From Clostridia bacterium (GTDB lineage: Bacteria; Bacillota; Clostridia; Christensenellales; Aristaeellaceae): DNA of 64,000 nucleotides. Below the pieces are notes generated by a model. That model was not told the origin of the DNA and did no database searches. It saw only the letters and a list, made by a program, of their open reading frames with translations. The stretch covers positions 1-64,000 of the forward strand of contig JAFXRG010000066.1 of assembly GCA_017526525.1 (NCBI GenBank), written 5' to 3'. Made by a program: the position numbers and the translations under genes. Shown piece after piece: positions 1-64,000 of the stretch (position 1 is the stretch's first letter; every line of letters begins with the position of its first letter).

Positions 1-672
1 GATGAAGGCGGCCTGAACAACTGGGTGAGCCTGCTGGAGAGCGGCCAGGCGAACGCCTCCCAGATTATCAGCAACTTCATGTTCAGCCCTGAATACCTGA
101 ACCGGAAGAGCCCCAGCGACGTGACGGTTGAAATCCTGTACAACACCATGCTGGGCCGTCCCTCCGATCCGGGCGGAAAAGCCATGTGGGTGGACACGCT
201 GAATGCCGGCGGAGACAGCAACGCGGTGATCAACGGCTTCTGTGGCAGCCAGGAATTCCTGGGCATCTGTGATGAGTACGGTATCGTGGCGGGCAGCGTA
301 GGCGGACAGCAGCTGACCGGTATCGAAGGATTCGTGGCCCGCTGCTACAGCGAAGCGCTGAGCCGTGCCAGCGACCAAGGCGGCCTGAACTACTGGTGCG
401 ATAAGCTGCGGAACAAGGAACAGACCCCGATCCAGGTAGCATGGGGCTTCGTGTTCTCTCCGGAAATGGATGCGCAGAGGAAGATCGTGGAGAATCCGGA
501 TGCGCTGCTGGATTCCCTGTACCGGCTGTACCTGGGCCGTCCCGCGGATGATGGCGGAAAAGCCTACTGGAAAGATCGGATCATTAACGAAAATCTGACC
601 ATGGAAGCGCTGAATGACGGTTTCGCGTATTCCCAGGAATTTGCCGGAATCGTGGCTGGCTTCGGTCTATAA
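1..672 (+). CDS. C-terminal part of a DUF4214-repeat surface protein (5' end outside window)
   Basis: The reading frame is open from base 1, so this is the 3' part of a longer gene. The visible 223 residues form four units of about 50 residues. Each has the pattern LGR-x-x-D-x-x-G...W...F-x-x-S-x-E-F that marks DUF4214; the first unit lacks its start. The same four-unit block, in the same order and with near-identical phrases such as GFCGSQEF and LNYWC, ends the proteins at 17372-19720 and 24942-27212. DUF4214 is common in secreted bacterial proteins but its activity is unknown. By analogy with those two paralogues the missing part probably holds a signal peptide and cell-wall-binding repeats; this is inference. 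A hairpin terminator follows the stop. Confidence 0.85.
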   Translation, partial: DEGGLNNWVSLLESGQANASQIISNFMFSPEYLNRKSPSDVTVEILYNTMLGRPSDPGGKAMWVDTLNAGGDSNAVINGFCGSQEFLGICDEYGIVAGSVGGQQLTGIEGFVARCYSEALSRASDQGGLNYWCDKLRNKEQTPIQVAWGFVFSPEMDAQRKIVENPDALLDSLYRLYLGRPADDGGKAYWKDRIINENLTMEALNDGFAYSQEFAGIVAGFGL

Positions 673-694
673 GAACAACAGAGAACCTGTACTC

Positions 695-727
695 ACCGGG
701 AAGCGGGAAACCGTTTCCCGGTTTTTT
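695..727 (+). terminator. Rho-independent terminator after the DUF4214 gene
   Basis: The hairpin can fold as ACCGGGAA (695-702) with TTCCCGGT (715-722), or as CGGGAAA (704-710) with TTTCCCG (714-720). It is followed by a run of T residues to 727. It lies 23 bases after the stop at 672. Confidence 0.8.
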
Positions 728-741
728 GACGCAAAAAATGA

Positions 742-770
742 TTGCCTGCCGGTTTCTTTTTTGATAGAAT
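742..770 (+). promoter_or_regulatory. Sigma-A type promoter for the dockerin protein at 839
   Basis: TTGCCT (742-747), a 17-base spacer, then TAGAAT (765-770) preceded by TGA, giving an extended -10. It lies just after the upstream terminator and about 70 bases before the start codon. Confidence 0.65.
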
Positions 771-838
771 AACTCATCCAGATAAACCATAATTTAACAT
801 GTAACCTGAAACCGAACCGACAAAGAAAGGGAATCAAC

Positions 839-2710
839 ATGAAAAAGCTATTCGCTTTCCTGATGGCCGCCATACTGCTGCTGGGCCTGTTTTCAACAGC
901 CCAGGCGGCAGCTTTTGAGGTTTATCACCATGCGATTACCAGCCTGGACAGCTACAGCGGATATACCGCGTCGGACTGGTTTTCCACCGCGGGGAACCGT
1001 GCCTATGTGGCCGCAGCACTTTACGGGGAGACAAAGGATATTTTCCGATCGGTTGTCGGATCTCCGGCGAAAATCTATATCGGGAAAGGCCTGATGAACG
1101 ACAATGCCACGGAATTCCTTGTGCTGGATTATTTCAATTCCGCGGGGAAATTCTATACGGTCACCTTTTATCCGAACGGAACGCCCCAGGATCCCTACGC
1201 CCATGCGTTTTACAATGATATGAGCAGTTTGTCCACTTCCTATGTGGTCAACAAATATTATCCTTACTATACGATCACAGCCAGCGCTTTCTCCACTGCC
1301 TACAGCCAATGGACATCAGACAGCCAGTCCGGAGGCGGCGGAACAAAAGCCTTTGAAAACTATTACCATGCGATTACCAGCCTGGACAGCTACAGCGGAT
1401 ATACCGCGTCGGAGTGGATTTCCACCCCGGAAGACCGCGCCCTTGCAGCCGCGGCGCTTTACGGGGAGACAAAGGAGATCTTCCGGAAGACCGTCGGAAA
1501 TCCGACCAAGGTGTATGTTGGCAAGGGCATGATGAACGACAAAGCCACGGAATTTCTTGTGCTGGATTATTTCAATTCTTCCGGGAAAAAGTTCTATACG
1601 GTCACCTTCTATCCGGAGGGAACGCCGAAGGATCCCTATGCCCACGCGTTTTACAGTGATCTGAGCATGATGTCCTCTTCCTATGTGGCGAGCAATTACA
1701 GGCCCTACTATACCATTTCGGGCGATGATTTTGCCAAAGCCTACGGCAAGTGGAAATCGGGTGATTATTCCGGGGATGATACCTATCTGTTCAATTTTAT
1801 CGGGTACAACAGCAGCCGGACCGTTTCCTTCACCCTGCCGGCGAGAGGCTATATCGAGCTGAATATCGATAAATCCAGGACAGTGTACTATGACAGCAAT
1901 CATGGATATTATAATATCCTGATTACAAAAAACGGCGGACAGGTCATGGCCATAAATTCATTACGCTACAGGGAAGAAACAACGGAAAAATATGTGATCG
2001 GGCTGGATCGGGGCAGTTATGAAATTCAGTTCAAGCCCGGTTACACTTCGTACGAGACGATCAGGGACAGGATTAACGGAACGTTCACTCCGGATAATTA
2101 TTATGAGATTGAAACAAACAATACCATGGGACAGGCGACTGAGCTGCAGCTTGATGCCGCATACACGGGCTATTTCGGAGAAGAACAGGACAATAAGGAA
2201 TACTATTCTTTCTTTGCGGAACAAGGAAAGCAGTACCAGATCCGGTTCCCGGATATGGCAGCTTTGGACCGGACGAGTGCCATCAAAAAGCTGGTTGACA
2301 GCAGAGGGCAGGAAACAAGCATGCGGCTTTTGCAAACCAAGGATTATTTCTATTACGACTTTATTCCTGAGCAGACCGGAACATACTACATCAAGATTGA
2401 TAATTACAACGGGGCTACATACGGCGTTGTACGCTACCAGGTGGGTGTTTTCGGCGGATATGCCGCGGCACTTCCCGGGGACGTGAATGATGACGGTATC
2501 GTGGACGGCCGGGATGTGCTGCGCCTGATGAAATACCTGGCGGGCGAGGAAGAAGACGAAGAAACCGGCGAACCGCTGGAAATCAACTTTGATAACGCCG
2601 ATGTGGACGGCAGCGGAAGCATTAACGAAAAAGATCTGCTGCACCTGATCCGGTACCTGGGCGGGGAAGACGTGAAACTGCTGCCCGGCGCCATGTACGG
2701 GAACGGATGA
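839..2710 (+). CDS. Secreted dockerin-like protein with a duplicated 146-residue module
   Basis: 623 residues. An N-terminal signal peptide (about residues 1-24, ending in AQAAA) marks it as secreted. Two tandem copies of a module of about 135 residues follow (about 25-160 and 171-305), both starting with an HHAITSLDSYSGY-like phrase; I do not recognise this module. A region at about 420-535 resembles a bacterial pre-peptidase C-terminal (PPC) beta-domain (ETNNT...FAEQGKQYQIRF...GTYYIKID). The C-terminus (about 545-615) has two calcium-loop motifs, DVNDDGIVDGRD and DVDGSGSINEKD, of a type I dockerin. The same dockerin ends the proteins at 4137, 21400 and 27292. The start follows an AAAGGGA ribosome site. 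The enzymatic role, if any, is unknown. Confidence 0.8.
   Translation: MKKLFAFLMAAILLLGLFSTAQAAAFEVYHHAITSLDSYSGYTASDWFSTAGNRAYVAAALYGETKDIFRSVVGSPAKIYIGKGLMNDNATEFLVLDYFNSAGKFYTVTFYPNGTPQDPYAHAFYNDMSSLSTSYVVNKYYPYYTITASAFSTAYSQWTSDSQSGGGGTKAFENYYHAITSLDSYSGYTASEWISTPEDRALAAAALYGETKEIFRKTVGNPTKVYVGKGMMNDKATEFLVLDYFNSSGKKFYTVTFYPEGTPKDPYAHAFYSDLSMMSSSYVASNYRPYYTISGDDFAKAYGKWKSGDYSGDDTYLFNFIGYNSSRTVSFTLPARGYIELNIDKSRTVYYDSNHGYYNILITKNGGQVMAINSLRYREETTEKYVIGLDRGSYEIQFKPGYTSYETIRDRINGTFTPDNYYEIETNNTMGQATELQLDAAYTGYFGEEQDNKEYYSFFAEQGKQYQIRFPDMAALDRTSAIKKLVDSRGQETSMRLLQTKDYFYYDFIPEQTGTYYIKIDNYNGATYGVVRYQVGVFGGYAAALPGDVNDDGIVDGRDVLRLMKYLAGEEEDEETGEPLEINFDNADVDGSGSINEKDLLHLIRYLGGEDVKLLPGAMYGNG
927..1413 (+). 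repeat. Internal gene duplication with a perfect 49-bp match
   Basis: Bases 927-975 and 1365-1413 are identical and lie exactly 438 bases (146 codons) apart. They mark the starts of the two tandem modules in the secreted protein; the modules then diverge. Confidence 0.85.
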
Positions 2711-2759
2711 ACCGGTATGTTCAATGTTATAAAAAGATGCTCATTTATCGCTAAGCTGT

Positions 2760-3953
2760 TTATTCCGCTGTGACAGGGACAACGAGCAGGCCGGAGAACA
2801 CGGAGGGTGCTGCCGCTTCCTTTCCGTCCTTCCGCAGGGACTGTATCCGGCAGACGTATCCGTTGACCGCGTCCTGCAGGGTTACCTGGTATTCAACTAC
2901 CAGGGTCCGGGTTTCCCCGGGCTGCAGGTTGATGGTTTGCGCTTCGCCGGCTTCGTTTTCCGCAAGCAGAAGGTTTTCCAGAATCTTGCCGCCATGATTG
3001 GTGACCGAAACCGAATACCGCAGCGTTTCCCCGACCTGATATCCGGCCGGGGAAGCCGGTTCTGACAGGACAGACTGCGCAAGCTGCACAGGGAGCGGCT
3101 CCTCCGCTTCCGGGAGGACGGGGCAGGAAAGGACGACCGGGTCAGAAACACAGGCCGGATCGCCCTTTTCAGTTTCGCCGAAAAAACGGATTTCGCTTTG
3201 AATCAGCCCCGGTGAAGCCGGGGCTGACGGATCCGGGACGATATCCGTTTCCCCTGCGGCCCGGCTGATGCGCAGCACGCCCAGGGCGCCCGAGGGAATG
3301 GACAGTGCTTCTTCGAGCTGCTGCATTTCGTTCCCGGCATTCAGGCTGTAAGACCGGATCCAAAGATCCTTTTTTCCGGTATTGACCAAAGCGCATTCAA
3401 ACGTCAGCACGGTTCCGTCCTTCGCCGAAAGCTGCTCCGGCGTCAGGCATCCGGGACATTCCGGCGCCGGGGACGCGATCAGGGCCAGCGCATATTCCGG
3501 CCGCTGAAGACGCCCGGGAATCTCACGGTACCGGGCTTCACCGCAGCGGCTGCATTTACACTCTTCCCAGCCTGGTTTACTCAGCGTTGGCTTCTGGATG
3601 ACGACCCATTCCCCCCAGTTGTGGCCCAGGGCCGGCAGTGTCTTATCCTCGTAATGGGTTTTGTCCCGGGAGCAGAAGCAGCGGATCAGTCCTTCTTCCG
3701 TGCAGGTTGCTTCCTTTACACGCGTACATACATCCCATTCATGGCCCAGGGGAGGAACCGGCACGGCGTTTTCCGCGCCGCAAAGACCGCACTTGTACAG
3801 GTCCTGTCCCGGCCCGGTACAGGTTGCCGGCTCCCTGCCCTGCAGAATCCACTGATGGTCGCAGGGAATCTCGGCCTGCGCCAGAGAAAAGATACCGGAC
3901 AAAAGAAGCAGGACGCAGACGACGGGGAAAAACCGGAATCCCTTTCGAAGCAT
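2760..3953 (-). CDS. Secreted CxxC-rich protein with LGH-W repeats and a CARDB/DUF11-like domain
   Basis: 397 residues from the ATG at 3953. A signal peptide (about 1-28, ending FSLAQA) starts here, so the longer frame reaching 4079 is not needed. Residues 30-145 carry repeated C-x-x-C-G pairs spaced with PPLGHEW and PALGHNW, a pattern seen in surface proteins of gut Firmicutes. The central part is unassigned. Residues of about 310-385 look like a CARDB/DUF11-type beta-sandwich (YQVGETLRYSVSVTN...LQPGETRTLVVEY). A perfect consensus promoter lies upstream on this strand. It is divergent from the thioredoxin gene at 4137 and convergent with the gene ending at 2710. Function unknown. Confidence 0.8.
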   Translation of the reverse strand: MLRKGFRFFPVVCVLLLLSGIFSLAQAEIPCDHQWILQGREPATCTGPGQDLYKCGLCGAENAVPVPPLGHEWDVCTRVKEATCTEEGLIRCFCSRDKTHYEDKTLPALGHNWGEWVVIQKPTLSKPGWEECKCSRCGEARYREIPGRLQRPEYALALIASPAPECPGCLTPEQLSAKDGTVLTFECALVNTGKKDLWIRSYSLNAGNEMQQLEEALSIPSGALGVLRISRAAGETDIVPDPSAPASPGLIQSEIRFFGETEKGDPACVSDPVVLSCPVLPEAEEPLPVQLAQSVLSEPASPAGYQVGETLRYSVSVTNHGGKILENLLLAENEAGEAQTINLQPGETRTLVVEYQVTLQDAVNGYVCRIQSLRKDGKEAAAPSVFSGLLVVPVTAE

Positions 3954-3993
3954 TGTATCAGCCCTTTTCAAGATGTATTGCACCGATGTATGA

Positions 3994-4022
3994 ATTATAG
4001 GTTTTCCCGTCCGGGGTGTCAA
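3994..4022 (-). promoter_or_regulatory. Perfect-consensus sigma-A promoter for the CxxC-rich protein
   Basis: Read on the minus strand: TTGACA (4022-4017), a 17-base spacer, then TATAAT (3999-3994). The ATG at 3953 lies about 40 bases downstream. Confidence 0.85.
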
Positions 4023-4032
4023 TCGATTGTCC

Positions 4033-4061
4033 TTGCGGCACAGCAGCGAAAATGTTATAAT
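4033..4061 (+). promoter_or_regulatory. Promoter for the tandem-thioredoxin dockerin gene
   Basis: TTGCGG (4033-4038), a 17-base spacer, TATAAT (4056-4061), with TGT just upstream making an extended -10. Its -35 box lies only 10 bases from the -35 box of the divergent promoter at 3994-4022. Confidence 0.65.
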
Positions 4062-4136
4062 TTTCCTGCAAAAAAGCAATCGCTTTCGCAGGATCCTCCG
4101 GGAAAAGTGCGAAAAAATGCTGAAGGGATGGGAAAA

Positions 4137-5363
4137 ATGAAAAAAAAGCTGACGGGGACTCTTTTAGCCGTTATGATGCTGCTTGCCATCTGGGCCGGGA
4201 CGGCAGCGATGGCCGGCGCGGCAGATCCGATTTCCTTCACGACCACTACCCTGACCGGTGAGACTTTTGACAGCAGCATCTTTCAGGATTATGACCTGGT
4301 GATGATCAATCTCTGGGCAGAGTGGTGCGGCCCCTGCATGGGGGAACTGCCGGACCTGGAGCAGATTCACCAGGAATATCCGAATGTGCTGCTGCTTGGC
4401 GCATACTGCGGCTCAGACAGTAACGCCGCGCTGCAGGCAGCTCAGCAGGAGGGTGTTACCTATCCCCTGATCCAGAAGCCCCGTGTAATAAATAATTATA
4501 TTGAAATTAATGGCAGCGGTTCTTACAGTATCCCCCAGACCTGCTTTTTCGACCGGAACGGCAATGCGCTGGGCAGCGCCTATGTCGGGAGCAGAAGTTA
4601 CAGCAACTGGAAGACTATTGTGGATGAGAAGCTTGCCGGGGACAGTGGAAGCGGGAATTCCGAACAGACGCTTTCCTTCACGACCACTACCCTGACCGAT
4701 GAGACTTTTGACAGCAGCAGTTTTCAGAATTACGACCTGGTGATGATCAATCTCTGGGCGGAGTGGTGCGGCCCCTGTATGAGGGAACTGCCGGACCTGG
4801 AGCAGATTCACCAGGAATATCCGAATGTGCTGCTGCTCGGCGGATACTGTGACAATGATGGTGATGCCGCATTGCAGGCGGCTCAGCAGAAGGGCGTTAC
4901 CTATCCCCTGATCTGGACACCATACGATATATACGCTTATATTGAAATTGAAAACGGTTCATTTGGTATCCCCCAGACCTGCTTTTTCGACCGGAACGGC
5001 AATTCGCTGGGCGGCGCCTATGTCGGGGGCAGAAATTACGACGACTGGAAGGCCATTGTGGATGAGAAGCTTGCCGAGGTCGGGAGCGAAAAACCGGTTC
5101 CTGTACCGGAACCTGGCGACAACCTTCCCGGAGACGTGAATGAGGACGGCGTTGTGGACGGCCGGGACGTGGTGCGGCTGATGAAGTACCTGGCGGGCGA
5201 GGAAGAAGACGAAGAAACCGGCGAACCGCTGGAAATCAACTATGACAGCGCTGACGTGGACGGCAGCGGAGCCATTGATGAGAAGGATCTGCTGCGCCTG
5301 ATCCGGTACCTGGGCGGGGAAAAAGTGGAACTGCTGCCCGGCGCCATGTCCGGGAACGGATAA
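4137..5363 (+). CDS. Secreted protein with two thioredoxin (TlpA/ResA-like) domains and a C-terminal dockerin
   Basis: 408 residues. I start at the ATG at 4137 because it follows AAGGG by about 10 bases and opens a clear signal peptide (MKKKLTGTL..., about 26 residues); the frame is open further upstream but overlaps the divergent promoters. Two thioredoxin-fold domains about 147 residues apart each keep the redox motif WCGPC (Cys64/Cys67 and Cys211/Cys214) inside a LINLWAEWCGPC-type strand typical of TlpA/ResA thiol-disulfide oxidoreductases. Residues of about 330-400 are a dockerin with the loops DVNEDGVVDGRD and DVDGSGAIDEKD. The likely role is extracytoplasmic thiol-disulfide exchange, attached through the dockerin; the partner cohesin is not in this window. 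Confidence 0.88.
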   Translation: MKKKLTGTLLAVMMLLAIWAGTAAMAGAADPISFTTTTLTGETFDSSIFQDYDLVMINLWAEWCGPCMGELPDLEQIHQEYPNVLLLGAYCGSDSNAALQAAQQEGVTYPLIQKPRVINNYIEINGSGSYSIPQTCFFDRNGNALGSAYVGSRSYSNWKTIVDEKLAGDSGSGNSEQTLSFTTTTLTDETFDSSSFQNYDLVMINLWAEWCGPCMRELPDLEQIHQEYPNVLLLGGYCDNDGDAALQAAQQKGVTYPLIWTPYDIYAYIEIENGSFGIPQTCFFDRNGNSLGGAYVGGRNYDDWKAIVDEKLAEVGSEKPVPVPEPGDNLPGDVNEDGVVDGRDVVRLMKYLAGEEEDEETGEPLEINYDSADVDGSGAIDEKDLLRLIRYLGGEKVELLPGAMSGNG

Positions 5364-5427
5364 GAAATACGGATTGAAAAACACAGCGGCCGGGCAGGAT
5401 ACGGACTGCAGGAACCCCGGAGGAAGA

Positions 5428-5477
5428 CCGGGTGGAGATCCTGAAAACGGACTCCGCCCGGCCTTTCGCCGAAAGGG
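5428..5477 (+). terminator. Possible weak terminator hairpins
   Basis: A 10-bp stem pairs 5428-5437 with 5452-5461 (one G-T pair). It is followed by a second small stem CCTTTC/GAAAGG (5462-5477). There is no long T run, so termination here is uncertain. Confidence 0.3.
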
Positions 5478-5484
5478 ATAAAAC

Positions 5485-5514
5485 TTGACAAGGAAAGCCT
5501 GTAAAGGGCATAAT
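5485..5514 (+). promoter_or_regulatory. Promoter of the first polysaccharide operon
   Basis: TTGACA (5485-5490), an 18-base spacer, CATAAT (5509-5514). It lies 55 bases before the first gene of the glycosyltransferase/ABC-exporter operon. I see no other promoter until beyond 21271. Confidence 0.75.
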
Positions 5515-5568
5515 TACCATGTGTAGTTATGTCCTTTATGCTTTTTGGAAGGTCAGGAGGGAAGCGCT

Positions 5569-6030
5569 GTGGAACAGGAAGTCCAGCGTGTGGACATCGA
5601 GGAGATCATGCGGAAAATCCGGGAGGAAGCGGAGAAGCTCCGGTACGAGGAACCCGTATCTTTTGAGGATGTGGAAATACCGGCGGTTATGACGGAGAAA
5701 AACGACAGGGACAGCGAATTCAGCCTGAAAAAGGCGGAACAGACGCTGGACCATATCAATGCGATGTGGGAGATTCCCTACGGGCATGTGATCAACGGAA
5801 ACCCGCTGAAAAAGCTGCTGGCCCGGCTGGCCCGGAAAATCAACAAGCCCACCGGCGCCCCCATGGCGGAGGACATTACGAAGTTCAACGCGGAGGCTAC
5901 CCAGGGAATGAACGAGATCATGAAGTTCATCCGGGGAGCCCTGAAAAAGGAAGACGAAATGAGCCGGCGCATCTTCGAGCTGGAAACGGAGATCCGGCAG
6001 CTGAAAAAGAGTGCGGGGAAGAAAGCATGA
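5569..6030 (+). CDS. Small coiled-coil protein opening the glycan operon
   Basis: 153 residues. I start at GTG 5569, eight bases after AGGAGG (5555-5560), rather than at TTG 5545. The protein is charged, with no signal peptide or membrane segment. An N-terminal helix is rich in Glu/Lys (IEEIMRKIREEAEKLR), a middle region contains HINAMWEIPYGHVI, and the C-terminus is a coiled coil ending in Lys residues. It overlaps the next glycosyltransferase by four bases (ATGA), so the two are translationally coupled. I do not recognise a family with certainty. Similar short coiled-coil proteins sit beside or fused to glycosyltransferases in ABC-exported glycan loci, so a scaffold or chain-length role is possible but unproven. 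Confidence 0.7.
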   Translation: MEQEVQRVDIEEIMRKIREEAEKLRYEEPVSFEDVEIPAVMTEKNDRDSEFSLKKAEQTLDHINAMWEIPYGHVINGNPLKKLLARLARKINKPTGAPMAEDITKFNAEATQGMNEIMKFIRGALKKEDEMSRRIFELETEIRQLKKSAGKKA

Positions 6031-7118
6031 AAATCATTCAGCTGATGCCGACGATGAGCTACGGGGACGCGGTATCCAACGACGCGCTGGCGATCTGCCG
6101 GCTGCTGGCGGAGAGCGGGATATCGTCCTCCATTTACGCCGAGAACGTGGATCCGCGGCTGAAGGAAAAGTCGGTTTTTCTTTTGAAGGATCTTCCGGAG
6201 CTGAAAAAGGAAGACCTGATGATTTACCATCTGAGCACCGGAACGGACCTGAACTTCCGGGTCGGGGAATTCCGCTGCCGCAAGGTGATGGTGTATCACA
6301 ACGTGACGCCGCCCGCCTATTTTGCCCTGTATAACCGGGGACTGGAGGAACTCTGCACGCAAGGCCTGCGGGGCATGGTGCACCTGCGGAAGACCTTTCA
6401 GACGGTGATTGCGGATTCGGAATTCAACCGGCAGAACCTGCTGGACGCCGGGTATGAATGCCCGGTGCAGGTGGCGCCGATCCTGATTCCTTTTGACGAC
6501 TACGCCCAGGAACCGGACGGGGAAACCATCCGGAAATATTCCGACGGCCGGACGAACATCCTGTTTGTGGGCCGGATTGCGCCGAACAAGAAGCAGGAGG
6601 ACGTGATCCGCGCCTTTGACTGCTACCGGCGGAACTACAACCCGGAGGCCCGGCTGATCCTGATCGGCTCCTCCTTCGGGACGGAGAATTATCTTGAAAA
6701 ACTGAAACGGTACGCAAAGATGCTGGGGGCGGAAGAGAACGTCGTGTTTCCGGGGCACATCAGCTTCCGGCAGATTCTTGCTTTCTACCGCACGGCGAAC
6801 GCTTTCCTTTGCATGAGCGAGCATGAGGGCTTCTGCGTGCCGGTGGTGGAAGCCATGTATTTCCGGGTGCCGGTGATTGCCCGGAGCATGTGCGCGGTAC
6901 CCGAGACGGTGGGCGAAGCGGGAATCCTGCTGGAGGACGCCCGGCCCGAGCCGGCGGCCGCCGCCCTGAACCGGGTGATCACGGACGGGGCGCTGCGGGA
7001 ACGGATGGCAGCCGCGGCGGAAAAACGGCTGCAGGAGCTCAGCTACGAAACCGTGAGCGGAAGAATCCGGGAGCTGCTGCTTCCCCTGGTTCGCGGGGCG
7101 GAGGGGGTGAAGGCATGA
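6027..7118 (+). CDS. GT4-family glycosyltransferase
   Basis: 363 residues, starting at the ATG that overlaps the previous stop. The C-terminal half has the GT4 (GT-B fold) nucleotide-sugar site: ILFVGRIAPNKKQEDVIRAF around the domain start and the E-x7-E motif in EHEGFCVPVVEAM. The N-terminal half (KIIQLMPTMSYGDAVSNDA) resembles acceptor domains of mannosyl- or rhamnosyltransferases of O-chain operons. Donor sugar cannot be read from sequence; GDP-D-rhamnose or GDP-mannose is plausible because manC, gmd and rmd follow in the same operon. It acts at the inner face of the cytoplasmic membrane. Confidence 0.88.
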   Translation: MKIIQLMPTMSYGDAVSNDALAICRLLAESGISSSIYAENVDPRLKEKSVFLLKDLPELKKEDLMIYHLSTGTDLNFRVGEFRCRKVMVYHNVTPPAYFALYNRGLEELCTQGLRGMVHLRKTFQTVIADSEFNRQNLLDAGYECPVQVAPILIPFDDYAQEPDGETIRKYSDGRTNILFVGRIAPNKKQEDVIRAFDCYRRNYNPEARLILIGSSFGTENYLEKLKRYAKMLGAEENVVFPGHISFRQILAFYRTANAFLCMSEHEGFCVPVVEAMYFRVPVIARSMCAVPETVGEAGILLEDARPEPAAAALNRVITDGALRERMAAAAEKRLQELSYETVSGRIRELLLPLVRGAEGVKA

Positions 7119-8311
7119 AGATCGGATTTGTGCTTCCATGGTTCGGGGAAAACATTACCGGCGGCGCGGAGACGGAAGCCCGGGAGCTGGCGCACCACCT
7201 GGCGGAGGCGGGAACGGAGGTTGAAATCCTGACCACCTGCGTGAAAGCCTTCACGGCGGACTGGAACATCAACTACCACAACGCCGGATGCTTCCGGGAA
7301 AGCGGGCTGACCGTGCGCCGTTTTCCGGTACGCACCCGGGATACCCAGGCCTTTGACGCCGTGAACGCGAAGCTGATGAACGGCAAGGCCCTGAGCCGGG
7401 CGGACGAGCACGTTTTCCTGGAGGAAATGGTGAACAGTCCGCGGCTGTACGAGTATATCCGGGAGCACCGGGAGGAATACCGGCTGTTTATTTTCATTCC
7501 CTATATGTTCGGAACCACCTACTACGGGGTGCAGGAATGCCGGGACCGGGCGATCATGATTCCCTGCTTTCACGAGGAAAGCTACGCCCACCTGCCGGCT
7601 TTCGCCCGGGAATATTCGCAGATTGCCGGGATGGTTTTCAACGCCGCGCCGGAAAAGACGCTGACGGAAAAGCTGATGGACCTGAGCCGGGTGGAAACCG
7701 TGGTGATGGGCATCGGAATGGATACGGAAATCCGGGGTAACGGGGAGTATTTCCGGAAAAAATACGGAATCCGGGAGGATTACCTGCTGTACGCCGGCCG
7801 CAAGGACAAGGGCAAGAACGTGGACACCCTGCTGGAATACTTTGCCCGGTGGAAAAAACGCTGCCCCTCCGATACGAAGCTGGTGCTGATCGGCGGCGGG
7901 AGGATCGGGTTCCCGGCCTCGGTGCGGGACGATATTGTGGACCTGGGGTTCGTGAGCGCCCAGGACAAATACGACGCCTGCGCGGGAAGCCTGCTGCTTT
8001 GCCAGCCGAGCCGGCACGAGAGCTTTTCGCTGGTGATTATGGAAAGCTGGCTGTGCGGCCGGCCGGTGCTGGTGAGCGGCGAATGCGAAGTGACAAAGAA
8101 CTTCGCGCTGGAAAGCGGCGGCGGGCTGTACTTCAGCAGCTATCCGGAGTTTGAGGGCTGCGTGGAATACCTGCGGAGCCACCCGGACGAGGCGGAGCGT
8201 ATGGGCCGCAGCGGCGGAAGCTACGTGAAGGAGCATTTTGCCTGGGACCGGATTGTCCGGAATTACCGGGAGTTTTTTGACCGGGTGACAGAAAAGAGGG
8301 AGAAGGCTTGA
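7115..8311 (+). CDS. GT4-family glycosyltransferase
   Basis: 398 residues, ATG overlapping the previous stop by four bases. The N-terminus has the GT-B glycine-rich acceptor loop GGAETEARELAHHL. The C-terminal donor domain begins at LLYAGRKDKGKNVDTLLEYF and carries the E-x7-E motif in RHESFSLVIMESW. It is a clear relative of the enzyme at 14848-16017: both have a GG-x-E-x-x-x-R-E-x-A motif and an LTTC/YTTC phrase near residue 40, so the operon holds a duplicated pair. The specific linkage made is unknown. Confidence 0.88.
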   Translation: MKIGFVLPWFGENITGGAETEARELAHHLAEAGTEVEILTTCVKAFTADWNINYHNAGCFRESGLTVRRFPVRTRDTQAFDAVNAKLMNGKALSRADEHVFLEEMVNSPRLYEYIREHREEYRLFIFIPYMFGTTYYGVQECRDRAIMIPCFHEESYAHLPAFAREYSQIAGMVFNAAPEKTLTEKLMDLSRVETVVMGIGMDTEIRGNGEYFRKKYGIREDYLLYAGRKDKGKNVDTLLEYFARWKKRCPSDTKLVLIGGGRIGFPASVRDDIVDLGFVSAQDKYDACAGSLLLCQPSRHESFSLVIMESWLCGRPVLVSGECEVTKNFALESGGGLYFSSYPEFEGCVEYLRSHPDEAERMGRSGGSYVKEHFAWDRIVRNYREFFDRVTEKREKA

Positions 8312-9384
8312 AAACAACAGCGCTGATCATGGCCGGGGGCCGGGGAGAACGGTTCTGGCCGAGAAGCCGGATGAACCTGCCGAAGCAGTTCCTGAACCTG
8401 ACGGATTCGGACCGCACGATGATTCAGAGCACCGTGGACCGGATCCTGAAGCTGGCGGATCCGGCAGATATTTTCATTGCCACCAACGAAGCCTACCGGA
8501 CACTGGTGCAGGAGCAGCTGCCGGAGATTCCGCCGGAAAACATCCTCTGCGAGCCCACGGCCCGCAATACGGCGCCCTGCATCGGGTGGGGCGCGGCGGC
8601 GGTGCGGAAACGCTACGGCGACGCGATCATGCTGGTGCTGCCTTCGGACCACCAGGTGATGCAGCCCCATCTTTTCCGGAGCGTGCTGCGGAACGCCATG
8701 CAGGTGGCGGAGGAAACGGACGCGCTGGTGACGCTGGGCATCAGCCCCACCGCGCCGGACACGGGATACGGATACATCCAGTACGACCCCGAAACGCCCT
8801 CGGGCTTTTCCGGCACCTTCCGGGTTCAGCGGTTTGTGGAAAAGCCGGACCTGGACACCGCCCGGAAATACCTGGCCAGCGGGGAGTACCTTTGGAACAG
8901 CGGCATGTTTATCTGGAAGGCGTCCTCGATTCTCCGGGAGATGGAGGAGCACCTGCCGGAGAACTACGCGCTGCTGACGGAGATTGAACAGGCCATCGGC
9001 GGGCCGGAGGAGCGGGAGGTCCTGAAGGCAAAGTTCAGCCAGATGCGGAGCATTTCCATTGACTACGGCGTCATGGAGCGGGCACGGAACGTTTATGTGC
9101 TGCCGGCCTCCTTCGGATGGGACGACGTGGGCAGCTGGCTGGCGCTGGAGCGGATGAACGCCGCGGACGACCAGGGCAACGTGATCCGGGGCGACGTGGT
9201 GAAGGTCGGCTCCTCCCGCTGTATTGTGCAGGGCGGGGAAAAGATTATCGCCATGGTGGGGCTGGAAGACACGATCATTGTGGATACCAAGGACGCACTG
9301 CTGGTCTGCGCGAAGGACAGCGCCGGGGAAATCAAGAAGGTGCTGGAGGTCCTGCGGGCCGTGAACCGGACGGAGCTGCTGTAA
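8308..9384 (+). CDS. manC: Mannose-1-phosphate guanylyltransferase
   Basis: 358 residues, TTG start overlapping the previous stop by four bases. It makes GDP-mannose from mannose-1-phosphate and GTP in the cytoplasm. Signatures are the nucleotidyltransferase loop GGRGERFWPRSR near the N-terminus, LPSDHQV, FVEKPD and WNSGMFIW. It is the short form with no phosphomannose isomerase domain. It sits directly before gmd and rmd, so it feeds GDP-D-rhamnose synthesis. A phosphomannomutase is not present in the window and must be encoded elsewhere. Confidence 0.95.
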   Translation: MKTTALIMAGGRGERFWPRSRMNLPKQFLNLTDSDRTMIQSTVDRILKLADPADIFIATNEAYRTLVQEQLPEIPPENILCEPTARNTAPCIGWGAAAVRKRYGDAIMLVLPSDHQVMQPHLFRSVLRNAMQVAEETDALVTLGISPTAPDTGYGYIQYDPETPSGFSGTFRVQRFVEKPDLDTARKYLASGEYLWNSGMFIWKASSILREMEEHLPENYALLTEIEQAIGGPEEREVLKAKFSQMRSISIDYGVMERARNVYVLPASFGWDDVGSWLALERMNAADDQGNVIRGDVVKVGSSRCIVQGGEKIIAMVGLEDTIIVDTKDALLVCAKDSAGEIKKVLEVLRAVNRTELL

Positions 9385-9431
9385 AAGAGCGGCGACGGAA
9401 CTGAGAAAAAAACACAGGAGGCTGGACAACC

Positions 9432-10469
9432 ATGAAAAAGGCATTGATTACGGGCATTACGGGACAGGACGGAAGCTACCTGGCGGAGCTGCTGCTGGAA
9501 AAGGGATACGAGGTGCACGGCATTGTGCGGCGGTCCTCGGTGCCTACCACCCAGCGGATTGATCACATTCTGGACAAACTGACGATTCACGAGGGCGACC
9601 TGAGCGATTCCTCCAGCATCAGCCGGATCGTGCTGAAGGTGAAGCCGGACGAGATTTACAACCTGGCGGCCCAGAGCCATGTGCAGGTTTCCTTTGAGGC
9701 AGCGGAGTACACCGGCGACGTGGATGCGCTGGGCGTGCTGCGGATCCTGGAGGCGGTGCATACCGCCGGGCTGGACAAAACCTGCCGGGTCTACCAGGCT
9801 TCCACCTCCGAACTGTACGGCAAGGTGGAAGAGGTGCCACAGAATGAGAAGACCCCCTTCCATCCCTATTCTCCCTACGCCGTGGCCAAGCAGTACGGTT
9901 TCTGGATGATCCGCCAGTACCGGGACGCCTACGGCATTTTCGCCTGCAACGGCATCCTGTTCAACCATGAGAGCGAGCGCCGGGGCGAAACCTTCGTGAC
10001 CCGGAAAATCACCCGGGCGGCCGGACGCATCGCCTGCGGGCTGCAGGACCACCTGGAGCTGGGCAACCTGGACAGCCTGCGGGACTGGGGCTATGCCAAG
10101 GATTATGTGGAATGCATGTGGCTGATTCTGCAGCAGGACGAGCCGGACGACTACGTGATTGCCACAGGGGTTCAGCACACCGTTCGGGAATTCACGACCC
10201 TGGCCTTTGCCCATGACGGCATCGAGCTGGAATGGAAGGGCGAGGGAATCAACGAAAAGGGATATGACAAAAAGACCGGAAAGATGCTGGTTTGTGTCAA
10301 TGAAAAGTGGTACCGGCCCACGGACGTGGTGAACCTGTGGGGAGATCCCACCAAGGCCCGGACGAAGCTGGGATGGAATCCCCAGAAGACAAGCTACGAA
10401 GAGCTCTGCGCGATTATGGCGGAGTACGACCTGCAGCTGGCGAAGCGCGAAGCGGCAGCGGCGAAGTGA
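9432..10469 (+). CDS. gmd: GDP-mannose 4,6-dehydratase
   Basis: 345 residues. It converts GDP-D-mannose to GDP-4-keto-6-deoxy-D-mannose using bound NADP. The short-chain dehydrogenase features are visible: the Rossmann loop [15 protein letters not shown], the NADP-binding RRSS after strand 2, STSELYG containing the catalytic Thr/Ser-Glu region, and the YxxxK pair in [28 protein letters not shown] is a Gmd hallmark. Length matches the family. An AGGAGG site lies ahead of the ATG. Its product is the substrate of the next gene. Confidence 0.96.
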
Positions 10470-10478
10470 GGACGAGGC

Positions 10479-11396
10479 ATGAAAGCACTGATTACCGGCA
10501 GCGAGGGCTTTGTGGGGAAATACCTGCGGGCGGAGCTGGAGGCCAACGGGTATGACGTGACCGGGCTGGACCTGGTGCCGGGGGAAAAGACCGTGGCGGT
10601 GAACCTGCTGGAGGCCGACCGGGTGGAGGCGCTGTTGGCGGAACTGAAGCCGGAGGTCATTATTCACCTGGCAGGCCAGCCGGATGTGGGCCGGAGCTGG
10701 AAGATTCCCGCGAAGACCTTTGAAATCAACGTGATTGCCGCGGTGAACCTGATGGAAGCCATGCGGAAGGCATGCCCGGAGGGCCGGCTGGTGCTGGTGG
10801 GCTCCAGCGACGAATACGGCCGGCTGCTGGAGGCGGGGGTTTCCGTTTCCGAGGAGACAGCTGTGCATCCCATGACGCCCTATGCGATTTCGAAGATCGC
10901 CCAGGAACAGATGGGACAGGCGTACGCCCGGGCTTACGGGATGCACATCTGCATGACCCGCAGCTTCAACCACGGCGGCGCGGGGCAGAAAACCGGGTTT
11001 ATGATTCCGGACTTCTGCCTTGGTATTGTTAAGGCGGAGCGGGGCGAAACGGACGCCGTGTCCGTGGGCAACCTGGCCTCGAAACGGGACTTTACCCACG
11101 TGAAGGACGTGGTGCGGGCATACCGGCTGATTGCGGAAAAGGGCCGGAGCGGCGAGATTTACAACGTCGGATCCGGAAAGACCCACAGCGCCGGGGAAAT
11201 CCTGGACCGACTGATTGCGCTGTCCGGCAGCGCAGTGGCCGTGCGTCCGGATCCGGCCCGGATGCGGCCCAGCGACACGCCCGTGATCTGCTGCGACCGG
11301 AGCAAGCTGACCCGGGACACCGGATGGGAACCGCAGCTGGAAATTGACGATATCCTGCGGGATACGCTGGAGTACTACCGGGCACGACAGGAGTAA
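10479..11396 (+). CDS. rmd: GDP-6-deoxy-D-mannose reductase (GDP-D-rhamnose forming)
   Basis: 305 residues. A short-chain reductase that reduces the Gmd product at C4 to GDP-D-rhamnose. The Rossmann loop GSEGFVGKYL, GSSDEYG and YAISKIAQEQ (YxxxK) are visible. RSFNHGGAGQKTGFMIPDF closely matches the Rmd subfamily rather than fucose synthase (Fcl). It lies nine bases after gmd. D-rhamnose made this way is known from S-layer glycans and A-band-like polymers, and here it sits with an ABC exporter as in those systems. Confidence 0.9.
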   Translation: MKALITGSEGFVGKYLRAELEANGYDVTGLDLVPGEKTVAVNLLEADRVEALLAELKPEVIIHLAGQPDVGRSWKIPAKTFEINVIAAVNLMEAMRKACPEGRLVLVGSSDEYGRLLEAGVSVSEETAVHPMTPYAISKIAQEQMGQAYARAYGMHICMTRSFNHGGAGQKTGFMIPDFCLGIVKAERGETDAVSVGNLASKRDFTHVKDVVRAYRLIAEKGRSGEIYNVGSGKTHSAGEILDRLIALSGSAVAVRPDPARMRPSDTPVICCDRSKLTRDTGWEPQLEIDDILRDTLEYYRARQE

Positions 11397-11400
11397 GCTG

Positions 11401-12174
11401 ATGAAAACGCTCAGGGAAATCTACGATTACCGGGAAATGATCTACATGCTGGTGCGCCGCGACCTGCGGGGCAAGTACAAGGGATCCGTTCTCGGTTTTG
11501 CATGGACCTTTATCAACCCGCTGCTGCAGCTGGCGGTGTACACGATGGTGTTCTCCGTGGTGATGCGCAGCGGCATCGACAAGTATTATATTTTTCTGTT
11601 TGTGGCGCTGATTCCGTGGCTGGCCATGGCCAACTCGGTGAACGGCGGGGCCACCTGCATCATCGGGCAGCAGAACCTGGTGACGAAAATTCATTTTCCC
11701 CGCCAGGTGCTGCCGATTACCACGGTGACGACCCAGTTTGTGAACATGCTGCTGTGCATGGTGGTGGTGCTGCTGGTATGCCTGTTCAGCGTGGGGCTGA
11801 ACCTGGCGGTGCTGTGGTACCTGATTCCGGTGATCCTGGTGGAGTACGCCCTGGCCATGGGCATTGCGTTCCTGGTTTCCGGGCTGACGGTGTATTTCCG
11901 GGACCTGGAACATATCCTGGGCATTTTCGTCATGGCCTGGCAGTTCCTGAGCCCCGTGATGTATTCCGTGGACATGGTGCCGGAAAACCTGCGGGGGCTT
12001 TTCAACCTGAACCCGATGACCAGTGTGATTACGGCGTACCGGCAGATTCTGTACTACAAAACCGCGCCGGACCTGACCACCATGGCCACTGCCTTGGGCA
12101 TGGGCGTGCTGTTCCTGGTGGTAGGCTGGTTTGCTTTCCGGAAGCTGGAAAGGCGTTTCGCGGAGGAAATGTGA
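11401..12174 (+). CDS. wzm: ABC-type polysaccharide exporter, membrane subunit
   Basis: 257 residues from the ATG at 11401, four bases after rmd. It is an ABC-2 type permease with about six hydrophobic segments. The N-terminal phrase LVRRDLRGKYKGSVLGFAW and the following FINPLLQLAVYTMVF are typical of Wzm/RfbA/TagG exporters of O-chain, teichoic acid or S-layer glycan. FVMAWQFLSPVMYS lies in the later part of the protein. It pairs with the ATPase that follows and moves an undecaprenyl-linked glycan across the membrane. Confidence 0.93.
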   Translation: MKTLREIYDYREMIYMLVRRDLRGKYKGSVLGFAWTFINPLLQLAVYTMVFSVVMRSGIDKYYIFLFVALIPWLAMANSVNGGATCIIGQQNLVTKIHFPRQVLPITTVTTQFVNMLLCMVVVLLVCLFSVGLNLAVLWYLIPVILVEYALAMGIAFLVSGLTVYFRDLEHILGIFVMAWQFLSPVMYSVDMVPENLRGLFNLNPMTSVITAYRQILYYKTAPDLTTMATALGMGVLFLVVGWFAFRKLERRFAEEM

Positions 12175-12177
12175 CAC

Positions 12178-13560
12178 ATGGATGATCGAATGAATCGGAA
12201 ACAGGCGGCCGCCGCCCCGGAAACCATGATTGAGGTGAACAACATCACCAAGAGCTTCCGGGTGTACTACGACAAGGGCCACCTGATCAAGGAGCGGGTA
12301 CTGTACCGGGGCCGGAGCCGCTATGAGCGCCGGGAAGTGCTGCGGGGCATCAGCTTTGAGGTGAAAAAGGGCGAGGCTGTCGGCCTGATCGGCAGCAACG
12401 GATGCGGCAAGAGTACCACCCTGAAGCTGCTGACGGGGATTATGTATCCCGATTCCGGCACGGTGTCCCTGAAGGGCCGGGCTTCCGCGCTGATTGAGCT
12501 GGGAGCGGGCTTCCATCCGGACATGAGCGGCCGGGAGAACATCTATACCAACGCCGCCATTTTCGGCCTGAGCCGGAAAGAGGTGGATGCCTGCATTGAC
12601 GACATCATTGCTTTTTCCGAGCTGGAGGAGTTCATTGACAACCCGGTGCGGACCTATTCCTCCGGAATGTACATGCGGCTGGCTTTTTCCGTGGCCATCA
12701 ACGTGAAGGCGGACATCCTGCTGATTGACGAAATCCTGGCCGTGGGCGACGCCGCTTTCCAGGCAAAATGCTTCAACAAGCTGCGGGAAATCAAGGGCCA
12801 GGGAACCACCATCGTCATCGTCAGCCACAGCCTGAGCCAGATTGAGCAGATCTGCGAGCGGAGCATCTGGATCATGGACGGAAAGATCCGGATGGAAGGG
12901 GCGCCCCGGGAGGTTCATGCGGAATACATGGCCTACATGAGCGAAAAGGTGGACCGGGAACGGGTGGCAGCGGCCCAGAGGGAAGAGCAGAAGGAAAAAG
13001 AAGAACCGAAGGCAGCGGAACCGGAACCCGCGGCGGAGGAAACCGCGGAACAGGAAAGTACGCCGGAGGCAGGCGAGGCGGCGGAAGAGGAACCGGAGGA
13101 AGAGGATCCCCAGAAGCCGAACGGAAACCGCTGGGGGAGCCGGGAGGCGGAGATCACCTCCGTGGAGGTGCTGAACGGAAACGGGAAAGCCCAGACGCTG
13201 TTTGATCCCCAGGAGGATATTACGGTGCGGATCCGCTACCGCAGCAAGGTGGCGCTGGACGACGTGGTGCTGGGGCTGGCGCTTTACCGGACGGACGGGG
13301 TGTATATTTACGGAACCAACTCGCTGCTGGACAAAACCGGCGTGGTGAAGCTGGAGGGAACCGGCACCATCGACCTGAACATGCGCCGGGTGGGACTGAA
13401 CCAGGGGGAATACAGCGTGGACCTGGCCCTGCACCGGCCGGATGGTTTCAGCTATGACTTCTGGCGGAACACCTGCACCTTTACCATTTCGGAAAAACGG
13501 AGCGAGGTGGGCATCATCAGCCTGGACCACGAATGGAAGATTCGGAAGGAGAAGGCGTAA
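12178..13560 (+). CDS. wzt: ABC-type polysaccharide exporter, ATPase with C-terminal carbohydrate-binding domain
   Basis: 460 residues. The nucleotide-binding domain (about 17-255) has Walker A GSNGCGKST (72-80), signature YSSGM (160-164), Walker B ILLIDE (180-185) and the switch His in VSHS. Residues of about 318-455 match a Wzt C-terminal beta-sandwich, which in characterised O-chain exporters reads the modified end of the finished polymer. Unusually, the two are joined by a highly acidic Glu/Ala/Pro linker (about 264-314, roughly half Glu). The presence of Wzt-C together with an acetyltransferase as the next gene suggests a capped chain, but that link is inference. Confidence 0.93.
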   Translation: MDDRMNRKQAAAAPETMIEVNNITKSFRVYYDKGHLIKERVLYRGRSRYERREVLRGISFEVKKGEAVGLIGSNGCGKSTTLKLLTGIMYPDSGTVSLKGRASALIELGAGFHPDMSGRENIYTNAAIFGLSRKEVDACIDDIIAFSELEEFIDNPVRTYSSGMYMRLAFSVAINVKADILLIDEILAVGDAAFQAKCFNKLREIKGQGTTIVIVSHSLSQIEQICERSIWIMDGKIRMEGAPREVHAEYMAYMSEKVDRERVAAAQREEQKEKEEPKAAEPEPAAEETAEQESTPEAGEAAEEEPEEEDPQKPNGNRWGSREAEITSVEVLNGNGKAQTLFDPQEDITVRIRYRSKVALDDVVLGLALYRTDGVYIYGTNSLLDKTGVVKLEGTGTIDLNMRRVGLNQGEYSVDLALHRPDGFSYDFWRNTCTFTISEKRSEVGIISLDHEWKIRKEKA

Positions 13561-14828
13561 TGAAGCAGAGCACGAAGGAAGCGATTCTGAACACGCCGGT
13601 GATCGGCCAGATTGCGGCGCTGGTCCGGCTGCCCAGGGAAATCCGGAACCTTCGGAGCCTGCAGGCAAAAACGGCGGAGCTGCAGGGTAAAGCAGGGGAA
13701 CTGCAGGAAAAACTGCAGGCGGAAACGGAAAAGCATCAACGGGAGACGGAAGACCTCCGGCAGGCTGCGGAAGAAAACCGCCAGGCCGCGGAGGAACGCT
13801 GGCAGGCCACCACCCAAACCTTCGATTCCCTGGGGCAGGACATCCGGAACGCGCAGGAGCAGATCCGGAGCCGGAACGCCGCCGCGGATGAACGCTGGCA
13901 GGCGGCCACCCAAACCTTTGATTCCCTGGGGCAGGGGATCCGGGACCTGCAGGAGCAGCTGGCGGCGGCCCGGGAAGAGCTTCGCTTTTCCAGGGGCTTC
14001 CGGCAGCTGCTGGAAAACGGCGCGGAGCTTTCGGAGCTGCGGTCCAGGATGAGCGTCCAGCCGGCGGTCTGGGGTCCGGCGGACCGGCTGCACATCGATC
14101 CCGAGGCCAGCGTGGACGCGTGCCTGTTCAACACCAACTCCGGAAGCATTACCATCGGGCGGCATTCCTTTGCCGGGCCGGGGGTCAGCCTGATTGCCGG
14201 CAACCACGACATGCGGCTGACGGGCTTTCCGCGCCGGGACCTGCAGCAGGAAACCGGATGCGATATCGTCATCGGCGAAGGGGTCTGGCTGTGCGCCAAC
14301 TGCACGGTGCTGGGACCCTGCCGGATCGGGGACAACGCGGTGATCGCCGCCGGGGCGGTGGTGATTCCCGGCACCGAGGCGGAGGCCGGGTGCCTGTACG
14401 CCGGTGTTCCCGCCCGGAAGATCCGGGAAATAGACGGCCTTTTTACCGGGGAAGAGGCTTCGGATGAAGCGTTTGACCGGTTCGGCGGGTGCATTTACAC
14501 CCGGGGCTGGTATATGGCGGAAACCATCCGGGACGGGGAACAGGACCGGACGGGGCACTGGATGATCGCGGAGGAGGCGGAAATCCTCTGCCGGGCGGGG
14601 GAGCGGACCCTGCATTATGTGAGCCCGCTGGGAACGCAGGAAAACCGGAGCCTCCGGCTTTCCCTGGGCGACTGGCAGGCGGAGATTACCCCCGGCGCGT
14701 CGGGGGAAATCCGGATTCCCGCCGAGGCTTTCGGAGCGCGGGAAACCGGAAGGCTGCGGCTGACCGTCAGCGGACTTTTCGCGCCGCAGAACGGGGACAC
14801 GAGGAAGCTCGGACTGTTTATCGGATGA
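13560..14828 (+). CDS. Coiled-coil protein with left-handed beta-helix O-acetyltransferase domain
   Basis: 422 residues, ATG overlapping the wzt stop by one base. Residues 30-145 form a long coiled coil with a 32-residue repeat (ERWQATTQTFDSLGQ and ERWQAATQTFDSLGQ). Residues of about 175-290 are hexapeptide repeats of a LbH acyltransferase (ITIGRHSFAGPGVS, IVIGEGVWLCANC, IGDNAVIAAGAVV, YAGVPARKIRE) with the likely catalytic His215 in AGNHD. The last 120 residues are an unassigned domain. A likely role is acetylation of the glycan in the cytoplasm before export. The coiled coil could act as a molecular ruler, as in the chain-terminating WbdD kinase/methyltransferase of E. coli O9a, but this is analogy only. 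Confidence 0.8.
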   Translation: MKQSTKEAILNTPVIGQIAALVRLPREIRNLRSLQAKTAELQGKAGELQEKLQAETEKHQRETEDLRQAAEENRQAAEERWQATTQTFDSLGQDIRNAQEQIRSRNAAADERWQAATQTFDSLGQGIRDLQEQLAAAREELRFSRGFRQLLENGAELSELRSRMSVQPAVWGPADRLHIDPEASVDACLFNTNSGSITIGRHSFAGPGVSLIAGNHDMRLTGFPRRDLQQETGCDIVIGEGVWLCANCTVLGPCRIGDNAVIAAGAVVIPGTEAEAGCLYAGVPARKIREIDGLFTGEEASDEAFDRFGGCIYTRGWYMAETIRDGEQDRTGHWMIAEEAEILCRAGERTLHYVSPLGTQENRSLRLSLGDWQAEITPGASGEIRIPAEAFGARETGRLRLTVSGLFAPQNGDTRKLGLFIG

Positions 14829-14847
14829 GAACAGGGAAGGAGCGGGC

Positions 14848-16017
14848 ATGAAAGATAAAATTGCCTTTGTTGTGCAGCGGTACGGGCAGGAGGTAAACGG
14901 CGGATCGGAAGCCTACTGCCGGGAAGTGGCCGAACACATGACCGGGCGCTACGATGTGGACGTATACACCACCTGCGCACTGGATTACGATACCTGGAAA
15001 AACCACTTTGAGCCCGGAAAGGAAGAGCTCAACGGGGTTACGGTTTACCGGTATCCCACGGAGCGCCCCCGGGACCCGAAGGTTTTCAATCCCCTGTGCG
15101 GGGAGATTTTCGGCAAGCCGGAGCATTCGGACGAAACGGAAGAGAAGTGGATTGACGAGCAGGGACCGTACGCGCCGAAGGTGCTGGAAGCGCTGGAGGA
15201 GCGCCACGGGGAATACCGGGCCATTTTCTACATGACCTATCTTTACTGGCTGACGGCCCGGGGACTGCCTGCGGGATACGACCACAGCATCCTGATTCCG
15301 ACGCTGCACGACGAGCCGCCGGTTTACGTGCGGTACTACGACCGGGTATTCGGCGCGGCAAAGGGATTTGCCTGGCTGACGCCGGAGGAACAGGCCTTCG
15401 GGCAGAAGCGGTTTCCGACGGTGAAGGAAAAGCCCCAGGTGCTGATCGGTGCGGGGGTGCAGGAGCCGGCAGGGGAACTGCCGGAGCTGCCGGAGCAGCT
15501 GAGGGGCGTATCCTATCTGGTTTACGCCGGACGGGTGGACGAAGGCAAGGGATGCCCGGAGATGTTCCGCTACTACGGGGAATACCGGCGGCGCCATCCG
15601 GACGCGCCGAAGCTGGTGCTGATCGGCAAGGCCGTGATGGAGATTCCGAAGGATCCGGGAATTATCCAGCTGGGCTTTGTCAGCGAGGAAATGAAATACG
15701 CGGTGATGCGGGAAGCCAGGGCGCTGGTACTTTTCTCCCGCTTTGAAAGCCTGAGCATCGTGCTGCTGGAAAGCATGATGATGGGGCGGCCGGTGCTGGT
15801 GACCGGCCACAGCGAGGTGCTGAAGGGCCACTGCATCCGGAGCAACGCGGGGCTGTACTTCATGAACTATTACGAGTTTGACCGGGCCCTTACCTGGCTG
15901 CTGGAGCATGAAGAGGACTACGAGGGCATGCGGGAAAACGGAAAACGGTATGTGCGGGAAAACTACCGCTGGGACGGCATTACGCAGCGCATCTGTTCGC
16001 TGATTGAAAAAGTCTGA
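14848..16017 (+). CDS. GT4-family glycosyltransferase
   Basis: 389 residues, preceded by AAGGAG. The N-terminus has the acceptor loop NGGSEAYCREVAEHM and the phrase YTTCALDYDTW. The donor domain carries YAGRVDEGKGCPEMF and the E-x7-E motif in RFESLSIVLLESM. It is a paralogue of the enzyme at 7115-8311. It lies between the acetyltransferase and another GT4 gene in the same operon. Donor and acceptor are not predictable. Confidence 0.87.
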   Translation: MKDKIAFVVQRYGQEVNGGSEAYCREVAEHMTGRYDVDVYTTCALDYDTWKNHFEPGKEELNGVTVYRYPTERPRDPKVFNPLCGEIFGKPEHSDETEEKWIDEQGPYAPKVLEALEERHGEYRAIFYMTYLYWLTARGLPAGYDHSILIPTLHDEPPVYVRYYDRVFGAAKGFAWLTPEEQAFGQKRFPTVKEKPQVLIGAGVQEPAGELPELPEQLRGVSYLVYAGRVDEGKGCPEMFRYYGEYRRRHPDAPKLVLIGKAVMEIPKDPGIIQLGFVSEEMKYAVMREARALVLFSRFESLSIVLLESMMMGRPVLVTGHSEVLKGHCIRSNAGLYFMNYYEFDRALTWLLEHEEDYEGMRENGKRYVRENYRWDGITQRICSLIEKV

Positions 16018-16055
16018 GCAAGCAGGAAAACTGCCGGAAAGGAGGACGCCCGGCC

Positions 16056-17336
16056 ATGGATCTGGCGACAATGAAAAACCGGATCAAAACACGGATCCGG
16101 AACTATTTCTGGACGCATACCTGGCATAAGAAGCTTATTCCGGACCGGATCCGGAAGAAGTTTTCCGGAAGGATCCTGAACCACCTGGAAAGCAAAACGG
16201 AGCCTCCGAAGCCCTATATTCCGGGGGCTTTTCCTCCGGGCATCAACCTGTACGGCTTTTTCCGGGCGGAGAACGGACTGGCCCAGGGGGTCAAACTGTA
16301 CGCCACAGCCCTGGAGCAGGCGGGGATTCCGCACGTGCTGCTGAACACGGACTTCCTGGGATGGCTCCGGCAGGAGGATACCACCTTTGACGGGCGGCTG
16401 ACGGAGGAAAACAAGTATGCCGTCAACGTGATACACATCAATCCGGACCAGTGGCAGGAAGCCGTCGGCGAGTTTCCCAGAAGCCAGTTTGACGGACATT
16501 ACAACATCGGCGTTTTCCTCTGGGAGCTGGAAACCATTCCGGATTACTGGAAGGAAATGCTGGCTTATGTGGACGAGGTCTGGACGCCCTCCGAGTTTAT
16601 TGCCCGGGCGATCCGGAAGGATACGGAAAAACCGGTGACCGTGATTCCCTACGGCATAGAAACGCCCTGCGACGAAACGGTGACCCGGGCGGATTTCGGC
16701 ATCGGGGAAGGGAACTTCGCGGTGCTGATGATGTTTGACTCCAACAGCTTTGCGGCCCGGAAGAATCCGGCCGGCGCCCTGGAGGCGTTCCGGGAAGCCT
16801 TCGGGGAAAACCCCGGGAACGCGAAGCTGGTGGTGAAGATCAACAACCCGACGGAAGAGGACATTGCTTTTGTGAAAGAGCATGCCGGCGGCGGGGATTC
16901 CGTGATCCTGATTACCGAGCGAATGGACAAGAAGCGGCTGAACAGCCTGATCCGCCTCTGCGACGTGTACATCAGCCTGCACCGGAGCGAGGGCTTCGGG
17001 CTGGTGATGGCGGAAGCCATGAACCTGGGGGTGCCGGTGGTGGCCACCAACTGGTCCTCCAATGTGGAGTTTATGCCGCCTGAGGCCGCATGCATGGTGG
17101 ACTATACGCTGGTGCCGGTGAACAACCGGTATCAGTTTGACAACGGGGAACTGGTGTGGGCGGAGGCGGACGTGCATCAGGCGGCCCGCTACCTGAAACG
17201 CCTGAAGGACGACCCGGAATGGCGGGCGGAAACCGGCAGGGCCGGGCAGAAAGTGATCCGGGAGCGGGTGACCACGGCGCAGTGCGGGGAGCGCATCCGG
17301 AAACGCACGGAAGAAATTCTCGGCCGGAAACTGTAA
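16056..17336 (+). CDS. GT4-family glycosyltransferase
   Basis: 426 residues with a strong AAAGGAGG site ahead of the ATG. A basic N-terminal extension of about 50 residues (KNRIKTRIRNYFW) may contact the membrane. The body has the GT-B fold: GFFRAENGLAQGVKLYATAL, VWTPSEFIARAI and the E-x7-E motif in RSEGFGLVMAEAM, ending the donor site with VVATNWSSNVEFM. It is the last glycosyltransferase of the first operon; the next gene begins 35 bases later with no terminator between them. Confidence 0.87.
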   Translation: MDLATMKNRIKTRIRNYFWTHTWHKKLIPDRIRKKFSGRILNHLESKTEPPKPYIPGAFPPGINLYGFFRAENGLAQGVKLYATALEQAGIPHVLLNTDFLGWLRQEDTTFDGRLTEENKYAVNVIHINPDQWQEAVGEFPRSQFDGHYNIGVFLWELETIPDYWKEMLAYVDEVWTPSEFIARAIRKDTEKPVTVIPYGIETPCDETVTRADFGIGEGNFAVLMMFDSNSFAARKNPAGALEAFREAFGENPGNAKLVVKINNPTEEDIAFVKEHAGGGDSVILITERMDKKRLNSLIRLCDVYISLHRSEGFGLVMAEAMNLGVPVVATNWSSNVEFMPPEAACMVDYTLVPVNNRYQFDNGELVWAEADVHQAARYLKRLKDDPEWRAETGRAGQKVIRERVTTAQCGERIRKRTEEILGRKL

Positions 17337-17371
17337 GGGCATCCGGACAGAAAGGGAATGGAAGCATCACC

Positions 17372-19720
17372 ATGAAGACAACGAAAACCATGAAACGCAT
17401 TATTTTTCGCACGCTCCTGCTGACCCTCCTTCTCACGCTGATTGCAGGCACCGCGGCCGCCGAATGGAAAAAGACGAACAAGTGGGTTTCCAAAGACAAT
17501 GAATGGGTGCAGAAAGACGTATGGACTTATTACGGAACGGACGGTAAAGAAGTAACCAGCTTCGGGGGAATGAAAAGCATCACCGTTCCGGACGAGGTGG
17601 ATGAGCTGGATCACAATATTTTCAAGGGTGTCAGCCGTGACTTTTACCTCGAGTGCAATAAGGATTCCTATGCGGAGCAGTACGCGAAGCAGTACGGATT
17701 CCAGTACGACAACGGGGAGAAAAAGGTCATCGGTTATCAGATCAATGATATTGAGAAGAAAGCGAACTGGATTATTGACAACTACGTGGTGGACAACTAC
17801 AAAGGGTCCCGGTTGACGGATAAAGAGACCGCCCTGGTGCTGCACGACTGGCTGACCACCAACGCCACCTATGATTATTACGGGCTGAACGTGGAACAAC
17901 GGGAAAACACCTACAAGGCGGAAGGCGTGCTGCTGGACGGAACCGGCGTGTGTGACAGCTACGCGCAGGCTTACAGCTATCTGCTGAACAAAGTGGGGAT
18001 TCAGAACCGTTATATTCCCGGAGACACACGCGGAGACAAAAACAGGACAGACCACGCCTGGGACCTGGTGCTGATGGACGGGCAGTGGCAGTTTGTGGAC
18101 GTGACCTGGGACGACGCGGGCGGGGAAACCGCCCTTAAAGCACCGGTAACCACCGGCTATGAAGGATACCAGCATTTCCTGATTACGGATGAAGAAATGC
18201 ATGAGGCCGGAGAAAACCGGATCTGGGATCCGGATGTATCCGCAGACGACAATATTGTCGGTTTTGTATTTACGGAAGACGGTACATACTATTACGGCGA
18301 CAAAACGAACCAGGCGGTTCCCACCACCGGATGGGTGGAAGTGGACCATAACGATGATTACAGTGACGCCTACTACTGGATGTATGATCCGAACAAAAAC
18401 GAGAAGGTGTATGAACGGGAAGGGAAATATTATTTCACCGAGGACGGAACCATGGCGGTCGGATGGGAAGATATTTCCAAAGACCGGTACTATTTTGCAG
18501 AGAACGGACTGCAGAGGTTTGGCTGGCTGACAGAAGACAAAGCGAAATACCACCTGGATGAAAAAACGGGAGCCATGGATAAGGGCTGGACGGACCTGAC
18601 GGAAGGGTACCTGCAATGGAACAGGGATACAGGTGAATGGGAGGATAAAACCGGAGTATTCACCTATTACTTCGATAAAAACGGTAGGATGCAGACCGGG
18701 TTTGTGGACGCCAGGGGGGAAATCTTTCACCTGAGTGAGGACAACGGCCATCTGGACAAAAACACGTGGATTGAGGCGGACGGAGAAACTTACCATGCCG
18801 GGGTGACGGGCGCCCTTGACCGGGGCTTTACGACCGCAAAAACCACGTACCTGGTCTGGAACCGGGAAACCCAGACCTGGGATGATGTTTACGCCAAATT
18901 CTATTTTGACGAAAAAGGGAAAATGAAGACGGGACTGTTCCGGGTGGACGGAACCCTGCATTACGCCGAGAGCAACGGAGAAGTGACGGACGACCTGACA
19001 GACGGATTTGTGGCCCGGTGCTATCAGCTGATCCTGGGCCGGGAAGCCGACCGGGACGGACTGAAGGGCTGGAGCAAACGGCTGAAAAACGGAACCAGCA
19101 CCGCGGCGGAGATCGTCAGGGACTTTGTGAACAGCGCGGAATTCAACGCGCAGAATAATTCGGAGGAACAGACCGTTGAGGTGCTGTACAATACCATGCT
19201 GGGCCGGGAATCCGACGCGGCCGGCAAGGAATGGTGGGCGGGGTATCTGACCAGCGGATGCAGTGACGGCGCGGTGATCAACGGATTCTGCGGGAGCCAG
19301 GAATTCCAGGAAATCTGCAAGGAATTCAAAATCACCGCCGGTTCCGTTGCCCCGGAAGCCCGGGACTACAACCGGAACCTGACGGCGTTTGTGGACCGGT
19401 GCTACAGCGAAGCGCTGAACCGGGCCGGGGAACCGTCCGGCCTGAACTACTGGTGCGAAGCAATTATCAACAGCACGCAGACCCCGAAGCAGGTGGCTTC
19501 CGGATTCGTGTTTTCCCGGGAAATGGCGGAGCGCAACCTGAGCGCCGGAGAGACCATTGATATGCTTTACCGGCTGTACCTGGGCCGGCCGGCGGATCCG
19601 GCCGGACGGGCCTACTGGGTGGACCGGATGCAGAACGGAATGACCCTGCAGGAGCTGAACGACGGATTTGCGGATTCGGCGGAATTCGGCGGAATTGTGG
19701 CAGGATACGGATTACAGTAA
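17372..19720 (+). CDS. Secreted transglutaminase-like, cell-wall-binding-repeat, DUF4214 protein
   Basis: 782 residues. Signal peptide about 1-30 (LIAGTAAA). Residues of about 145-260 are a transglutaminase-like papain-fold domain with triad Cys194 (GTGVCDSYAQAY), His228 (DHAWDLV) and Asp243 (FVDVTWDD). Residues of about 310-535 are choline-binding-like aromatic repeats (YYFTEDGTMAVGWE, YYFDKNGRMQTGF). Residues of about 540-782 are four DUF4214 units. Its first 440 residues are closely related to the protein at 21400, which ends instead in a dockerin. The likely location is the cell envelope. Peptide crosslinking or cleavage are both possible for this fold; the substrate is unknown. It may be co-transcribed with the glycan operon. 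Confidence 0.87.
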   Translation: MKTTKTMKRIIFRTLLLTLLLTLIAGTAAAEWKKTNKWVSKDNEWVQKDVWTYYGTDGKEVTSFGGMKSITVPDEVDELDHNIFKGVSRDFYLECNKDSYAEQYAKQYGFQYDNGEKKVIGYQINDIEKKANWIIDNYVVDNYKGSRLTDKETALVLHDWLTTNATYDYYGLNVEQRENTYKAEGVLLDGTGVCDSYAQAYSYLLNKVGIQNRYIPGDTRGDKNRTDHAWDLVLMDGQWQFVDVTWDDAGGETALKAPVTTGYEGYQHFLITDEEMHEAGENRIWDPDVSADDNIVGFVFTEDGTYYYGDKTNQAVPTTGWVEVDHNDDYSDAYYWMYDPNKNEKVYEREGKYYFTEDGTMAVGWEDISKDRYYFAENGLQRFGWLTEDKAKYHLDEKTGAMDKGWTDLTEGYLQWNRDTGEWEDKTGVFTYYFDKNGRMQTGFVDARGEIFHLSEDNGHLDKNTWIEADGETYHAGVTGALDRGFTTAKTTYLVWNRETQTWDDVYAKFYFDEKGKMKTGLFRVDGTLHYAESNGEVTDDLTDGFVARCYQLILGREADRDGLKGWSKRLKNGTSTAAEIVRDFVNSAEFNAQNNSEEQTVEVLYNTMLGRESDAAGKEWWAGYLTSGCSDGAVINGFCGSQEFQEICKEFKITAGSVAPEARDYNRNLTAFVDRCYSEALNRAGEPSGLNYWCEAIINSTQTPKQVASGFVFSREMAERNLSAGETIDMLYRLYLGRPADPAGRAYWVDRMQNGMTLQELNDGFADSAEFGGIVAGYGLQ

Positions 19721-19759
19721 ACGGCATGGCGCCGGAATTGGGAGGACTTGTGAAAAGCT

Positions 19760-21271
19760 ATGGAAACCAGGAATTTCAGGAACAGTTTCATTCGGACACT
19801 GGCCGTTCTGATGGCTTTTGCTTTCGCGGCGGCGGGCATGACCGCGGCCCGGGCGGAGCAGACGGAAGGGGTTCGGGAAGTCCGGAACGTGATTTACACG
19901 ATGCCGATTCCGGCTGAATGCACGGAAAAGGGATCCGGAGAGGTGCCGGTTCAGGGCGGAGTGATTCAATGGATCCGCTGGGAAAACGAAGCCGGAAATG
20001 AAGTGGTTTATTCGGACGTGACTTCCTACAAAAAGGTTTTCAGCGTGAACGCGGATCAGATCAAGGCCCTGTACGATTCACAGACGGAAACGGTGGACGG
20101 CATCCTCTGGCAGGAGGACCTGACGCTGGACGGCCGGTACGCGGCCCGGGCCCTGGCTACGGCCAACCTGAAGACCGGCGAGGACGGGAAAGAGTATGCG
20201 GAGATCCGCGTGCGGCTGTTTTATTTCCTGGGCAGCAATATCCTGAATCTGTATTATGAAAGCCGGGAAGCGGCGGAAGCGATGAAGGACGAAACGCGCA
20301 TGCCGAAGGCGGAAGAGTGGCTTCCGGTGCTGCAGCAGGTTCATTATGCCCTGCCGGAGAACCGGGAAGGACTTCCGGACTGGCTGGTGACGTTGAACAG
20401 CTTCGTCTGCACGCTGAGCACAAAAAACGACCAGCTGGCGGTGGCGGCAGGAAAAACCCTGCAGATTCAGGCGCAGCAGCAAGAATATGACCGGATCCGC
20501 GCCATGGACAGCAAGGCCGCCAGACTGAACTGGGCGCTGGCGGACGCGGAAGTCTGGGCCCAGGAAGGAAAGCTGGCAAAGGTGGATTCCTCCGTTGCAA
20601 CGATCAGCGCAAACGGACTGCTGAAGGCCGGGAAGGTGGATGACGTCACGGTGGTGATCGTCATGGCCTACAACCAGGCTTCCGACTACATCGCTTCCGC
20701 CAGCTACCTGATTGTTCCGCAGCAGAAATCCCTGACGATTGACGAAACAAAGATTACGCTGTATGCCGGGGAATCCGCTCCCGTTACGCTGACCGCAGCG
20801 GCGGACCCGGAACAGTCCATGCTTTTCAGCACCGCCTACAGCAACATCAGCTGGAGCACAAACAATGCGGAGGTTCTGGAGGTCACCGACCTGAAAAACG
20901 GAAAGGCCGAGGTGAAAGCCCTGGCCCCCGGAAAAGCGACCGTGACGGTCAGCGATTCCGTGTCCGGACGCAGCGCGAAGGCCGCGGTGAATGTTCTGAG
21001 CCCGGTGACCGGGGTAACGATCAGCGGACCGGATACGGTGCAGCCCGGAAGATCCGTACTGTTCAAGGCGGCGCTGACCCCGGAGAGGCCCAGCAACCGG
21101 AAGATGACCTGGTCCCTGGAAAAGGGCGGGGAGTATGCTTCCATCACCGAGTCGGGCCGCCTGGATATCCGGAAGGACGCGCCGGAAGGAACGGAGATCA
21201 TCATCAAATGCCAGGCGGAAGGCAGCTCCCAGGAAAGAGTTGACCGAAAGACGGTGACCGTGCAGCCCTGA
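19760..21271 (+). CDS. Secreted protein with bacterial Ig-like (BIG2) domains
   Basis: 503 residues. A signal peptide with an extended n-region (METRNFRNSFIRTLAVL..., cleaved after about ARA) is visible. The first 250 residues are unassigned. From about residue 325 there are two Ig-like units of BIG2 type: ITLYAGESAPVTLTA...APGKATVTVSD and TGVTISGPDTVQPGRSVLFKAALTPERP. No dockerin or DUF4214 module is present, unlike its neighbours. It lies 39 bases after the previous gene with GGGAGGA about 14 bases before the ATG, so it is probably co-transcribed. BIG2 domains usually serve adhesion or spacing on the cell surface. Confidence 0.8.
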   Translation: METRNFRNSFIRTLAVLMAFAFAAAGMTAARAEQTEGVREVRNVIYTMPIPAECTEKGSGEVPVQGGVIQWIRWENEAGNEVVYSDVTSYKKVFSVNADQIKALYDSQTETVDGILWQEDLTLDGRYAARALATANLKTGEDGKEYAEIRVRLFYFLGSNILNLYYESREAAEAMKDETRMPKAEEWLPVLQQVHYALPENREGLPDWLVTLNSFVCTLSTKNDQLAVAAGKTLQIQAQQQEYDRIRAMDSKAARLNWALADAEVWAQEGKLAKVDSSVATISANGLLKAGKVDDVTVVIVMAYNQASDYIASASYLIVPQQKSLTIDETKITLYAGESAPVTLTAAADPEQSMLFSTAYSNISWSTNNAEVLEVTDLKNGKAEVKALAPGKATVTVSDSVSGRSAKAAVNVLSPVTGVTISGPDTVQPGRSVLFKAALTPERPSNRKMTWSLEKGGEYASITESGRLDIRKDAPEGTEIIIKCQAEGSSQERVDRKTVTVQP

Positions 21272-21293
21272 GACGGTTCAGCCCCTGAAAACC

Positions 21294-21319
21294 GCATATT
21301 GAAACGGCATATTGAAACG
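21294..21319 (+). repeat. Tandem 13-bp direct repeat
   Basis: GCATATTGAAACG occurs twice back to back (21294-21306 and 21307-21319) in the 128-base gap before the large secreted protein, just ahead of its promoter. Its role is unknown; it could be a regulator site. Confidence 0.6.
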
Positions 21320-21332
21320 AACAGCAGATCAT

Positions 21333-21361
21333 TTGCCTGAAACCTCAAATTGGTATATAAT
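21333..21361 (+). promoter_or_regulatory. Promoter for the large transglutaminase/dockerin protein
   Basis: TTGCCT (21333-21338), a 17-base spacer, TATAAT (21356-21361), 38 bases before the ATG. The -35 hexamer is the same TTGCCT as the promoter at 742-770. Confidence 0.65.
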
Positions 21362-21399
21362 AATAAAAAAGCTATGCCATATGAAAGGAATCAGCCCAG

Positions 21400-24300
21400 A
21401 TGAAGAAGACTGCTGTTCGGTTTTTTGCAATCCTCTGTTCAATTATTCTGCTGATCAGCTCTGCAGCCGCAGAATGGAGAAAAACCAGCGGAACATGGCG
21501 GTACTACGGAGCGGACGGGAAACCTGTATCCAGTTTTGCCGGAATGAGCAGTATCACTATTCCGGCAACAGTGGATAAACTGGATATGCAGGCATTCACA
21601 GGCGCCGGAAAGAGCTTTTATATTATTTGCTCTAAAGGTTCCTATGCGGAAACTTTTGCAAAAATGCACGGGTTTCAGTATGATAACGGGGAGAAAAAGG
21701 TTATCGGACATCAGATCAACAATATTGAAGAAAAGGCAGACTGGATTATTAACAACTACGTGGTGGACAACTACAAAGGATCACGGCTGACGGATAAAGA
21801 GACCGCCCTGGTACTGCATGACTGGCTGACCACCAACGCCACCTATGATCATTACGGGCTGGACGTGGAAAGACGGGAAAACACTTACAAGGCGGAAGGC
21901 GTACTGCTGGACGGAACCGGCGTATGCGACAGCTACGCCCAGGCATACAGCTACCTGCTGAATAAGGTAAACATCCAAAACCGGTACGTTGTTGGAGATA
22001 CATACGGCGAAAAAACCCATACAAACCATGCCTGGGACCTGGTACTGATTGACGGGCAGTGGCAGTTTGTCGATGTGACCTGGGATGATCCGAACGGAGA
22101 AACTGCTGTTGATGCACCGGTTATCACCGGATGTGAAGGAGACAGGCACTTTCTTATCACAGATGAAGAATTGAGGAACGCGTCATCGGGCACCGGACTG
22201 AGCCGGATCTGGACACCGGGGATATCCGCAGATGATAATGTGGTTGGCTTTGTTTTCAGGAATGACGGCACTTACTATTACGGCGACAAATCGAATCAGG
22301 CAGTTCCCACCACCGGTTGGGTTGAGGTAAGCCATGATAATGAATTCATCACCGGATATTACATGCTGTACAACCCAGTGAAAAATAAGAAACAGCTTGA
22401 GAACACAGGAAAATACTACTTCACCGAGAACGGAAAGATGGCCGTCGGATGGGAGAATATTTCCCAAAACCGGTACTATTTTGCGGAGGATGGGCTTCAA
22501 AAGCTTGGCTGGTTAACAGAGAACGAGGCAAAATATCACCTGGATGAAACAACCGGCGCCATGGATACGGACTGGACAACGCTGACAGAGCAGGAACGTC
22601 AGTATAACTTTGATACTGAGAAATGGGAAACCGTAACGAACACAAACACCTACTACTTTGGTGCCGACGGAAAGATGCGGATTGGGTTTGTGGACCAGGA
22701 TGGAAAAACCTATTACCTGTCAAAGGACAAGGGCCGGCTGCAGAAGGATGCGTGGGTTGAAGACGGAAACAATAAGTATCACGCAGGCGCGACCGGTGAA
22801 CTGGATAAAGGCCTGAAGGATATCACGGGAAAAGACTATGTATACAATTACGAAACCAGGAATTTTGACTATAAGGACATGACCTATACCTATTTTTTCG
22901 GCGCGGACGGAAAAATGCAGACAGGCTGGGTGGATACGGACGGGAAAACTTACCATATGAACAGCAAGGGCCAGATGGAAAAGGACGTCTGGGTGGAGGA
23001 AGGAAACAATAAGTATCACGCAGGCGCAACCGGTGAACTGGATAAAGGCCTGAAGGAGATTACAGCGAAAGAATACGTATACGATTATGGAACCGGGGAT
23101 TATGTCTATAAGGACATGACCTATTCCTATTATTTTGATACGGAAGGAAAACTGCAGACCGGCTGGGTGAATGCGGACGGGAAAACCTACCACATGAACA
23201 CTAATGGCCGGATGGACAAGGATACCTGGATTACAGACGGAAACAGTAAATATCATGCCGGTACAGACGGAACCATGGATACCGGCTGGAAAGACCTGAA
23301 AAACGGAAGCAGTACCAACACCTATTATTTTGATGAAAAAGGAAAAATGCAGGTTGGTTTTGTAGATTCGAATGGAAAAACCTATTACCTGAACAGCAGC
23401 GGGATTCTTGAAAAAGACAGATGGCTGACGGAGAACGACAATAAGTATCACGCCGGAAAGGACGGAGCGCTGGACAAAGGCCGGACGGATATTGTAACCG
23501 GAGGCAGCACGTATACCTACTGGTTTGATGAAAAAGGGAAAATGCAGACCGGCTTTGTGGACCAGGACGGGAAAACCTATTACCTGAATTCCTACGGGAT
23601 TCTTGAAAAAGACATATGGTTAACAGAAAACGATGATAAATATCACGCCGGAAAAGACGGGGCTCTGGATAAAGGCCGGACGGATATTGCAATCGGAAAC
23701 AATACGGATACCTACTGGTTCGATGAAAAAGGGAAAATGCAGACCGGCCTTGTGGACCAGGACGGAAAAACTTACTTCCTGTCGAAGATCGACGGTCGGA
23801 TGTACAAAGACGAATGGATCTACGAAGATTCCGACCGCTATCATGCCGGAAAGGACGGGGCTCTGGACAAAGGCCTGACAGATATTGTAATCGAAGGCAG
23901 TACATTTACTTATTATTTCGATGAAAACGGGAAACTGCAGACCGGCTTTATGGACAAAGACGGAAAAACCTATTACCTGAACAGCAACGGCGTTCTTGAG
24001 AAAGACAGCTGGCTAACAGAGGGCAACAATACATATCACTTCGGAAAGGACGGATCCCTGGATAAAGGCCTGACAGATATTTCAAACGGAGTTTATACGA
24101 ATACTTACTGGTTCGATGAAAAAGGAATTTTGCAGACTGGCTTTATGAACAAAGACGGAAAAACCTACTATCTGGCGAAGAAGGACGGCCGGATGTACAA
24201 AGACGAATGGATCTACGAAGATTCCGACCGCTATCATGCCGGAGCAGACGGAGCCCTGGACAAAGGCCTGACGGACATCGCAATCGGAGACTATACAAAT

Positions 24301-24723
24301 ACCTATTATTTTGATGAAAATGGCAAGATGCAGACCGGCTTTGTGGAATCGGACGGTAAGCGGTACCATATGGACGAAAACGGCTTAATGGAAAAGAATA
24401 CCTGGGTGAAAGACGGGGAAGACCGGTACCATATGGGGGCCGACGGAACCCCGGATACGGGATGGCAGACTATTCAAACGGAGAACTACTACTTCGATAC
24501 AGACGGCAGCCTCTATGACCGGACCCCGGGTGACATCAACGACGACAACAGGGTGGACGGCCGGGACGCGATCCACCTGATGAAGTGGCTGGCGGGGGAC
24601 GAGGTTGAGGAGGATACCCCCTTCTGCGCCAACGGGGATGTGGATCACGACAAGGAAGTGGACGAACACGACCTGCTGCGCATGATGAAGTACTTCGGCG
24701 GCGAGAAAGTGGACCTGGAATAA
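21400..24723 (+). CDS. Large secreted transglutaminase-like, cell-wall-binding-repeat, dockerin protein
   Basis: 1107 residues. Signal peptide about 1-24. Residues 50-100 are a degenerate LRR-like segment. The transglutaminase-like domain (about 125-245) has Cys176 (GTGVCDSYAQAY), His210 (NHAWDLV) and Asp225 (FVDVTWDD). From about residue 320 to 1040 runs a long array of choline-binding-like repeats of the type TYYF-x-x-x-GKMQTGF and KYHAG-x-x-GALDKG. The C-terminal 63 residues are a dockerin (DINDDNRVDGRD and DVDHDKEVDEHD). It is a paralogue of the protein at 17372 over the N-terminal part, with a different terminal module. It probably binds a cell-wall polymer through the repeats. Confidence 0.88.
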   Translation: MKKTAVRFFAILCSIILLISSAAAEWRKTSGTWRYYGADGKPVSSFAGMSSITIPATVDKLDMQAFTGAGKSFYIICSKGSYAETFAKMHGFQYDNGEKKVIGHQINNIEEKADWIINNYVVDNYKGSRLTDKETALVLHDWLTTNATYDHYGLDVERRENTYKAEGVLLDGTGVCDSYAQAYSYLLNKVNIQNRYVVGDTYGEKTHTNHAWDLVLIDGQWQFVDVTWDDPNGETAVDAPVITGCEGDRHFLITDEELRNASSGTGLSRIWTPGISADDNVVGFVFRNDGTYYYGDKSNQAVPTTGWVEVSHDNEFITGYYMLYNPVKNKKQLENTGKYYFTENGKMAVGWENISQNRYYFAEDGLQKLGWLTENEAKYHLDETTGAMDTDWTTLTEQERQYNFDTEKWETVTNTNTYYFGADGKMRIGFVDQDGKTYYLSKDKGRLQKDAWVEDGNNKYHAGATGELDKGLKDITGKDYVYNYETRNFDYKDMTYTYFFGADGKMQTGWVDTDGKTYHMNSKGQMEKDVWVEEGNNKYHAGATGELDKGLKEITAKEYVYDYGTGDYVYKDMTYSYYFDTEGKLQTGWVNADGKTYHMNTNGRMDKDTWITDGNSKYHAGTDGTMDTGWKDLKNGSSTNTYYFDEKGKMQVGFVDSNGKTYYLNSSGILEKDRWLTENDNKYHAGKDGALDKGRTDIVTGGSTYTYWFDEKGKMQTGFVDQDGKTYYLNSYGILEKDIWLTENDDKYHAGKDGALDKGRTDIAIGNNTDTYWFDEKGKMQTGLVDQDGKTYFLSKIDGRMYKDEWIYEDSDRYHAGKDGALDKGLTDIVIEGSTFTYYFDENGKLQTGFMDKDGKTYYLNSNGVLEKDSWLTEGNNTYHFGKDGSLDKGLTDISNGVYTNTYWFDEKGILQTGFMNKDGKTYYLAKKDGRMYKDEWIYEDSDRYHAGADGALDKGLTDIAIGDYTNTYYFDENGKMQTGFVESDGKRYHMDENGLMEKNTWVKDGEDRYHMGADGTPDTGWQTIQTENYYFDTDGSLYDRTPGDINDDNRVDGRDAIHLMKWLAGDEVEEDTPFCANGDVDHDKEVDEHDLLRMMKYFGGEKVDLE
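22390..24480 (+). repeat. Array of cell-wall-binding repeats inside the large secreted protein
   Basis: Many imperfect units built on Tyr-Tyr/Phe-x-x-x-Gly patterns recur. They are grouped into higher-order blocks in which a GKTYYL unit, an EKD-x-W unit and a KYHAGKDGALDKG unit alternate. Nucleotide identity between blocks is high around 23440-24300, which suggests recent expansion. Confidence 0.75.
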
Positions 24724-24737
24724 GGCGGGATTTTCTA

Positions 24738-24773
24738 TATCTTGTGGTATTGCCTGAAAAGGAAAACAAGATA
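24738..24773 (+). other. Inverted repeat after the large secreted protein
   Basis: TATCTTGT (24738-24745) can pair with ACAAGATA (24766-24773) across a 20-base loop. No T run follows, so it is not a clear terminator; it could still stabilise the mRNA end. Confidence 0.35.
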
Positions 24774-24803
24774 CGCGAAAGTGGCTGGAAGGCTTGAAAA
24801 CAT

Positions 24804-24832
24804 TTGACTTTGCGATTGTGCTGTGATATATT
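24804..24832 (+). promoter_or_regulatory. Promoter for the secreted protein at 24942
   Basis: TTGACT (24804-24809), a 17-base spacer, TATATT (24827-24832) with TGA directly before it (extended -10). This gives a 5' leader of roughly 100 bases. Confidence 0.75.
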
Positions 24833-24941
24833 TTACAGGCAGATTTATACAACGGAGAAGGCTTTTTTCCGCTGCCCGGAAGGGGATTCTGAAAAGGGAA
24901 ATTCCGGTGCTGAAGCAAACCATTGAAGGAGGCATTTTGCC

Positions 24942-27212
24942 ATGAAAAAGAAGCTCGTATGCCTGCTGGTGTTCCTTGCGGCGCTGCTGATCTGTACGGT
25001 TGCGCTGGCTGACTGGCAGATAGAGACCGAGGAAGACGGCACCTATCTGACCTATATCCTGAACGGGAAGGTGGTCACCGGCACCAAAAAGATCGACAAT
25101 GTGACCTATTATTTTGATTCGTACGGGCATCTGACAAGCACCGGAGATGTGATCAACATCAACGGCAGCGTATACTTTGTGCGTCCGGACTGCCGCCTGG
25201 CGACCGGCTGGGTGGAAACCCTGGACGCCAAATACTTCTTTGACGGCAACTTCCGGGCGGTGACCGGATGGCAGGAGCTGTCGGATTATTTCCACTACTT
25301 TGAGCCGAACACTTCCAGCGCTTATTATGCCGCCATGGTCACGGGCCCCCGGACGATTGACGGCCAGCTGTGCAACTTCAACAAGGACGGTATCCTGCAG
25401 TCAAACAACCGGACCTTTGTGATCAACGGACAGATTTATGCCCTGGACCAGACCGGACGGAAACGCACCGGATGGCAGGTGATTGACGGCAATACGTACT
25501 ACTTCGGAGATTACTATTCTGACGACGGAACCTCCCATATCGGCTTCAGCGCAGCCATCGGCGGAGCCTATATGATGAACGCCAAGGAGCATTTCCTCTT
25601 CGGCAGCGACGGAATTATGCGCACCGGCCTGGTGACCCGGGACGGAAAAACCTACTACTACGATCCGGACAGTATTGCGACGCAGGGCACCAGCCGCAAC
25701 GGCTGCCGCTATTTCAGCGGTTGGAAGACCATTGCCGGCAACACGTACTTCTTTGATGGGGACGGCGTGGCCTATACCGGATCCCATCTGATTCAGAACG
25801 GGGCGGCTTACGACTACTACTACTTTGACGAAGAAGGCCGGATGCAGACCGGGCGCGTGCTGATCAACGGAAAGATCTTCTACTACGACACCACCGGCAA
25901 AATGCAGACCGGATGGTACCAGCCCAACGGAACCGACTGGTATTACCTGACCACCACCGGCGCCCTGACCGGGCTGCAGGTGATCCGGGACGACACTGCC
26001 GGCACCTTTGACAAATACTTCTTCAGCGACGAGGGCTTCCTCCAGTTCCGCTGGGTGACCCTCAACGGACGGCTGTACTACTTTGATCCCGCCAATGCCG
26101 GCAAGATGATGACCGGCTGGCAGCGGCCCGACGGCGCGGCCGGAAACACCTACTACTTTGATCCGGATGCCGGATATGCCGTGGTCGGCCAGCAGACGCT
26201 GCCGGAGCCCGCGTGGACGGCAACCGGCGCGCCCAAAACCTTCGACTACCTGTTCTCCGCGGAAGGCAAAATGCAGACCGGCCTGCGCACCATCGGCGGA
26301 AAGATTTACTACTACAGCAATGATGCCGCGACCCAGGGCCAGCGGCTGAACGGCTGGGTCGTGATTGACAACGCAGCCTACTACTTCGCTCCCAACGCGC
26401 TGACCAACACCATCCAGAAGCTGATCGGCATGGACGGCGAAGAAGATTTCTTCGAGTTTGACGCGGACGGCAAGGTGGTTTACGGAACCAAGACAACCGT
26501 CAGCTTTGTGCGCCGCTGCTACGAGCTGCTGCTGGGACGGCAGGCGGACCAGGGCGGCCTGCACAACTGGGTGAATCAGCTGCGGGCCGGACAGATCGGC
26601 GCGGCGCAGGTTGTGGAACAGTTCGTATACAGCCCCGAATTCATCGGCCAGGCCAATGCCAACACCGTGAAGGTGGAGCGCCTGTACGAGACAATGCTGG
26701 ACCGGCCTTCCGATCCGGACGGAAACGCCTACTGGACCAAGTACCTGGATGACGGATGCTCTGAAAAGCTGATTATCAACGGCTTCAGCTGGTCCTATGA
26801 GTTCGGTGAGCTGTGCGACGAATACGGCATCAGCGTGGGCGGCCTGGATATTGAACCCCGGGATGTGGACGCCACCACCACCGCGTTTGTCAGCCGCTGC
26901 TACCTGCAGGGACTGAACCGGACGGGCGGACCGGAAGAACTGAACTACTGGTGTGAACTGATGCTGAGGGGCGAACGGTCTCCGCGGGCGGTTGCTGCCG
27001 GATTCTCGCTTTCGAACGAGATGATCGCGAAATCCACGAGCGATCAGGTGGATTCCCTGTACCGGCTGTATCTGGGACGCGAGCCTGACCCGGACGGCAG
27101 GGCTTACTGGCTGAACAAGCTGAACAGCGGCGTTCCGCTGGAGGACGTTGTTTACGGCTTCGCCTATTCGGACGAGTTCATCAGGATTATGGAAGAGTTC
27201 GGACTCCGGTAA
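24942..27212 (+). CDS. Secreted cell-wall-binding-repeat protein with C-terminal DUF4214 block
   Basis: 756 residues. Signal peptide about 1-24 (MKKKLVCLL...ALA). Residues 30-510 consist almost entirely of choline-binding-like repeats with aromatic-glycine patterns (TYYFDSYGHLTSTG, YYFDEEGRMQTGR, YYDTTGKMQTGW). Residues of about 519-756 are four DUF4214 units (LLGRQADQGGLHNW, MLDRPSDPDGNAYW, LNRTGGPEELNYW, YLGREPDPDGRAYW) in the same order as at 1-672 and 17372. No catalytic domain is seen, so a structural or adhesive wall protein is likely. An AGGAGG site precedes the ATG. Confidence 0.87.
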   Translation: MKKKLVCLLVFLAALLICTVALADWQIETEEDGTYLTYILNGKVVTGTKKIDNVTYYFDSYGHLTSTGDVININGSVYFVRPDCRLATGWVETLDAKYFFDGNFRAVTGWQELSDYFHYFEPNTSSAYYAAMVTGPRTIDGQLCNFNKDGILQSNNRTFVINGQIYALDQTGRKRTGWQVIDGNTYYFGDYYSDDGTSHIGFSAAIGGAYMMNAKEHFLFGSDGIMRTGLVTRDGKTYYYDPDSIATQGTSRNGCRYFSGWKTIAGNTYFFDGDGVAYTGSHLIQNGAAYDYYYFDEEGRMQTGRVLINGKIFYYDTTGKMQTGWYQPNGTDWYYLTTTGALTGLQVIRDDTAGTFDKYFFSDEGFLQFRWVTLNGRLYYFDPANAGKMMTGWQRPDGAAGNTYYFDPDAGYAVVGQQTLPEPAWTATGAPKTFDYLFSAEGKMQTGLRTIGGKIYYYSNDAATQGQRLNGWVVIDNAAYYFAPNALTNTIQKLIGMDGEEDFFEFDADGKVVYGTKTTVSFVRRCYELLLGRQADQGGLHNWVNQLRAGQIGAAQVVEQFVYSPEFIGQANANTVKVERLYETMLDRPSDPDGNAYWTKYLDDGCSEKLIINGFSWSYEFGELCDEYGISVGGLDIEPRDVDATTTAFVSRCYLQGLNRTGGPEELNYWCELMLRGERSPRAVAAGFSLSNEMIAKSTSDQVDSLYRLYLGREPDPDGRAYWLNKLNSGVPLEDVVYGFAYSDEFIRIMEEFGLR

Positions 27213-27227
27213 GAAAAATAATTGAAC

Positions 27228-27262
27228 AGCGGGGGATTGTCGCAGGACAATCCCCTGCTTTC
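27228..27262 (+). terminator. Rho-independent terminator after the DUF4214 wall protein
   Basis: A 14-bp stem pairs 27228-27241 with 27246-27259 (core GGGGATTGTC/GACAATCCCC) across the 4-base loop GCAG. A short T-rich tail follows. The tail is weak, so some read-through into the next gene, 30 bases on, is possible. Confidence 0.7.
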
Positions 27263-27291
27263 ATAGAACAGGGCAAGGAGAAAAACAGAAA

Positions 27292-30200
27292 ATGAAAAAG
27301 TTCCGGAAAATTCTGATGGTTTGCCTGGCGGTTTGCACATTTATAATGTTCCTCGGAGCTGCCGCGGCGGAAAAGAGCGGAAGTTGCGGCGACGGGATCA
27401 CCTGGACGCTCAGCGACAGCGGGGTGCTGACCATTTCCGGGGAAGGGGATCCGGACAGCATGCCCAGTACATATGATTTTTCAGGGAATCCGGTTCAGAC
27501 GGTGATTGTGGGGGAAGGCATTACCGGTTTGCCAATGTATGCCTTCTATGGATACACCGGACTGAAAAGCATCCGCTTGCCGGACAGCCTTCGGAAAATC
27601 GGATATGCCGCGTTTGCCAATTGCAGCGAGCTGAAGGAAATTGAGATTCCGGACAACCTGACGGAAACCGCTACCTATATTGTTGATTCCGGAACAACAG
27701 TTTATGCGAAGACCGGCAGCAGCGCCGCGAAGGCGCTGAGCAAAGCCGAAATGGGATTCCGGGTTCGGGGCGCGAATTTTACCCTGAGGTATCTGTTTGA
27801 TGAAGACGGAAAAGAAACCGGGCTGTCTTTGTTCAAGGCGAACGCGGATGCCGCGGAAGTCAAGATTCCTGCCGAGGTTACTGTGATCGGAAACGGGGCG
27901 TTCAGCGGGAACAGCAAGCTGAAAAAGATTGATATTCCAAAGGGCGTAAAGGTCATTGGATCCATGGCGTTTATGGACTGTTCGGCGCTGACGGAGGTTT
28001 CTTTGCCGGATTCCCTGAAGGAAATCGGCTACCGGGCCTTTGACGGGTGTGGGAAGCTGACCGCGCTGAAGCTTCCGGACGGACTGGAAACGGTCAACAG
28101 GGAATCCTTCCGGAACGAAAACGCGATGAAGCTCTATACGAAAATCGGCAGCATTACCGCGAAAAACCTCGGGAAAAAGTCCATTTCCTTCCGGACGGAG
28201 GGTGCTCCGTATGAGCTGAGGTATCTTTTCAGCGAAGAAAAAGAAACCGGGCTGTCCCTGGTCCGGGCGGATTCCGGCGTGGAAAAGATTACGGTTCCGG
28301 AGGACGTGACGGAAATCGGTGCAAACGCTTTTTCTGAATGCAGCGCACTGACGGAAGTGATCCTGCCGGACAACCTGAAAAGCATCGGATACGGAGCCTT
28401 CAGCGCTTGCAGCAGCCTGAAGTCCGTGAAGCTTCCGGACGGACTGAAAAACATTGGATACAATTCGTTTGCCAGCGAGACGATGCTGTATGCTTCCATC
28501 GGAAGCGACGCGGCGAAGACCCTGAGCAGGATCGTCGGCAGTTTCCGTACGGAAGGCGCGAATTATACCCTGAAGTATTTGTTTGACGAGGAAAAAGTAA
28601 CGGGCCTTGCACTGATCCGCTGCGATGCGGACACAGCCGCCGTTACAATTCCCCGGGAGGTTACCGTAATCGGCAGCAACGCATTCCAGGAGAATACCGC
28701 CCTGACCTCTGTGGTTATTCCGGAGGGCGTGACGGAAATCCAATACAGCGCTTTTAACGGGTGTACAGGCCTGACGTCAGTGACCCTGCCGGAAAGCCTG
28801 AAAAAAATCGGGCACAGCGCTTTTTACAAATGTGAAAGCCTGAAGCAGATTACGATTCCGGACGGACTGGAAACCCTGGAGGCTTCAGCCTTCGGATACG
28901 GCAACGGCCTCCGGATCACGGCGACGATCGGCACGACGGGGGCAAAGGCCCTGGGGAAGGCCGGGCTGTCCTTCCGGCCCGAAGGCGCCTCCTGTGACCT
29001 GCAGCACCGTTTTACGGAAGAAACAGAAGAAGGCCTGTTCCTGATGGGATGCGATCCGGAGATTACGAAGCTGCGGGTTCCGGAAGGGGTAACGGGTATT
29101 CGGGACAGCGCGCTTTCCGGAAATAAAAACCTGACGCAGGTCCTTCTGCCTTCCACGCTGAAGGTAATCGGCAAATACGCGTTTTACGGATGCTCAAGCC
29201 TGACGCTCATCAATATTCCGGCGGGAACGGTTCAGATTGGCGACGGGGCCTTTAACAGCTGCACAAGCCTGGAGAGCATTGCCCTTCCGGCCGGCCTGAC
29301 CGGTATCGGGGAAAACGCGTTTGCTTACTGCGCCGCCCTGAAGAACATTACGGTATCCGGCAGCGGACTGAACCCCGGAAAGGGATTTGCTTCACTGAGC
29401 ACGGACATTCATTTTACCGGCGACGCCCCGGCGTTTCCGGAAGATGCTTTTGAAAACAGCCGGATCATTGCCTGGTACCCCGGCGGAAACAGCACCTGGA
29501 ACGACGTAATTACACGGGAATACGGCGCGAAATTCATTACCTGGCGGGCAGAAGGCGCAAGCGACATGGTTCCGGACGGAGAACGGACGCCCAGCGAGGA
29601 AATGAAAAGCGCTTCCAGCAACAACCAGGGGAGCGACTGGGAGGGAAACTGGAAGACCTCGGCAACTTCCTACCTGTACAAGGGAGAAAACAATACCCTG
29701 TACCGGGTGGAATACATCAGTAAAGCCATTGTGGTGGAACAGTACGACGCGAACCGGAACGTGATCTGGAAAAAAACCATCCAGCCGGAGCTTCCGCTCT
29801 GGGGCGGATTCTTCGCGGGCGAAAAATACAATTTCATCGTGGTCGGCCAGGGCAATGATAACCAGGACGACAGCAGGGAAGTCCTCCGGGTGATCCGTTA
29901 CTCGAAGAACTGGAACCGGATTGACGCCGCCGGCGTTTACGGCGCCAACACGACGCTGCCCTTCCGGGCCGGCGGCCTGCAGATGGAGGAATCCGGCAAT
30001 TACCTGTTTATCCACACCTGCCACCAGATGTACACCTCCAGCGACGGACGGCGGCACCAGGCCAACATGAACTTCCAGCTGTATGTTCCCTCCATGAAAT
30101 TCGTGACGGCCAACAGCGCCGTCGGCAATCCCGGCGGGGATTACGTTTCCCACTCCTTTGCCCAGTTTGTTATGATTGACGGGGACGACGTGGTGAAAGT

Positions 30201-31290
30201 GGACCTGGGGGATGCGTATCCCCGGTCGGTAACACTGCTGCGGATCAACGGGGCGGCCAACAGCCTTTCCTTTTCTTCGGTGGAGCGGGTATCCATGCTG
30301 GATATCAAGGGAAAAACCGGCGACAACTACACCGGCGTGGAAATCGGGGGAACGGCGGTTTCCGCCACCCATTACCTGGTGGCCGGCATTTCCATTGACC
30401 AGAAGAGCGAAAGCAGGACGCCTTCCAATCTCTTTGTTTCCGCGGTTCCGAAGAACAACCTGAAAGATGAGAACGTGGCCTTCCGCTGGCAGACCGGGTT
30501 TACGAGCAATGTCCAGATTACCGCGCCGCAGCTGATTACCGTGAACCCGACCCGGTTCCTGATGATGTGGACGGAGGGCAGCGGAAACAGCCGGACCCTG
30601 AAATACGTTTTCCTGAACGAACAGGGCAAGGAGGTTTCGGAGGTAAAAACGGTTCCCGGCCTCCAGAGCGGCTGTGAGCCCATTATTCAGGGGGACCAGG
30701 TGGTCTGGTACGCCACCACCGGCGGCGGATCCGTGTTCTATTCCATCAGCCTCAGCGAAAACGGCCTGAAACAGGCGGGCTGGTTCAGCACGGAGGCGGG
30801 CACCGGATACGGAAAAGAAAACGGAAAAGCCGCCACCGGCTGGCTGAAGATGGACAACGCCACCTACTACATGGGCAAGGACGGGATCATGCAGACCGGG
30901 GAACAGATTATCAGCGGAAAACGTTATCTGTTCGGCAACGACGGCGTCATGTTTACCGGATGGCTGGTTGAGGACGGAAAGCTGTACTGCTACGCGGAGG
31001 ACGGCCATATGTTCTGCGACGTGACGGAAACCGTGGGCGGAATTGAGTTTACCTTCCTGGAAGACGGCTCGGTGGCATCGCCCATTCCGGGAGATGTGAC
31101 CGGCGACGACCTGCTGGACGGCCGGGACGTGATCCGCCTGATGAAATGGCTGGCGGAGGAAACGGATGAGGAAACCGGGGAACGGGTGATCATCAGCGAA
31201 GGAAACGCGGACCTGAACCGGGACGGCAAGGTGGACGAGCTGGACCTGCTCCGCCTGATCAAGTGGATGGGCGGGGAAGAAGAAAAGTAA
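27292..31290 (+). CDS. Large secreted BspA-type leucine-rich-repeat protein with wall-binding repeats and dockerin
   Basis: 1332 residues, ATG preceded by AAGGAG. Signal peptide about 1-26. Residues of about 50-700 are LRR_5 (BspA/TpLRR) units with phrases such as IGYAAFANCSELKEIEIPD and IGEGAF-like turns. They are interrupted several times by a repeated break of about 60 residues (YVRYLFDE...GLSL...ADAAEVKIP pattern). Residues of about 750-1130 form a beta-rich, possibly propeller-like domain I cannot name. Three or four choline-binding-like repeats follow (about 1165-1255), then a dockerin (about 1263-1332; DVTGDDLLDGRD and DLNRDGKVDELD). It probably mediates surface binding. No promoter is obvious between it and the upstream terminator. 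Confidence 0.87.
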   Translation: MKKFRKILMVCLAVCTFIMFLGAAAAEKSGSCGDGITWTLSDSGVLTISGEGDPDSMPSTYDFSGNPVQTVIVGEGITGLPMYAFYGYTGLKSIRLPDSLRKIGYAAFANCSELKEIEIPDNLTETATYIVDSGTTVYAKTGSSAAKALSKAEMGFRVRGANFTLRYLFDEDGKETGLSLFKANADAAEVKIPAEVTVIGNGAFSGNSKLKKIDIPKGVKVIGSMAFMDCSALTEVSLPDSLKEIGYRAFDGCGKLTALKLPDGLETVNRESFRNENAMKLYTKIGSITAKNLGKKSISFRTEGAPYELRYLFSEEKETGLSLVRADSGVEKITVPEDVTEIGANAFSECSALTEVILPDNLKSIGYGAFSACSSLKSVKLPDGLKNIGYNSFASETMLYASIGSDAAKTLSRIVGSFRTEGANYTLKYLFDEEKVTGLALIRCDADTAAVTIPREVTVIGSNAFQENTALTSVVIPEGVTEIQYSAFNGCTGLTSVTLPESLKKIGHSAFYKCESLKQITIPDGLETLEASAFGYGNGLRITATIGTTGAKALGKAGLSFRPEGASCDLQHRFTEETEEGLFLMGCDPEITKLRVPEGVTGIRDSALSGNKNLTQVLLPSTLKVIGKYAFYGCSSLTLINIPAGTVQIGDGAFNSCTSLESIALPAGLTGIGENAFAYCAALKNITVSGSGLNPGKGFASLSTDIHFTGDAPAFPEDAFENSRIIAWYPGGNSTWNDVITREYGAKFITWRAEGASDMVPDGERTPSEEMKSASSNNQGSDWEGNWKTSATSYLYKGENNTLYRVEYISKAIVVEQYDANRNVIWKKTIQPELPLWGGFFAGEKYNFIVVGQGNDNQDDSREVLRVIRYSKNWNRIDAAGVYGANTTLPFRAGGLQMEESGNYLFIHTCHQMYTSSDGRRHQANMNFQLYVPSMKFVTANSAVGNPGGDYVSHSFAQFVMIDGDDVVKVDLGDAYPRSVTLLRINGAANSLSFSSVERVSMLDIKGKTGDNYTGVEIGGTAVSATHYLVAGISIDQKSESRTPSNLFVSAVPKNNLKDENVAFRWQTGFTSNVQITAPQLITVNPTRFLMMWTEGSGNSRTLKYVFLNEQGKEVSEVKTVPGLQSGCEPIIQGDQVVWYATTGGGSVFYSISLSENGLKQAGWFSTEAGTGYGKENGKAATGWLKMDNATYYMGKDGIMQTGEQIISGKRYLFGNDGVMFTGWLVEDGKLYCYAEDGHMFCDVTETVGGIEFTFLEDGSVASPIPGDVTGDDLLDGRDVIRLMKWLAEETDEETGERVIISEGNADLNRDGKVDELDLLRLIKWMGGEEEK

Positions 31291-31299
31291 AAAAACGCG

Positions 31300-31336
31300 C
31301 CGCCCCTTCTTTCCAAATGGAAGAGGGGCGGTTTTT
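31300..31336 (+). terminator. Strong Rho-independent terminator
   Basis: CCGCCCCT (31300-31307) pairs with AGGGGCGG (31324-31331). An inner CC/GG stem and AAAT loop complete the hairpin, and TTTTT follows. It lies just after the LRR protein stop. Confidence 0.9.
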
Positions 31337-31337
31337 C

Positions 31338-31366
31338 TTGCTTTCCGGAGGGGTTTCCGATACAAT
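31338..31366 (+). promoter_or_regulatory. Promoter of the GT2/DUF2304 operon
   Basis: TTGCTT (31338-31343), a 17-base spacer, TACAAT (31361-31366). It begins one base after the terminator T run and leads into 31440. Confidence 0.75.
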
Positions 31367-31389
31367 AAAATAAGGAGCGTATGCGATAC

Positions 31390-31406
31390 GGGCAGCCCGG
31401 CTGCCC
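31390..31406 (+). promoter_or_regulatory. GC-rich hairpin in the operon leader
   Basis: GGGCAGC (31390-31396) pairs with GCTGCCC (31400-31406) over a 3-base loop, in the short leader between promoter and start codon. There is no T run. It could be a leader element for antitermination or for translation control; this is inference. Confidence 0.4.
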
Positions 31407-31439
31407 GCGGCGCCGACACGCGTGGGCAGGAGGATGTCG

Positions 31440-32159
31440 ATGAGGCTGCTGATTGTGATTCCCGCATACAACGAGGCGGAAAACATTGCGCGGGTCATTG
31501 AAGAACTGAAAAGAACCGTTCCGGAATATGATTACCTGATTGTAAATGACGGATCGAAGGATAACACGGCCGGGATCTGCCGGGAAAACGGATACAACTG
31601 CCTGGAGCTGCCGCTGAACCTGGGTATCGGCGGGGCGGTTCAGGCAGGATACCTGTATGCCCGGGAAAACGGATACGACATCGCCGTCCAGTTTGACGGG
31701 GACGGACAGCACGACGCCGGCAGCATTCCGAAACTGGCGGAGGTGCTGGAGAAGGGCGAAGCGGATATCGCCATCGGAAGCCGGTTTATCGACCGGGAAG
31801 GATTCCAGTCCTCCGGCGCACGGCGGGCGGGTATCGGCATGCTGAGCAAACTGATCCGGATGCTTTGCGGCGTGAAGGTGCTGGACGTGACCAGCGGCAT
31901 GCGGGCGGTGAACCGGCGGTTTATTGAGGAATACGCGGAGCATTACGCCCAGGACTATCCGGAACCGGAGGCGATTCTGTACGCCGGACTGCGGGGCGCC
32001 GTGATCCGGGAGGTTCCGGTGCGGATGAAGGAACGCCAGGGAGGACAGAGCTCCATCAGCCCCATGAAATCCGTTTACTACATGATCAAGGTTTCACTGG
32101 CGCTGCTGATGGGCAAACTGAAGGCGAGAAAGGACAGGAAGAGGGGAGCCGGACGATGA
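31440..32159 (+). CDS. GT2-family glycosyltransferase (polyprenyl-phosphate sugar synthase type)
   Basis: 239 residues. I choose the ATG at 31440, six bases after AGGAGG (31428-31433), over the GTG at 31422. It has the GT2 (GT-A) motifs: IPAYNEAENIARVIEEL, the DGS nucleotide motif in LIVNDGSKDNTA, GIGGAVQAGY, and the metal-binding FDGDGQHD. These are typical of dolichyl- or undecaprenyl-phosphate mannose/glucose synthases that make a lipid-linked sugar at the inner membrane face. It overlaps the DUF2304 gene by four bases, a pairing often seen for this family. Confidence 0.9.
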   Translation: MRLLIVIPAYNEAENIARVIEELKRTVPEYDYLIVNDGSKDNTAGICRENGYNCLELPLNLGIGGAVQAGYLYARENGYDIAVQFDGDGQHDAGSIPKLAEVLEKGEADIAIGSRFIDREGFQSSGARRAGIGMLSKLIRMLCGVKVLDVTSGMRAVNRRFIEEYAEHYAQDYPEPEAILYAGLRGAVIREVPVRMKERQGGQSSISPMKSVYYMIKVSLALLMGKLKARKDRKRGAGR

Positions 32160-32560
32160 TTACGACGCGGATGCAGCTTTTTACGATCGCGGCGGTACTG
32201 ATCTTCTTTTTCGCGATTATCAACCTGATCAAAAACCGGAGGCTGCTGCTGAAGTATTCCCTGCTGTGGCTGTTCAGCGGACTGGCCATGCTGGTGCTGG
32301 CCGTTTTTCCGGGACTGCTGGACCGGTTTGCCCGGCTGCTCGGCATTTATTCATCGGTGAACGCGCTGTTTGCCGTGCTGATTTTCTGCGGGCTGGTGGT
32401 AATGATTTCCTTTACGGTGATCATTTCCCGGGACAACCAGCAGATTGTGCGGCTGGCGCAGAAAACGGCGCTGCTGGAAAAACGGATCCAGGAGCTGGAA
32501 AAACAGGCGGGAACGCTTCCGGAGGACAAAAACACGGCAGGGAACGGCGGGGAAAAATAA
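32156..32560 (+). CDS. DUF2304 family membrane protein
   Basis: 134 residues with three hydrophobic segments (about 8-25, 34-53 and 67-90), followed by a cytoplasmic coiled-coil tail (RLAQKTALLEKRIQELEKQ). Size, topology and its position directly behind a GT2 gene match DUF2304 proteins, which appear to help the partner glycosyltransferase, perhaps as a membrane anchor or lipid-sugar translocation partner. It overlaps the upstream gene by four bases and ends one base before the next ATG. Function is inferred from context. Confidence 0.82.
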   Translation: MITTRMQLFTIAAVLIFFFAIINLIKNRRLLLKYSLLWLFSGLAMLVLAVFPGLLDRFARLLGIYSSVNALFAVLIFCGLVVMISFTVIISRDNQQIVRLAQKTALLEKRIQELEKQAGTLPEDKNTAGNGGEK

Positions 32561-32561
32561 G

Positions 32562-33362
32562 ATGAACTATACACCGAAAGACCATACATTTGCGATCTGC
32601 GCATACGGGGAAAGCCGGTACCTGGAGGAATGCATTGCCTCCCTGGAAGCCCAGACGGTGAAGACCCGGATGATCATGAGCACGTCCACTCCTTCCGATT
32701 TCCTGCGGAAGGTTTCCGAAGCCCACGGCATTCCGCTGGTGGTCAACACCGGAAAGAAGGGAATCGGCCCGGACTGGAACTATGCGTACAATCACGCGGA
32801 AACGCCGCTGGTGACGATTGCCCACCAGGATGACATTTACGAGCCGGAGTATGCCGCCCGGATGCTGGAGGACCTGAACGCCAGCCGGAACCCGATTCTA
32901 TGGTTCAGCGGCTACCGGGAACTGCGGGGCAGCGAGAAGGTGGCCAACAACAAGAACCTTCGGATCAAGCGGCTGATGCTGTGGCCGCTGCGGGGACGGC
33001 TGCTGCGGGGAAACCGGTTTGTACGGCGCAGGATTCTTTCGCTGGGGAGCCCGATCTGCTGCCCGGCGGTCACCTACGTGAAGGAACGCTGCGGAGCGGA
33101 AAACATTTTTTCCACGGAGATGAAGGTCAGCCTGGACTGGGATCAGTGGGAAATCCAGAGCCGGAAAAAGGGAGCCTTTGTTTACCGGGCGGAGCCGCTG
33201 ATGTGCCACCGGGTGCACGAGGAATCCGAAACCACGAAGCTGATTGCCTCCAATACCCGGGGGGAAGAGGATCTGCAGATGTTCCGGCGCTTCTGGCCGG
33301 AGCCCATTGCAAAGCGCCTGGGAAAAGCATACGCGGCATCGGAAAAGAGCAACAAAACCTGA
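32562..33362 (+). CDS. GT2-family glycosyltransferase
   Basis: 266 residues from the ATG at 32562, one base after the DUF2304 stop. A GT-A fold is suggested by FAICAYGESRYLEECIASL at the start and the acidic metal site in VTIAHQDDIYEPEYAARML. The C-terminal part contains SLDWDQWEIQ and a His-rich acceptor-side phrase CHRVHEESET. It lies in a run of glycosyltransferases leading to a flippase. Donor unknown. Confidence 0.82.
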   Translation: MNYTPKDHTFAICAYGESRYLEECIASLEAQTVKTRMIMSTSTPSDFLRKVSEAHGIPLVVNTGKKGIGPDWNYAYNHAETPLVTIAHQDDIYEPEYAARMLEDLNASRNPILWFSGYRELRGSEKVANNKNLRIKRLMLWPLRGRLLRGNRFVRRRILSLGSPICCPAVTYVKERCGAENIFSTEMKVSLDWDQWEIQSRKKGAFVYRAEPLMCHRVHEESETTKLIASNTRGEEDLQMFRRFWPEPIAKRLGKAYAASEKSNKT

Positions 33363-33386
33363 GACAGGCCTGCACGGGAGGGAAAA

Positions 33387-34373
33387 ATGGCGGAGACGCG
33401 GACAGCCAGCATCATTGTACCGGTATACGGGGCGGAAAAGTACCTGGCCCAGTGCCTGGACAGCCTGCTGGCTCAGGATTATCCGGAATACGACATTATT
33501 CTGGTGGACGATTGCGGGAAGGACCGGAGCCTGGAAATTGCCGGGGACTACGCGGCGCGCTTTCCGGAAAAAATCCGGCTGCTGCGCAACGAGGAGAATA
33601 TCGGGCAGGGCCGCAGCCGGATGAAGGCGGCGGCTGTTTCCGGCGCCGACTACATTTTTTTTGTGGACAGCGACGACTATGTGGCGCCGGACTATATCCG
33701 CCGCTACATGGAGGAAAACACGGAGGATTACGATCTGCTGATCGGATCGTTTATCCGGGATGCCGGAGGAAAGAAGGCGCCCTTTGCCATTTCGGACAGC
33801 GATTACACGATTCTCCTGTATTCCGTTGCCTGCTGCAAGGCATTTAAACGATCATTCCTGCTGGAGCACGGGATTGATTTTTCCGACAGCCGCAAGGGAG
33901 AGGATATTTACTTTTCCCTGGCCTGGTATGCCTGCCGGCCCCGGTACAGGATTATTCCGTATATCGGGTATTATTACCGGGAAAACCCCGATTCCACCAC
34001 CCAGAGCATGAACCATGAAAACAACTTTGAGCGGATTGTGGCGGAGATGTTTGACCGGTTCCGCCGGAAGTACCATCCGGAGAAGCTTCCGGAGGACATG
34101 CGCCGGAAGATTGAATACGCCTATATCGCAAATATGGTGAACGCGATGGCGGTATACAACCGGGGATGCGGCAGGGCGCGGATGAAGGAAAAGCTGGATT
34201 TTTTCCTCGGCGACCTGCAGGAGCATTATCCGGACTGGCGGAAGAACCGGGACCTGCGGCTTTTCCGGCCGGCGGTGGTCAGCAAAAGGATCCGGACCGG
34301 GGTCGGGGCGTTTTACTGGAGTACCCGGCTGCACATGGTGCGGGGCCTGTTTTACGGGATTTCCCGGCTCTGA
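33387..34373 (+). CDS. GT2-family glycosyltransferase
   Basis: 328 residues with GGGAGG upstream of the ATG. Classical GT2 motifs are present: SIIVPVYGAEKYLAQCLDSL, the nucleotide-binding VDDCGKDRS, NIGQGRSRMKA, and the metal site FFVDSDDYV. SRKGEDIYFSLAWY is the usual acceptor-domain acidic motif (ED). The C-terminal helix-rich part has no membrane spans. It probably adds one sugar of the repeat unit on the lipid carrier. Confidence 0.9.
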   Translation: MAETRTASIIVPVYGAEKYLAQCLDSLLAQDYPEYDIILVDDCGKDRSLEIAGDYAARFPEKIRLLRNEENIGQGRSRMKAAAVSGADYIFFVDSDDYVAPDYIRRYMEENTEDYDLLIGSFIRDAGGKKAPFAISDSDYTILLYSVACCKAFKRSFLLEHGIDFSDSRKGEDIYFSLAWYACRPRYRIIPYIGYYYRENPDSTTQSMNHENNFERIVAEMFDRFRRKYHPEKLPEDMRRKIEYAYIANMVNAMAVYNRGCGRARMKEKLDFFLGDLQEHYPDWRKNRDLRLFRPAVVSKRIRTGVGAFYWSTRLHMVRGLFYGISRL

Positions 34374-34406
34374 TCCCCACGCGGAATGAGAAAGAAGGAT
34401 GAGACG

Positions 34407-35693
34407 GTGACAAACAGCGGCAGTTCGTTTCTGAACAGGATGTTGTTTTGCCCGGAAGGGAAGGCCCAGCGATCTTCCCAGATCTGGCATACGGTTTTCA
34501 GCATCCTCAACGCGCTGCAGTCCACACTGATGCTGTTCCTGGTGACCCGGATGTTCGGGAGCGAGAAGGCCGGCGTGATTTCAACGGCCTTTTCCATTGC
34601 CTACCTGATGATCATGATCGGCAATTACGGCGTGCGGAACTTCCAGGCCACGGACCTGAGTGTGAACTTCGGATTCCGGGAATACCGGATGCACCGCCGG
34701 GCAACCTGCACCCTGATGGCGGCGGCCAGCATCGCATATGTGCTGTTTCGGGGATACGAACCGGAGAAGGCGGCCATTGTGCTGCTGTGCTGTTTGCTGA
34801 AGGTCATTGAGAGCATCGAGAACGTATACCACGCGGAATACCAGCGGGCCAGCCGGCTGGACACCGCCAGCAAAATCGGAACCATCCGGCTGGGCATGAC
34901 GCTGCTGGTGTTTGTGATCGGCCTGGCGGTGACCGGCAGCATTCTGATTTCGTTTGCGGCGATGGTCCTGACGGCGGCGGTGCTGCTGGCCGCGCTGCTG
35001 CTGTATACCCGTCCGCGGATTTCCGTTGCAGAGGCCAAAAAGCCGACGGACTGGAAACAGATTTTTGTGATCTGCCTGCCGCTGTTCCTCAGTTCCTTCT
35101 GCTACATCTACATCTGCAACGCCTCGAAGTATGCCCTGGACGTTTTTGCGACGGAGGCGGAGCAAGGCTTTTATGGCATGATTTTTATGCCGGTGTTTAC
35201 CATCAACCTGATCAGCAACTGCATCTACGGGCCCTTCCTGGTAAGGCTGGCCGGATACTGGCAGGCGAACCGGATGGAACCGATGAAGCGGTTTGTGATG
35301 CTGCAGACCGCGGCGCTGGCCGGACTGTGCGCGGCAGCCTGCGGAGCGGGATACCTGCTGGGCACGCAGGTCCTTTCGGTCTTTTACGGATGTGACCTGA
35401 GCGAGTTCCGGATTCCGCTGGTGATCCTGCTGGTGGGCAGCGGCATGACCGCCATGGTTGACTTTACCAACAACGTGCTGACCGTGATCCGGAAACAGAA
35501 AGCGCTGGTATGGATTTACGGCGTTTTCGCGGTGTTTTCCTTTTTCTGCACCCGCCTGCTGGTGACCCGGTTCAGCATTGCCGGCGCCGCCTATGCCTAT
35601 ACTCTGGTGATGACCCTGCAGGCCGCCGTGATGTTCCTTTACCTGATGCAGAGCCTCCGGAAGGGAAACCGGACGCCGGCCCCTGAAAATTGA
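34407..35693 (+). CDS. Polysaccharide flippase (Wzx/MOP superfamily)
   Basis: 428 residues from the GTG at 34407, which has AGAAGGA seven bases upstream; the ATG at 34386 is possible but poorly spaced. About twelve hydrophobic segments span the length. The N-terminal SILNALQSTLMLFLVTRMFGSEKAGVIS resembles the first helices of O-antigen flippases. It probably moves undecaprenyl-diphosphate-linked repeat units across the membrane. It follows three GT2 genes and closes this operon; a promoter for the next operon overlaps its stop codon. A second flippase sits at 55182. Confidence 0.83.
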   Translation: MTNSGSSFLNRMLFCPEGKAQRSSQIWHTVFSILNALQSTLMLFLVTRMFGSEKAGVISTAFSIAYLMIMIGNYGVRNFQATDLSVNFGFREYRMHRRATCTLMAAASIAYVLFRGYEPEKAAIVLLCCLLKVIESIENVYHAEYQRASRLDTASKIGTIRLGMTLLVFVIGLAVTGSILISFAAMVLTAAVLLAALLLYTRPRISVAEAKKPTDWKQIFVICLPLFLSSFCYIYICNASKYALDVFATEAEQGFYGMIFMPVFTINLISNCIYGPFLVRLAGYWQANRMEPMKRFVMLQTAALAGLCAAACGAGYLLGTQVLSVFYGCDLSEFRIPLVILLVGSGMTAMVDFTNNVLTVIRKQKALVWIYGVFAVFSFFCTRLLVTRFSIAGAAYAYTLVMTLQAAVMFLYLMQSLRKGNRTPAPEN

Positions 35694-35718
35694 CGTTTTC
35701 CGGCAAATGAGATAAAAT
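35690..35718 (+). promoter_or_regulatory. Promoter of the WcaJ-like/glycosyltransferase operon
   Basis: TTGACG (35690-35695), a 17-base spacer, TAAAAT (35713-35718). The -35 box overlaps the stop codon of the flippase gene. The next start codon is at 35764. Confidence 0.75.
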
Positions 35719-35763
35719 TAACCTGTTTGACTATGCCATTCCGAAGGGAGGCAGCAGGCGAAG

Positions 35764-37344
35764 ATGATCCGCAGAAATCAGGCCTTTCTGAATAAACTGA
35801 ATATTCTGCTGGACATTGCGCTGACCGTGGCAGCCTATATCCTGGCTTCCTGGCTGCGGCTGGATTTCCTGGACGGACAGGAAACCAACATGGCCGCGGT
35901 AAGCGGGAGGACGGTGCTGCTGGCGCTTTCCTATTCGCTGGTGCTGTTCCTGCTGCTTTCGGTGATGGGTTTTTACAACACGACGCGCACCCATCGGCTG
36001 GATTGGAAGATCCGGAGGATTATCCTGGCGGTGACCATTTCCACCCTGATTGCAACGGCCCTGCTGTTTACCTTCCGGCTGATGGATTTCTCCCGGGGCG
36101 TGCTGATTGTTTTCTATCTGAGCACCGTTTCCCTGCTGGTTGCCAAATACGCGCTGACCCGGCTGATTTTCAACCACTACCGGAAAAAGGGATACAACCT
36201 GAAGCATGTGCTGGTGATCGGAACGGGAAGCCTGGCGGAGCAGTACCAGCGGGACATTGAGGAGGAGTCGGAGCTCGGGTTTTCCATTATGGGCTTCATC
36301 GGCAACAGCCAGCGGATGTCGGACGATTCCCGGCACCTGGGCAACTTTGATATGCTGGACTATGTCCTTTCCACCTCGGACCTGAGCGAGGCGGTGATTG
36401 CGCTGGACCCGGAGGATTACAGCAAGATCCGGGAGGTTATTTCCGTTTGCGAACGGAACGGCGTGAAATATTCCGTGATTCCTTTTTACAACGACATTAT
36501 TCCTTCCCATCCGGTTATTGAGACCATCGGCCGCAGCAAGCTGATCAACATGCGCTCCAACCGGCTGGACAACGTGGGATGGAACCTGATTAAACGCGGG
36601 TTTGACATGATTGCCAGCGCGCTGGCGCTGATTGTGCTGAGCCCGCTGATGCTGCTGATTGCCATCGGGGTGAAGCTTTCCTCTCCCGGGCCGGTGCTGT
36701 TCCGCCAGAAGCGGGTCGGGTTCAACCGGAAGGAGTTCCGGATGCTGAAATTCCGGTCCATGAAGACCAACGAGGAAGAGGAGACCGCCTGGACGAAGCA
36801 GACGGATCCCCGGCGGACCCGGTTCGGGGCGCTGCTGCGGAAATGCAGCCTGGACGAGCTGCCGCAGCTGTTCAACGTGCTGAAGGGGGACATGAGCCTG
36901 ATCGGCCCGCGGCCGGAGCTGCCGCACTTTGTGGAGCAGTTCAAGGAAACGGTGCCCTTTTACATGGTGAAGCACCAGGTGAAGCCCGGGATTACCGGAT
37001 GGGCCCAGGTGAACGGATACCGGGGAGACACCAGCATTGAGAAACGGATTGAGCTGGATCTTTGGTACATTGAAAACTGGAGCGTGGGACTGGATCTGCG
37101 GATTCTGCTGCGGACGGTGTTCGGCGGAATGATCAACAAGGAGGCAACGGGTGCGGTACACAGTAGTGATTCCGGTGCTGAACGGGGGAGAGGCGCTGCT
37201 GACCCTGACCGACACGCTGCTGGAACAGACGGTTCCGCCGGAAGAGATCGTGATCGTGGACTCCGCGTCGGAGGACGGCGCGGCGCAAAAGGCCGCCGGA
37301 AAGGAACGGGTGCGGCTGATCGGAATCGAGCGGAAAGCGTTTGA
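35764..37344 (+). CDS. Undecaprenyl-phosphate glucose/galactose phosphotransferase (WcaJ type), with unusual C-terminal overrun
   Basis: 526 codons. It starts glycan assembly by moving a phosphosugar onto undecaprenyl phosphate. The N-terminal half has four hydrophobic helices and a CoA-binding-like Rossmann region (HVLVIGTGSLAEQYQ). The C-terminal half is the catalytic bacterial sugar-transferase domain with SSPGPVLFRQKRVG, MLKFRSMKT, LDELPQLFNVLKGDMS and GPRPELP. Family homology ends near residue 460 (RTVFGGMINKE). The last 65 codons run in another frame across the start of the next gene and give an Arg/Gly/Ala-rich sequence with no family resemblance. The original stop has probably been lost or shifted. 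Confidence 0.88.
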   Translation: MIRRNQAFLNKLNILLDIALTVAAYILASWLRLDFLDGQETNMAAVSGRTVLLALSYSLVLFLLLSVMGFYNTTRTHRLDWKIRRIILAVTISTLIATALLFTFRLMDFSRGVLIVFYLSTVSLLVAKYALTRLIFNHYRKKGYNLKHVLVIGTGSLAEQYQRDIEEESELGFSIMGFIGNSQRMSDDSRHLGNFDMLDYVLSTSDLSEAVIALDPEDYSKIREVISVCERNGVKYSVIPFYNDIIPSHPVIETIGRSKLINMRSNRLDNVGWNLIKRGFDMIASALALIVLSPLMLLIAIGVKLSSPGPVLFRQKRVGFNRKEFRMLKFRSMKTNEEEETAWTKQTDPRRTRFGALLRKCSLDELPQLFNVLKGDMSLIGPRPELPHFVEQFKETVPFYMVKHQVKPGITGWAQVNGYRGDTSIEKRIELDLWYIENWSVGLDLRILLRTVFGGMINKEATGAVHSSDSGAERGRGAADPDRHAAGTDGSAGRDRDRGLRVGGRRGAKGRRKGTGAADRNRAESV

Positions 37345-38008
37345 CCACGGCGGAACCCGGGACATGGCGCTGCGCACCTGCAGGACCCCCTTTGTTGTGA
37401 TGATGACCCAGGACGCCCTGCCAACGGACCGGCAGTGCATGGAGCGGCTGCTGGAGCCTTTCCGGGATCCCCGGGTGGCGGCGGTCTGCGCCCGGCAGAC
37501 GGCGTATCCCGGGGCGAAGGCGGCGGAGAAGGCGGTGCGGGCTTTCCGGTACGCGGAGGAATCGGACGTATGGGGAAAGGAAGACGCGGCACGGCGCGGC
37601 ATCCGGGCGTGGCTGCTTTCCGACGTGTGCGCGGCTTATCGGGTATCGGCCTATGAACAGGCCGGCGGGTTTACGCATCCGCTGGAGACCAACGAGGATA
37701 TGCTGATGGCGGCGGACCTGCTGGACGCGGGATTCCGGCTGGCCTACCGGGGGGACGCCGCAGTATATCATTCCCATGAGTTTACGCTGCGGCAGGAATA
37801 CGAACGGAACCGGAAAATCGGACAGTTCCTGGCAAGATACGGAGACCGGTTCCGGGGCGGAAGCGTCGGCGGGGAAGGCCTTCGCCTGGTCCGGACGGTT
37901 TCCGCCGGACTGCTGAAGAAAGGAAAAATCGGGGAACTGATTGCCTTCTGGGGCAACTGCGCGGCCCGGATTCTCGGGAACCGGGCCGGAAAAAGAAAGC
38001 GGGCGTGA
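37151..38008 (+). CDS. GT2-family glycosyltransferase, rhamnosyltransferase-like
   Basis: 285 residues. The GTG start has a strong AAGGAGG (37138-37144) six bases upstream, although it lies 194 bases inside the preceding open frame. Motifs are VVIPVLNGGEALLTLTDTL, VDSASEDG, and the pair FDHGGTRDMAL (65-75) with MMTQDALP (85 onward), typical of rhamnosyltransferases that use dTDP-L-rhamnose. Residues near NEDMLMAADLL form the acceptor-side acidic motif. The rfb genes for dTDP-L-rhamnose lie 2 kb downstream, which fits. Confidence 0.87.
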   Translation: MRYTVVIPVLNGGEALLTLTDTLLEQTVPPEEIVIVDSASEDGAAQKAAGKERVRLIGIERKAFDHGGTRDMALRTCRTPFVVMMTQDALPTDRQCMERLLEPFRDPRVAAVCARQTAYPGAKAAEKAVRAFRYAEESDVWGKEDAARRGIRAWLLSDVCAAYRVSAYEQAGGFTHPLETNEDMLMAADLLDAGFRLAYRGDAAVYHSHEFTLRQEYERNRKIGQFLARYGDRFRGGSVGGEGLRLVRTVSAGLLKKGKIGELIAFWGNCAARILGNRAGKRKRA

Positions 38009-38017
38009 ACGGCAGGA

Positions 38018-38953
38018 ATGGAAGCGGCGCGGAAAACCATTGAGATCCTGATGGCGACGTATAACGGCGCCGCTTTTGTGCGGGAACAGCTGGATTCCAT
38101 TCTGGCGCAGACGGACGGGGGATGGCACCTGACCGTTTCGGACGACGGGTCCGCGGACGGAACCGGGGAAATCCTGCGGGAATACGCGGAGAAGAATCCG
38201 GAGAGGATTGCCCTGCACGAGGCCGGCCGCCGGTTCGGAAACGCCCGGGATCATTTTTTTCACCTGACGGAACAGTGCGTGGCGGAATGGATGATGCTGA
38301 GCGACCAGGATGATACCTGGGCGCCGGAAAAGACGGCGAAATTCCGGCAGGCGATGGACAGGGCGGAGACCGATTTCGGGGCGGAGACCCCGCTGCTGGT
38401 TTTCTGTGACCAGACGCCGACGGACGGGCAGCTGCGGCCGCTGGCGGATTCCCTGATGCGCTACCAGAAACAATACACCGGTTCCTTTGACTACCGGAGC
38501 CTGCTGATGCAGAACGTTGTGACCGGCGGGGCCATGGCGGTAAACCGGCCCCTGGCAAAGCTGGCCGCCGAGTGCCGGGACCGGTCCCGGGTGGTGATGC
38601 ACGACTGGTGGATGGCCGCGGTGGCGGCCCGGTTCGGACGGATCATTTACCTGGATGAACCGCTGGGCACCTACCGCCAGCACCGGGAAAACGCCGTCGG
38701 GGCCAAGCACGTGGGCAGCGCAGCCTACACGAAGGACCGGCTGGGAAAGCTGGAGGAGGTTCGGGAAACCATCCGGAACAAGAAAAAACAGGCGGCGGTT
38801 TTCCGGGATACCTACGCGGGAAGGCTGACCGGCCGGGACGTGGATTTCCTGGACGGATTCACGAAGGAAAGAAGCGGCCCCGGGTTTTACATCCGGTACG
38901 GAAAACTGATTCACGGTGCGGAGCGGAAAGCCGGCATGATGCTGCTGGGCTGA
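38018..38953 (+). CDS. GT2-family glycosyltransferase, rhamnosyltransferase-like
   Basis: 311 residues. The GT-A motifs EILMATYNGAAFVREQLDSI, VSDDGSADGT and MLSDQDDTW are the standard set of the RgpB/WbbL-like GT2 branch that often transfers rhamnose. VVMHDWWMAAVAARFG matches the acceptor-side HDWW motif of the same branch. It lies nine bases after the previous rhamnosyltransferase-like gene. The exact sugar is inferred from the branch and the nearby rfb genes. Confidence 0.87.
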   Translation: MEAARKTIEILMATYNGAAFVREQLDSILAQTDGGWHLTVSDDGSADGTGEILREYAEKNPERIALHEAGRRFGNARDHFFHLTEQCVAEWMMLSDQDDTWAPEKTAKFRQAMDRAETDFGAETPLLVFCDQTPTDGQLRPLADSLMRYQKQYTGSFDYRSLLMQNVVTGGAMAVNRPLAKLAAECRDRSRVVMHDWWMAAVAARFGRIIYLDEPLGTYRQHRENAVGAKHVGSAAYTKDRLGKLEEVRETIRNKKKQAAVFRDTYAGRLTGRDVDFLDGFTKERSGPGFYIRYGKLIHGAERKAGMMLLG

Positions 38954-38984
38954 CGATGCTCCGCGGAAAAGGAGAACGGTCAGG

Positions 38985-40145
38985 ATGGACAAGGCGGACC
39001 GGGCGGGGAACCATCCCCGGCGCATTCTTCTGATTTACCGGAGAATGATTCCTTCCATCCGCCTGTGCGGACACTGCCAGATGGAAGAGATGGCGGCGGA
39101 GGGAAAGGCGGAATACCGGGCGGTTCAGGAAATGCGCCTGAAAGCGGAGGATCTCCGCTGGGCGGAAACCGTGCTGCTGGGCCGGCTGGACAGCTGGTAT
39201 GAGCTGCAGCTGGTGAAGCGGCTGCACGGGGCGGGCAAGTATCTGATTTATATCATGGACGACGACCTGCTTCATATTCCGCCGGAGGTGACCAGCGCCA
39301 GCTACTACAACCAGAAGGCGATTCAGCGGTATATCCGGGAGATTCTGGAAACCAGCGACGCGGTAATGTCGCCCAGCCCGGTGCTGCTGGAAAAATACGC
39401 GGTGAACGGACGGAAAGCCATCCGGATTGAGGAGCCGGCCATTGCCCCGGCGCCGTGGGAGCCCCGGAGTCCCGGTGCCCCGGTGAAGATCGGGTTTGCG
39501 GGATCGGTGGACCGGATGGGGGACCTGGAGGGAATCCTGAAGGAGAGCCTGCTGCAGATCCGCCGGGAATACGGAAACCGGGCTGAGTTTGAGTTTTTCG
39601 GGGCGAAGCCCTCCTTTGCCGGAGAGCTGGGAGCAAGATGGATTCCCTATACCGAATCCTACGACCAGTACCGGACGACGCTGCAGGGGCTCCGGTGGGA
39701 CATCGGCCTGGCGCCGATGCCGGACACGCCCTTTCACGCCTGCAAGCACTACAACAAGTTTGTAGAATACGCCGCGGCCGGCATTGCCGGGATTTATTCG
39801 GAGGTTGGACCTTACCGGCGGCTGGACGCGTTTCCCGGATGCGCCGTGATGTGCCCGAACCGGGCGGAAGCGTGGACGGCGGCCCTGCGGAGGCTGCTGG
39901 AGGACGACGGAGCCCGGGAGGAAATGCGGAAAAAGGCTTCCGAATGCGCAAGGCGGGAGCTGAGCGTTAAGGCCAGCGGGGAAAGCATTCTGCGCGAAGC
40001 GGAAGGCGGGATGGCCGGGGGAAGCTTCGGCCCCCTGGCGCCGCTGAAGGCGGTCAACCTGGTGAAACGGACCGTTACGTCCCTGCGGGGACACGGACCG
40101 CTGGGGTTTGTGAAACACGCGGTTTCCCTGATGCGGGCGAAGTGA
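38985..40145 (+). CDS. GT-B fold glycosyltransferase
   Basis: 386 residues with AAAGGAG about 11 bases ahead of the ATG. Short motifs suggest a GT4/GT1-like GT-B fold: [16 protein letters not shown] in the first domain, [17 protein letters not shown] at the start of the donor domain, and [20 protein letters not shown] at the donor site. The canonical E-x7-E motif is replaced by the KFVEYAAAG form seen in divergent members. It ends the operon. It could add the last sugar of the unit made by the preceding genes. Donor unknown. Confidence 0.75.
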
Positions 40146-40165
40146 ACGCAGGGGAAAGCCTGAAA

Positions 40166-40194
40166 TTGACGCGGAAGAATTTGCACAGTATAAT
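40166..40194 (+). promoter_or_regulatory. Promoter of the dTDP-L-rhamnose operon
   Basis: TTGACG (40166-40171), a 17-base spacer, TATAAT (40189-40194), 64 bases before rfbA. It is one base off consensus. Confidence 0.85.
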
Positions 40195-40257
40195 TTCATC
40201 AGGCTTTTCCGAAGCCGCCGGAAGCGGCAGAACAGCAAGGAAAGGACAGGAGATTTT

Positions 40258-41145
40258 ATGAAGGGCATTGTACTTGCGGGAGGATCGGGTACCCGGCTGT
40301 ATCCGCTGACCAAGGTGACATCCAAGCAGCTGCTGCCGATTTACGACAAGCCGATGATCTATTATCCGCTTTCCACCCTGATGCTGGCGGGTATCCGGGA
40401 GATCCTGATTATTTCCACTCCGGACGACACCCCGCGCTTTGAGCATCTGCTGGGGGACGGATCCCAGTTTGGGATTTCCCTGTCCTACAAGGTTCAGCCT
40501 TCGCCGGACGGACTGGCCCAGGCCTTCATTATCGGGGAGGAATTCCTGGCCGGGGGCCCGGGAGCCATGATCCTGGGAGACAACATTTTTTACGGCAACG
40601 GGTTCCGGACCTTGCTGAAGACAGCGGTCCGCAACGCCGAGGAAGCCGGCCGGGCCACGGTGTTCGGCTACTATGTGCCGGACCCGGAACGGTTCGGGGT
40701 GGTGGAGTTTGACGAAAAGGGCCGGGCCCTTTCCATTGAGGAAAAGCCGAAGGTGCCCAAAAGCAACTATGCCGTGACAGGACTGTATTTCTATCCCGCC
40801 GGCGTCAGCGGACGGGCGAATGAGGTGAAGCCTTCCGCCCGGGGCGAGCTGGAAATTACGACGCTGAACGATATGTACCTGGCAGACGGGCTGCTGGATG
40901 TTCAGCTGCTGGGCCGGGGATTTGCCTGGCTGGATACGGGAACCATGGATTCCCTGCTGGACGCGGCGAAGTTTGTGGAGATGGTTCAGAGCCGCCAGGG
41001 GATTACCATTTCCGCGCCGGAGGAAATTGCGTTCATCAACGGTTTCATCGGCCGGGAGAAGCTGCTGGAGTCCGCCGGGGTATACGGGAAGAGCCCTTAC
41101 GGCGAGCACCTGAAGGCTGTGGCGGAAGGAAAAGTCAGGTACTGA
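40258..41145 (+). CDS. rfbA: Glucose-1-phosphate thymidylyltransferase
   Basis: 295 residues. It makes dTDP-glucose from glucose-1-phosphate and dTTP, the first step to dTDP-L-rhamnose. The signature [20 protein letters not shown] is at residues 8-27, followed by [27 protein letters not shown] and [15 protein letters not shown]. Length and motifs match RmlA. It is the first gene of a four-gene rfb operon in the order A-B-D-C with its own near-consensus promoter. Confidence 0.97.
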
Positions 41146-41175
41146 GCGACCGGAGAAAAACAGGAGGACGGAACC

Positions 41176-42195
41176 ATGACGATTATCGTAACCGGCGGGG
41201 CCGGATTTATCGGCGGAAACTTTATCCACTATCACCTGAAGGCGCATCCGGAGGACCGGGTGGTGTGCGTGGACAAGCTGACCTACGCGGGGAACCTTTC
41301 CACCCTGGCGCCGGTGATGAACCATCCGAATTTCCGCTTCTGCAAGCTGGATATCTGCGACCGGGAAGGCGTGTTTGCCCTGTTTGAGGAGGAAAAGCCG
41401 GACGCGGTGATCAACTTCGCGGCGGAGAGCCATGTGGACCGTTCCATTGAGGATCCCGGCATTTTCCTGCAGACGAACATTATCGGCACGGCCACCATGA
41501 TGGACGCCAGCCGGAAGTTCGGCAACGTGCGGTATCACCAGGTTTCCACGGATGAGGTATACGGGGACCTGCCCCTGGACCGGCCGGACCTGTTCTTTAC
41601 GGAGACCACACCGATTCACACCTCTTCGCCCTATTCCTCCAGCAAGGCGGGGGCGGACCTGCTGGCCATGGCGTATTACCGGACCTACGGACTGCCGGTG
41701 ACCATCAGCCGGTGCAGCAACAACTACGGCCCCTATCATTTTCCGGAGAAGCTGATTCCCCTGATGATTGCCAACTGCCTGAACGACAAGCCGCTGCCGG
41801 TATACGGCGAGGGCAAAAACGTCCGGGACTGGCTGTATGTGGAAGACCACTGCAAGGCCATTGACCTGATTGTGCGCAAAGGCCGGATCGGCGAGGTGTA
41901 CAATGTGGGCGGCCACAACGAGATGGCCAACATCGACATTGTGAAGCTGATTATCAAAGAGCTGGGCAAGAGCGAGGACCTGATTACCTATGTGACGGAC
42001 CGGAAGGGACACGACCTGCGCTACGCCATCGACCCGACGAAGATTCACAGCGAGCTGGGCTGGCTGCCGGAAACGAAGTTTGCGGACGGCATCAAAAAGA
42101 CGATCCGGTGGTACCTGGAAAACCGGAGCTGGTGGGAAGAGATTATCAGCGGGGAATACCAGAACTACTACGAAAAGATGTATGCCAACCGATAA
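41176..42195 (+). CDS. rfbB: dTDP-glucose 4,6-dehydratase
   Basis: 339 residues with AGGAGG upstream of the ATG. It turns dTDP-glucose into dTDP-4-keto-6-deoxy-glucose. It has the Rossmann loop TGGAGFIGGNF, the RmlB catalytic region STDEVYGDL with the Asp-Glu pair, and YSSSKAGADLL with the catalytic Tyr and Lys. NNYGPYHFPEKLIPLMI and DWLYVEDHCKAIDLI are further family hallmarks. Confidence 0.97.
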   Translation: MTIIVTGGAGFIGGNFIHYHLKAHPEDRVVCVDKLTYAGNLSTLAPVMNHPNFRFCKLDICDREGVFALFEEEKPDAVINFAAESHVDRSIEDPGIFLQTNIIGTATMMDASRKFGNVRYHQVSTDEVYGDLPLDRPDLFFTETTPIHTSSPYSSSKAGADLLAMAYYRTYGLPVTISRCSNNYGPYHFPEKLIPLMIANCLNDKPLPVYGEGKNVRDWLYVEDHCKAIDLIVRKGRIGEVYNVGGHNEMANIDIVKLIIKELGKSEDLITYVTDRKGHDLRYAIDPTKIHSELGWLPETKFADGIKKTIRWYLENRSWWEEIISGEYQNYYEKMYANR

Positions 42196-42249
42196 GGAAA
42201 AGGATCAGCGAGGGACGGCCGGGAAACCGGCGGCCGGCGAGGGGTATCT

Positions 42250-43176
42250 ATGAAAGTATTTGTGACAGGCGTTTGCGGACAGCTGGGGCATGACTGCATG
42301 AACGAGCTGCTGGAACGGGGATACGAAGCGGTGGGGTCGGACATCCAGCCTTCCTACACCGGGGTGATGGACGGCACGAAGGTGGTGTTTGCCCCCTATG
42401 TGCAGCTGGATATCACGGACCGGGCCGCCGTGGAGGAGACCCTTGGCGGAATCCGGCCGGACGTGGTTATCCACTGCGCCGCCTGGACGGCGGTGGACGC
42501 GGCGGAAGAGGAGGAGAACCGGGAAAAGGTTCACGCCATCAACGCCCTGGGAACCCGCTATATCGCGGAAGCCGCGAAAGCCGCGGACGCGAAGATGATT
42601 TATATTTCCACGGACTACGTTTTTGACGGCAAGGGAGAGCGGCCCTGGGAACCGGATGACAAATGCTACGCGCCGCTGAATGTTTACGGACAGAGCAAGC
42701 TGGACGGGGAGCTGGCGGTGTCCTCCCTGCTGGAAAAATTCTTTATTGTCCGGATTGCCTGGGTGTTCGGGCTGAACGGAAAGAACTTCATCCGCACCAT
42801 GATCAACATCGGGAAGACCCACGATACGGTCCGGGTGGTGAACGATCAGATCGGCACCCCCACCTACACGCTGGACCTGGCCCGGCTGCTGGCGGATATG
42901 GCGGAGACGGACAAGTACGGGTACTACCACGCCACCAACAGCGAATCGGAGCCCGGCGGATATATCAGCTGGTACGATTTCTGCCGGGAGTTTTACCGGC
43001 AGTACGGGCTGGCCACCGAGGTGATTCCGGTGAGCACCGCGGAATACGGGCTCAGCAGGGCCGCCCGGCCGGAGAACAGCCGGCTGGATAAGAGCAAGCT
43101 GGCAAAGGCCGGCTTCCGGCCGCTTCCGCCCTGGCAGGACGCGGTGGAAAGATATTTGCGGGAGGCAAAACTGTAA
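42250..43176 (+). CDS. rfbD: dTDP-4-dehydrorhamnose reductase
   Basis: 308 residues. It carries out the last step, NADPH-dependent reduction to dTDP-L-rhamnose. Features are FVTGVCGQLGHD, HCAAWTAVDAAEEEE, STDYVFDGKG and VYGQSKLDGE (Tyr-x-x-x-Lys), and AWVFG with NFIRTM. The phrase ATNSE...SWYDFCREFYR matches the C-terminal domain. It lies one base before the rfbC start. Placing D before C is a less common gene order but both genes are intact. Confidence 0.96.
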   Translation: MKVFVTGVCGQLGHDCMNELLERGYEAVGSDIQPSYTGVMDGTKVVFAPYVQLDITDRAAVEETLGGIRPDVVIHCAAWTAVDAAEEEENREKVHAINALGTRYIAEAAKAADAKMIYISTDYVFDGKGERPWEPDDKCYAPLNVYGQSKLDGELAVSSLLEKFFIVRIAWVFGLNGKNFIRTMINIGKTHDTVRVVNDQIGTPTYTLDLARLLADMAETDKYGYYHATNSESEPGGYISWYDFCREFYRQYGLATEVIPVSTAEYGLSRAARPENSRLDKSKLAKAGFRPLPPWQDAVERYLREAKL

Positions 43177-43177
43177 G

Positions 43178-43783
43178 ATGGGACAAATCACGGTTCAGAA
43201 GGATCTTGACGGAATCCGGGGCCTGTGCCTGATCCAGCCCGCCGTGCACGGGGACAGCCGCGGATATTTTATGGAAACCTGGTCGGCGAGGGACATGAAG
43301 GAAGCCGGACTGGACATTGCCTTTGTGCAGGACAACCAGAGCCGCTCGGTGAAGGGCGTGCTGCGGGGACTGCATTTTCAGAAACAGTTTCCCCAGACCA
43401 AGCTGGTGCGGGTGATCCGGGGCGAGGTTTTTGACGTGGTGGTGGACCTGCGGTCCGATTCAGAAACCTTCGGAAAATGGCACGGGGAACTGCTGACCGA
43501 GGAGAACCGGCATCAGTTTCTGATTCCCCGGGGATTTGCCCACGGATTCCTGGTGCTGAGCGACGCGGCGGAATTCTGCTACAAGTGCGACGATTTCTAC
43601 CATCCCGATGACGAGGGCGGCATGGCCTGGAATGATCCGGAGATCGGCATCGCCTGGCCGAAACTGGAGGGAACGTATACGGGAAGTGCTTCCGGAGCGG
43701 GATACCGGGTGGACGGAGTTCCGCTGAAGCTGAGCGAAAAGGACCAGCGGTGGCTGGGAATCCGGGACACTTTCCGGTTCTGA
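43178..43783 (+). CDS. rfbC: dTDP-4-dehydrorhamnose 3,5-epimerase
   Basis: 201 residues, a cupin-fold epimerase that inverts C3 and C5 before the RfbD reduction. It has the family run GDSRGYFMETW near the N-terminus, FVQDNQSRSVKGVLRGLHFQ with the catalytic His, VFDVVVDLRSDSETFGKW, and IPRGFAHGFLVLSD. The catalytic Tyr region YKCDDFYHPDDEGG is present. A hairpin shared with the converging gene follows the stop. Confidence 0.96.
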   Translation: MGQITVQKDLDGIRGLCLIQPAVHGDSRGYFMETWSARDMKEAGLDIAFVQDNQSRSVKGVLRGLHFQKQFPQTKLVRVIRGEVFDVVVDLRSDSETFGKWHGELLTEENRHQFLIPRGFAHGFLVLSDAAEFCYKCDDFYHPDDEGGMAWNDPEIGIAWPKLEGTYTGSASGAGYRVDGVPLKLSEKDQRWLGIRDTFRF

Positions 43784-43793
43784 GGACAGAAAA

Positions 43794-43815
43794 AAAGCCG
43801 CGGCTTTGCGGCTTT
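43794..43815 (-). terminator. Terminator between convergent rfbC and the polymerase/ligase gene
   Basis: AAAGCCGC (43794-43801) pairs with GCGGCTTT (43808-43815). A run of A residues on the plus strand just before it gives a T run on the minus strand, so it best serves the minus-strand gene that ends at 43845. The same stem may also stop rfb transcription. Confidence 0.75.
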
Positions 43816-43844
43816 CCGAAACCGACGGAGACACTTCGCCGGTT

Positions 43845-45779
43845 TTATTTTTTTGCCTTTTTTGTGTCCCGGCTGACGGCCACGGTCAGGCCGGCAAAAA
43901 GGAACAGCAGCGTCATCGGCGGATAGGCATAGGTGACGTGACAGGGAATATCCGCCAGGTCCGCGATGAGGCAGACCAGGGCCGGAAGCGGCAGGAGCCG
44001 CTGCCAGAAGGGCAGGCTCCGGTTCAGCAGCAGCCGGACGGCGTGGAAAACAAAGGCGGCACAGAAGGCGAAAAGCAGCAGGAAGCCGGGAAGCCCGTTT
44101 TCCAGGAAGGTCTGCAGCAGGGTGCAGTGGCAGTGGTGGACCGGATACAGCACCGGAATGCGGAGCTCGTTGACCGGGGGAATGGGATTATGCACCGACT
44201 GGCCCAGCAGCAGGTTGCCGGGGCTGGCGAAAATGACCTGCAGGACGTTTTTCCAGACCGTGAGCCGGCCGGCCAGGGTGATATCCGGATCGGCTGCCAG
44301 CTCAAATCCCCGATGGGCAATCTCCTCCGCGCCTTCCGCCGCCGCCCGGGAAAGCAGCAGCGCGCCGCGGGAACGGATCATCTGGAAGGCATCCAGCGTA
44401 TAGGACTGCAGGAAGGCCACGGCCACGGCCGAGGCGGCAAAGAGAACCGCGATCAGCCCCCATTTGCCGGCGGTGAGGGCCAGGCTTCCGGGCCGGCCGG
44501 GCTTCAGCCGGTCGTAGGCCGCCAGGGCGATCAGCAGGGCAAAGGTGATCCCGGAAATCAGGTAGGCGGTGCGCGTGCCGGTGAGGGAGCCGGTGACGAA
44601 CAGTACCAGCACGGCCAGCACGTAAACGGCCTTCAGGAGCTTCAGGCGGGTCAGCGCGAAGCCAAGGCAGCAGACCGCCGCGGAGGCGCACAGGATAATG
44701 CCGGAGATGACCGGATAATAAATCAGCTGGAGCCGGGCATCGGTGGTGGTGGTGAAAAACTCGCTGTTCAGGTTCTGGACGGGAACGCCGGTGACGGCGG
44801 CGGACAGGCCGGTGACGGCGTAAACCAGGGCCGCGGCGGTCCAGACCAGGCAGAAAAGGGACAGGAAGGTTTTTCGGTCCTTCGGGGAGAGAACCCGGCC
44901 CACCGCATAGCAGCCGAAGAAGGCATAAGCGGACATGACAAAAACCGGGGACTCGCTTTCCAGCACCGCCTGCCCGAGAACGGAGGTGCGGATGATTTTC
45001 AGGGCCAGCAGGAGCAGGAGCACCCAGAAAAGACGGTCCTTCCAGAGGCGGCCCAGCAGGATGCTGACCCCGGCGAAGACCAGCAGCGGGACCGTGAGCC
45101 CCGAGGCGCCGGTGAAGACATTTTTATAGTTCAGGGTAACATAGACATGATGCAGCAGCATGGCCGCCGCAAAAAGCATATAGACCCAGGTGATTTCCTT
45201 CCGGCGGGTGGAGGGATCCGCCACCCACCGGTCCGCCGCCTTCAGGAAGCGGTTCAGGGGCCGGATCCGGGCAAAGAGGAAGGCCAGCAGGGTGAGCAGG
45301 GCAGCGGGCAGCAGGGTGGTGAGGGGATGAAAGGCATAACCGGTAAAAACCCGGCTGGCCGGATGGGGACTGAAGGAAATTTCAGCCACCGGCGCGTTTG
45401 GATTGACATAGAGGCTGAGCTGGGAATAGCGGGCCATGCCCAGGGGGAAGACGATTTCCCGGGTGCCTGCGGAGCAGTTCTGTTCCGAGGTTTCATAGCG
45501 GCCGTCCTCCCGATACCAGTAAAGCTCGGCATAGGTTTCCTTTTCCAGGGGCTTTTCAAAACGCACCACCACGCTGCCGAAGGCGCCCAGCGCCAGGGGA
45601 TCCCGGATGGGACCGCCGGGCAGGGTCTGCACCGGTTCGGGCTGGACATAATGGACGGAGGAAGGGGAGGCGAGCCAATGGACCACGTCCGCTGCGGTAA
45701 AGACCAGCAACAGGCAGACGAAAAGCAGCAGGATCTTTTTCAGGCTGAAAGCCGGATGCCCGGTTTCCGTGGATGTCAT
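43845..45779 (-). CDS. O-antigen ligase/polymerase-like (Wzy_C) membrane protein
   Basis: 644 residues from the ATG at 45779, chosen because AAGGAAGGAG lies nine bases upstream. One N-terminal membrane segment (about 15-38) is followed by an extracytoplasmic beta-rich region (about 40-150) and then about eleven to twelve hydrophobic segments. TGSLTGTRTAYLISGITFAL and the long loop with LAGRLTVWKNVLQVIFASP before NPIPPVNELRIP..HHCHCTLLQTFLENG fit the Wzy_C/ligase superfamily, whose loop carries catalytic Arg and His residues. It is the only polymerase/ligase candidate in the window and is transcribed on its own from a minus-strand promoter. Polymerase and ligase roles cannot be told apart from sequence. 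Confidence 0.78.
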   Translation of the reverse strand: MTSTETGHPAFSLKKILLLFVCLLLVFTAADVVHWLASPSSVHYVQPEPVQTLPGGPIRDPLALGAFGSVVVRFEKPLEKETYAELYWYREDGRYETSEQNCSAGTREIVFPLGMARYSQLSLYVNPNAPVAEISFSPHPASRVFTGYAFHPLTTLLPAALLTLLAFLFARIRPLNRFLKAADRWVADPSTRRKEITWVYMLFAAAMLLHHVYVTLNYKNVFTGASGLTVPLLVFAGVSILLGRLWKDRLFWVLLLLLALKIIRTSVLGQAVLESESPVFVMSAYAFFGCYAVGRVLSPKDRKTFLSLFCLVWTAAALVYAVTGLSAAVTGVPVQNLNSEFFTTTTDARLQLIYYPVISGIILCASAAVCCLGFALTRLKLLKAVYVLAVLVLFVTGSLTGTRTAYLISGITFALLIALAAYDRLKPGRPGSLALTAGKWGLIAVLFAASAVAVAFLQSYTLDAFQMIRSRGALLLSRAAAEGAEEIAHRGFELAADPDITLAGRLTVWKNVLQVIFASPGNLLLGQSVHNPIPPVNELRIPVLYPVHHCHCTLLQTFLENGLPGFLLLFAFCAAFVFHAVRLLLNRSLPFWQRLLPLPALVCLIADLADIPCHVTYAYPPMTLLFLFAGLTVAVSRDTKKAKK

Positions 45780-45819
45780 AGGGCTGCGCTCCTTCCTTAC
45801 GGCATGATACCGACAGATG

Positions 45820-45848
45820 ATTTTACCATGAGCGGCAGGGAAAGACAA
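45820..45848 (-). promoter_or_regulatory. Promoter of the polymerase/ligase-like gene
   Basis: On the minus strand: TTGTCT (45848-45843), a 17-base spacer, TAAAAT (45825-45820) with TGG just upstream (extended -10). About 40 bases before the ATG at 45779. Confidence 0.7.
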
Positions 45849-45904
45849 GCCGCGGAAAGGCCCTGCGCGGCCCGGGGGAGGGACGGCCGGAAGGCCGGTG
45901 AAGT

Positions 45905-45933
45905 TTGACAGTAAGGTAAAGAAAACGTATAAT
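45905..45933 (+). promoter_or_regulatory. Perfect-consensus promoter of the second large glycan operon
   Basis: TTGACA (45905-45910), a 17-base spacer, TATAAT (45928-45933). It drives the operon that starts at 45996, with a leader of about 55 bases. Confidence 0.9.
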
Positions 45934-45995
45934 ATTAAGGCCTTTAGGCATTATTCGGGAAGGCTGATTTCAGACGAATCGGGGGACGTCAGGAC

Positions 45996-48185
45996 ATGAA
46001 CAGGATCAAGGGCCGGGACTGGCTGATTGTCTTGCTGGATATCCTGTCTGTAAACATATCCTATCTGCTTGCGCTTGTTTTCCGTTTTTATATGGATCAC
46101 CGGATGCACCTGACCGTGCAGGAGTATCCCACCTGGGTGCTGGAATTCGCGCCGGTCTATACCCTGGTATGCCTGCTGGTTTTCTGGCGGTTCCGGCTTT
46201 ACAGCGGCATGTGGAAATACGCCGGCATTAATGATATGAACCGGATTATCGGCGCAAGCGTGGTGACGGCGGTTTTCATGGTGGGCGCCACGATCCTGGT
46301 GTTTCCCCGGCGCATGCCGAACTCCTACTACCTGGTAGGCGCCATTATGCAGTTTGTTTTTGTAACGGCAACCCGGTTCGGATACAAGCTTTGGGAACTG
46401 GAAATGCGGAAGTTCCGGAACTGGCGGAAGACGGGGGAACACGCCCTGGTGATCGGCGCCGGCGAGGCGGCGCAGCGGGTGACGCGGAGCCTGGAGAGCA
46501 GCGAGGGCGTCCGCCCGGTCTGCATTCTTGACATCAAGGGGAAAAACATCGGGCGGATGATGGACGGACTGCCGGTTTACGGCGGGATGGACATGCTGGA
46601 GCACGCAACGGACCGGCATTCCGTGCGGCGGATTTATATTGCGGATCCGCTGCTGCAGTCCGAAATGAAAAACCGGATTGAGAAATTCTGCCGGGAGAGG
46701 CAGATTGAGCTGCAGGACCTGGGCTATTCCATCTACCTGAGCGGAAACGAGGAACTGGGGGAGACCCGGGAGGTGGTTTCCGAGGAGGCCGATCACCAGC
46801 GGGTGATTCCTTTCAGCCCGCCGGATATTTCCGAAAAGGAAATTGCCGAAGTGGTGGAGGCGATGCGTTCCGGCTGGATTACCACCGGACCCCGGACGAA
46901 GCGCCTGGAGCGCCGGCTGGCGGCCTTTTTCCTGACCGGACGGACGGATGTGGATATTGACACGGACAAGGAACGCTGGAAACGGAAGGTGATCTGCCTG
47001 AGCTCCGCCACCGCGGCGGAGGAACTGAACCTGCGGGTGCTGGGAATCCGGGAAGGGGACGAGGTGATCGTTTCCGCCTACACCTATACGGCCTCCGCTT
47101 CCGCGGCGGTGCACTGCGGCGCAAAGGTGAAGTTTGTGGATATCCGGAAGGACGGGGACGTCGGCAGCGGTATGCCGGAGATGGATTACGACGCGCTGGA
47201 AAGCGCGATTACGGAGAAAACCCGGGCGATTATTGTGACCGACCTGGCAGGCATTGTGGCGGACTACGACCGGGTGTTCGAGATTGTCGAACGGAAACGG
47301 AGCCTGTTTACCCCGCGGCCTTCCGACGGGACGACGCTGGGAGACCTGTCCGCGAAAATCCAGCAGGGAATCGGCTGCGTGGCAGTGGTGGCGGACAGCG
47401 CCCATTCCCTGGGGGCCAGCCGCACGGTTTCCCATGCCGGGGACGGAGACGTGAACCCGCCTGAAAAACGGTACTGCGGCCGGATTGCACATTTTACCTC
47501 CTTCTCCTTTCACGCGGTGAAGAACTTTACCACGGCGGAAGGCGGCGCCAGCACCTGGTGCCTGCCCCGGGCCGTGTACGACCTGGGCGTGACCGATTAC
47601 GATATTTTCCGGATGTTCCAGCTGCTTTCCCTGCACGGGCAGAACAAGGATGCCCTGGCCAAGGCCAGGAGCGGCGCCGGCGCGTGGGAGTACGACGTGA
47701 TCGGGCCCTGGTACAAATGCAACATGACGGATATCATGGCGGCCATCGGGCTGCGGCAGCTGGACCGGTACCAGGGACTGCTGGCCAGGCGGGCGGAAAT
47801 GATTCGGCGTTACGACAGCGTGTGCGACGAACTGGGCCTGAAGCACCTTACGCATCACCTGCCCGGAATGGATTCCTCCAACCACCTGTATCTGGTTCGG
47901 ATTCCGGAGGCGGACGAACAGATGCGGAACCGGGTGATTTCGGAAATGGCCCGGGCCGGGGTCAGCACCAACGTGCACTACAAACCGCTGCCCATGATGA
48001 CGGCGTACCGGGAGCTGGGATGGGAGATCGGGGACTTCCCGAACGCCTACGACTACTACCGGAACGTTTTCACCCTTCCGCTGCACACCCTGCTGTCGGA
48101 CGATGACGTACAGCGGGTCTGCGATACGCTGCGGAAGGTGATCGGCGAGGTCCGCAAACCGGCTGAGGAATCAAAAGCATGCTGA
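45996..48185 (+). CDS. Fusion of CapD/PglF-type membrane half with DegT-family aminotransferase
   Basis: 729 residues, ATG nine bases after GGGGGA. Residues 1-130 hold four hydrophobic helices. Residues of about 148-265 are a Rossmann-like CoA-binding domain (ALVIGAGEAAQRV, 150-162). This is the N-terminal architecture of CapD/PglF/WbpM sugar-nucleotide dehydratases. The catalytic SDR domain of those enzymes is missing. Instead residues of about 268-725 are a DegT/DnrJ/EryC1/StrS PLP aminotransferase: SGWITTGPRTKRLE, LSSATAAEELNLRVLG, DSAHSLGA (467-474), the probable PLP lysine Lys509 in FSFHAVKNFTTAEGG, and VHYKPLPMM. It probably aminates a UDP-4-keto-6-deoxy sugar at the membrane; the matching dehydratase is not in the window. 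Confidence 0.87.
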   Translation: MNRIKGRDWLIVLLDILSVNISYLLALVFRFYMDHRMHLTVQEYPTWVLEFAPVYTLVCLLVFWRFRLYSGMWKYAGINDMNRIIGASVVTAVFMVGATILVFPRRMPNSYYLVGAIMQFVFVTATRFGYKLWELEMRKFRNWRKTGEHALVIGAGEAAQRVTRSLESSEGVRPVCILDIKGKNIGRMMDGLPVYGGMDMLEHATDRHSVRRIYIADPLLQSEMKNRIEKFCRERQIELQDLGYSIYLSGNEELGETREVVSEEADHQRVIPFSPPDISEKEIAEVVEAMRSGWITTGPRTKRLERRLAAFFLTGRTDVDIDTDKERWKRKVICLSSATAAEELNLRVLGIREGDEVIVSAYTYTASASAAVHCGAKVKFVDIRKDGDVGSGMPEMDYDALESAITEKTRAIIVTDLAGIVADYDRVFEIVERKRSLFTPRPSDGTTLGDLSAKIQQGIGCVAVVADSAHSLGASRTVSHAGDGDVNPPEKRYCGRIAHFTSFSFHAVKNFTTAEGGASTWCLPRAVYDLGVTDYDIFRMFQLLSLHGQNKDALAKARSGAGAWEYDVIGPWYKCNMTDIMAAIGLRQLDRYQGLLARRAEMIRRYDSVCDELGLKHLTHHLPGMDSSNHLYLVRIPEADEQMRNRVISEMARAGVSTNVHYKPLPMMTAYRELGWEIGDFPNAYDYYRNVFTLPLHTLLSDDDVQRVCDTLRKVIGEVRKPAEESKAC

Positions 48186-48889
48186 AGAAATGGGAAGAAC
48201 TGCCCGAATTCATGCGCTGCGCCGAGGTGCGTCCCTACTGGGAGGCGCTGCGGAAAAAACGCGGACAGCTGCGGATGAAACGGGCGGGGGACATTTGCCT
48301 GGCGCTTCTGCTGCTGGCGGTGCTGCTGCCGGTGGGGGCGGTGATTGCCCTGCTGATCCGGATGGACAGCCCGGGACCGGTTTTTTTCCGGCAGGAGCGG
48401 GTGACCGCTTTCGGCCGACGGTTCAGGATTCACAAGTTCCGTACCATGACGCCCGGCGCGGCGAAGGAAGGCACGGCGGTGACGGCCGGGGAGGATCCCC
48501 GGATTACCCGGATCGGCCGGAAACTGCGGAATACCCGGCTGGATGAGATTCCGCAGGTGCTGGACGTGCTGGCGGGCAGCATGAGCTTCGTGGGGACGCG
48601 GCCGGAAGCGGTGAAATATACGGAGGCGTACCGGCCGGAATGGAACGCGACGCTGCTGCTGCCGGCGGGGATTACCTCCGAATGCAGCCTCCGGTACCGG
48701 GATGAGGCGCGGCTGCTGGAAACGGCGGCCCGGTCCGGCCCCGGGGAAATTGACCGGGTGTATACGGAAGAAATCCTGCCGGAGAAAATGAAGCTGAACC
48801 TGGAGAGCCTGCGGACCTTCTCGGTGGGAAAGGAACTCCGGACACTGCTGCGGACAGCCGGATCCGTATTTGGAAAGGAAACCGAATGA
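48179..48889 (+). CDS. Initiating phosphosugar transferase (PglC/WbaP C-terminal type)
   Basis: 236 residues, overlapping the upstream gene by seven bases. It is a short bacterial sugar-transferase with one N-terminal hydrophobic segment (about 40-60). The catalytic domain has MDSPGPVFFRQERVTAFG, IHKFRTMT, RLDEIPQVLDVLAGSMSFVG and TRPE. PglC-type enzymes move a UDP-diacetamido or N-acetyl sugar-phosphate onto undecaprenyl phosphate. Being directly downstream of the aminotransferase fusion suggests the first sugar is an amino sugar. A second initiating enzyme, the WcaJ-like one, is at 35764. Confidence 0.92.
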   Translation: MLKKWEELPEFMRCAEVRPYWEALRKKRGQLRMKRAGDICLALLLLAVLLPVGAVIALLIRMDSPGPVFFRQERVTAFGRRFRIHKFRTMTPGAAKEGTAVTAGEDPRITRIGRKLRNTRLDEIPQVLDVLAGSMSFVGTRPEAVKYTEAYRPEWNATLLLPAGITSECSLRYRDEARLLETAARSGPGEIDRVYTEEILPEKMKLNLESLRTFSVGKELRTLLRTAGSVFGKETE

Positions 48890-50130
48890 ACATTCTGTAT
48901 CTGGAGCACTACGCGGGTTCCCGGGAGATGGGGATGGAATTCCGTCCCTACTATCTCTCCAGGGAATGGGTGAGAATGGGACACCGGGTGACCATTGTGG
49001 CCGGAGACTATTCCCACCTGCGCAAAAGCAACCCTGAGGTCCGGCAGGATTTTCAGACGGAAGAGATTGACGGCATCGAGTACGTGTGGCTGAAAACCGG
49101 AAGGTACAGCGGGAACGGTGCAAAGCGGGCCCTGACCATGGAAAGGTTCGTACGGAAGCTGATGACCCGCGCGGGATGGATTGCCCGGAAATGGAAACCG
49201 GACCTGGTGATCGCTTCCTCCACCTATCCGCTGGACACCTGGCCGGCGGCACGCATTGCCCGGAAAGCCGGCGCGAAATACGTGCACGAGGTGCACGACC
49301 TCTGGCCCAGCACGCTGTATGAAGTGGGCGGCATGTCCCGGAAGCATCCTTTTGTGGTGCTGATGCAGATCGGCGAAAATTCCGCCTACCGGCACTGCGA
49401 CGCCTGCGTTTCCCTGATGCCCTACACGCTGGAATACATGAAGGAGCACGGGCTGCGGGAGGATAAATGGATTAACATCCAGAACGGCGTGGTGGAGGAG
49501 GAATGGACCGGATACGAATCCATTCCGCAGCAGCACCGGGATTTCTTTGAGGAACACCGGGGGCAGTTCATCGTCGGGTATTTCGGCGCCCACTCCCTGT
49601 CCAACGCCCTGGATCTGAGCCTGGACACGGCGAAGGAAATGATGAACCGGCCGGAAGGGAAGGACATCATTTTCGTCTTCGTGGGGGAAGGCGTTGAAAA
49701 GGAACGGCTGGTTCGCCGGGCAAAGGACGAGGAGATTTCCAACGCGTTTTTCCTGCCCCGGGTGAACAAGGCGGCAGTTCCGGACCTGCTGCGGTCCTTT
49801 GACTGCGTTTATATGAACGGGATGCCGTCCCCGCTGTACCGGTTCGGCCTGTGCCTGAACAAGATGTACGATACCATGATGGCCGGGGTGCCGGTGCTTT
49901 GCGTTTTTGACGCGCCGGATACCCTGGTGAGGCAGTACGACTGCGGATTCCAGTGCAGCCCGGAAAACCGGGAGGACGTGATTTCCGCGATCCTGAAGCT
50001 GAAGGCCATGACGCCGGAGGAACGGCACGCCATGGGAGAACGGGGCCGGGAGGCCGTGGTGCGGGAATACACCTACCGGCGGCTGGCGGAGCGCTTTCTG
50101 AAAGAAACGATGGGGGATACTGCAGGATGA
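48886..50130 (+). CDS. GT4-family glycosyltransferase (WbuB-like)
   Basis: 414 residues, ATG overlapping the previous stop by four bases. The N-terminus (MNILYLEHYAGSREMGMEF) and DYSHLR motif look like WbuB-type enzymes that add an N-acetyl amino sugar as second residue. The donor domain includes GYFGAHSLSNALDLSLD, IIFVFVGEGVEKERL and KMYDTMMAGVPVLCV. It follows the initiating transferase, consistent with adding the second sugar. The amino-sugar donor is an inference. Confidence 0.85.
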   Translation: MNILYLEHYAGSREMGMEFRPYYLSREWVRMGHRVTIVAGDYSHLRKSNPEVRQDFQTEEIDGIEYVWLKTGRYSGNGAKRALTMERFVRKLMTRAGWIARKWKPDLVIASSTYPLDTWPAARIARKAGAKYVHEVHDLWPSTLYEVGGMSRKHPFVVLMQIGENSAYRHCDACVSLMPYTLEYMKEHGLREDKWINIQNGVVEEEWTGYESIPQQHRDFFEEHRGQFIVGYFGAHSLSNALDLSLDTAKEMMNRPEGKDIIFVFVGEGVEKERLVRRAKDEEISNAFFLPRVNKAAVPDLLRSFDCVYMNGMPSPLYRFGLCLNKMYDTMMAGVPVLCVFDAPDTLVRQYDCGFQCSPENREDVISAILKLKAMTPEERHAMGERGREAVVREYTYRRLAERFLKETMGDTAG

Positions 50131-51200
50131 GATATGCATTGATCGGATGCGGACGGATTTCACCGAACCATATCGGGGCCGCAAAGCAAAACGGACTGGA
50201 GATCGCCGCCCTGTGCGATCTTGTGCCGGAGGCGGCGAAAGCCCTGGCGGAACAGTTTTCCCTGGAAGGGGTGCCGGTATACACGGATTACCGGGAGATG
50301 ATTTCCGCACAGAAACCGGAGCTGGTTGCCATTGCCACGGAGTCCGGGAAGCACGCGGCGATTGCGCTGGACTGCATTGCCCGGGGCTGCAATGTGATTA
50401 TTGAAAAGCCCATTGCCCTTTCCATGGCGGACGCGGACGCGATTATCGAAGCGGCAGGGAAATACGGGGTAACGGTGTGCGCCAACCATCAGAACCGGTT
50501 TAACCGGTCCGTTCAGCTGATCCGGGAAGCCCTGGAAGCCGGACGCTTCGGGAAACTGAGCCACGGGGCGGCCCACGTGCGGTGGAACCGGGGAAAGGGA
50601 TACTACGACCAGGCGCCCTGGCGGGGCACCTGGGAGCAGGACGGCGGATGCCTGATGAACCAGTGCATTCACAACATCGACCTGCTGCGCTGGATGATGG
50701 GGGACGAGGTGGAGGAAGTGACGGCGTATACCGACCGGCTGCTGCACCCCTACCTGGAGGCGGAGGACCTGGGAATGGCCATGGTGAAATTCCGCAACGG
50801 CAGCTACGGCCTGATTGAGGGAACCACCAACGTTTACGGGAAAAACCTGGAGGAAACCCTGTACCTTTTCGGGGAGAAGGGGATGGCCAAAGCCGCCGGA
50901 GCCAGCGTCAACACGATTGAGGAATGGCGGTTTGCCGATGGCCTGGACGATCCGGAAGAGGTGAAGAAACGCTTCAGCGAGAATCCCCCGAACGTTTACG
51001 GGTTCGGCCACGCGCCGCTGTACGCGGACGTGGTGGACGCCATACGGACCGGACGGAAGCCCCTGGTGGACGCGGAGGCGGGAAAACGCGCGCTGGAGCT
51101 GGTGCTGGCCATCTATCTGAGCGCGAAGGAGCACCGGGCGGTAAAGCTGCCGCTTGGGAACGTTGCAACGACGGATTTTTCCGGGAGGTTTGACGGGTGA
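50127..51200 (+). CDS. Gfo/Idh/MocA oxidoreductase, probable UDP-GlcNAc-uronate 3-dehydrogenase (WbpB/WlbA-like)
   Basis: 357 residues, ATG overlapping the upstream stop by four bases. The N-terminal Rossmann loop ALIGCGRISPNHIGAAK binds NAD. The catalytic EKP motif (IIEKPIALS) and the C-terminal DGGCLMNQCIHNIDLLRWM with the His of the family are present. Next come a WbpD-like acetyltransferase and a WbpE-like aminotransferase. In Pseudomonas and Bordetella these three make UDP-2,3-diacetamido-2,3-dideoxy-glucuronic acid from UDP-GlcNAc-uronate. Substrate here is inferred from that trio; the WbpA-type dehydrogenase is not in the window. Confidence 0.83.
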   Translation: MRYALIGCGRISPNHIGAAKQNGLEIAALCDLVPEAAKALAEQFSLEGVPVYTDYREMISAQKPELVAIATESGKHAAIALDCIARGCNVIIEKPIALSMADADAIIEAAGKYGVTVCANHQNRFNRSVQLIREALEAGRFGKLSHGAAHVRWNRGKGYYDQAPWRGTWEQDGGCLMNQCIHNIDLLRWMMGDEVEEVTAYTDRLLHPYLEAEDLGMAMVKFRNGSYGLIEGTTNVYGKNLEETLYLFGEKGMAKAAGASVNTIEEWRFADGLDDPEEVKKRFSENPPNVYGFGHAPLYADVVDAIRTGRKPLVDAEAGKRALELVLAIYLSAKEHRAVKLPLGNVATTDFSGRFDG

Positions 51201-51778
51201 GCGTATTTGTACATCCCACCAGCGTTGTGGACGAAGACGTGGAAATCGGCGACGGAACAAAGATCTGGCTGTTCTGCCACATTCAGCGGGGAGCCCGGAT
51301 CGGGAAAAACTGCTCCTTCGGCCAGAACGTGAACGTGGCGAACAACGTGGTGATCGGCAACGGCGTGAAGGTGCAGAACAACGTTTCGGTCTACGAGGGA
51401 GTGGAGCTGAAGGACTATGTGTTCTGCGGGCCTTCCTGCGTTTTTACCAACGACCTGACGCCCCGGGCAAAATATCCGAAGGGTTCCGCGGGATACCGGA
51501 AAACCCTGGTGGAGGAAGGCGCTTCCATCGGGGCCAACGCAACGGTGATCTGCGGCATCCGGATCGGGAAATGGGCGCTGATCGGCGCTGGCGCGGTGGT
51601 GACCGCGGACGTGCCGGACCACGCGCTGATTACCGGCATTCCTGCCCGGCACCGGGGATGGGTCTGCGAATGCGGAAAGGTGCTGGACAAAACGCTGGAA
51701 TGCGCCTGCGGAAGAAAATACACGGAAACGGATACAGGACTCAGGGAGGTCGACGGGGGATGCAGTTCAGGGATCTGA
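51197..51778 (+). CDS. wbpD: UDP-2-acetamido-3-amino-uronate N-acetyltransferase (WbpD/WlbB type)
   Basis: 193 residues, GTG start overlapping the upstream stop by four bases. Left-handed beta-helix repeats start at VHPTSVVDEDVEIGDGTKIW and include SFGQNVNVANNVVIGNGVKV. The diagnostic FCGPSCVFTNDLTPRAKYP and GASIGANATVICG segments closely follow WbpD/WlbB. The tail has two Cys-x-Cys pairs (CECGKVL, CACGRKY), possibly zinc-binding, which are common in this branch. It acetylates the 3-amino group made by the next gene. The two genes overlap by 19 bases. Confidence 0.88.
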   Translation: MSVFVHPTSVVDEDVEIGDGTKIWLFCHIQRGARIGKNCSFGQNVNVANNVVIGNGVKVQNNVSVYEGVELKDYVFCGPSCVFTNDLTPRAKYPKGSAGYRKTLVEEGASIGANATVICGIRIGKWALIGAGAVVTADVPDHALITGIPARHRGWVCECGKVLDKTLECACGRKYTETDTGLREVDGGCSSGI

Positions 51779-52875
51779 AGGCGCAGTACGCTGCGCTGAA
51801 GCCGGAGATTGACGCCGGAATCCGGGAAGTGATTGAAAGCTCCGCTTTTATCCTGGGGAAACCGGTGACGGAGCTGGAGGAGCGGCTGGCGGCCTTTACG
51901 GGACGGAAGCACTGCATCAGCTGCGGCAACGGAACCGACGCGCTGCAGCTGGCGCTGATGGCCTGGGAAACCGGCCCGGGGGACGCGGTGTTCACCTCGG
52001 ACTTTACCTATTTCGCCTCGGCGGGATGCGCGGCGGTGCTGAAGGCGGTGCCGGTGCTGACGGACATTGACCCCCAAACCTTCAACATGGATCCGGACAG
52101 CCTGGAATGGCAGATTCAGCGTGTTCTCAAAGAGGGCAGGCTGAAGCCGAAAGCGGTGATTCCGGTGGACCTTTTCGGGCAGCCGGCGGATTATGACCGG
52201 ATTCTGCCTATTGCGGAAAAATACGGATTGAAGGTGCTGGAAGACGGCGCCCAGGGCTTCGGGGGCGCCATTCGGGGCCGGAGGGCCTGCTCCTTCGGCG
52301 ACATGAGCATTACCTCCTTTTTCCCGGCCAAACCCCTGGGATGCTACGGGGACGGCGGCGCGATTTTTACGGACAGCGACGAGGAGGACGCGCGGCTGCG
52401 GAGCCTGCGGGCCCAGGGAAAGAGCCCGACGGACAAATATGACAACCGGGAGATCGGCATCAACAGCCGGCTGGATACGCTGCAGGCGGCGGTGCTGCTG
52501 GTGAAGCTGCGGGCCTTTGAAGCGTATGAGCTGGAGAAGGTAAACCAGGCGGCCGCCCGCTACACGGAGCGGCTGGCGGACCGGGTGCAGACCCCGACGG
52601 TGCTGCCCGGATTCCTGTCCAGCTGGGCCCAGTATACCGTGGTATTTCCGGACCGGGAGGCCCGGGACGATGCCCGGGAGCGGCTGAAGGCGGCAGGGAT
52701 TCCCTCCATGGTTTACTATCCCCGGGGACTGCACCAGCAGGAGGCGTTCCGGAGCATGCAGCTTCCGGATGAATGGTATCCGAATACCGTGGCAATGACG
52801 GGCCGGGTGCTGAGCCTTCCGATGCATCCCTACCTGACGGAGGAGGACGCGGACCGGGTTTGCAGCCTGCTGTAA
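51760..52875 (+). CDS. wbpE: UDP-sugar 3-aminotransferase, DegT family (WbpE/WlbC type)
   Basis: 371 residues from the ATG at 51760, with AGGGAGG upstream. It is a PLP aminotransferase of the DegT/DnrJ/EryC1/StrS fold: FILGKPVTELEERLA, CISCGNGTDALQLALMAW, EDGAQGFGG, and the PLP lysine in SITSFFPAKPLGCYGDGGA. INSRLDTLQAAVLLVKL is the usual cofactor/substrate loop. These lines match WbpE, which uses glutamate to aminate the 3-keto uronate made by the dehydrogenase two genes upstream. Confidence 0.9.
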   Translation: MQFRDLKAQYAALKPEIDAGIREVIESSAFILGKPVTELEERLAAFTGRKHCISCGNGTDALQLALMAWETGPGDAVFTSDFTYFASAGCAAVLKAVPVLTDIDPQTFNMDPDSLEWQIQRVLKEGRLKPKAVIPVDLFGQPADYDRILPIAEKYGLKVLEDGAQGFGGAIRGRRACSFGDMSITSFFPAKPLGCYGDGGAIFTDSDEEDARLRSLRAQGKSPTDKYDNREIGINSRLDTLQAAVLLVKLRAFEAYELEKVNQAAARYTERLADRVQTPTVLPGFLSSWAQYTVVFPDREARDDARERLKAAGIPSMVYYPRGLHQQEAFRSMQLPDEWYPNTVAMTGRVLSLPMHPYLTEEDADRVCSLL

Positions 52876-52938
52876 AATAACGAAGGGACGGCTTTTCATC
52901 CCGCCTGCCGGGGACGGACGGCCGGCCGGAGGTTCATT

Positions 52939-54033
52939 ATGAGGATCTGTTTTGCGGCTCCGGCCAACAGCGCGCACATTCAGAAATGGTGCGAATGGTT
53001 CCTGGCCCGGGGACACGAGGTGCACGTGATTTCCTTTACGGAGGGAACGCTGCCTGGTGCGGTGGTGCACCGCATTGACCTGGGGGTGGATCCGGACGGC
53101 AGCGACCGGGGAAAACTGAAGTACCTGACGGCCGGGGGAAAGATCCGGAGGCTGATCCGGGAGATCCGGCCGGATGCGGTGAACGCCCATTATGCCACCA
53201 GCTACGGCGCGGCCATGGCTCTCAGCGGGGTGCGGGGATACGCCCTGTCGGTATGGGGTTCCGATATTTATGACTTTCCCCGGCGGAGCCCGCTGCACCG
53301 GAGGCTGCTGCAGTACAGCCTGCGGAAAGCCGGAAGGCTGTTTTCCACCAGCGGGGCCATGGCGGCGGAGGCGGCAAAGTATACGGACCGGACCTTTGAC
53401 ATTACGCCCTTCGGGGTGGACATGGGGCTGTTTTCCCCGGCGCAGCGGACCCGGGGCGAGGACGGAACCTTTGTGATCGGAACGGTGAAGATCCTTTCCT
53501 CACTGTACGGAATTGATACGCTGATCCGGGCGGCGGCTTTGCTGCGCAGGTCCTATCCGGAGATGGGGCTGCGGGTCCGGATCTGCGGGGACGGTCCCCA
53601 GGCCGGGGAGTTCGCCGCGCTGGCGGCGGAGGAAGGCATCGGGGACATTACGGAGTTTCCCGGGTGGATTTCCCGGGAGGAGGCGGCCCGGGCCTGGGCC
53701 GATATGGATGCTGCGGTGATTCCATCCGCCCGGTATGAATCCTTCGGAGTGGCGGCGGTGGAGGCGCAGGCCTGCGGAACGCCGGTGATTGTGACCGAAG
53801 TGGAGGGGCTGATGGAGACCACCGTTCCCGGGGTTTCCAGCCTGACGGTTCCGCGGCAGGATCCGCAGGCGCTGGCGGAGGCGATCCGTACGCTGTACCT
53901 GGATCCGGAAAGGCGCAGAAGAATGGGACAGGCCGGCCGGGAGAACGCCCTGGAGAAATACGAACTGAACCGTTGCTTCGGGAAGATTGAAAAGCTGCTG
54001 GAGCAATTGAAGAAGGGAGCCGGGAGGGCATGA
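52939..54033 (+). CDS. GT4-family glycosyltransferase
   Basis: 364 residues. GT-B fold: KWCEWFLARGHEVHVISF in the acceptor domain, AHYATSYGAAMAL, FVIGTVKILSSLYGIDTLI at the donor domain start, and the E-x7-E motif in RYESFGVAAVEAQACGTPVI. It follows the WbpB/D/E-like trio and may transfer the uronic sugar. It overlaps the next gene by four bases. Confidence 0.88.
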   Translation: MRICFAAPANSAHIQKWCEWFLARGHEVHVISFTEGTLPGAVVHRIDLGVDPDGSDRGKLKYLTAGGKIRRLIREIRPDAVNAHYATSYGAAMALSGVRGYALSVWGSDIYDFPRRSPLHRRLLQYSLRKAGRLFSTSGAMAAEAAKYTDRTFDITPFGVDMGLFSPAQRTRGEDGTFVIGTVKILSSLYGIDTLIRAAALLRRSYPEMGLRVRICGDGPQAGEFAALAAEEGIGDITEFPGWISREEAARAWADMDAAVIPSARYESFGVAAVEAQACGTPVIVTEVEGLMETTVPGVSSLTVPRQDPQALAEAIRTLYLDPERRRRMGQAGRENALEKYELNRCFGKIEKLLEQLKKGAGRA

Positions 54034-55139
54034 AATGCATTCTTTACCTTCCTTACCGGCTGGAGGCACAGGGATGGGGCGCCCGGATGCTGCGGCCGCG
54101 GAAAATGGCGGAGGCCTTCCGGGAAAACGGCTATGAGGTGATGATGATCTCCGGGGTTTCCTCCGAACGGCGCATAATGATCCGGGAGGTACGGAAGCGC
54201 ATCCGGGACGGGGAAAAGTTTGATTTTCTTTACGCGGAAAGCAATACGGAACCGACGCTGCTGACGGACCCGGGACATCTGCCGACGCACCCTTTCCTGG
54301 ACTACGGATTTTTCCGCTTTGTGAAAGGGCACGGAATTCCCCTGGGACTGTTTTACAGCGACCTGTTCTGGAAATACGAGGGCTACGGCGCGGGGCTTCC
54401 GGCCTGGAAACGGACGGCCGCGCTGGCCTGCTACCGGTACGACCTGCGGCAGTACGAAAAGCTGCTGGATCGTTTTTTTGTGCCGGACAAGGAAACCTTT
54501 TCCCGGGTGCTGGGATCGCCGCGGCTGGCGGAAATCTGCCGGGAGCTGCCGCCGGGGGCGGATCATCCGGACCTTTCCGCCCGGCGGGCCCCGGGAGACC
54601 CGAACCGGCCGCTGACGATTTTCTACGTAGGCGGACTGGGCGGGAACTATCAGATTGAGGAGCTGCTGCGGGCCGTGGGAACGGTGGAGGGAACCCGGCT
54701 GATTCTGTGCTGCCGGCAGGCGGAATGGGAGAAGGAAAAGGACAAGCTGGAGCCGCTGCTCTGCGACCGGATCCGGGTGGTTCACAAAAGCAGCGGGGAG
54801 CTGGAGCCCCTGTACGCGGAGGCGGACCTGGGATCCCTGATGTTCCGGCGGGGATCCTACATGGATATGGCAAAACCCTTCAAGACCTATGAATATCTTG
54901 CCCACGAGCTGCCGGTGCTGGCCACGGAAGGAACCGCCGCCGGACGGTTTACGGAGGAAAACGGAACCGGATGGGCGGTTGCCTACAACGCGGAAACCCT
55001 GGCGGAAACGCTGAGGGAAATCCTGCGGAACCCGGCGCAGATTGCGGAAAAACGCAGGCACTGCGCGGAGGCAAAAACAAGGAATCTCTGGACCTGCCGG
55101 GCGGAAACCGCGGCAGAGGAGCTGAAGGCGGCGCGCTGA
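54030..55139 (+). CDS. GT-B fold glycosyltransferase
   Basis: 369 residues, ATG overlapping the upstream stop. Start LPYRLEAQGWGARMLRPRKM suits an acceptor loop, and FYVGGLGGNYQIEELLRAVG begins the donor domain. The donor motif is altered to KPFKTYEYLAHELPVLATEG, a form seen in divergent GT4 members that lack the first Glu. It belongs to the same operon and precedes the flippase gene. Donor unknown. Confidence 0.78.
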   Translation: MKCILYLPYRLEAQGWGARMLRPRKMAEAFRENGYEVMMISGVSSERRIMIREVRKRIRDGEKFDFLYAESNTEPTLLTDPGHLPTHPFLDYGFFRFVKGHGIPLGLFYSDLFWKYEGYGAGLPAWKRTAALACYRYDLRQYEKLLDRFFVPDKETFSRVLGSPRLAEICRELPPGADHPDLSARRAPGDPNRPLTIFYVGGLGGNYQIEELLRAVGTVEGTRLILCCRQAEWEKEKDKLEPLLCDRIRVVHKSSGELEPLYAEADLGSLMFRRGSYMDMAKPFKTYEYLAHELPVLATEGTAAGRFTEENGTGWAVAYNAETLAETLREILRNPAQIAEKRRHCAEAKTRNLWTCRAETAAEELKAAR

Positions 55140-55181
55140 TAAATCCGGCGAAAGGCGCGGAAACGGGAGAGGAAAGGATCT

Positions 55182-56450
55182 ATGGGCGAAAAGCTGAAAG
55201 GTTTGTTCAGAGGCGGGTTTTTCCATATCCTGGGCTCCACCTTTATCAACAAGATCATCGCTTTCCTGTCCAACATCGGGATTGTCCGGATCCTGACCAA
55301 GACGGACTACGGGGTATTTACGGGCGCTTTCAATGTCTTCTTTATTGTGTTCCTGTTTTCCGGGCTGGGAATTACCAGCGGCATCCTGTATTTCTGCTCC
55401 AAGGACATTCCCCGGGAGGACCGGAAATCCTATTACGCCTGGTCCCTGAAATTCGGGCTGGGAACGGAGCTGCTGCTTTCCGCAGCCATTGTCCTGTACG
55501 GAGCCTTCGGAAACGTGGGGATTGAGGAAACCCGGGGTTATATTCTTTCCCTGGCGGCCATGCCCTTTGTTTCCTTCCTGTTTGATTATTACGCGGTGAT
55601 TCTGCGGGCGGAAAAGGACAATAAAACCTACTCCCTTTACCTGAACATCCATTCGGTGCTGTATGCCGTGCTGGCAATTCTCGGGGCGCTTTGCGCGGGA
55701 ATTGCGGGAACCATTGCCGGACGGTACCTGGCTTACCTGCTGGCGGATGTGCTGGGGGTACGGTTCTGCCGGAAATATGCCGAAATCGGCTGGAAGGGAA
55801 AACCGGAGGCTTCCCGGCGGAAGGAGCTGACGCGGTATTCCGTGAAAGCGGGGATTACCAGCGCGCTGAATGTGCTGCTTTACCGGCTGGACGTCTGGGT
55901 GATTACCGTGGTGGTGGCGGATGCAGCCGTGCTGGCTTCCTACAAGATCGGTACGCAGCTGCCGGAAAACATGAATTTTATTCCCCAGTGCATGATGGTT
56001 TATTACGTTCCGCTGTTTGTTCAGCACCTGGGCGACGGGGCATGGATCCGGAGCAAGACCCGGGAGATTTACCTGCTGACAGGCGGCGTCAGCCTGGTGC
56101 TGGGGGCGGCGGTTTTCCTGCTGGCGCCGCAGCTGGTTACGCTGCTTTGGGGAAGCGACTACCTGGACGCGGTACCGTGCATGCGGATTCTGGCGGTGAG
56201 CTTTGTGATTCTTTCCGCTTTCCGGGTCACCAGCACCAACATTCTGCTGAGCCTGAAACGGGCGGGATACACGCTTTTCGTGAGCATCATCACGGGGGCC
56301 GCAAACATCGGGCTGGACGTATGGCTGACGGTGCGGTACGGTTCCATCGGCGCGGCCTGGGCCACGCTGATTGTGACGGTGCTGGCCGCGGCGCTGTCCT
56401 TCCCGTATGCCATGTACATTATCTATTCGGGGAAAAAGAAGTATGAGTAA
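55182..56450 (+). CDS. Polysaccharide flippase (Wzx/MOP superfamily)
   Basis: 422 residues with GAGGAAAGG upstream of the ATG. About twelve hydrophobic segments are spread evenly. The N-terminal KLKGLFRGGFFHILGSTFINKI and SNIGIVRILTKTDYGVFTGA are typical of the Wzx/PST family. It is expected to translocate the repeat unit built by this operon. It overlaps the following gene by eight bases. It differs from the flippase at 34407, so the window holds two. Confidence 0.88.
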   Translation: MGEKLKGLFRGGFFHILGSTFINKIIAFLSNIGIVRILTKTDYGVFTGAFNVFFIVFLFSGLGITSGILYFCSKDIPREDRKSYYAWSLKFGLGTELLLSAAIVLYGAFGNVGIEETRGYILSLAAMPFVSFLFDYYAVILRAEKDNKTYSLYLNIHSVLYAVLAILGALCAGIAGTIAGRYLAYLLADVLGVRFCRKYAEIGWKGKPEASRRKELTRYSVKAGITSALNVLLYRLDVWVITVVVADAAVLASYKIGTQLPENMNFIPQCMMVYYVPLFVQHLGDGAWIRSKTREIYLLTGGVSLVLGAAVFLLAPQLVTLLWGSDYLDAVPCMRILAVSFVILSAFRVTSTNILLSLKRAGYTLFVSIITGAANIGLDVWLTVRYGSIGAAWATLIVTVLAAALSFPYAMYIIYSGKKKYE

Positions 56451-57834
56451 AGAGGCCGTGAAGGAAAAGCTCCGGAGGCTGGAATCTCCCCGGGCGGTTT
56501 TCGGAATCCTGCTGATTGTGTGGATTCCCTGGGCGGTGCTGTGCTTTCCGGGGAATATCCTGTATGATGCGGGAACCTCCATTGCCTGGTTCCTGAACCT
56601 GAACCGGAGCAACGTCAACAATCCCTGGTTCCAGAACCTGCTGATGGGCGTGTTTTACCGGATCGGCGACCTGGCGGGGATTCCGCCGCTGGGCGTTTAT
56701 CTCTACTGCTGCGGGCAGATGGTGCTGGAAGCCTGGATCCTGAGCCGCCTGATTCCGTACCTGGCGGAGCGGGCCGGAGCGGGAAAAGGAGCCTATCTCC
56801 TGATTTCGCTGTACGGGCTGCTGCCGGTGTTCCCGATTTACGCGGTGATGATGGGCAAGGATTCCAATTTCGGGGTTGCACTGCTGGCGGCGGTGTATCT
56901 GCTGATCCGGGCGGCCACGGAAAGGGAAGCCTTCTGGAGCAGGCCCCGGAATTACTGGATCCTGGCGGCCCTGCCGGCGGTGCTGGGGCTGCTGCGGAAC
57001 CACGGGGGATGGATTCCCCTGGCGGTTTTCGCGGTGCTGGTGCTGAAGGCAAAGAAAAAAGCCGGCATTCTGCCGGCGGCGGTTTCGGCCCTGGCGGTGG
57101 TTTCCGCGGCCGTGCTGATTCCCGCGGCGGCAGGGATTCCGGCCGGGGAAATGAAGGAGGAAATGTCCATTCCCCTGCAGAGCACCGCCTACTACGCGAT
57201 GGCCCATCCGGAGGAAGTGACGGAGGAGGAATGGAACGTCATCACGAAGGCGGTGGACCGGGAGATCCTGCTGGGGGCTTACAACCCGATGATTGCCGAC
57301 CCGGTGAAGGACCGGTCCGTTTTTACGGCGGAAACCCGGGGAGAGTTTCTCCGCATGTGGCTGGGGCTGCTGCGGAAGCATCCCGGGACGATCCTGCAGG
57401 GCTGGTGGGACAGCGTGCATCTTTATTTTTCCCTGACGGAATGCTCCCCGGTGAAGTCCCACGTATTTTTCGGCGTCAATATGGAACCGGAGCTGCAGGA
57501 ACAGCTGCGGCTGTATTCCTGGGAGGGCGGAAACTATATTGCTAAAGGAGCCTGGCACGTGTCCATGATGGTGCCGGGGATCCGGGTCCTGCAGCGGATC
57601 GGCCTGTACAGCTGGCTGACGCTGGGAATGACCGCGGCGGCTCTCTGCTTCCGGAAAATCCGGAAATACCTGCCCTGCTGCCTGCTGCTGCTGATGGTGC
57701 TGGGAGCCTGCCTGCTGTCCCCGGTAAACGGATATTACCGATACGCGTTTTCCATGATCCTGAGCGTGCCGGCGGTGCTGGCCGCGGTGCTGGGCGCTGT
57801 ACGAAGACACAGAAAAGACCCGGATTCGAAGTGA
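56443..57834 (+). CDS. Multi-pass membrane protein (DUF6020-like)
   Basis: 463 residues from the ATG at 56443, which overlaps the flippase stop by eight bases. There are about eleven hydrophobic segments, with a soluble loop at about residues 240-310. WIPWAVLCFPGNILYDAGTS and MMGKDSNFGVALLAAVYLL resemble DUF6020-type membrane proteins related to glycosyltransferase-like permeases, found in surface-glycan operons. The NPWF and PGNILYDAG motifs between the first helices could form an active loop. It could be a polymerase or a lipid-sugar-dependent GT-C enzyme; this is not settled. A terminator overlaps its stop. Confidence 0.72.
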   Translation: MSKEAVKEKLRRLESPRAVFGILLIVWIPWAVLCFPGNILYDAGTSIAWFLNLNRSNVNNPWFQNLLMGVFYRIGDLAGIPPLGVYLYCCGQMVLEAWILSRLIPYLAERAGAGKGAYLLISLYGLLPVFPIYAVMMGKDSNFGVALLAAVYLLIRAATEREAFWSRPRNYWILAALPAVLGLLRNHGGWIPLAVFAVLVLKAKKKAGILPAAVSALAVVSAAVLIPAAAGIPAGEMKEEMSIPLQSTAYYAMAHPEEVTEEEWNVITKAVDREILLGAYNPMIADPVKDRSVFTAETRGEFLRMWLGLLRKHPGTILQGWWDSVHLYFSLTECSPVKSHVFFGVNMEPELQEQLRLYSWEGGNYIAKGAWHVSMMVPGIRVLQRIGLYSWLTLGMTAAALCFRKIRKYLPCCLLLLMVLGACLLSPVNGYYRYAFSMILSVPAVLAAVLGAVRRHRKDPDSK

Positions 57835-57847
57835 ATCCGGGCCTTTT
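57819..57847 (+). terminator. Terminator of the second glycan operon, overlapping the stop codon
   Basis: CCCGGATTC (57819-57827) pairs with GAATCCGGG (57833-57841), and TTTT follows at 57844-57847. The TGA stop of the membrane protein (57832-57834) lies at the loop edge of the hairpin. Confidence 0.75.
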
Positions 57848-57852
57848 CTCAA

Positions 57853-57935
57853 GATCCTTCGCTGCGCTCAGGATGACACACCGGGGGAGGATCCTTCGCT
57901 GTCGCTAGGATCCTTCGCTGCGCTCAGGATGACAC
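57853..57935. repeat. Cluster of REP-like short repeats
   Basis: A core sequence GATCCTTCGCTGCGCTCAGG followed by ATGACAC appears at 57853-57879 and 57908-57935. A degenerate copy (57889-57912) lies between them. TCCT and AGGA in each copy are inverted. It fills the gap between convergent genes. I see no other copy in this window; the same type of repeat occurs in many copies in other bacterial genomes (inference). Confidence 0.75.
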
Positions 57936-57949
57936 GCAGCGTGCGGTGA

Positions 57950-59266
57950 TTATTCGTATTTGACAGCGCGGTTCGAGGACGCATAGTCCATCACCACGAT
58001 CATGGTGCGGCCGGGCTGGAGGGAGATTTCCTGGCCGTCTGCGCCGTAGAAGACGGTGCGGTCATCCAGGGTGTTCCGGTTCCAGACGCCGGTGTAATGC
58101 TTGCCGCCCATGAAGAAGTCGGCATTGCCGGTGCCGGTCAGGTGGGGATAGCCATACAGCTTGCCCACCCAGTCCATATCGATATACTGCACGATGACGT
58201 TGGCGAAGGTGATGGGTTCACCGGGATAGAGGTCCGCGGTCATGGTGCTGCCGCCCTTGATGGGATCATCATAGACGGACTTGATGTTTTCGTTGGCCAG
58301 GCACTGCTCGACGAACAGATGGGCGTTGTTTTCCGGATTGGCCAGGTCTTCGATCATGTAGCGGTAATAGACGTTTTCGTCCTCATCATACTGATACATG
58401 CTGTTGAAGTAGTAAACGCCGCCGTCGTCATGTTCCGCGGCCACATCGTCCCGCCACAGCACATAGACGTTATTGGCATCGTCGCCGGCCGCCGGCATAT
58501 CGCCGAATCTGAAGGTATGGTTATGATCTTCGAAGGAACGCTCGCCCAGCAGGTTGGTGTATTCTTCCGCCAGGTTCCACAGCACGTTGTTTTCATTGAC
58601 ATACTGGGGGGTCAGGCGGTATTTCCAGCGCAGCCACTGTTTCGTGCCGGCCAGGGCGTCAAACATGACTTTTTCGTTCCACGGGATGCTGCTTTCCACG
58701 GAGCTCGGCAGGTGCAGCGCGGTAATCTGATCCCGCACGCTGGTGACCAGTTTGGAGCCGGGGGGATTGGTTTCCTGCATGCCGGCGAAGAAGAAGGGGG
58801 CATTCCACTCCTGGCGGACCCAGAGATGGATCAGGCGGATGGAGCGGGAAGCACCGGCGTACTTCGGAACAAAGTCGTTGAAGATCATGGACATCCGGGT
58901 GAAGCCTTTGGATTCCTTCGGAACTTCATAGAAGATATCCGCATAGGAACCGTAGAAGGGGGCGCCTTCGTTCACGCCGCTGCCGTAACCGCTGTGCTGC
59001 ACCATGATGGGGTAGTACTTGCCGGTAACGAACATGCCGGTGATGCCGTCCTCGTACATTTCCTGCATTTCAACCGAGCTGAAATCGCGGCCGGTGGTGG
59101 GGCTGGTGTGGTCGGCGGGCCAGGGGTTGGCTCCGGCCGGCTGGAACTGAATGCCCCGGTCAGCAGCGGGCTCGGTGGATTTTGCAGAAGCGAGATCCGC
59201 GCCCGCAGCAGAGCAGGCCAGGACCATCGCCAGGATCATCAGAAGACTGATGAGCTTTTTCAACAT
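57950..59266 (-). CDS. Secreted DUF3048 protein (YerB-like)
   Basis: 438 residues. The signal peptide includes a lipobox-like MVLAC with Cys18, so it may be a lipoprotein. It matches DUF3048: an N-terminal half with YPIMVQHSGYG, ADIFYEVPKESKGFTRMSMI and ASRSIRLIHLWV, and a C-terminal half with GYPHLTGTGNADFFMGGK, GVWNR and LQPGRTMIVVMDY. Function of the family is unknown; YerB is a membrane-associated protein of Bacillus. It is preceded by AAAGGAG and a minus-strand promoter that abuts the promoter of the divergent operon at 59440. REP-like repeats lie after its stop. Confidence 0.87.
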   Translation of the reverse strand: MLKKLISLLMILAMVLACSAAGADLASAKSTEPAADRGIQFQPAGANPWPADHTSPTTGRDFSSVEMQEMYEDGITGMFVTGKYYPIMVQHSGYGSGVNEGAPFYGSYADIFYEVPKESKGFTRMSMIFNDFVPKYAGASRSIRLIHLWVRQEWNAPFFFAGMQETNPPGSKLVTSVRDQITALHLPSSVESSIPWNEKVMFDALAGTKQWLRWKYRLTPQYVNENNVLWNLAEEYTNLLGERSFEDHNHTFRFGDMPAAGDDANNVYVLWRDDVAAEHDDGGVYYFNSMYQYDEDENVYYRYMIEDLANPENNAHLFVEQCLANENIKSVYDDPIKGGSTMTADLYPGEPITFANVIVQYIDMDWVGKLYGYPHLTGTGNADFFMGGKHYTGVWNRNTLDDRTVFYGADGQEISLQPGRTMIVVMDYASSNRAVKYE

Positions 59267-59323
59267 AAAACACTCCTTTCAGGATCTACGTTTCATTGGG
59301 TTTCGCCCGAAACCCATGGGGGT

Positions 59324-59352
59324 ATATTAACACAAGCGCGGTGCTTCGTCAA
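59324..59352 (-). promoter_or_regulatory. Promoter of the DUF3048 gene
   Basis: Minus strand: TTGACG (59352-59347), a 17-base spacer, TAATAT (59329-59324). Its -35 box touches the -35 box of the divergent promoter at 59353. Confidence 0.7.
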
Positions 59353-59382
59353 TTGACAGGGGACGGCGGGGTGTCTTAGAAT
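59353..59382 (+). promoter_or_regulatory. Promoter of the GtrA/LoaP-like operon
   Basis: TTGACA (59353-59358), an 18-base spacer, TAGAAT (59377-59382). This places a transcription start near 59389, so the start codon of the next gene is 59440. Confidence 0.75.
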
Positions 59383-59439
59383 AGAAAGGTGCGCGGACGC
59401 GCCGGCATGAACGAGAAGCATCAGGGGAGAATGGAAACC

Positions 59440-60798
59440 ATGAAAAGGATAATCGCGCAGATGCTGGTCTGGGTGATCCTCCTGGGGGCAGGAACCGCGG
59501 CTGCGGAAGGGGCCGGGGCTCATTCCTGGGATTACGACCTGCGCCTGCACCTGGAGACGGAAGCGTTTTCCCGGCGGGAACGGGACCATCTGCAGGGCTA
59601 TGCGGACCTGCTGGAGATCCTGGAGCTGAAAGGAAACCTGGCCTGGTGCGGGGAAACCCGGTCCATGGAGCTGAAAACGGACCTGATTCCCGTTTCCAAT
59701 CCGGCCTCCCGGATTGATTTCCGGATCCGCGGAATTCCGGAAATGGTGGAGATTTCCTCCCCCCTGCTGGGACAGGAGGAAATCTGTTTCAATCCTCCCG
59801 GCCTGATGTATATTGCCCGGCGCGGATGGGAAACCTTCCGGCTTCCGCTTCAGCACCTTGTGCTGCTGTATCCGGGCACGACAACGTTCGCCTTCAAGTG
59901 CCTGACGGAGGCCTGGAACGCGGAAATCGATCCGCTGCGCGCGGGCGGGGTCATTCCCCGGGAAAGCATTGACCGGATTGCGGAGGAATGGCGGGCGCTG
60001 CTGGGCGCCAATACCGAACTGAACCTGTGGATCAACGCCCTGACCGATCCCCTGGACAACGGCAGTGAACTGTCGGCTGAAATCCGGGAGCTGCCGGAGG
60101 TGCTGCTGAACTGTACGGACGAAAACGGCCTGGCAATCCAGGCGGAAGAAGGATCCCTGCGCTGGCTGAACGGCACGGGCAAGGTTCTTTATGAGGAACG
60201 GAAAAGCGGGAAGGAAACCCTGCAGGCGCTGACGCTGCCGAAGGATACGGGGTACTGCACGCCCTCCTTCCGGCTGTATACTGCGGAAACCGAAACCGGC
60301 CTGCGGACGGAGCTGGAGGCGGAATGGGCCCGGGGAAGCGGGGAAACGGATGACTGCCTGGTGCGCTTTCGCTTCCGGGCGGAAGGGCTGCCGACGGAAT
60401 ATCCGGCGGAAGCGGCGTTTTCCGGGGAAATAAGCCTCGAAGGCTTCCTGCTGCCGAACTTTCACTTTCTTTTCAGCGGGAAGACGTCCCCGGAGGGAAA
60501 AGCCCGGGTGGACGTGGCGCAGGCAGGGCAGCCGGAGGCGGGCACGGTTTTCAGCTGTGAAGGCAGCATCGTTCCCGCGCAGCGGCAGGAACCGCCGGCC
60601 TATACCTACGAAGAACTGATAAAGCGTTTTAATATTTTCAGCCTGAACGACCAGTCGCTGCACGAGCTGGTGAGCGTGGTGGACCGGCCCCTGGCGGCAG
60701 GACTGATCAACTTCCTGTATGAACTGCCGGTTTCCTCCTGCCAGAGCATTATGGACGATCTGGAGGACGGCGGAATTATACAGCTGCTGCTGAAGTGA
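59440..60798 (+). CDS. Secreted protein of unknown function
   Basis: 452 residues from the ATG at 59440, which follows AGGGGAG by ten bases and opens a clear signal peptide (MKRIIAQMLVWVILLGAGTAAAEG). In-frame ATGs further upstream exist (59407, 59431) but lie in the leader. No membrane span follows the signal peptide. The body is rich in Glu and Leu with long beta-strand-like stretches. I recognise no domain. It is the first gene of an operon with GtrA, a nucleotidyltransferase and a LoaP-like regulator, so a link to the glycan locus is possible but not shown. Confidence 0.75.
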   Translation: MKRIIAQMLVWVILLGAGTAAAEGAGAHSWDYDLRLHLETEAFSRRERDHLQGYADLLEILELKGNLAWCGETRSMELKTDLIPVSNPASRIDFRIRGIPEMVEISSPLLGQEEICFNPPGLMYIARRGWETFRLPLQHLVLLYPGTTTFAFKCLTEAWNAEIDPLRAGGVIPRESIDRIAEEWRALLGANTELNLWINALTDPLDNGSELSAEIRELPEVLLNCTDENGLAIQAEEGSLRWLNGTGKVLYEERKSGKETLQALTLPKDTGYCTPSFRLYTAETETGLRTELEAEWARGSGETDDCLVRFRFRAEGLPTEYPAEAAFSGEISLEGFLLPNFHFLFSGKTSPEGKARVDVAQAGQPEAGTVFSCEGSIVPAQRQEPPAYTYEELIKRFNIFSLNDQSLHELVSVVDRPLAAGLINFLYELPVSSCQSIMDDLEDGGIIQLLLK

Positions 60799-60835
60799 GC
60801 GGCGGCCGGAAAGACCGGCGCATGAGGGACGGAAA

Positions 60836-61258
60836 ATGAGCAGGGAGAGAATCCGGGAAATGCTGCGGTTTGCGGCGGCGGGCGCCGCCGGCTTTGCCGT
60901 GGAGCTCGGGGTGCTGATTCTTTTGCGGGAAAAGCTGGGAATGGACACGCTGCTGGCGGCCCCCATCGCTTTCCTGGTTTCCGTGGCGGTGAACTACCTG
61001 ATCTGCGTGGCATGGGTGTTTTCCGGTGCCCGGGAGCAGAGCCGGAAGAAGCAGGCGGCATTCCTACTGACCAGCGTTGCGGGACTGGGGATCAACGAGG
61101 TGCTGATGCTGCTGTTCCGGGTTCTCTGGGGAGAGGACGCCGTGCTTTTCACGGTGGCTTCCTTCCCGGTAAGCCTGTATGTGCTGAACAAGGTGCTGGC
61201 CACGGGAATCGTTCTGATCTGGAACTACATTACAAAAAGGAAGGTGCTGACCCGATGA
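60836..61258 (+). CDS. GtrA family membrane protein
   Basis: 140 residues with four hydrophobic segments (about 9-28, 40-60, 74-92 and 106-128) and the family phrases LRFAAAGAAGFAVELGVL, VNYLICVAWVFSG and NYITKRKV. GtrA proteins help move or use undecaprenyl-phosphate-linked sugars for glycan side-chain addition. The adjacent GT or nucleotidyltransferase partner is the next gene, which it overlaps by four bases. Confidence 0.9.
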   Translation: MSRERIREMLRFAAAGAAGFAVELGVLILLREKLGMDTLLAAPIAFLVSVAVNYLICVAWVFSGAREQSRKKQAAFLLTSVAGLGINEVLMLLFRVLWGEDAVLFTVASFPVSLYVLNKVLATGIVLIWNYITKRKVLTR

Positions 61259-61989
61259 AGGCGCTGATTCTGAATTCCGGCCTGGGCACCCGGATGGGCG
61301 GGCTGACCCGGGAACATCCCAAATGCATGACGGAGATCGGGGGCGGGGAGACCATTGTTTCCCGGCAGCTGAAAATGCTCAGCCGGGCAGGAATCCGCGA
61401 GGCGGTGATGACCACCGGGGTGTTCGAGAACGTTCTGCGGGAATACTGCGACGGGCTGGGACTGCCGCTGCGGATTACCTATGTGCTGAACCCCCGCTGC
61501 TGGGAGACAAACTACATCTGGTCCATTTACTGCGCCCGGCAGGAACTGGCGGATGATCTGCTGCTGATGCACGGGGACCTGGTTTTTGAGGAAGCAGTGC
61601 TGCGGGGCGTTCTGGATTCGGAGGTTTCCTGCATGGCGGTTTCCGCCGCGCTGCCGCTGCCGGAAAAGGATTTCAAGGCCGTGCTGGACGGGAAACGGAT
61701 CCGGAAGGTGGGCGTCGGGTTTTTTGAAAACGCCGCGGCGGCTCAGCCCCTGTACCGGCTTCGGAAGGAAGACTGGGAAAAATGGCTGCGGAAGATCGTG
61801 GAATTCTGCGAACGCGGGGAAACGGGAGTATACGCGGAAAACGCCCTGAACGAGCTGGACGGAGGGGCCGATATTTTTGCCTGGGACTTCGGGACGCGGC
61901 TGTGCTGCGAAATTGACAACCCGGAGGACCTGGCCGCGGTGACAAAAAAGCTGGCGCTTCTGCAGGAGCAGGGAACGGCGGCTGAATGA
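61255..61989 (+). CDS. Nucleotidyltransferase (LicC/NTP-transferase type)
   Basis: 244 residues from the ATG at 61255, overlapping GtrA by four bases. It has the nucleotidyltransferase loop LNSGLGTRMGGLTREHPKCM (with Asn in place of the usual Ala/Gly at the first position), then YVLNPRCWETNYIWSIYCAR and LLMHGDLVFEE as metal-binding and substrate regions. This pattern is close to the LicC-like phosphocholine/sugar nucleotidyltransferases. Substrate is uncertain: phosphocholine, phosphoethanolamine or a sugar-phosphate. The choline-binding-like repeats of the surface proteins at 17372-27212 make phosphocholine worth testing. Confidence 0.72.
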   Translation: MKALILNSGLGTRMGGLTREHPKCMTEIGGGETIVSRQLKMLSRAGIREAVMTTGVFENVLREYCDGLGLPLRITYVLNPRCWETNYIWSIYCARQELADDLLLMHGDLVFEEAVLRGVLDSEVSCMAVSAALPLPEKDFKAVLDGKRIRKVGVGFFENAAAAQPLYRLRKEDWEKWLRKIVEFCERGETGVYAENALNELDGGADIFAWDFGTRLCCEIDNPEDLAAVTKKLALLQEQGTAAE

Positions 61990-62002
61990 CGGAGGAACAG
62001 GA

Positions 62003-62521
62003 ATGAACGTGTACTGCCTGTTTTGCCGGACGCAGCGGTGCAGCCGGATTGCGCAGCTGATGGAAATCCGGGGAGTGGACAAGGCTTTTTCCCCGAAGAT
62101 TCTTTCCCGGCAGCGCAAAGAGGGGAAAAACCTGGACCGGGAAAGGGACCTGCTGCCTGGATATGTTTTTTTGTTCAACGAGGAACGGATTATCGACTAC
62201 GAAATTTTTTCCGGTATTGACGGCGTGATCCGGCGGGTGGGAAGAACGGAGACCGGATATGAGCTGGAAGGCGCCGACCGGGAATTTGCCCTGGGACTGC
62301 TGGAAAAAGAAGGACGCGTCGGAGCGCTGAACATGGTGAAGATCGGCGAGACGGTCCGGCTGGAGGATACGCTGTTTGACGGCAGCGAAGGGGTTATTAC
62401 AAAGATCGATTACCGTAAGGAAAGGGCCCGGGTGGATTTCCGGTTTGACGGGAACGCCTGCCATACATGGGTGGCCATTGACGGGATCCGGAAGGCGGAC
62501 CCGGGTTCCGGCGAAAAATGA
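62003..62521 (+). CDS. Specialised NusG paralogue (LoaP-like antiterminator)
   Basis: 172 residues. The N-terminal NGN domain has the YCLFCRT strand, then KILSRQRKEG and LLPGYVFLF (51-59). The C-terminal KOW motif is GETVRLEDTLFDGSEGVITKID (about 115-136). It lacks the features of housekeeping NusG context and sits beside polysaccharide genes, which is the habit of LoaP and RfaH-type regulators. LoaP acts on long polysaccharide or polyketide operons through an RNA hairpin in the leader. It probably prevents early termination in the long glycan operons here; targets are not proven. Confidence 0.83.
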   Translation: MNVYCLFCRTQRCSRIAQLMEIRGVDKAFSPKILSRQRKEGKNLDRERDLLPGYVFLFNEERIIDYEIFSGIDGVIRRVGRTETGYELEGADREFALGLLEKEGRVGALNMVKIGETVRLEDTLFDGSEGVITKIDYRKERARVDFRFDGNACHTWVAIDGIRKADPGSGEK

Positions 62522-62548
62522 TCGGATGAAGCGGAAGAGGTGAGAGCG

Positions 62549-63274
62549 GTGCCGTCGCTGGAAGGGTATCGGACGGATCTGGATTACAGCTATGCCCCGG
62601 GTATTTTTCCTTCCATGGAATGCCTGCTGTACCGGGCGGGAGAGGTACGCCGCCTGCTGGTGCATTCTTCCGCCGCGGGCCGGGAAGGCGTCGAAAAGCT
62701 GACGGAGCTGGCCCGGAACCACCGCATCCGGGTGGAGGAGGCGGACCGGGCGCTGGCCCGGATCAGCGGGAAGGAAAACTGCTACGCGGCGGCGGTGTTC
62801 AGCAAGTTTGAGGATAACCTGCGGGGGGACCGGCCCCACATTGTGCTTCACCGGCCGGGGGACAGCGGAAACGTGGGAACGATTCTGAGAACGGCACTGG
62901 GCCTCGGCATGGAGGACGCGGCGCTGATCCGGCCCTGCGTGGACGTTTTTGATCCGCGGACGGTGCGGGCCAGCATGGGAAGCCTTTTCCGGATGCGGGT
63001 CAGGGTATACGATTCCTTTGAGGAATACCGGAAGGAGTTTCCGCAGCGGAAGCTTTATCCCTTTATGCTGGATGCTTCCGTGCCGCTGGGGGAGGTCCGG
63101 GAAATTCCGGAGGTTTATTCCCTGGTTTTCGGAAACGAGGGCAGCGGACTGCCTGCGGAGTTTGCCGGAATGGGGCAGGCGGTGCGGATTGAAAGCAATG
63201 ACCGGGTGGATTCCCTGAATCTTGCCATCGCGGCGGGAATCGGGATTTATCACTTTGTGCGGACGAAAAGTTGA
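62549..63274 (+). CDS. SpoU/TrmH-family RNA methyltransferase
   Basis: 241 residues. I prefer the GTG at 62549, which lies five bases after a seven-base match to the ribosome (GAGGTGA), over the GTG at 62540. SpoU (SPOUT) motifs are visible: PGDSGNVGTILRTALGLG, RASMGSLFRM, LVFGNEGSGLP and IESNDRVDSLNLAIAAGIG, the last forming the trefoil-knot SAM site. A short N-terminal extension of about 85 residues precedes it. The target RNA is not predictable. It follows the LoaP-like gene by 27 bases but is probably a general RNA-modifying enzyme. Confidence 0.87.
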   Translation: MPSLEGYRTDLDYSYAPGIFPSMECLLYRAGEVRRLLVHSSAAGREGVEKLTELARNHRIRVEEADRALARISGKENCYAAAVFSKFEDNLRGDRPHIVLHRPGDSGNVGTILRTALGLGMEDAALIRPCVDVFDPRTVRASMGSLFRMRVRVYDSFEEYRKEFPQRKLYPFMLDASVPLGEVREIPEVYSLVFGNEGSGLPAEFAGMGQAVRIESNDRVDSLNLAIAAGIGIYHFVRTKS

Positions 63275-63285
63275 TTTGTTCGTAC
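63274..63285. promoter_or_regulatory. Candidate operator of the GntR-type regulator
   Basis: ATTTGTTCGTAC (63274-63285) lies about 20 bases before the -35 box of the regulator promoter and resembles the left half of AraR-type operators (ATTTGTnCGTAC). The match is from memory and partial, so this is a weak call. Confidence 0.3.
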
Positions 63286-63301
63286 TTTTTAAGGCTTTCT
63301 A

Positions 63302-63330
63302 TTGAAAAACAATTAGTTGTCTGATACAAT
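63302..63330 (+). promoter_or_regulatory. Promoter of the GntR/AraR-type regulator gene
   Basis: TTGAAA (63302-63307), a 17-base spacer, TACAAT (63325-63330) with TGA just upstream (extended -10). Confidence 0.8.
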
Positions 63331-63364
63331 GGGGACAACCTTGCCTCGAAGGGATGTGTTTGCG

Positions 63365-64000
63365 ATGGCTGAACAGCCGAAGTATCTGGTTGTGGCGGAT
63401 ACGCTGCGGCGGGAGATCGCTGAGGGGGTTTTCCAGGACGGGCAGACGCTGATGACGGAGGAGGAACTCCGGCTGCGTTTTGATGTATCCCGGCAGACCG
63501 TTCGCCAGGCCATTTCCCTTCTGGAGGACGACGGCCTGGTGGACCGCCGGCGGGGCAGCGGCACCTACGTACGCCACGGGCCGCGGCGCCGGCAGGGGAT
63601 TATTCACGTGGGCGTGATTACCACATTTATTACGGATTATATTTTTCCTTCCATCGCCCAGGGAATGGAAGCGGTGCTGAACGAAAACGGCGCGGTGCTT
63701 TCCATGAACGCCATGTACAACGACGTGCAGACGGAGCGTAACATCCTGGAACGAATGCTGGAGGAACCGGTGGACGGCCTGATCATCGAGGGAAGCCGGA
63801 CAGCCCGGGAAACCCCGAACCGGGATATCCTGGACAAGTTTTCCCAGCGGAATATTCCGGTGCTGTTTGTGAACGGGTTCTATCCGGGCACGGAACAGAT
63901 TCCCCACGTGGTGATGGACGACTACGGCGGAGGCCGGCTGGCGGCGAAGACCGCGCTGGACCGGGGCTATACCCGGCCGGCGGGCCTTTTCAAGACGGAC
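63365..64000 (+). CDS. GntR/AraR-type transcriptional regulator (3' end outside window)
   Basis: At least 212 residues, open to the end of the window. The ATG at 63365 has GAAGGGA about ten bases upstream. Residues of about 1-75 are a GntR-type winged helix (LRREIAEGVF, MTEEELRLRFDVSRQTVRQA, RRRGSGTYV). From about residue 80 a LacI/periplasmic-binding-type sensor domain begins (HVGVITTFITDYIFPSIAQG and VDGLIIEGSR). This combination is that of AraR, a sugar-responsive repressor. It has its own promoter, and the operator candidate at 63274 suggests autoregulation. Its ligand and targets are unknown. Confidence 0.87.
   Translation, partial: MAEQPKYLVVADTLRREIAEGVFQDGQTLMTEEELRLRFDVSRQTVRQAISLLEDDGLVDRRRGSGTYVRHGPRRRQGIIHVGVITTFITDYIFPSIAQGMEAVLNENGAVLSMNAMYNDVQTERNILERMLEEPVDGLIIEGSRTARETPNRDILDKFSQRNIPVLFVNGFYPGTEQIPHVVMDDYGGGRLAAKTALDRGYTRPAGLFKTD

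Follow-up and report, generated by a model that had tools for sequence, protein, structure and literature searches.

A membrane module joined to an Spr1654-type aminotransferase in a Clostridia bacterium, with related fused and stand-alone forms

Results

A membrane module and an aminotransferase share one open reading frame

The window analysed here, the whole 64,000-nt stretch of contig JAFXRG010000066.1 (assembly GCA_017526525.1), contains a gene in which a predicted membrane module precedes a sugar aminotransferase, followed by genes for a small phosphoglycosyl transferase (PGT) and a glycosyltransferase (Table 1). The initial annotation had described a hydrophobic region and a Rossmann-like domain joined to a complete DegT aminotransferase, and Pfam and an alignment with PDB 6ewj agree on this layout within the frame, PF13727 matching residues 128-228 with 27.2 bits (cut-off 25) and PF01041 matching with 235 bits (cut-off 19.8). 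Hydropathy over a 19-residue window gave three strong segments at 10-28, 46-64 and 84-102 (2.35, 1.70 and 2.39) and a weaker fourth, which scored 1.16 at 111-129 in this protein alone and 1.54 at 108-126 when averaged over 25 fused sequences. That the protein lacks a dehydratase domain, as had been proposed, is borne out by Pfam, which found no PF02719 in it and gave two true CapD proteins 384 and 390 bits. Pfam likewise found no PF02397 catalytic domain in the fused chain; it lies in the next gene instead, which agrees with the earlier reading of that gene as an overlapping initiating transferase. The junction leads into FSPPD in all 25 aligned fused sequences, one of which (L076) is shortened by the end of its contig.

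Table 1. Features of the fused gene, its downstream neighbours and the stand-alone module
Feature	Position	Strand	Basis or remark
Fused gene, membrane module + aminotransferase, 729 aa	45996..48185	+	single uninterrupted open frame
Four hydrophobic segments, residues 10-28, 46-66, 84-102, 108-129 (fourth weak)	46023..46382	+	hydropathy
Rossmann-like PF13727 domain, about residues 128-240, motif VIGAGEAA	46377..46715	+	Pfam; WbaP profile match
Linker, about residues 241-270, variable, leads into FSPPD	46716..46805	+	junction of 25 sequences
DegT/DnrJ/EryC1 aminotransferase domain (271-719), Spr1654 type	46806..48152	+	PDB alignment, Pfam
D467 (Asp170 of Spr1654, PLP activation)	47394..47396	+	alignment; PMC5936713 (accessible part); invariant 25/25
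PLP lysine K509 (Lys199 of Spr1654)	47520..47522	+	alignment; PMC5936713 (accessible part); invariant 25/25
Small PGT, PF02397 165.5 bits, 236 aa, 7-nt overlap with fused gene	48179..48889	+	Pfam
GT4-type glycosyltransferase, next in run	48886..50130	+	same order in G012 (L194)
Stand-alone module	L034:5109-6140	-	also loci L176-L193

Elsewhere in the window, positions 50127-52875 encode a Gfo/Idh oxidoreductase (257 bits to 3q2k), a hexapeptide acetyltransferase and another aminotransferase of the DegT family (320 bits to WbpE 3nu7); we take them to resemble a WbpB/D/E set, which leads to a 2,3-diacetamido uronic acid. The window also encodes, at 35764-37344, a large PGT that is complete (PF13727 75 bits, PF02397 246 bits) and thus holds two priming transferases about 11 kb apart. 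A gene for an O-antigen ligase/polymerase-like protein (Wzy_C; 43845-45848, minus strand) separates the fused gene, which lies on the opposite strand, from the rml genes, an arrangement also seen in the genome of the nearest fused relative (G012, locus L024).

The aminotransferase domain resembles Spr1654

The C-terminal part of the protein, residues 271-719, matches positions 12-408 of the 427-aa chain of Spr1654 from Streptococcus pneumoniae (PDB 6ewj) with 415 bits. The same domain scored 78 and 76 bits against the dTDP-sugar transaminase chains 6blg and 4piw, and 39 bits against each of 1o61 and 4ztc, which we take to be PglE. The aminotransferase had been labelled as PglE type, a label that does not fit a domain closest by far to Spr1654.

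The accessible part of PMC5936713 names Lys199 of Spr1654 as the PLP lysine and lists residues for cofactor, donor and substrate, including those mapped here. Transferred through the 6ewj alignment, with a constant offset of 6 between the numbering of that paper and of the chain, Lys199, Asp170, His196, Glu205, Tyr84 and Gln234 fall on K509, D467, H506, E515, Y364 and Q549, placing the catalytic lysine where the initial annotation had expected it, near residue 509, while Lys236, Lys241, Tyr249 and Lys257 fall on K551, K556, Y566 and K574. These ten positions are invariant in the 25 fused sequences. Asn342 and His344 correspond to N659 and H661, conserved in at least 90 % of the fused set, and Tyr345 to Y662, conserved in fewer than 90 %, a position that PMC5936713, in the part available, says may be Tyr or Phe. 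Because the mapped residues are mostly conserved, the catalytic half looks active and of UDP-AATGal type, and catalysis by the fused protein is well supported by its sequence.

The membrane module resembles that of WbaP and groups apart from CapD

When 15 modules were combined in a profile (11 of the fused or stand-alone kind, two N-halves of CapD and two more stand-alone ones), it matched the solved WbaP chains 30us, 30wc and 8t53 over both helices and domain at E-values of 2e-4 to 9e-4. PF13727 itself scores low, matching 13 of the 25 fused members at E 1e-3; the NCBIfam model TIGR03025, which describes large PGTs, matches all 25 and covers residues 13-239 of the window's protein. The fused protein can thus be assigned a four-helix region and a PF13727 domain of WbaP type, with weak scores and a weak fourth segment. 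Positions D15, Y23, R30, Y69, W73 and P108 of the module are invariant among the 25 fused sequences, as is the first glycine (G154) of the glycine motif considered below.

The membrane half had been described as that of a CapD/PglF protein, and a tree of 70 N-halves argues against this by descent. The tree contains 22 of 29 CapD segments, six others having no N-half match and one being too short, and has two very long branches, the outgroup and the CapD of locus L064. The N-halves of 24 fused proteins, the window's included, form a single clade with 22 stand-alone modules (support 100/100) apart from the CapD N-halves, and on this tree a CapD origin of the window's membrane half is rejected. 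Since the stand-alone modules are 33-46 % and the CapD N-halves 29-40 % identical to the window's N-half, ranges that overlap, this kinship is settled by the tree and not by identity.

One fused protein (L069:7917-10055) represents a second kind of fusion, in which a CapD-type N-half is joined to the same aminotransferase and the junction falls within the CapD linker. Its N-half nests among CapD N-halves next to that of L096 (100/96), and an AU test rejects a grouping of the 25 fused proteins as one clade by their N-halves (p-AU 9e-10). Such tests gave weaker results for the remaining 24 fused N-halves (p 0.019) and for the stand-alone modules (p 0.017), each set taken as one clade, and to these we attach no weight. 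On the side of the aminotransferase a quick tree scatters the fused rows, but one clade of all 25 is not rejected and scores better than that tree (p-AU 0.67). Separate fusion events are not demonstrated by a tree so compatible with a single fused clade: L069 may stem from a second fusion of a module, or from the one original fusion with its module later swapped for a CapD-type half. By either route, judging from the trees, modules of the same fold reached the fused aminotransferase from two sources, because the half of L069 is of CapD type and the others group with stand-alone modules.

The module also occurs as a separate protein

Stand-alone modules, in open frames of 327-395 aa, were identified at 18 loci in 17 of the 37 genomes of the genus; within this set none was found in the window's own genome. 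A further partial copy lies on contig 7 of G036, outside the 18 loci, and L188 (G026; 3161-5460, minus strand) carries stand-alone modules in tandem, the upstream copy without the conserved tail. That tail comprises about 80 residues and ends in TG-[ER]-[DE]-[VI]-S-[FY]-F in the seven tailed rows of the module alignment; family models run over the tail alone gave no match.

A gene for a LegC-family aminotransferase lies downstream on the same strand in 16 of the 18 loci, 15 by an automatic 300-nt rule and one (L192) from overlapping frames. In L185 the contig ends 69 nt past the module, and in L193 no LegC-family aminotransferase gene adjoins it. The partner matches TIGR04181 with 273 bits, below the cut-off of that model (420). 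In six of the 18 loci the stand-alone module has a full CapD directly upstream, and 13 include a small PGT within the fetched stretch. Because the stand-alone form adjoins a different aminotransferase from the fused one, this gene neighbourhood argues for a joint function of module and sugar aminotransferase.

Distribution of the fusion

We searched 60 relatives besides the window's own genome, 36 of them of the same genus. Full-length fused orthologues, with 59-72 % identity and no internal stops, were found in four of these 36; a 743-aa frame in G031 taken up as a further candidate proved to be CapD. A named genome collection scanned with the orthologue alignment yielded 471 relatives, and among the best 80 loci, which were analysed, a script scored 24 as fused and 56 as unfused, a share that is no frequency, the loci being the best-scoring 80 of 471. 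Four of the 24 (L050, L051, L056 and L063) are seemingly the same records as G012, G009, G020 and G023. The number of fused loci is probably 25, because one locus scored as unfused (L080) is cut at a contig end and keeps an apparent module end (43 residues, E 8e-4). By their titles the fused loci belong to several clostridial groups.

In evenly drawn samples the fusion is rare. A class sample of 391 genomes contained 41 with the enzyme among the 390 besides the window's own, and among the matches listed for these 41 none reached into the module. In a phylum sample of 398 genomes, nine of them positive for the enzyme and the sample overlapping with that of the class, no clear fused case was found; one match (G595) starts at residue 215 but runs across stop codons. 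Tethering appears dispensable, since most related aminotransferases are unfused.

Gene neighbourhood

Of the 24 fused loci, 10 have CapD at most 200 nt upstream and one (L068) has it directly downstream; counted anywhere in the fetched stretch, it occurs in 12, including L072. Of the 56 loci scored as unfused, three have CapD directly upstream and 10 have it anywhere in that stretch. This contrast gives Fisher p-values of 2e-4 (within 200 nt upstream) and 0.006 (anywhere in the locus), for loci that are related, have flanks of unequal length and include L080 on the unfused side; like the partnership of the stand-alone modules it describes gene neighbourhood, not contact. A PGT follows within 200 nt in 10 of the 24 fused loci and lies directly downstream in 37 of the 56 scored as unfused.

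The fused aminotransferase should need the product of a CapD/PglF-type dehydratase, yet no such dehydratase was found in the window's genome (G000, 64 % complete) or in that of its nearest fused relative (G012, 88 %). The best PF02719 scores there were 54.6 and 53.9 bits, against the 384 and 390 bits of true CapD, and a CapD query retrieved only the fused gene's own N-half in both. Missing contigs may explain this absence.

Discussion

A proposed tethered aminotransferase and the alternatives to it

The fusion, the conserved catalytic residues, the gene order and the descent of the module are established at the level of sequence. On this basis we consider it likely that the protein is a tethered UDP-AATGal aminotransferase acting beside CapD and a small PGT, with a module that is perhaps also regulated by uridine nucleotides. 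A CapD/PglF-type dehydratase would supply UDP-2-acetamido-2,6-dideoxy-4-keto-glucose, the fused PLP enzyme would convert this 4-keto sugar to UDP-AATGal, and the small PGT encoded by the overlapping gene would load the sugar onto undecaprenyl phosphate and so prime a surface polysaccharide. The hydrophobic and PF13727 module would anchor, and probably dimerise, the aminotransferase at the membrane, WbaP being a dimer with most contacts within its PF13727 domain according to the accessible part of PMC10942596. Such anchoring would put dehydratase, aminotransferase and transferase side by side, and the PF13727 domain may let uridine nucleotides regulate amination, as that of WbaP may. What we infer here is the identity of the sugar, the location at the membrane, dimerisation, channelling and regulation; channelling draws indirect support from CapD and the small PGT lying within 200 nt of the fused gene, upstream and downstream respectively, in 10 of the 24 loci each. 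Counting against this reading are the failure to find a CapD-type dehydratase in the genomes of the window and of G012, the low PF13727 scores, the less conserved Y662 and the many related aminotransferases without the module. A pathway of matching steps is given in the available text of PMC13063421, in which a PglF-type dehydratase, WcfR and WcfS yield Und-PP-AATGal in E. coli.

The module might instead be mainly a sensor, with PF13727 binding UMP/UDP or UDP-sugars and adjusting the aminotransferase, and membrane location secondary; we regard this as somewhat unlikely. Feedback would then come from UMP, the by-product of the PGT. In the part of PMC10942596 available, UMP, UDP and UTP stabilise the WbaP domain on its own, UMP inhibits WbaP, and the authors suggest that large PGTs and PglF-like dehydratases are subject to feedback, but the same source allows that the UMP curve may also reflect the active site. 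The glycine motif is similarly divided: G154 is invariant in all 25 fused sequences, whereas the second glycine, G156, reaches 90 % conservation in the module set of 15 rows but not in the fused set.

It is rather improbable that the two genes represent a split large PGT, with the aminotransferase carried along as a passenger and the module acting in trans for the small PGT encoded downstream, much as the N-part of WbaP acts in cis. The match of the large-PGT model TIGR03025 to every fused member would suit such a split, as would the shortness of the PGTs in fused and stand-alone loci. However, PGTs of unfused loci seem to work without the module, because the 37 of 56 with a PGT directly downstream stand against no stand-alone module in any of the 56 fetched stretches, and where the stand-alone module does occur it adjoins the aminotransferase, ahead of the PGT.

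Use of another sugar by the aminotransferase, for example dTDP-4-keto-6-deoxyglucose from the RmlB-like protein encoded just upstream, would be in keeping with the Pfam domains of RmlA, RmlB, RmlD and RmlC in the genes at 40258-43783 and with the failure to find a UDP-GlcNAc dehydratase of CapD type in the window's genome. The predominance of Spr1654 over the dTDP-sugar transaminases 6blg and 4piw and the mostly conserved substrate residues make this reading unlikely. We hold it to be equally unlikely that the fusion is a neutral accident with no special function: the evenly drawn samples, with no clear fused case in the matches listed for the 41 enzyme-positive genomes of the class or in the nine of the phylum, would fit such an accident, but the 24, probably 25, fused loci among the best 80 of 471, their spread by title over several clostridial groups, the invariant module positions and the two sources of modules speak against it. 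A mis-join or frameshift, conceivable in an incomplete draft (64 %, 66 contigs), is ruled out for practical purposes because full-length orthologues occur in other genomes of the genus and fused loci among the best 80 of 471, the junction being identical in 25 sequences that include Ruminococcaceae bacterium AB4001 (L061), a record without a MAG label.

Relation to known systems

The tethered aminotransferase proposed here is most like Spr1654 in its catalytic domain, but the Spr1654 chain consists of that domain alone and the fused protein adds about 265 residues of membrane module. As a partner of a priming PGT it resembles WcfR of B. fragilis, the partner of WcfS in the accessible part of PMC13063421, the sequence compared here being that of Spr1654. 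With WbaP-type large PGTs (PF13727 + PF02397) it has the hydrophobic region and PF13727 in common, but it ends in an aminotransferase, and the PGT is a separate small protein. The CapD/PglF/WbpM proteins (PF13727 + PF02719) carry an N-terminal module of the same kind, and CapD accompanies half of the fused loci; the fused protein differs in having no dehydratase domain and a module of separate lineage, the CapD-type half occurring in L069 only. The stand-alone module clusters with the window's N-half and adjoins an aminotransferase gene, and differs in being a separate protein with its own tail and a LegC-like partner. Catalytic domain and module are thus each known. The fused layout, the free-standing form and the two module sources were not found described in the titles and abstract openings listed by the literature searches, in which most subscription journals fall outside coverage; within that scope the initial remark that no described enzyme of this layout was known still stands.

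Tentatively, the module may be a portable membrane adaptor that serves the priming pathway as a whole, either fused to dehydratase, aminotransferase or PGT or separate with a C-terminal tail that docks a LegC-type aminotransferase; in this way successive enzymes acting on UDP-sugars would come together in a single membrane complex responsive to uridine nucleotides. PglF-like dehydratases share the N-terminal module of large PGTs such as WbaP, a sharing that the authors of the WbaP structure find puzzling in the available text of PMC10942596. The fused protein, a gut-bacterial enzyme that probably makes an amino sugar for surface polysaccharides, adds a third enzyme of the pathway to those bearing this module, standing between the PglF-like dehydratases that act before it and the large PGTs that act after it. 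Because the module came to this third enzyme from two sources and, in free-standing form, has comparable neighbours, its role, whether to tether, to dimerise or to sense nucleotides, can now be separated from that of each single catalytic domain. Proteins that occur naturally in fused, unfused and free-standing form make that role directly testable.
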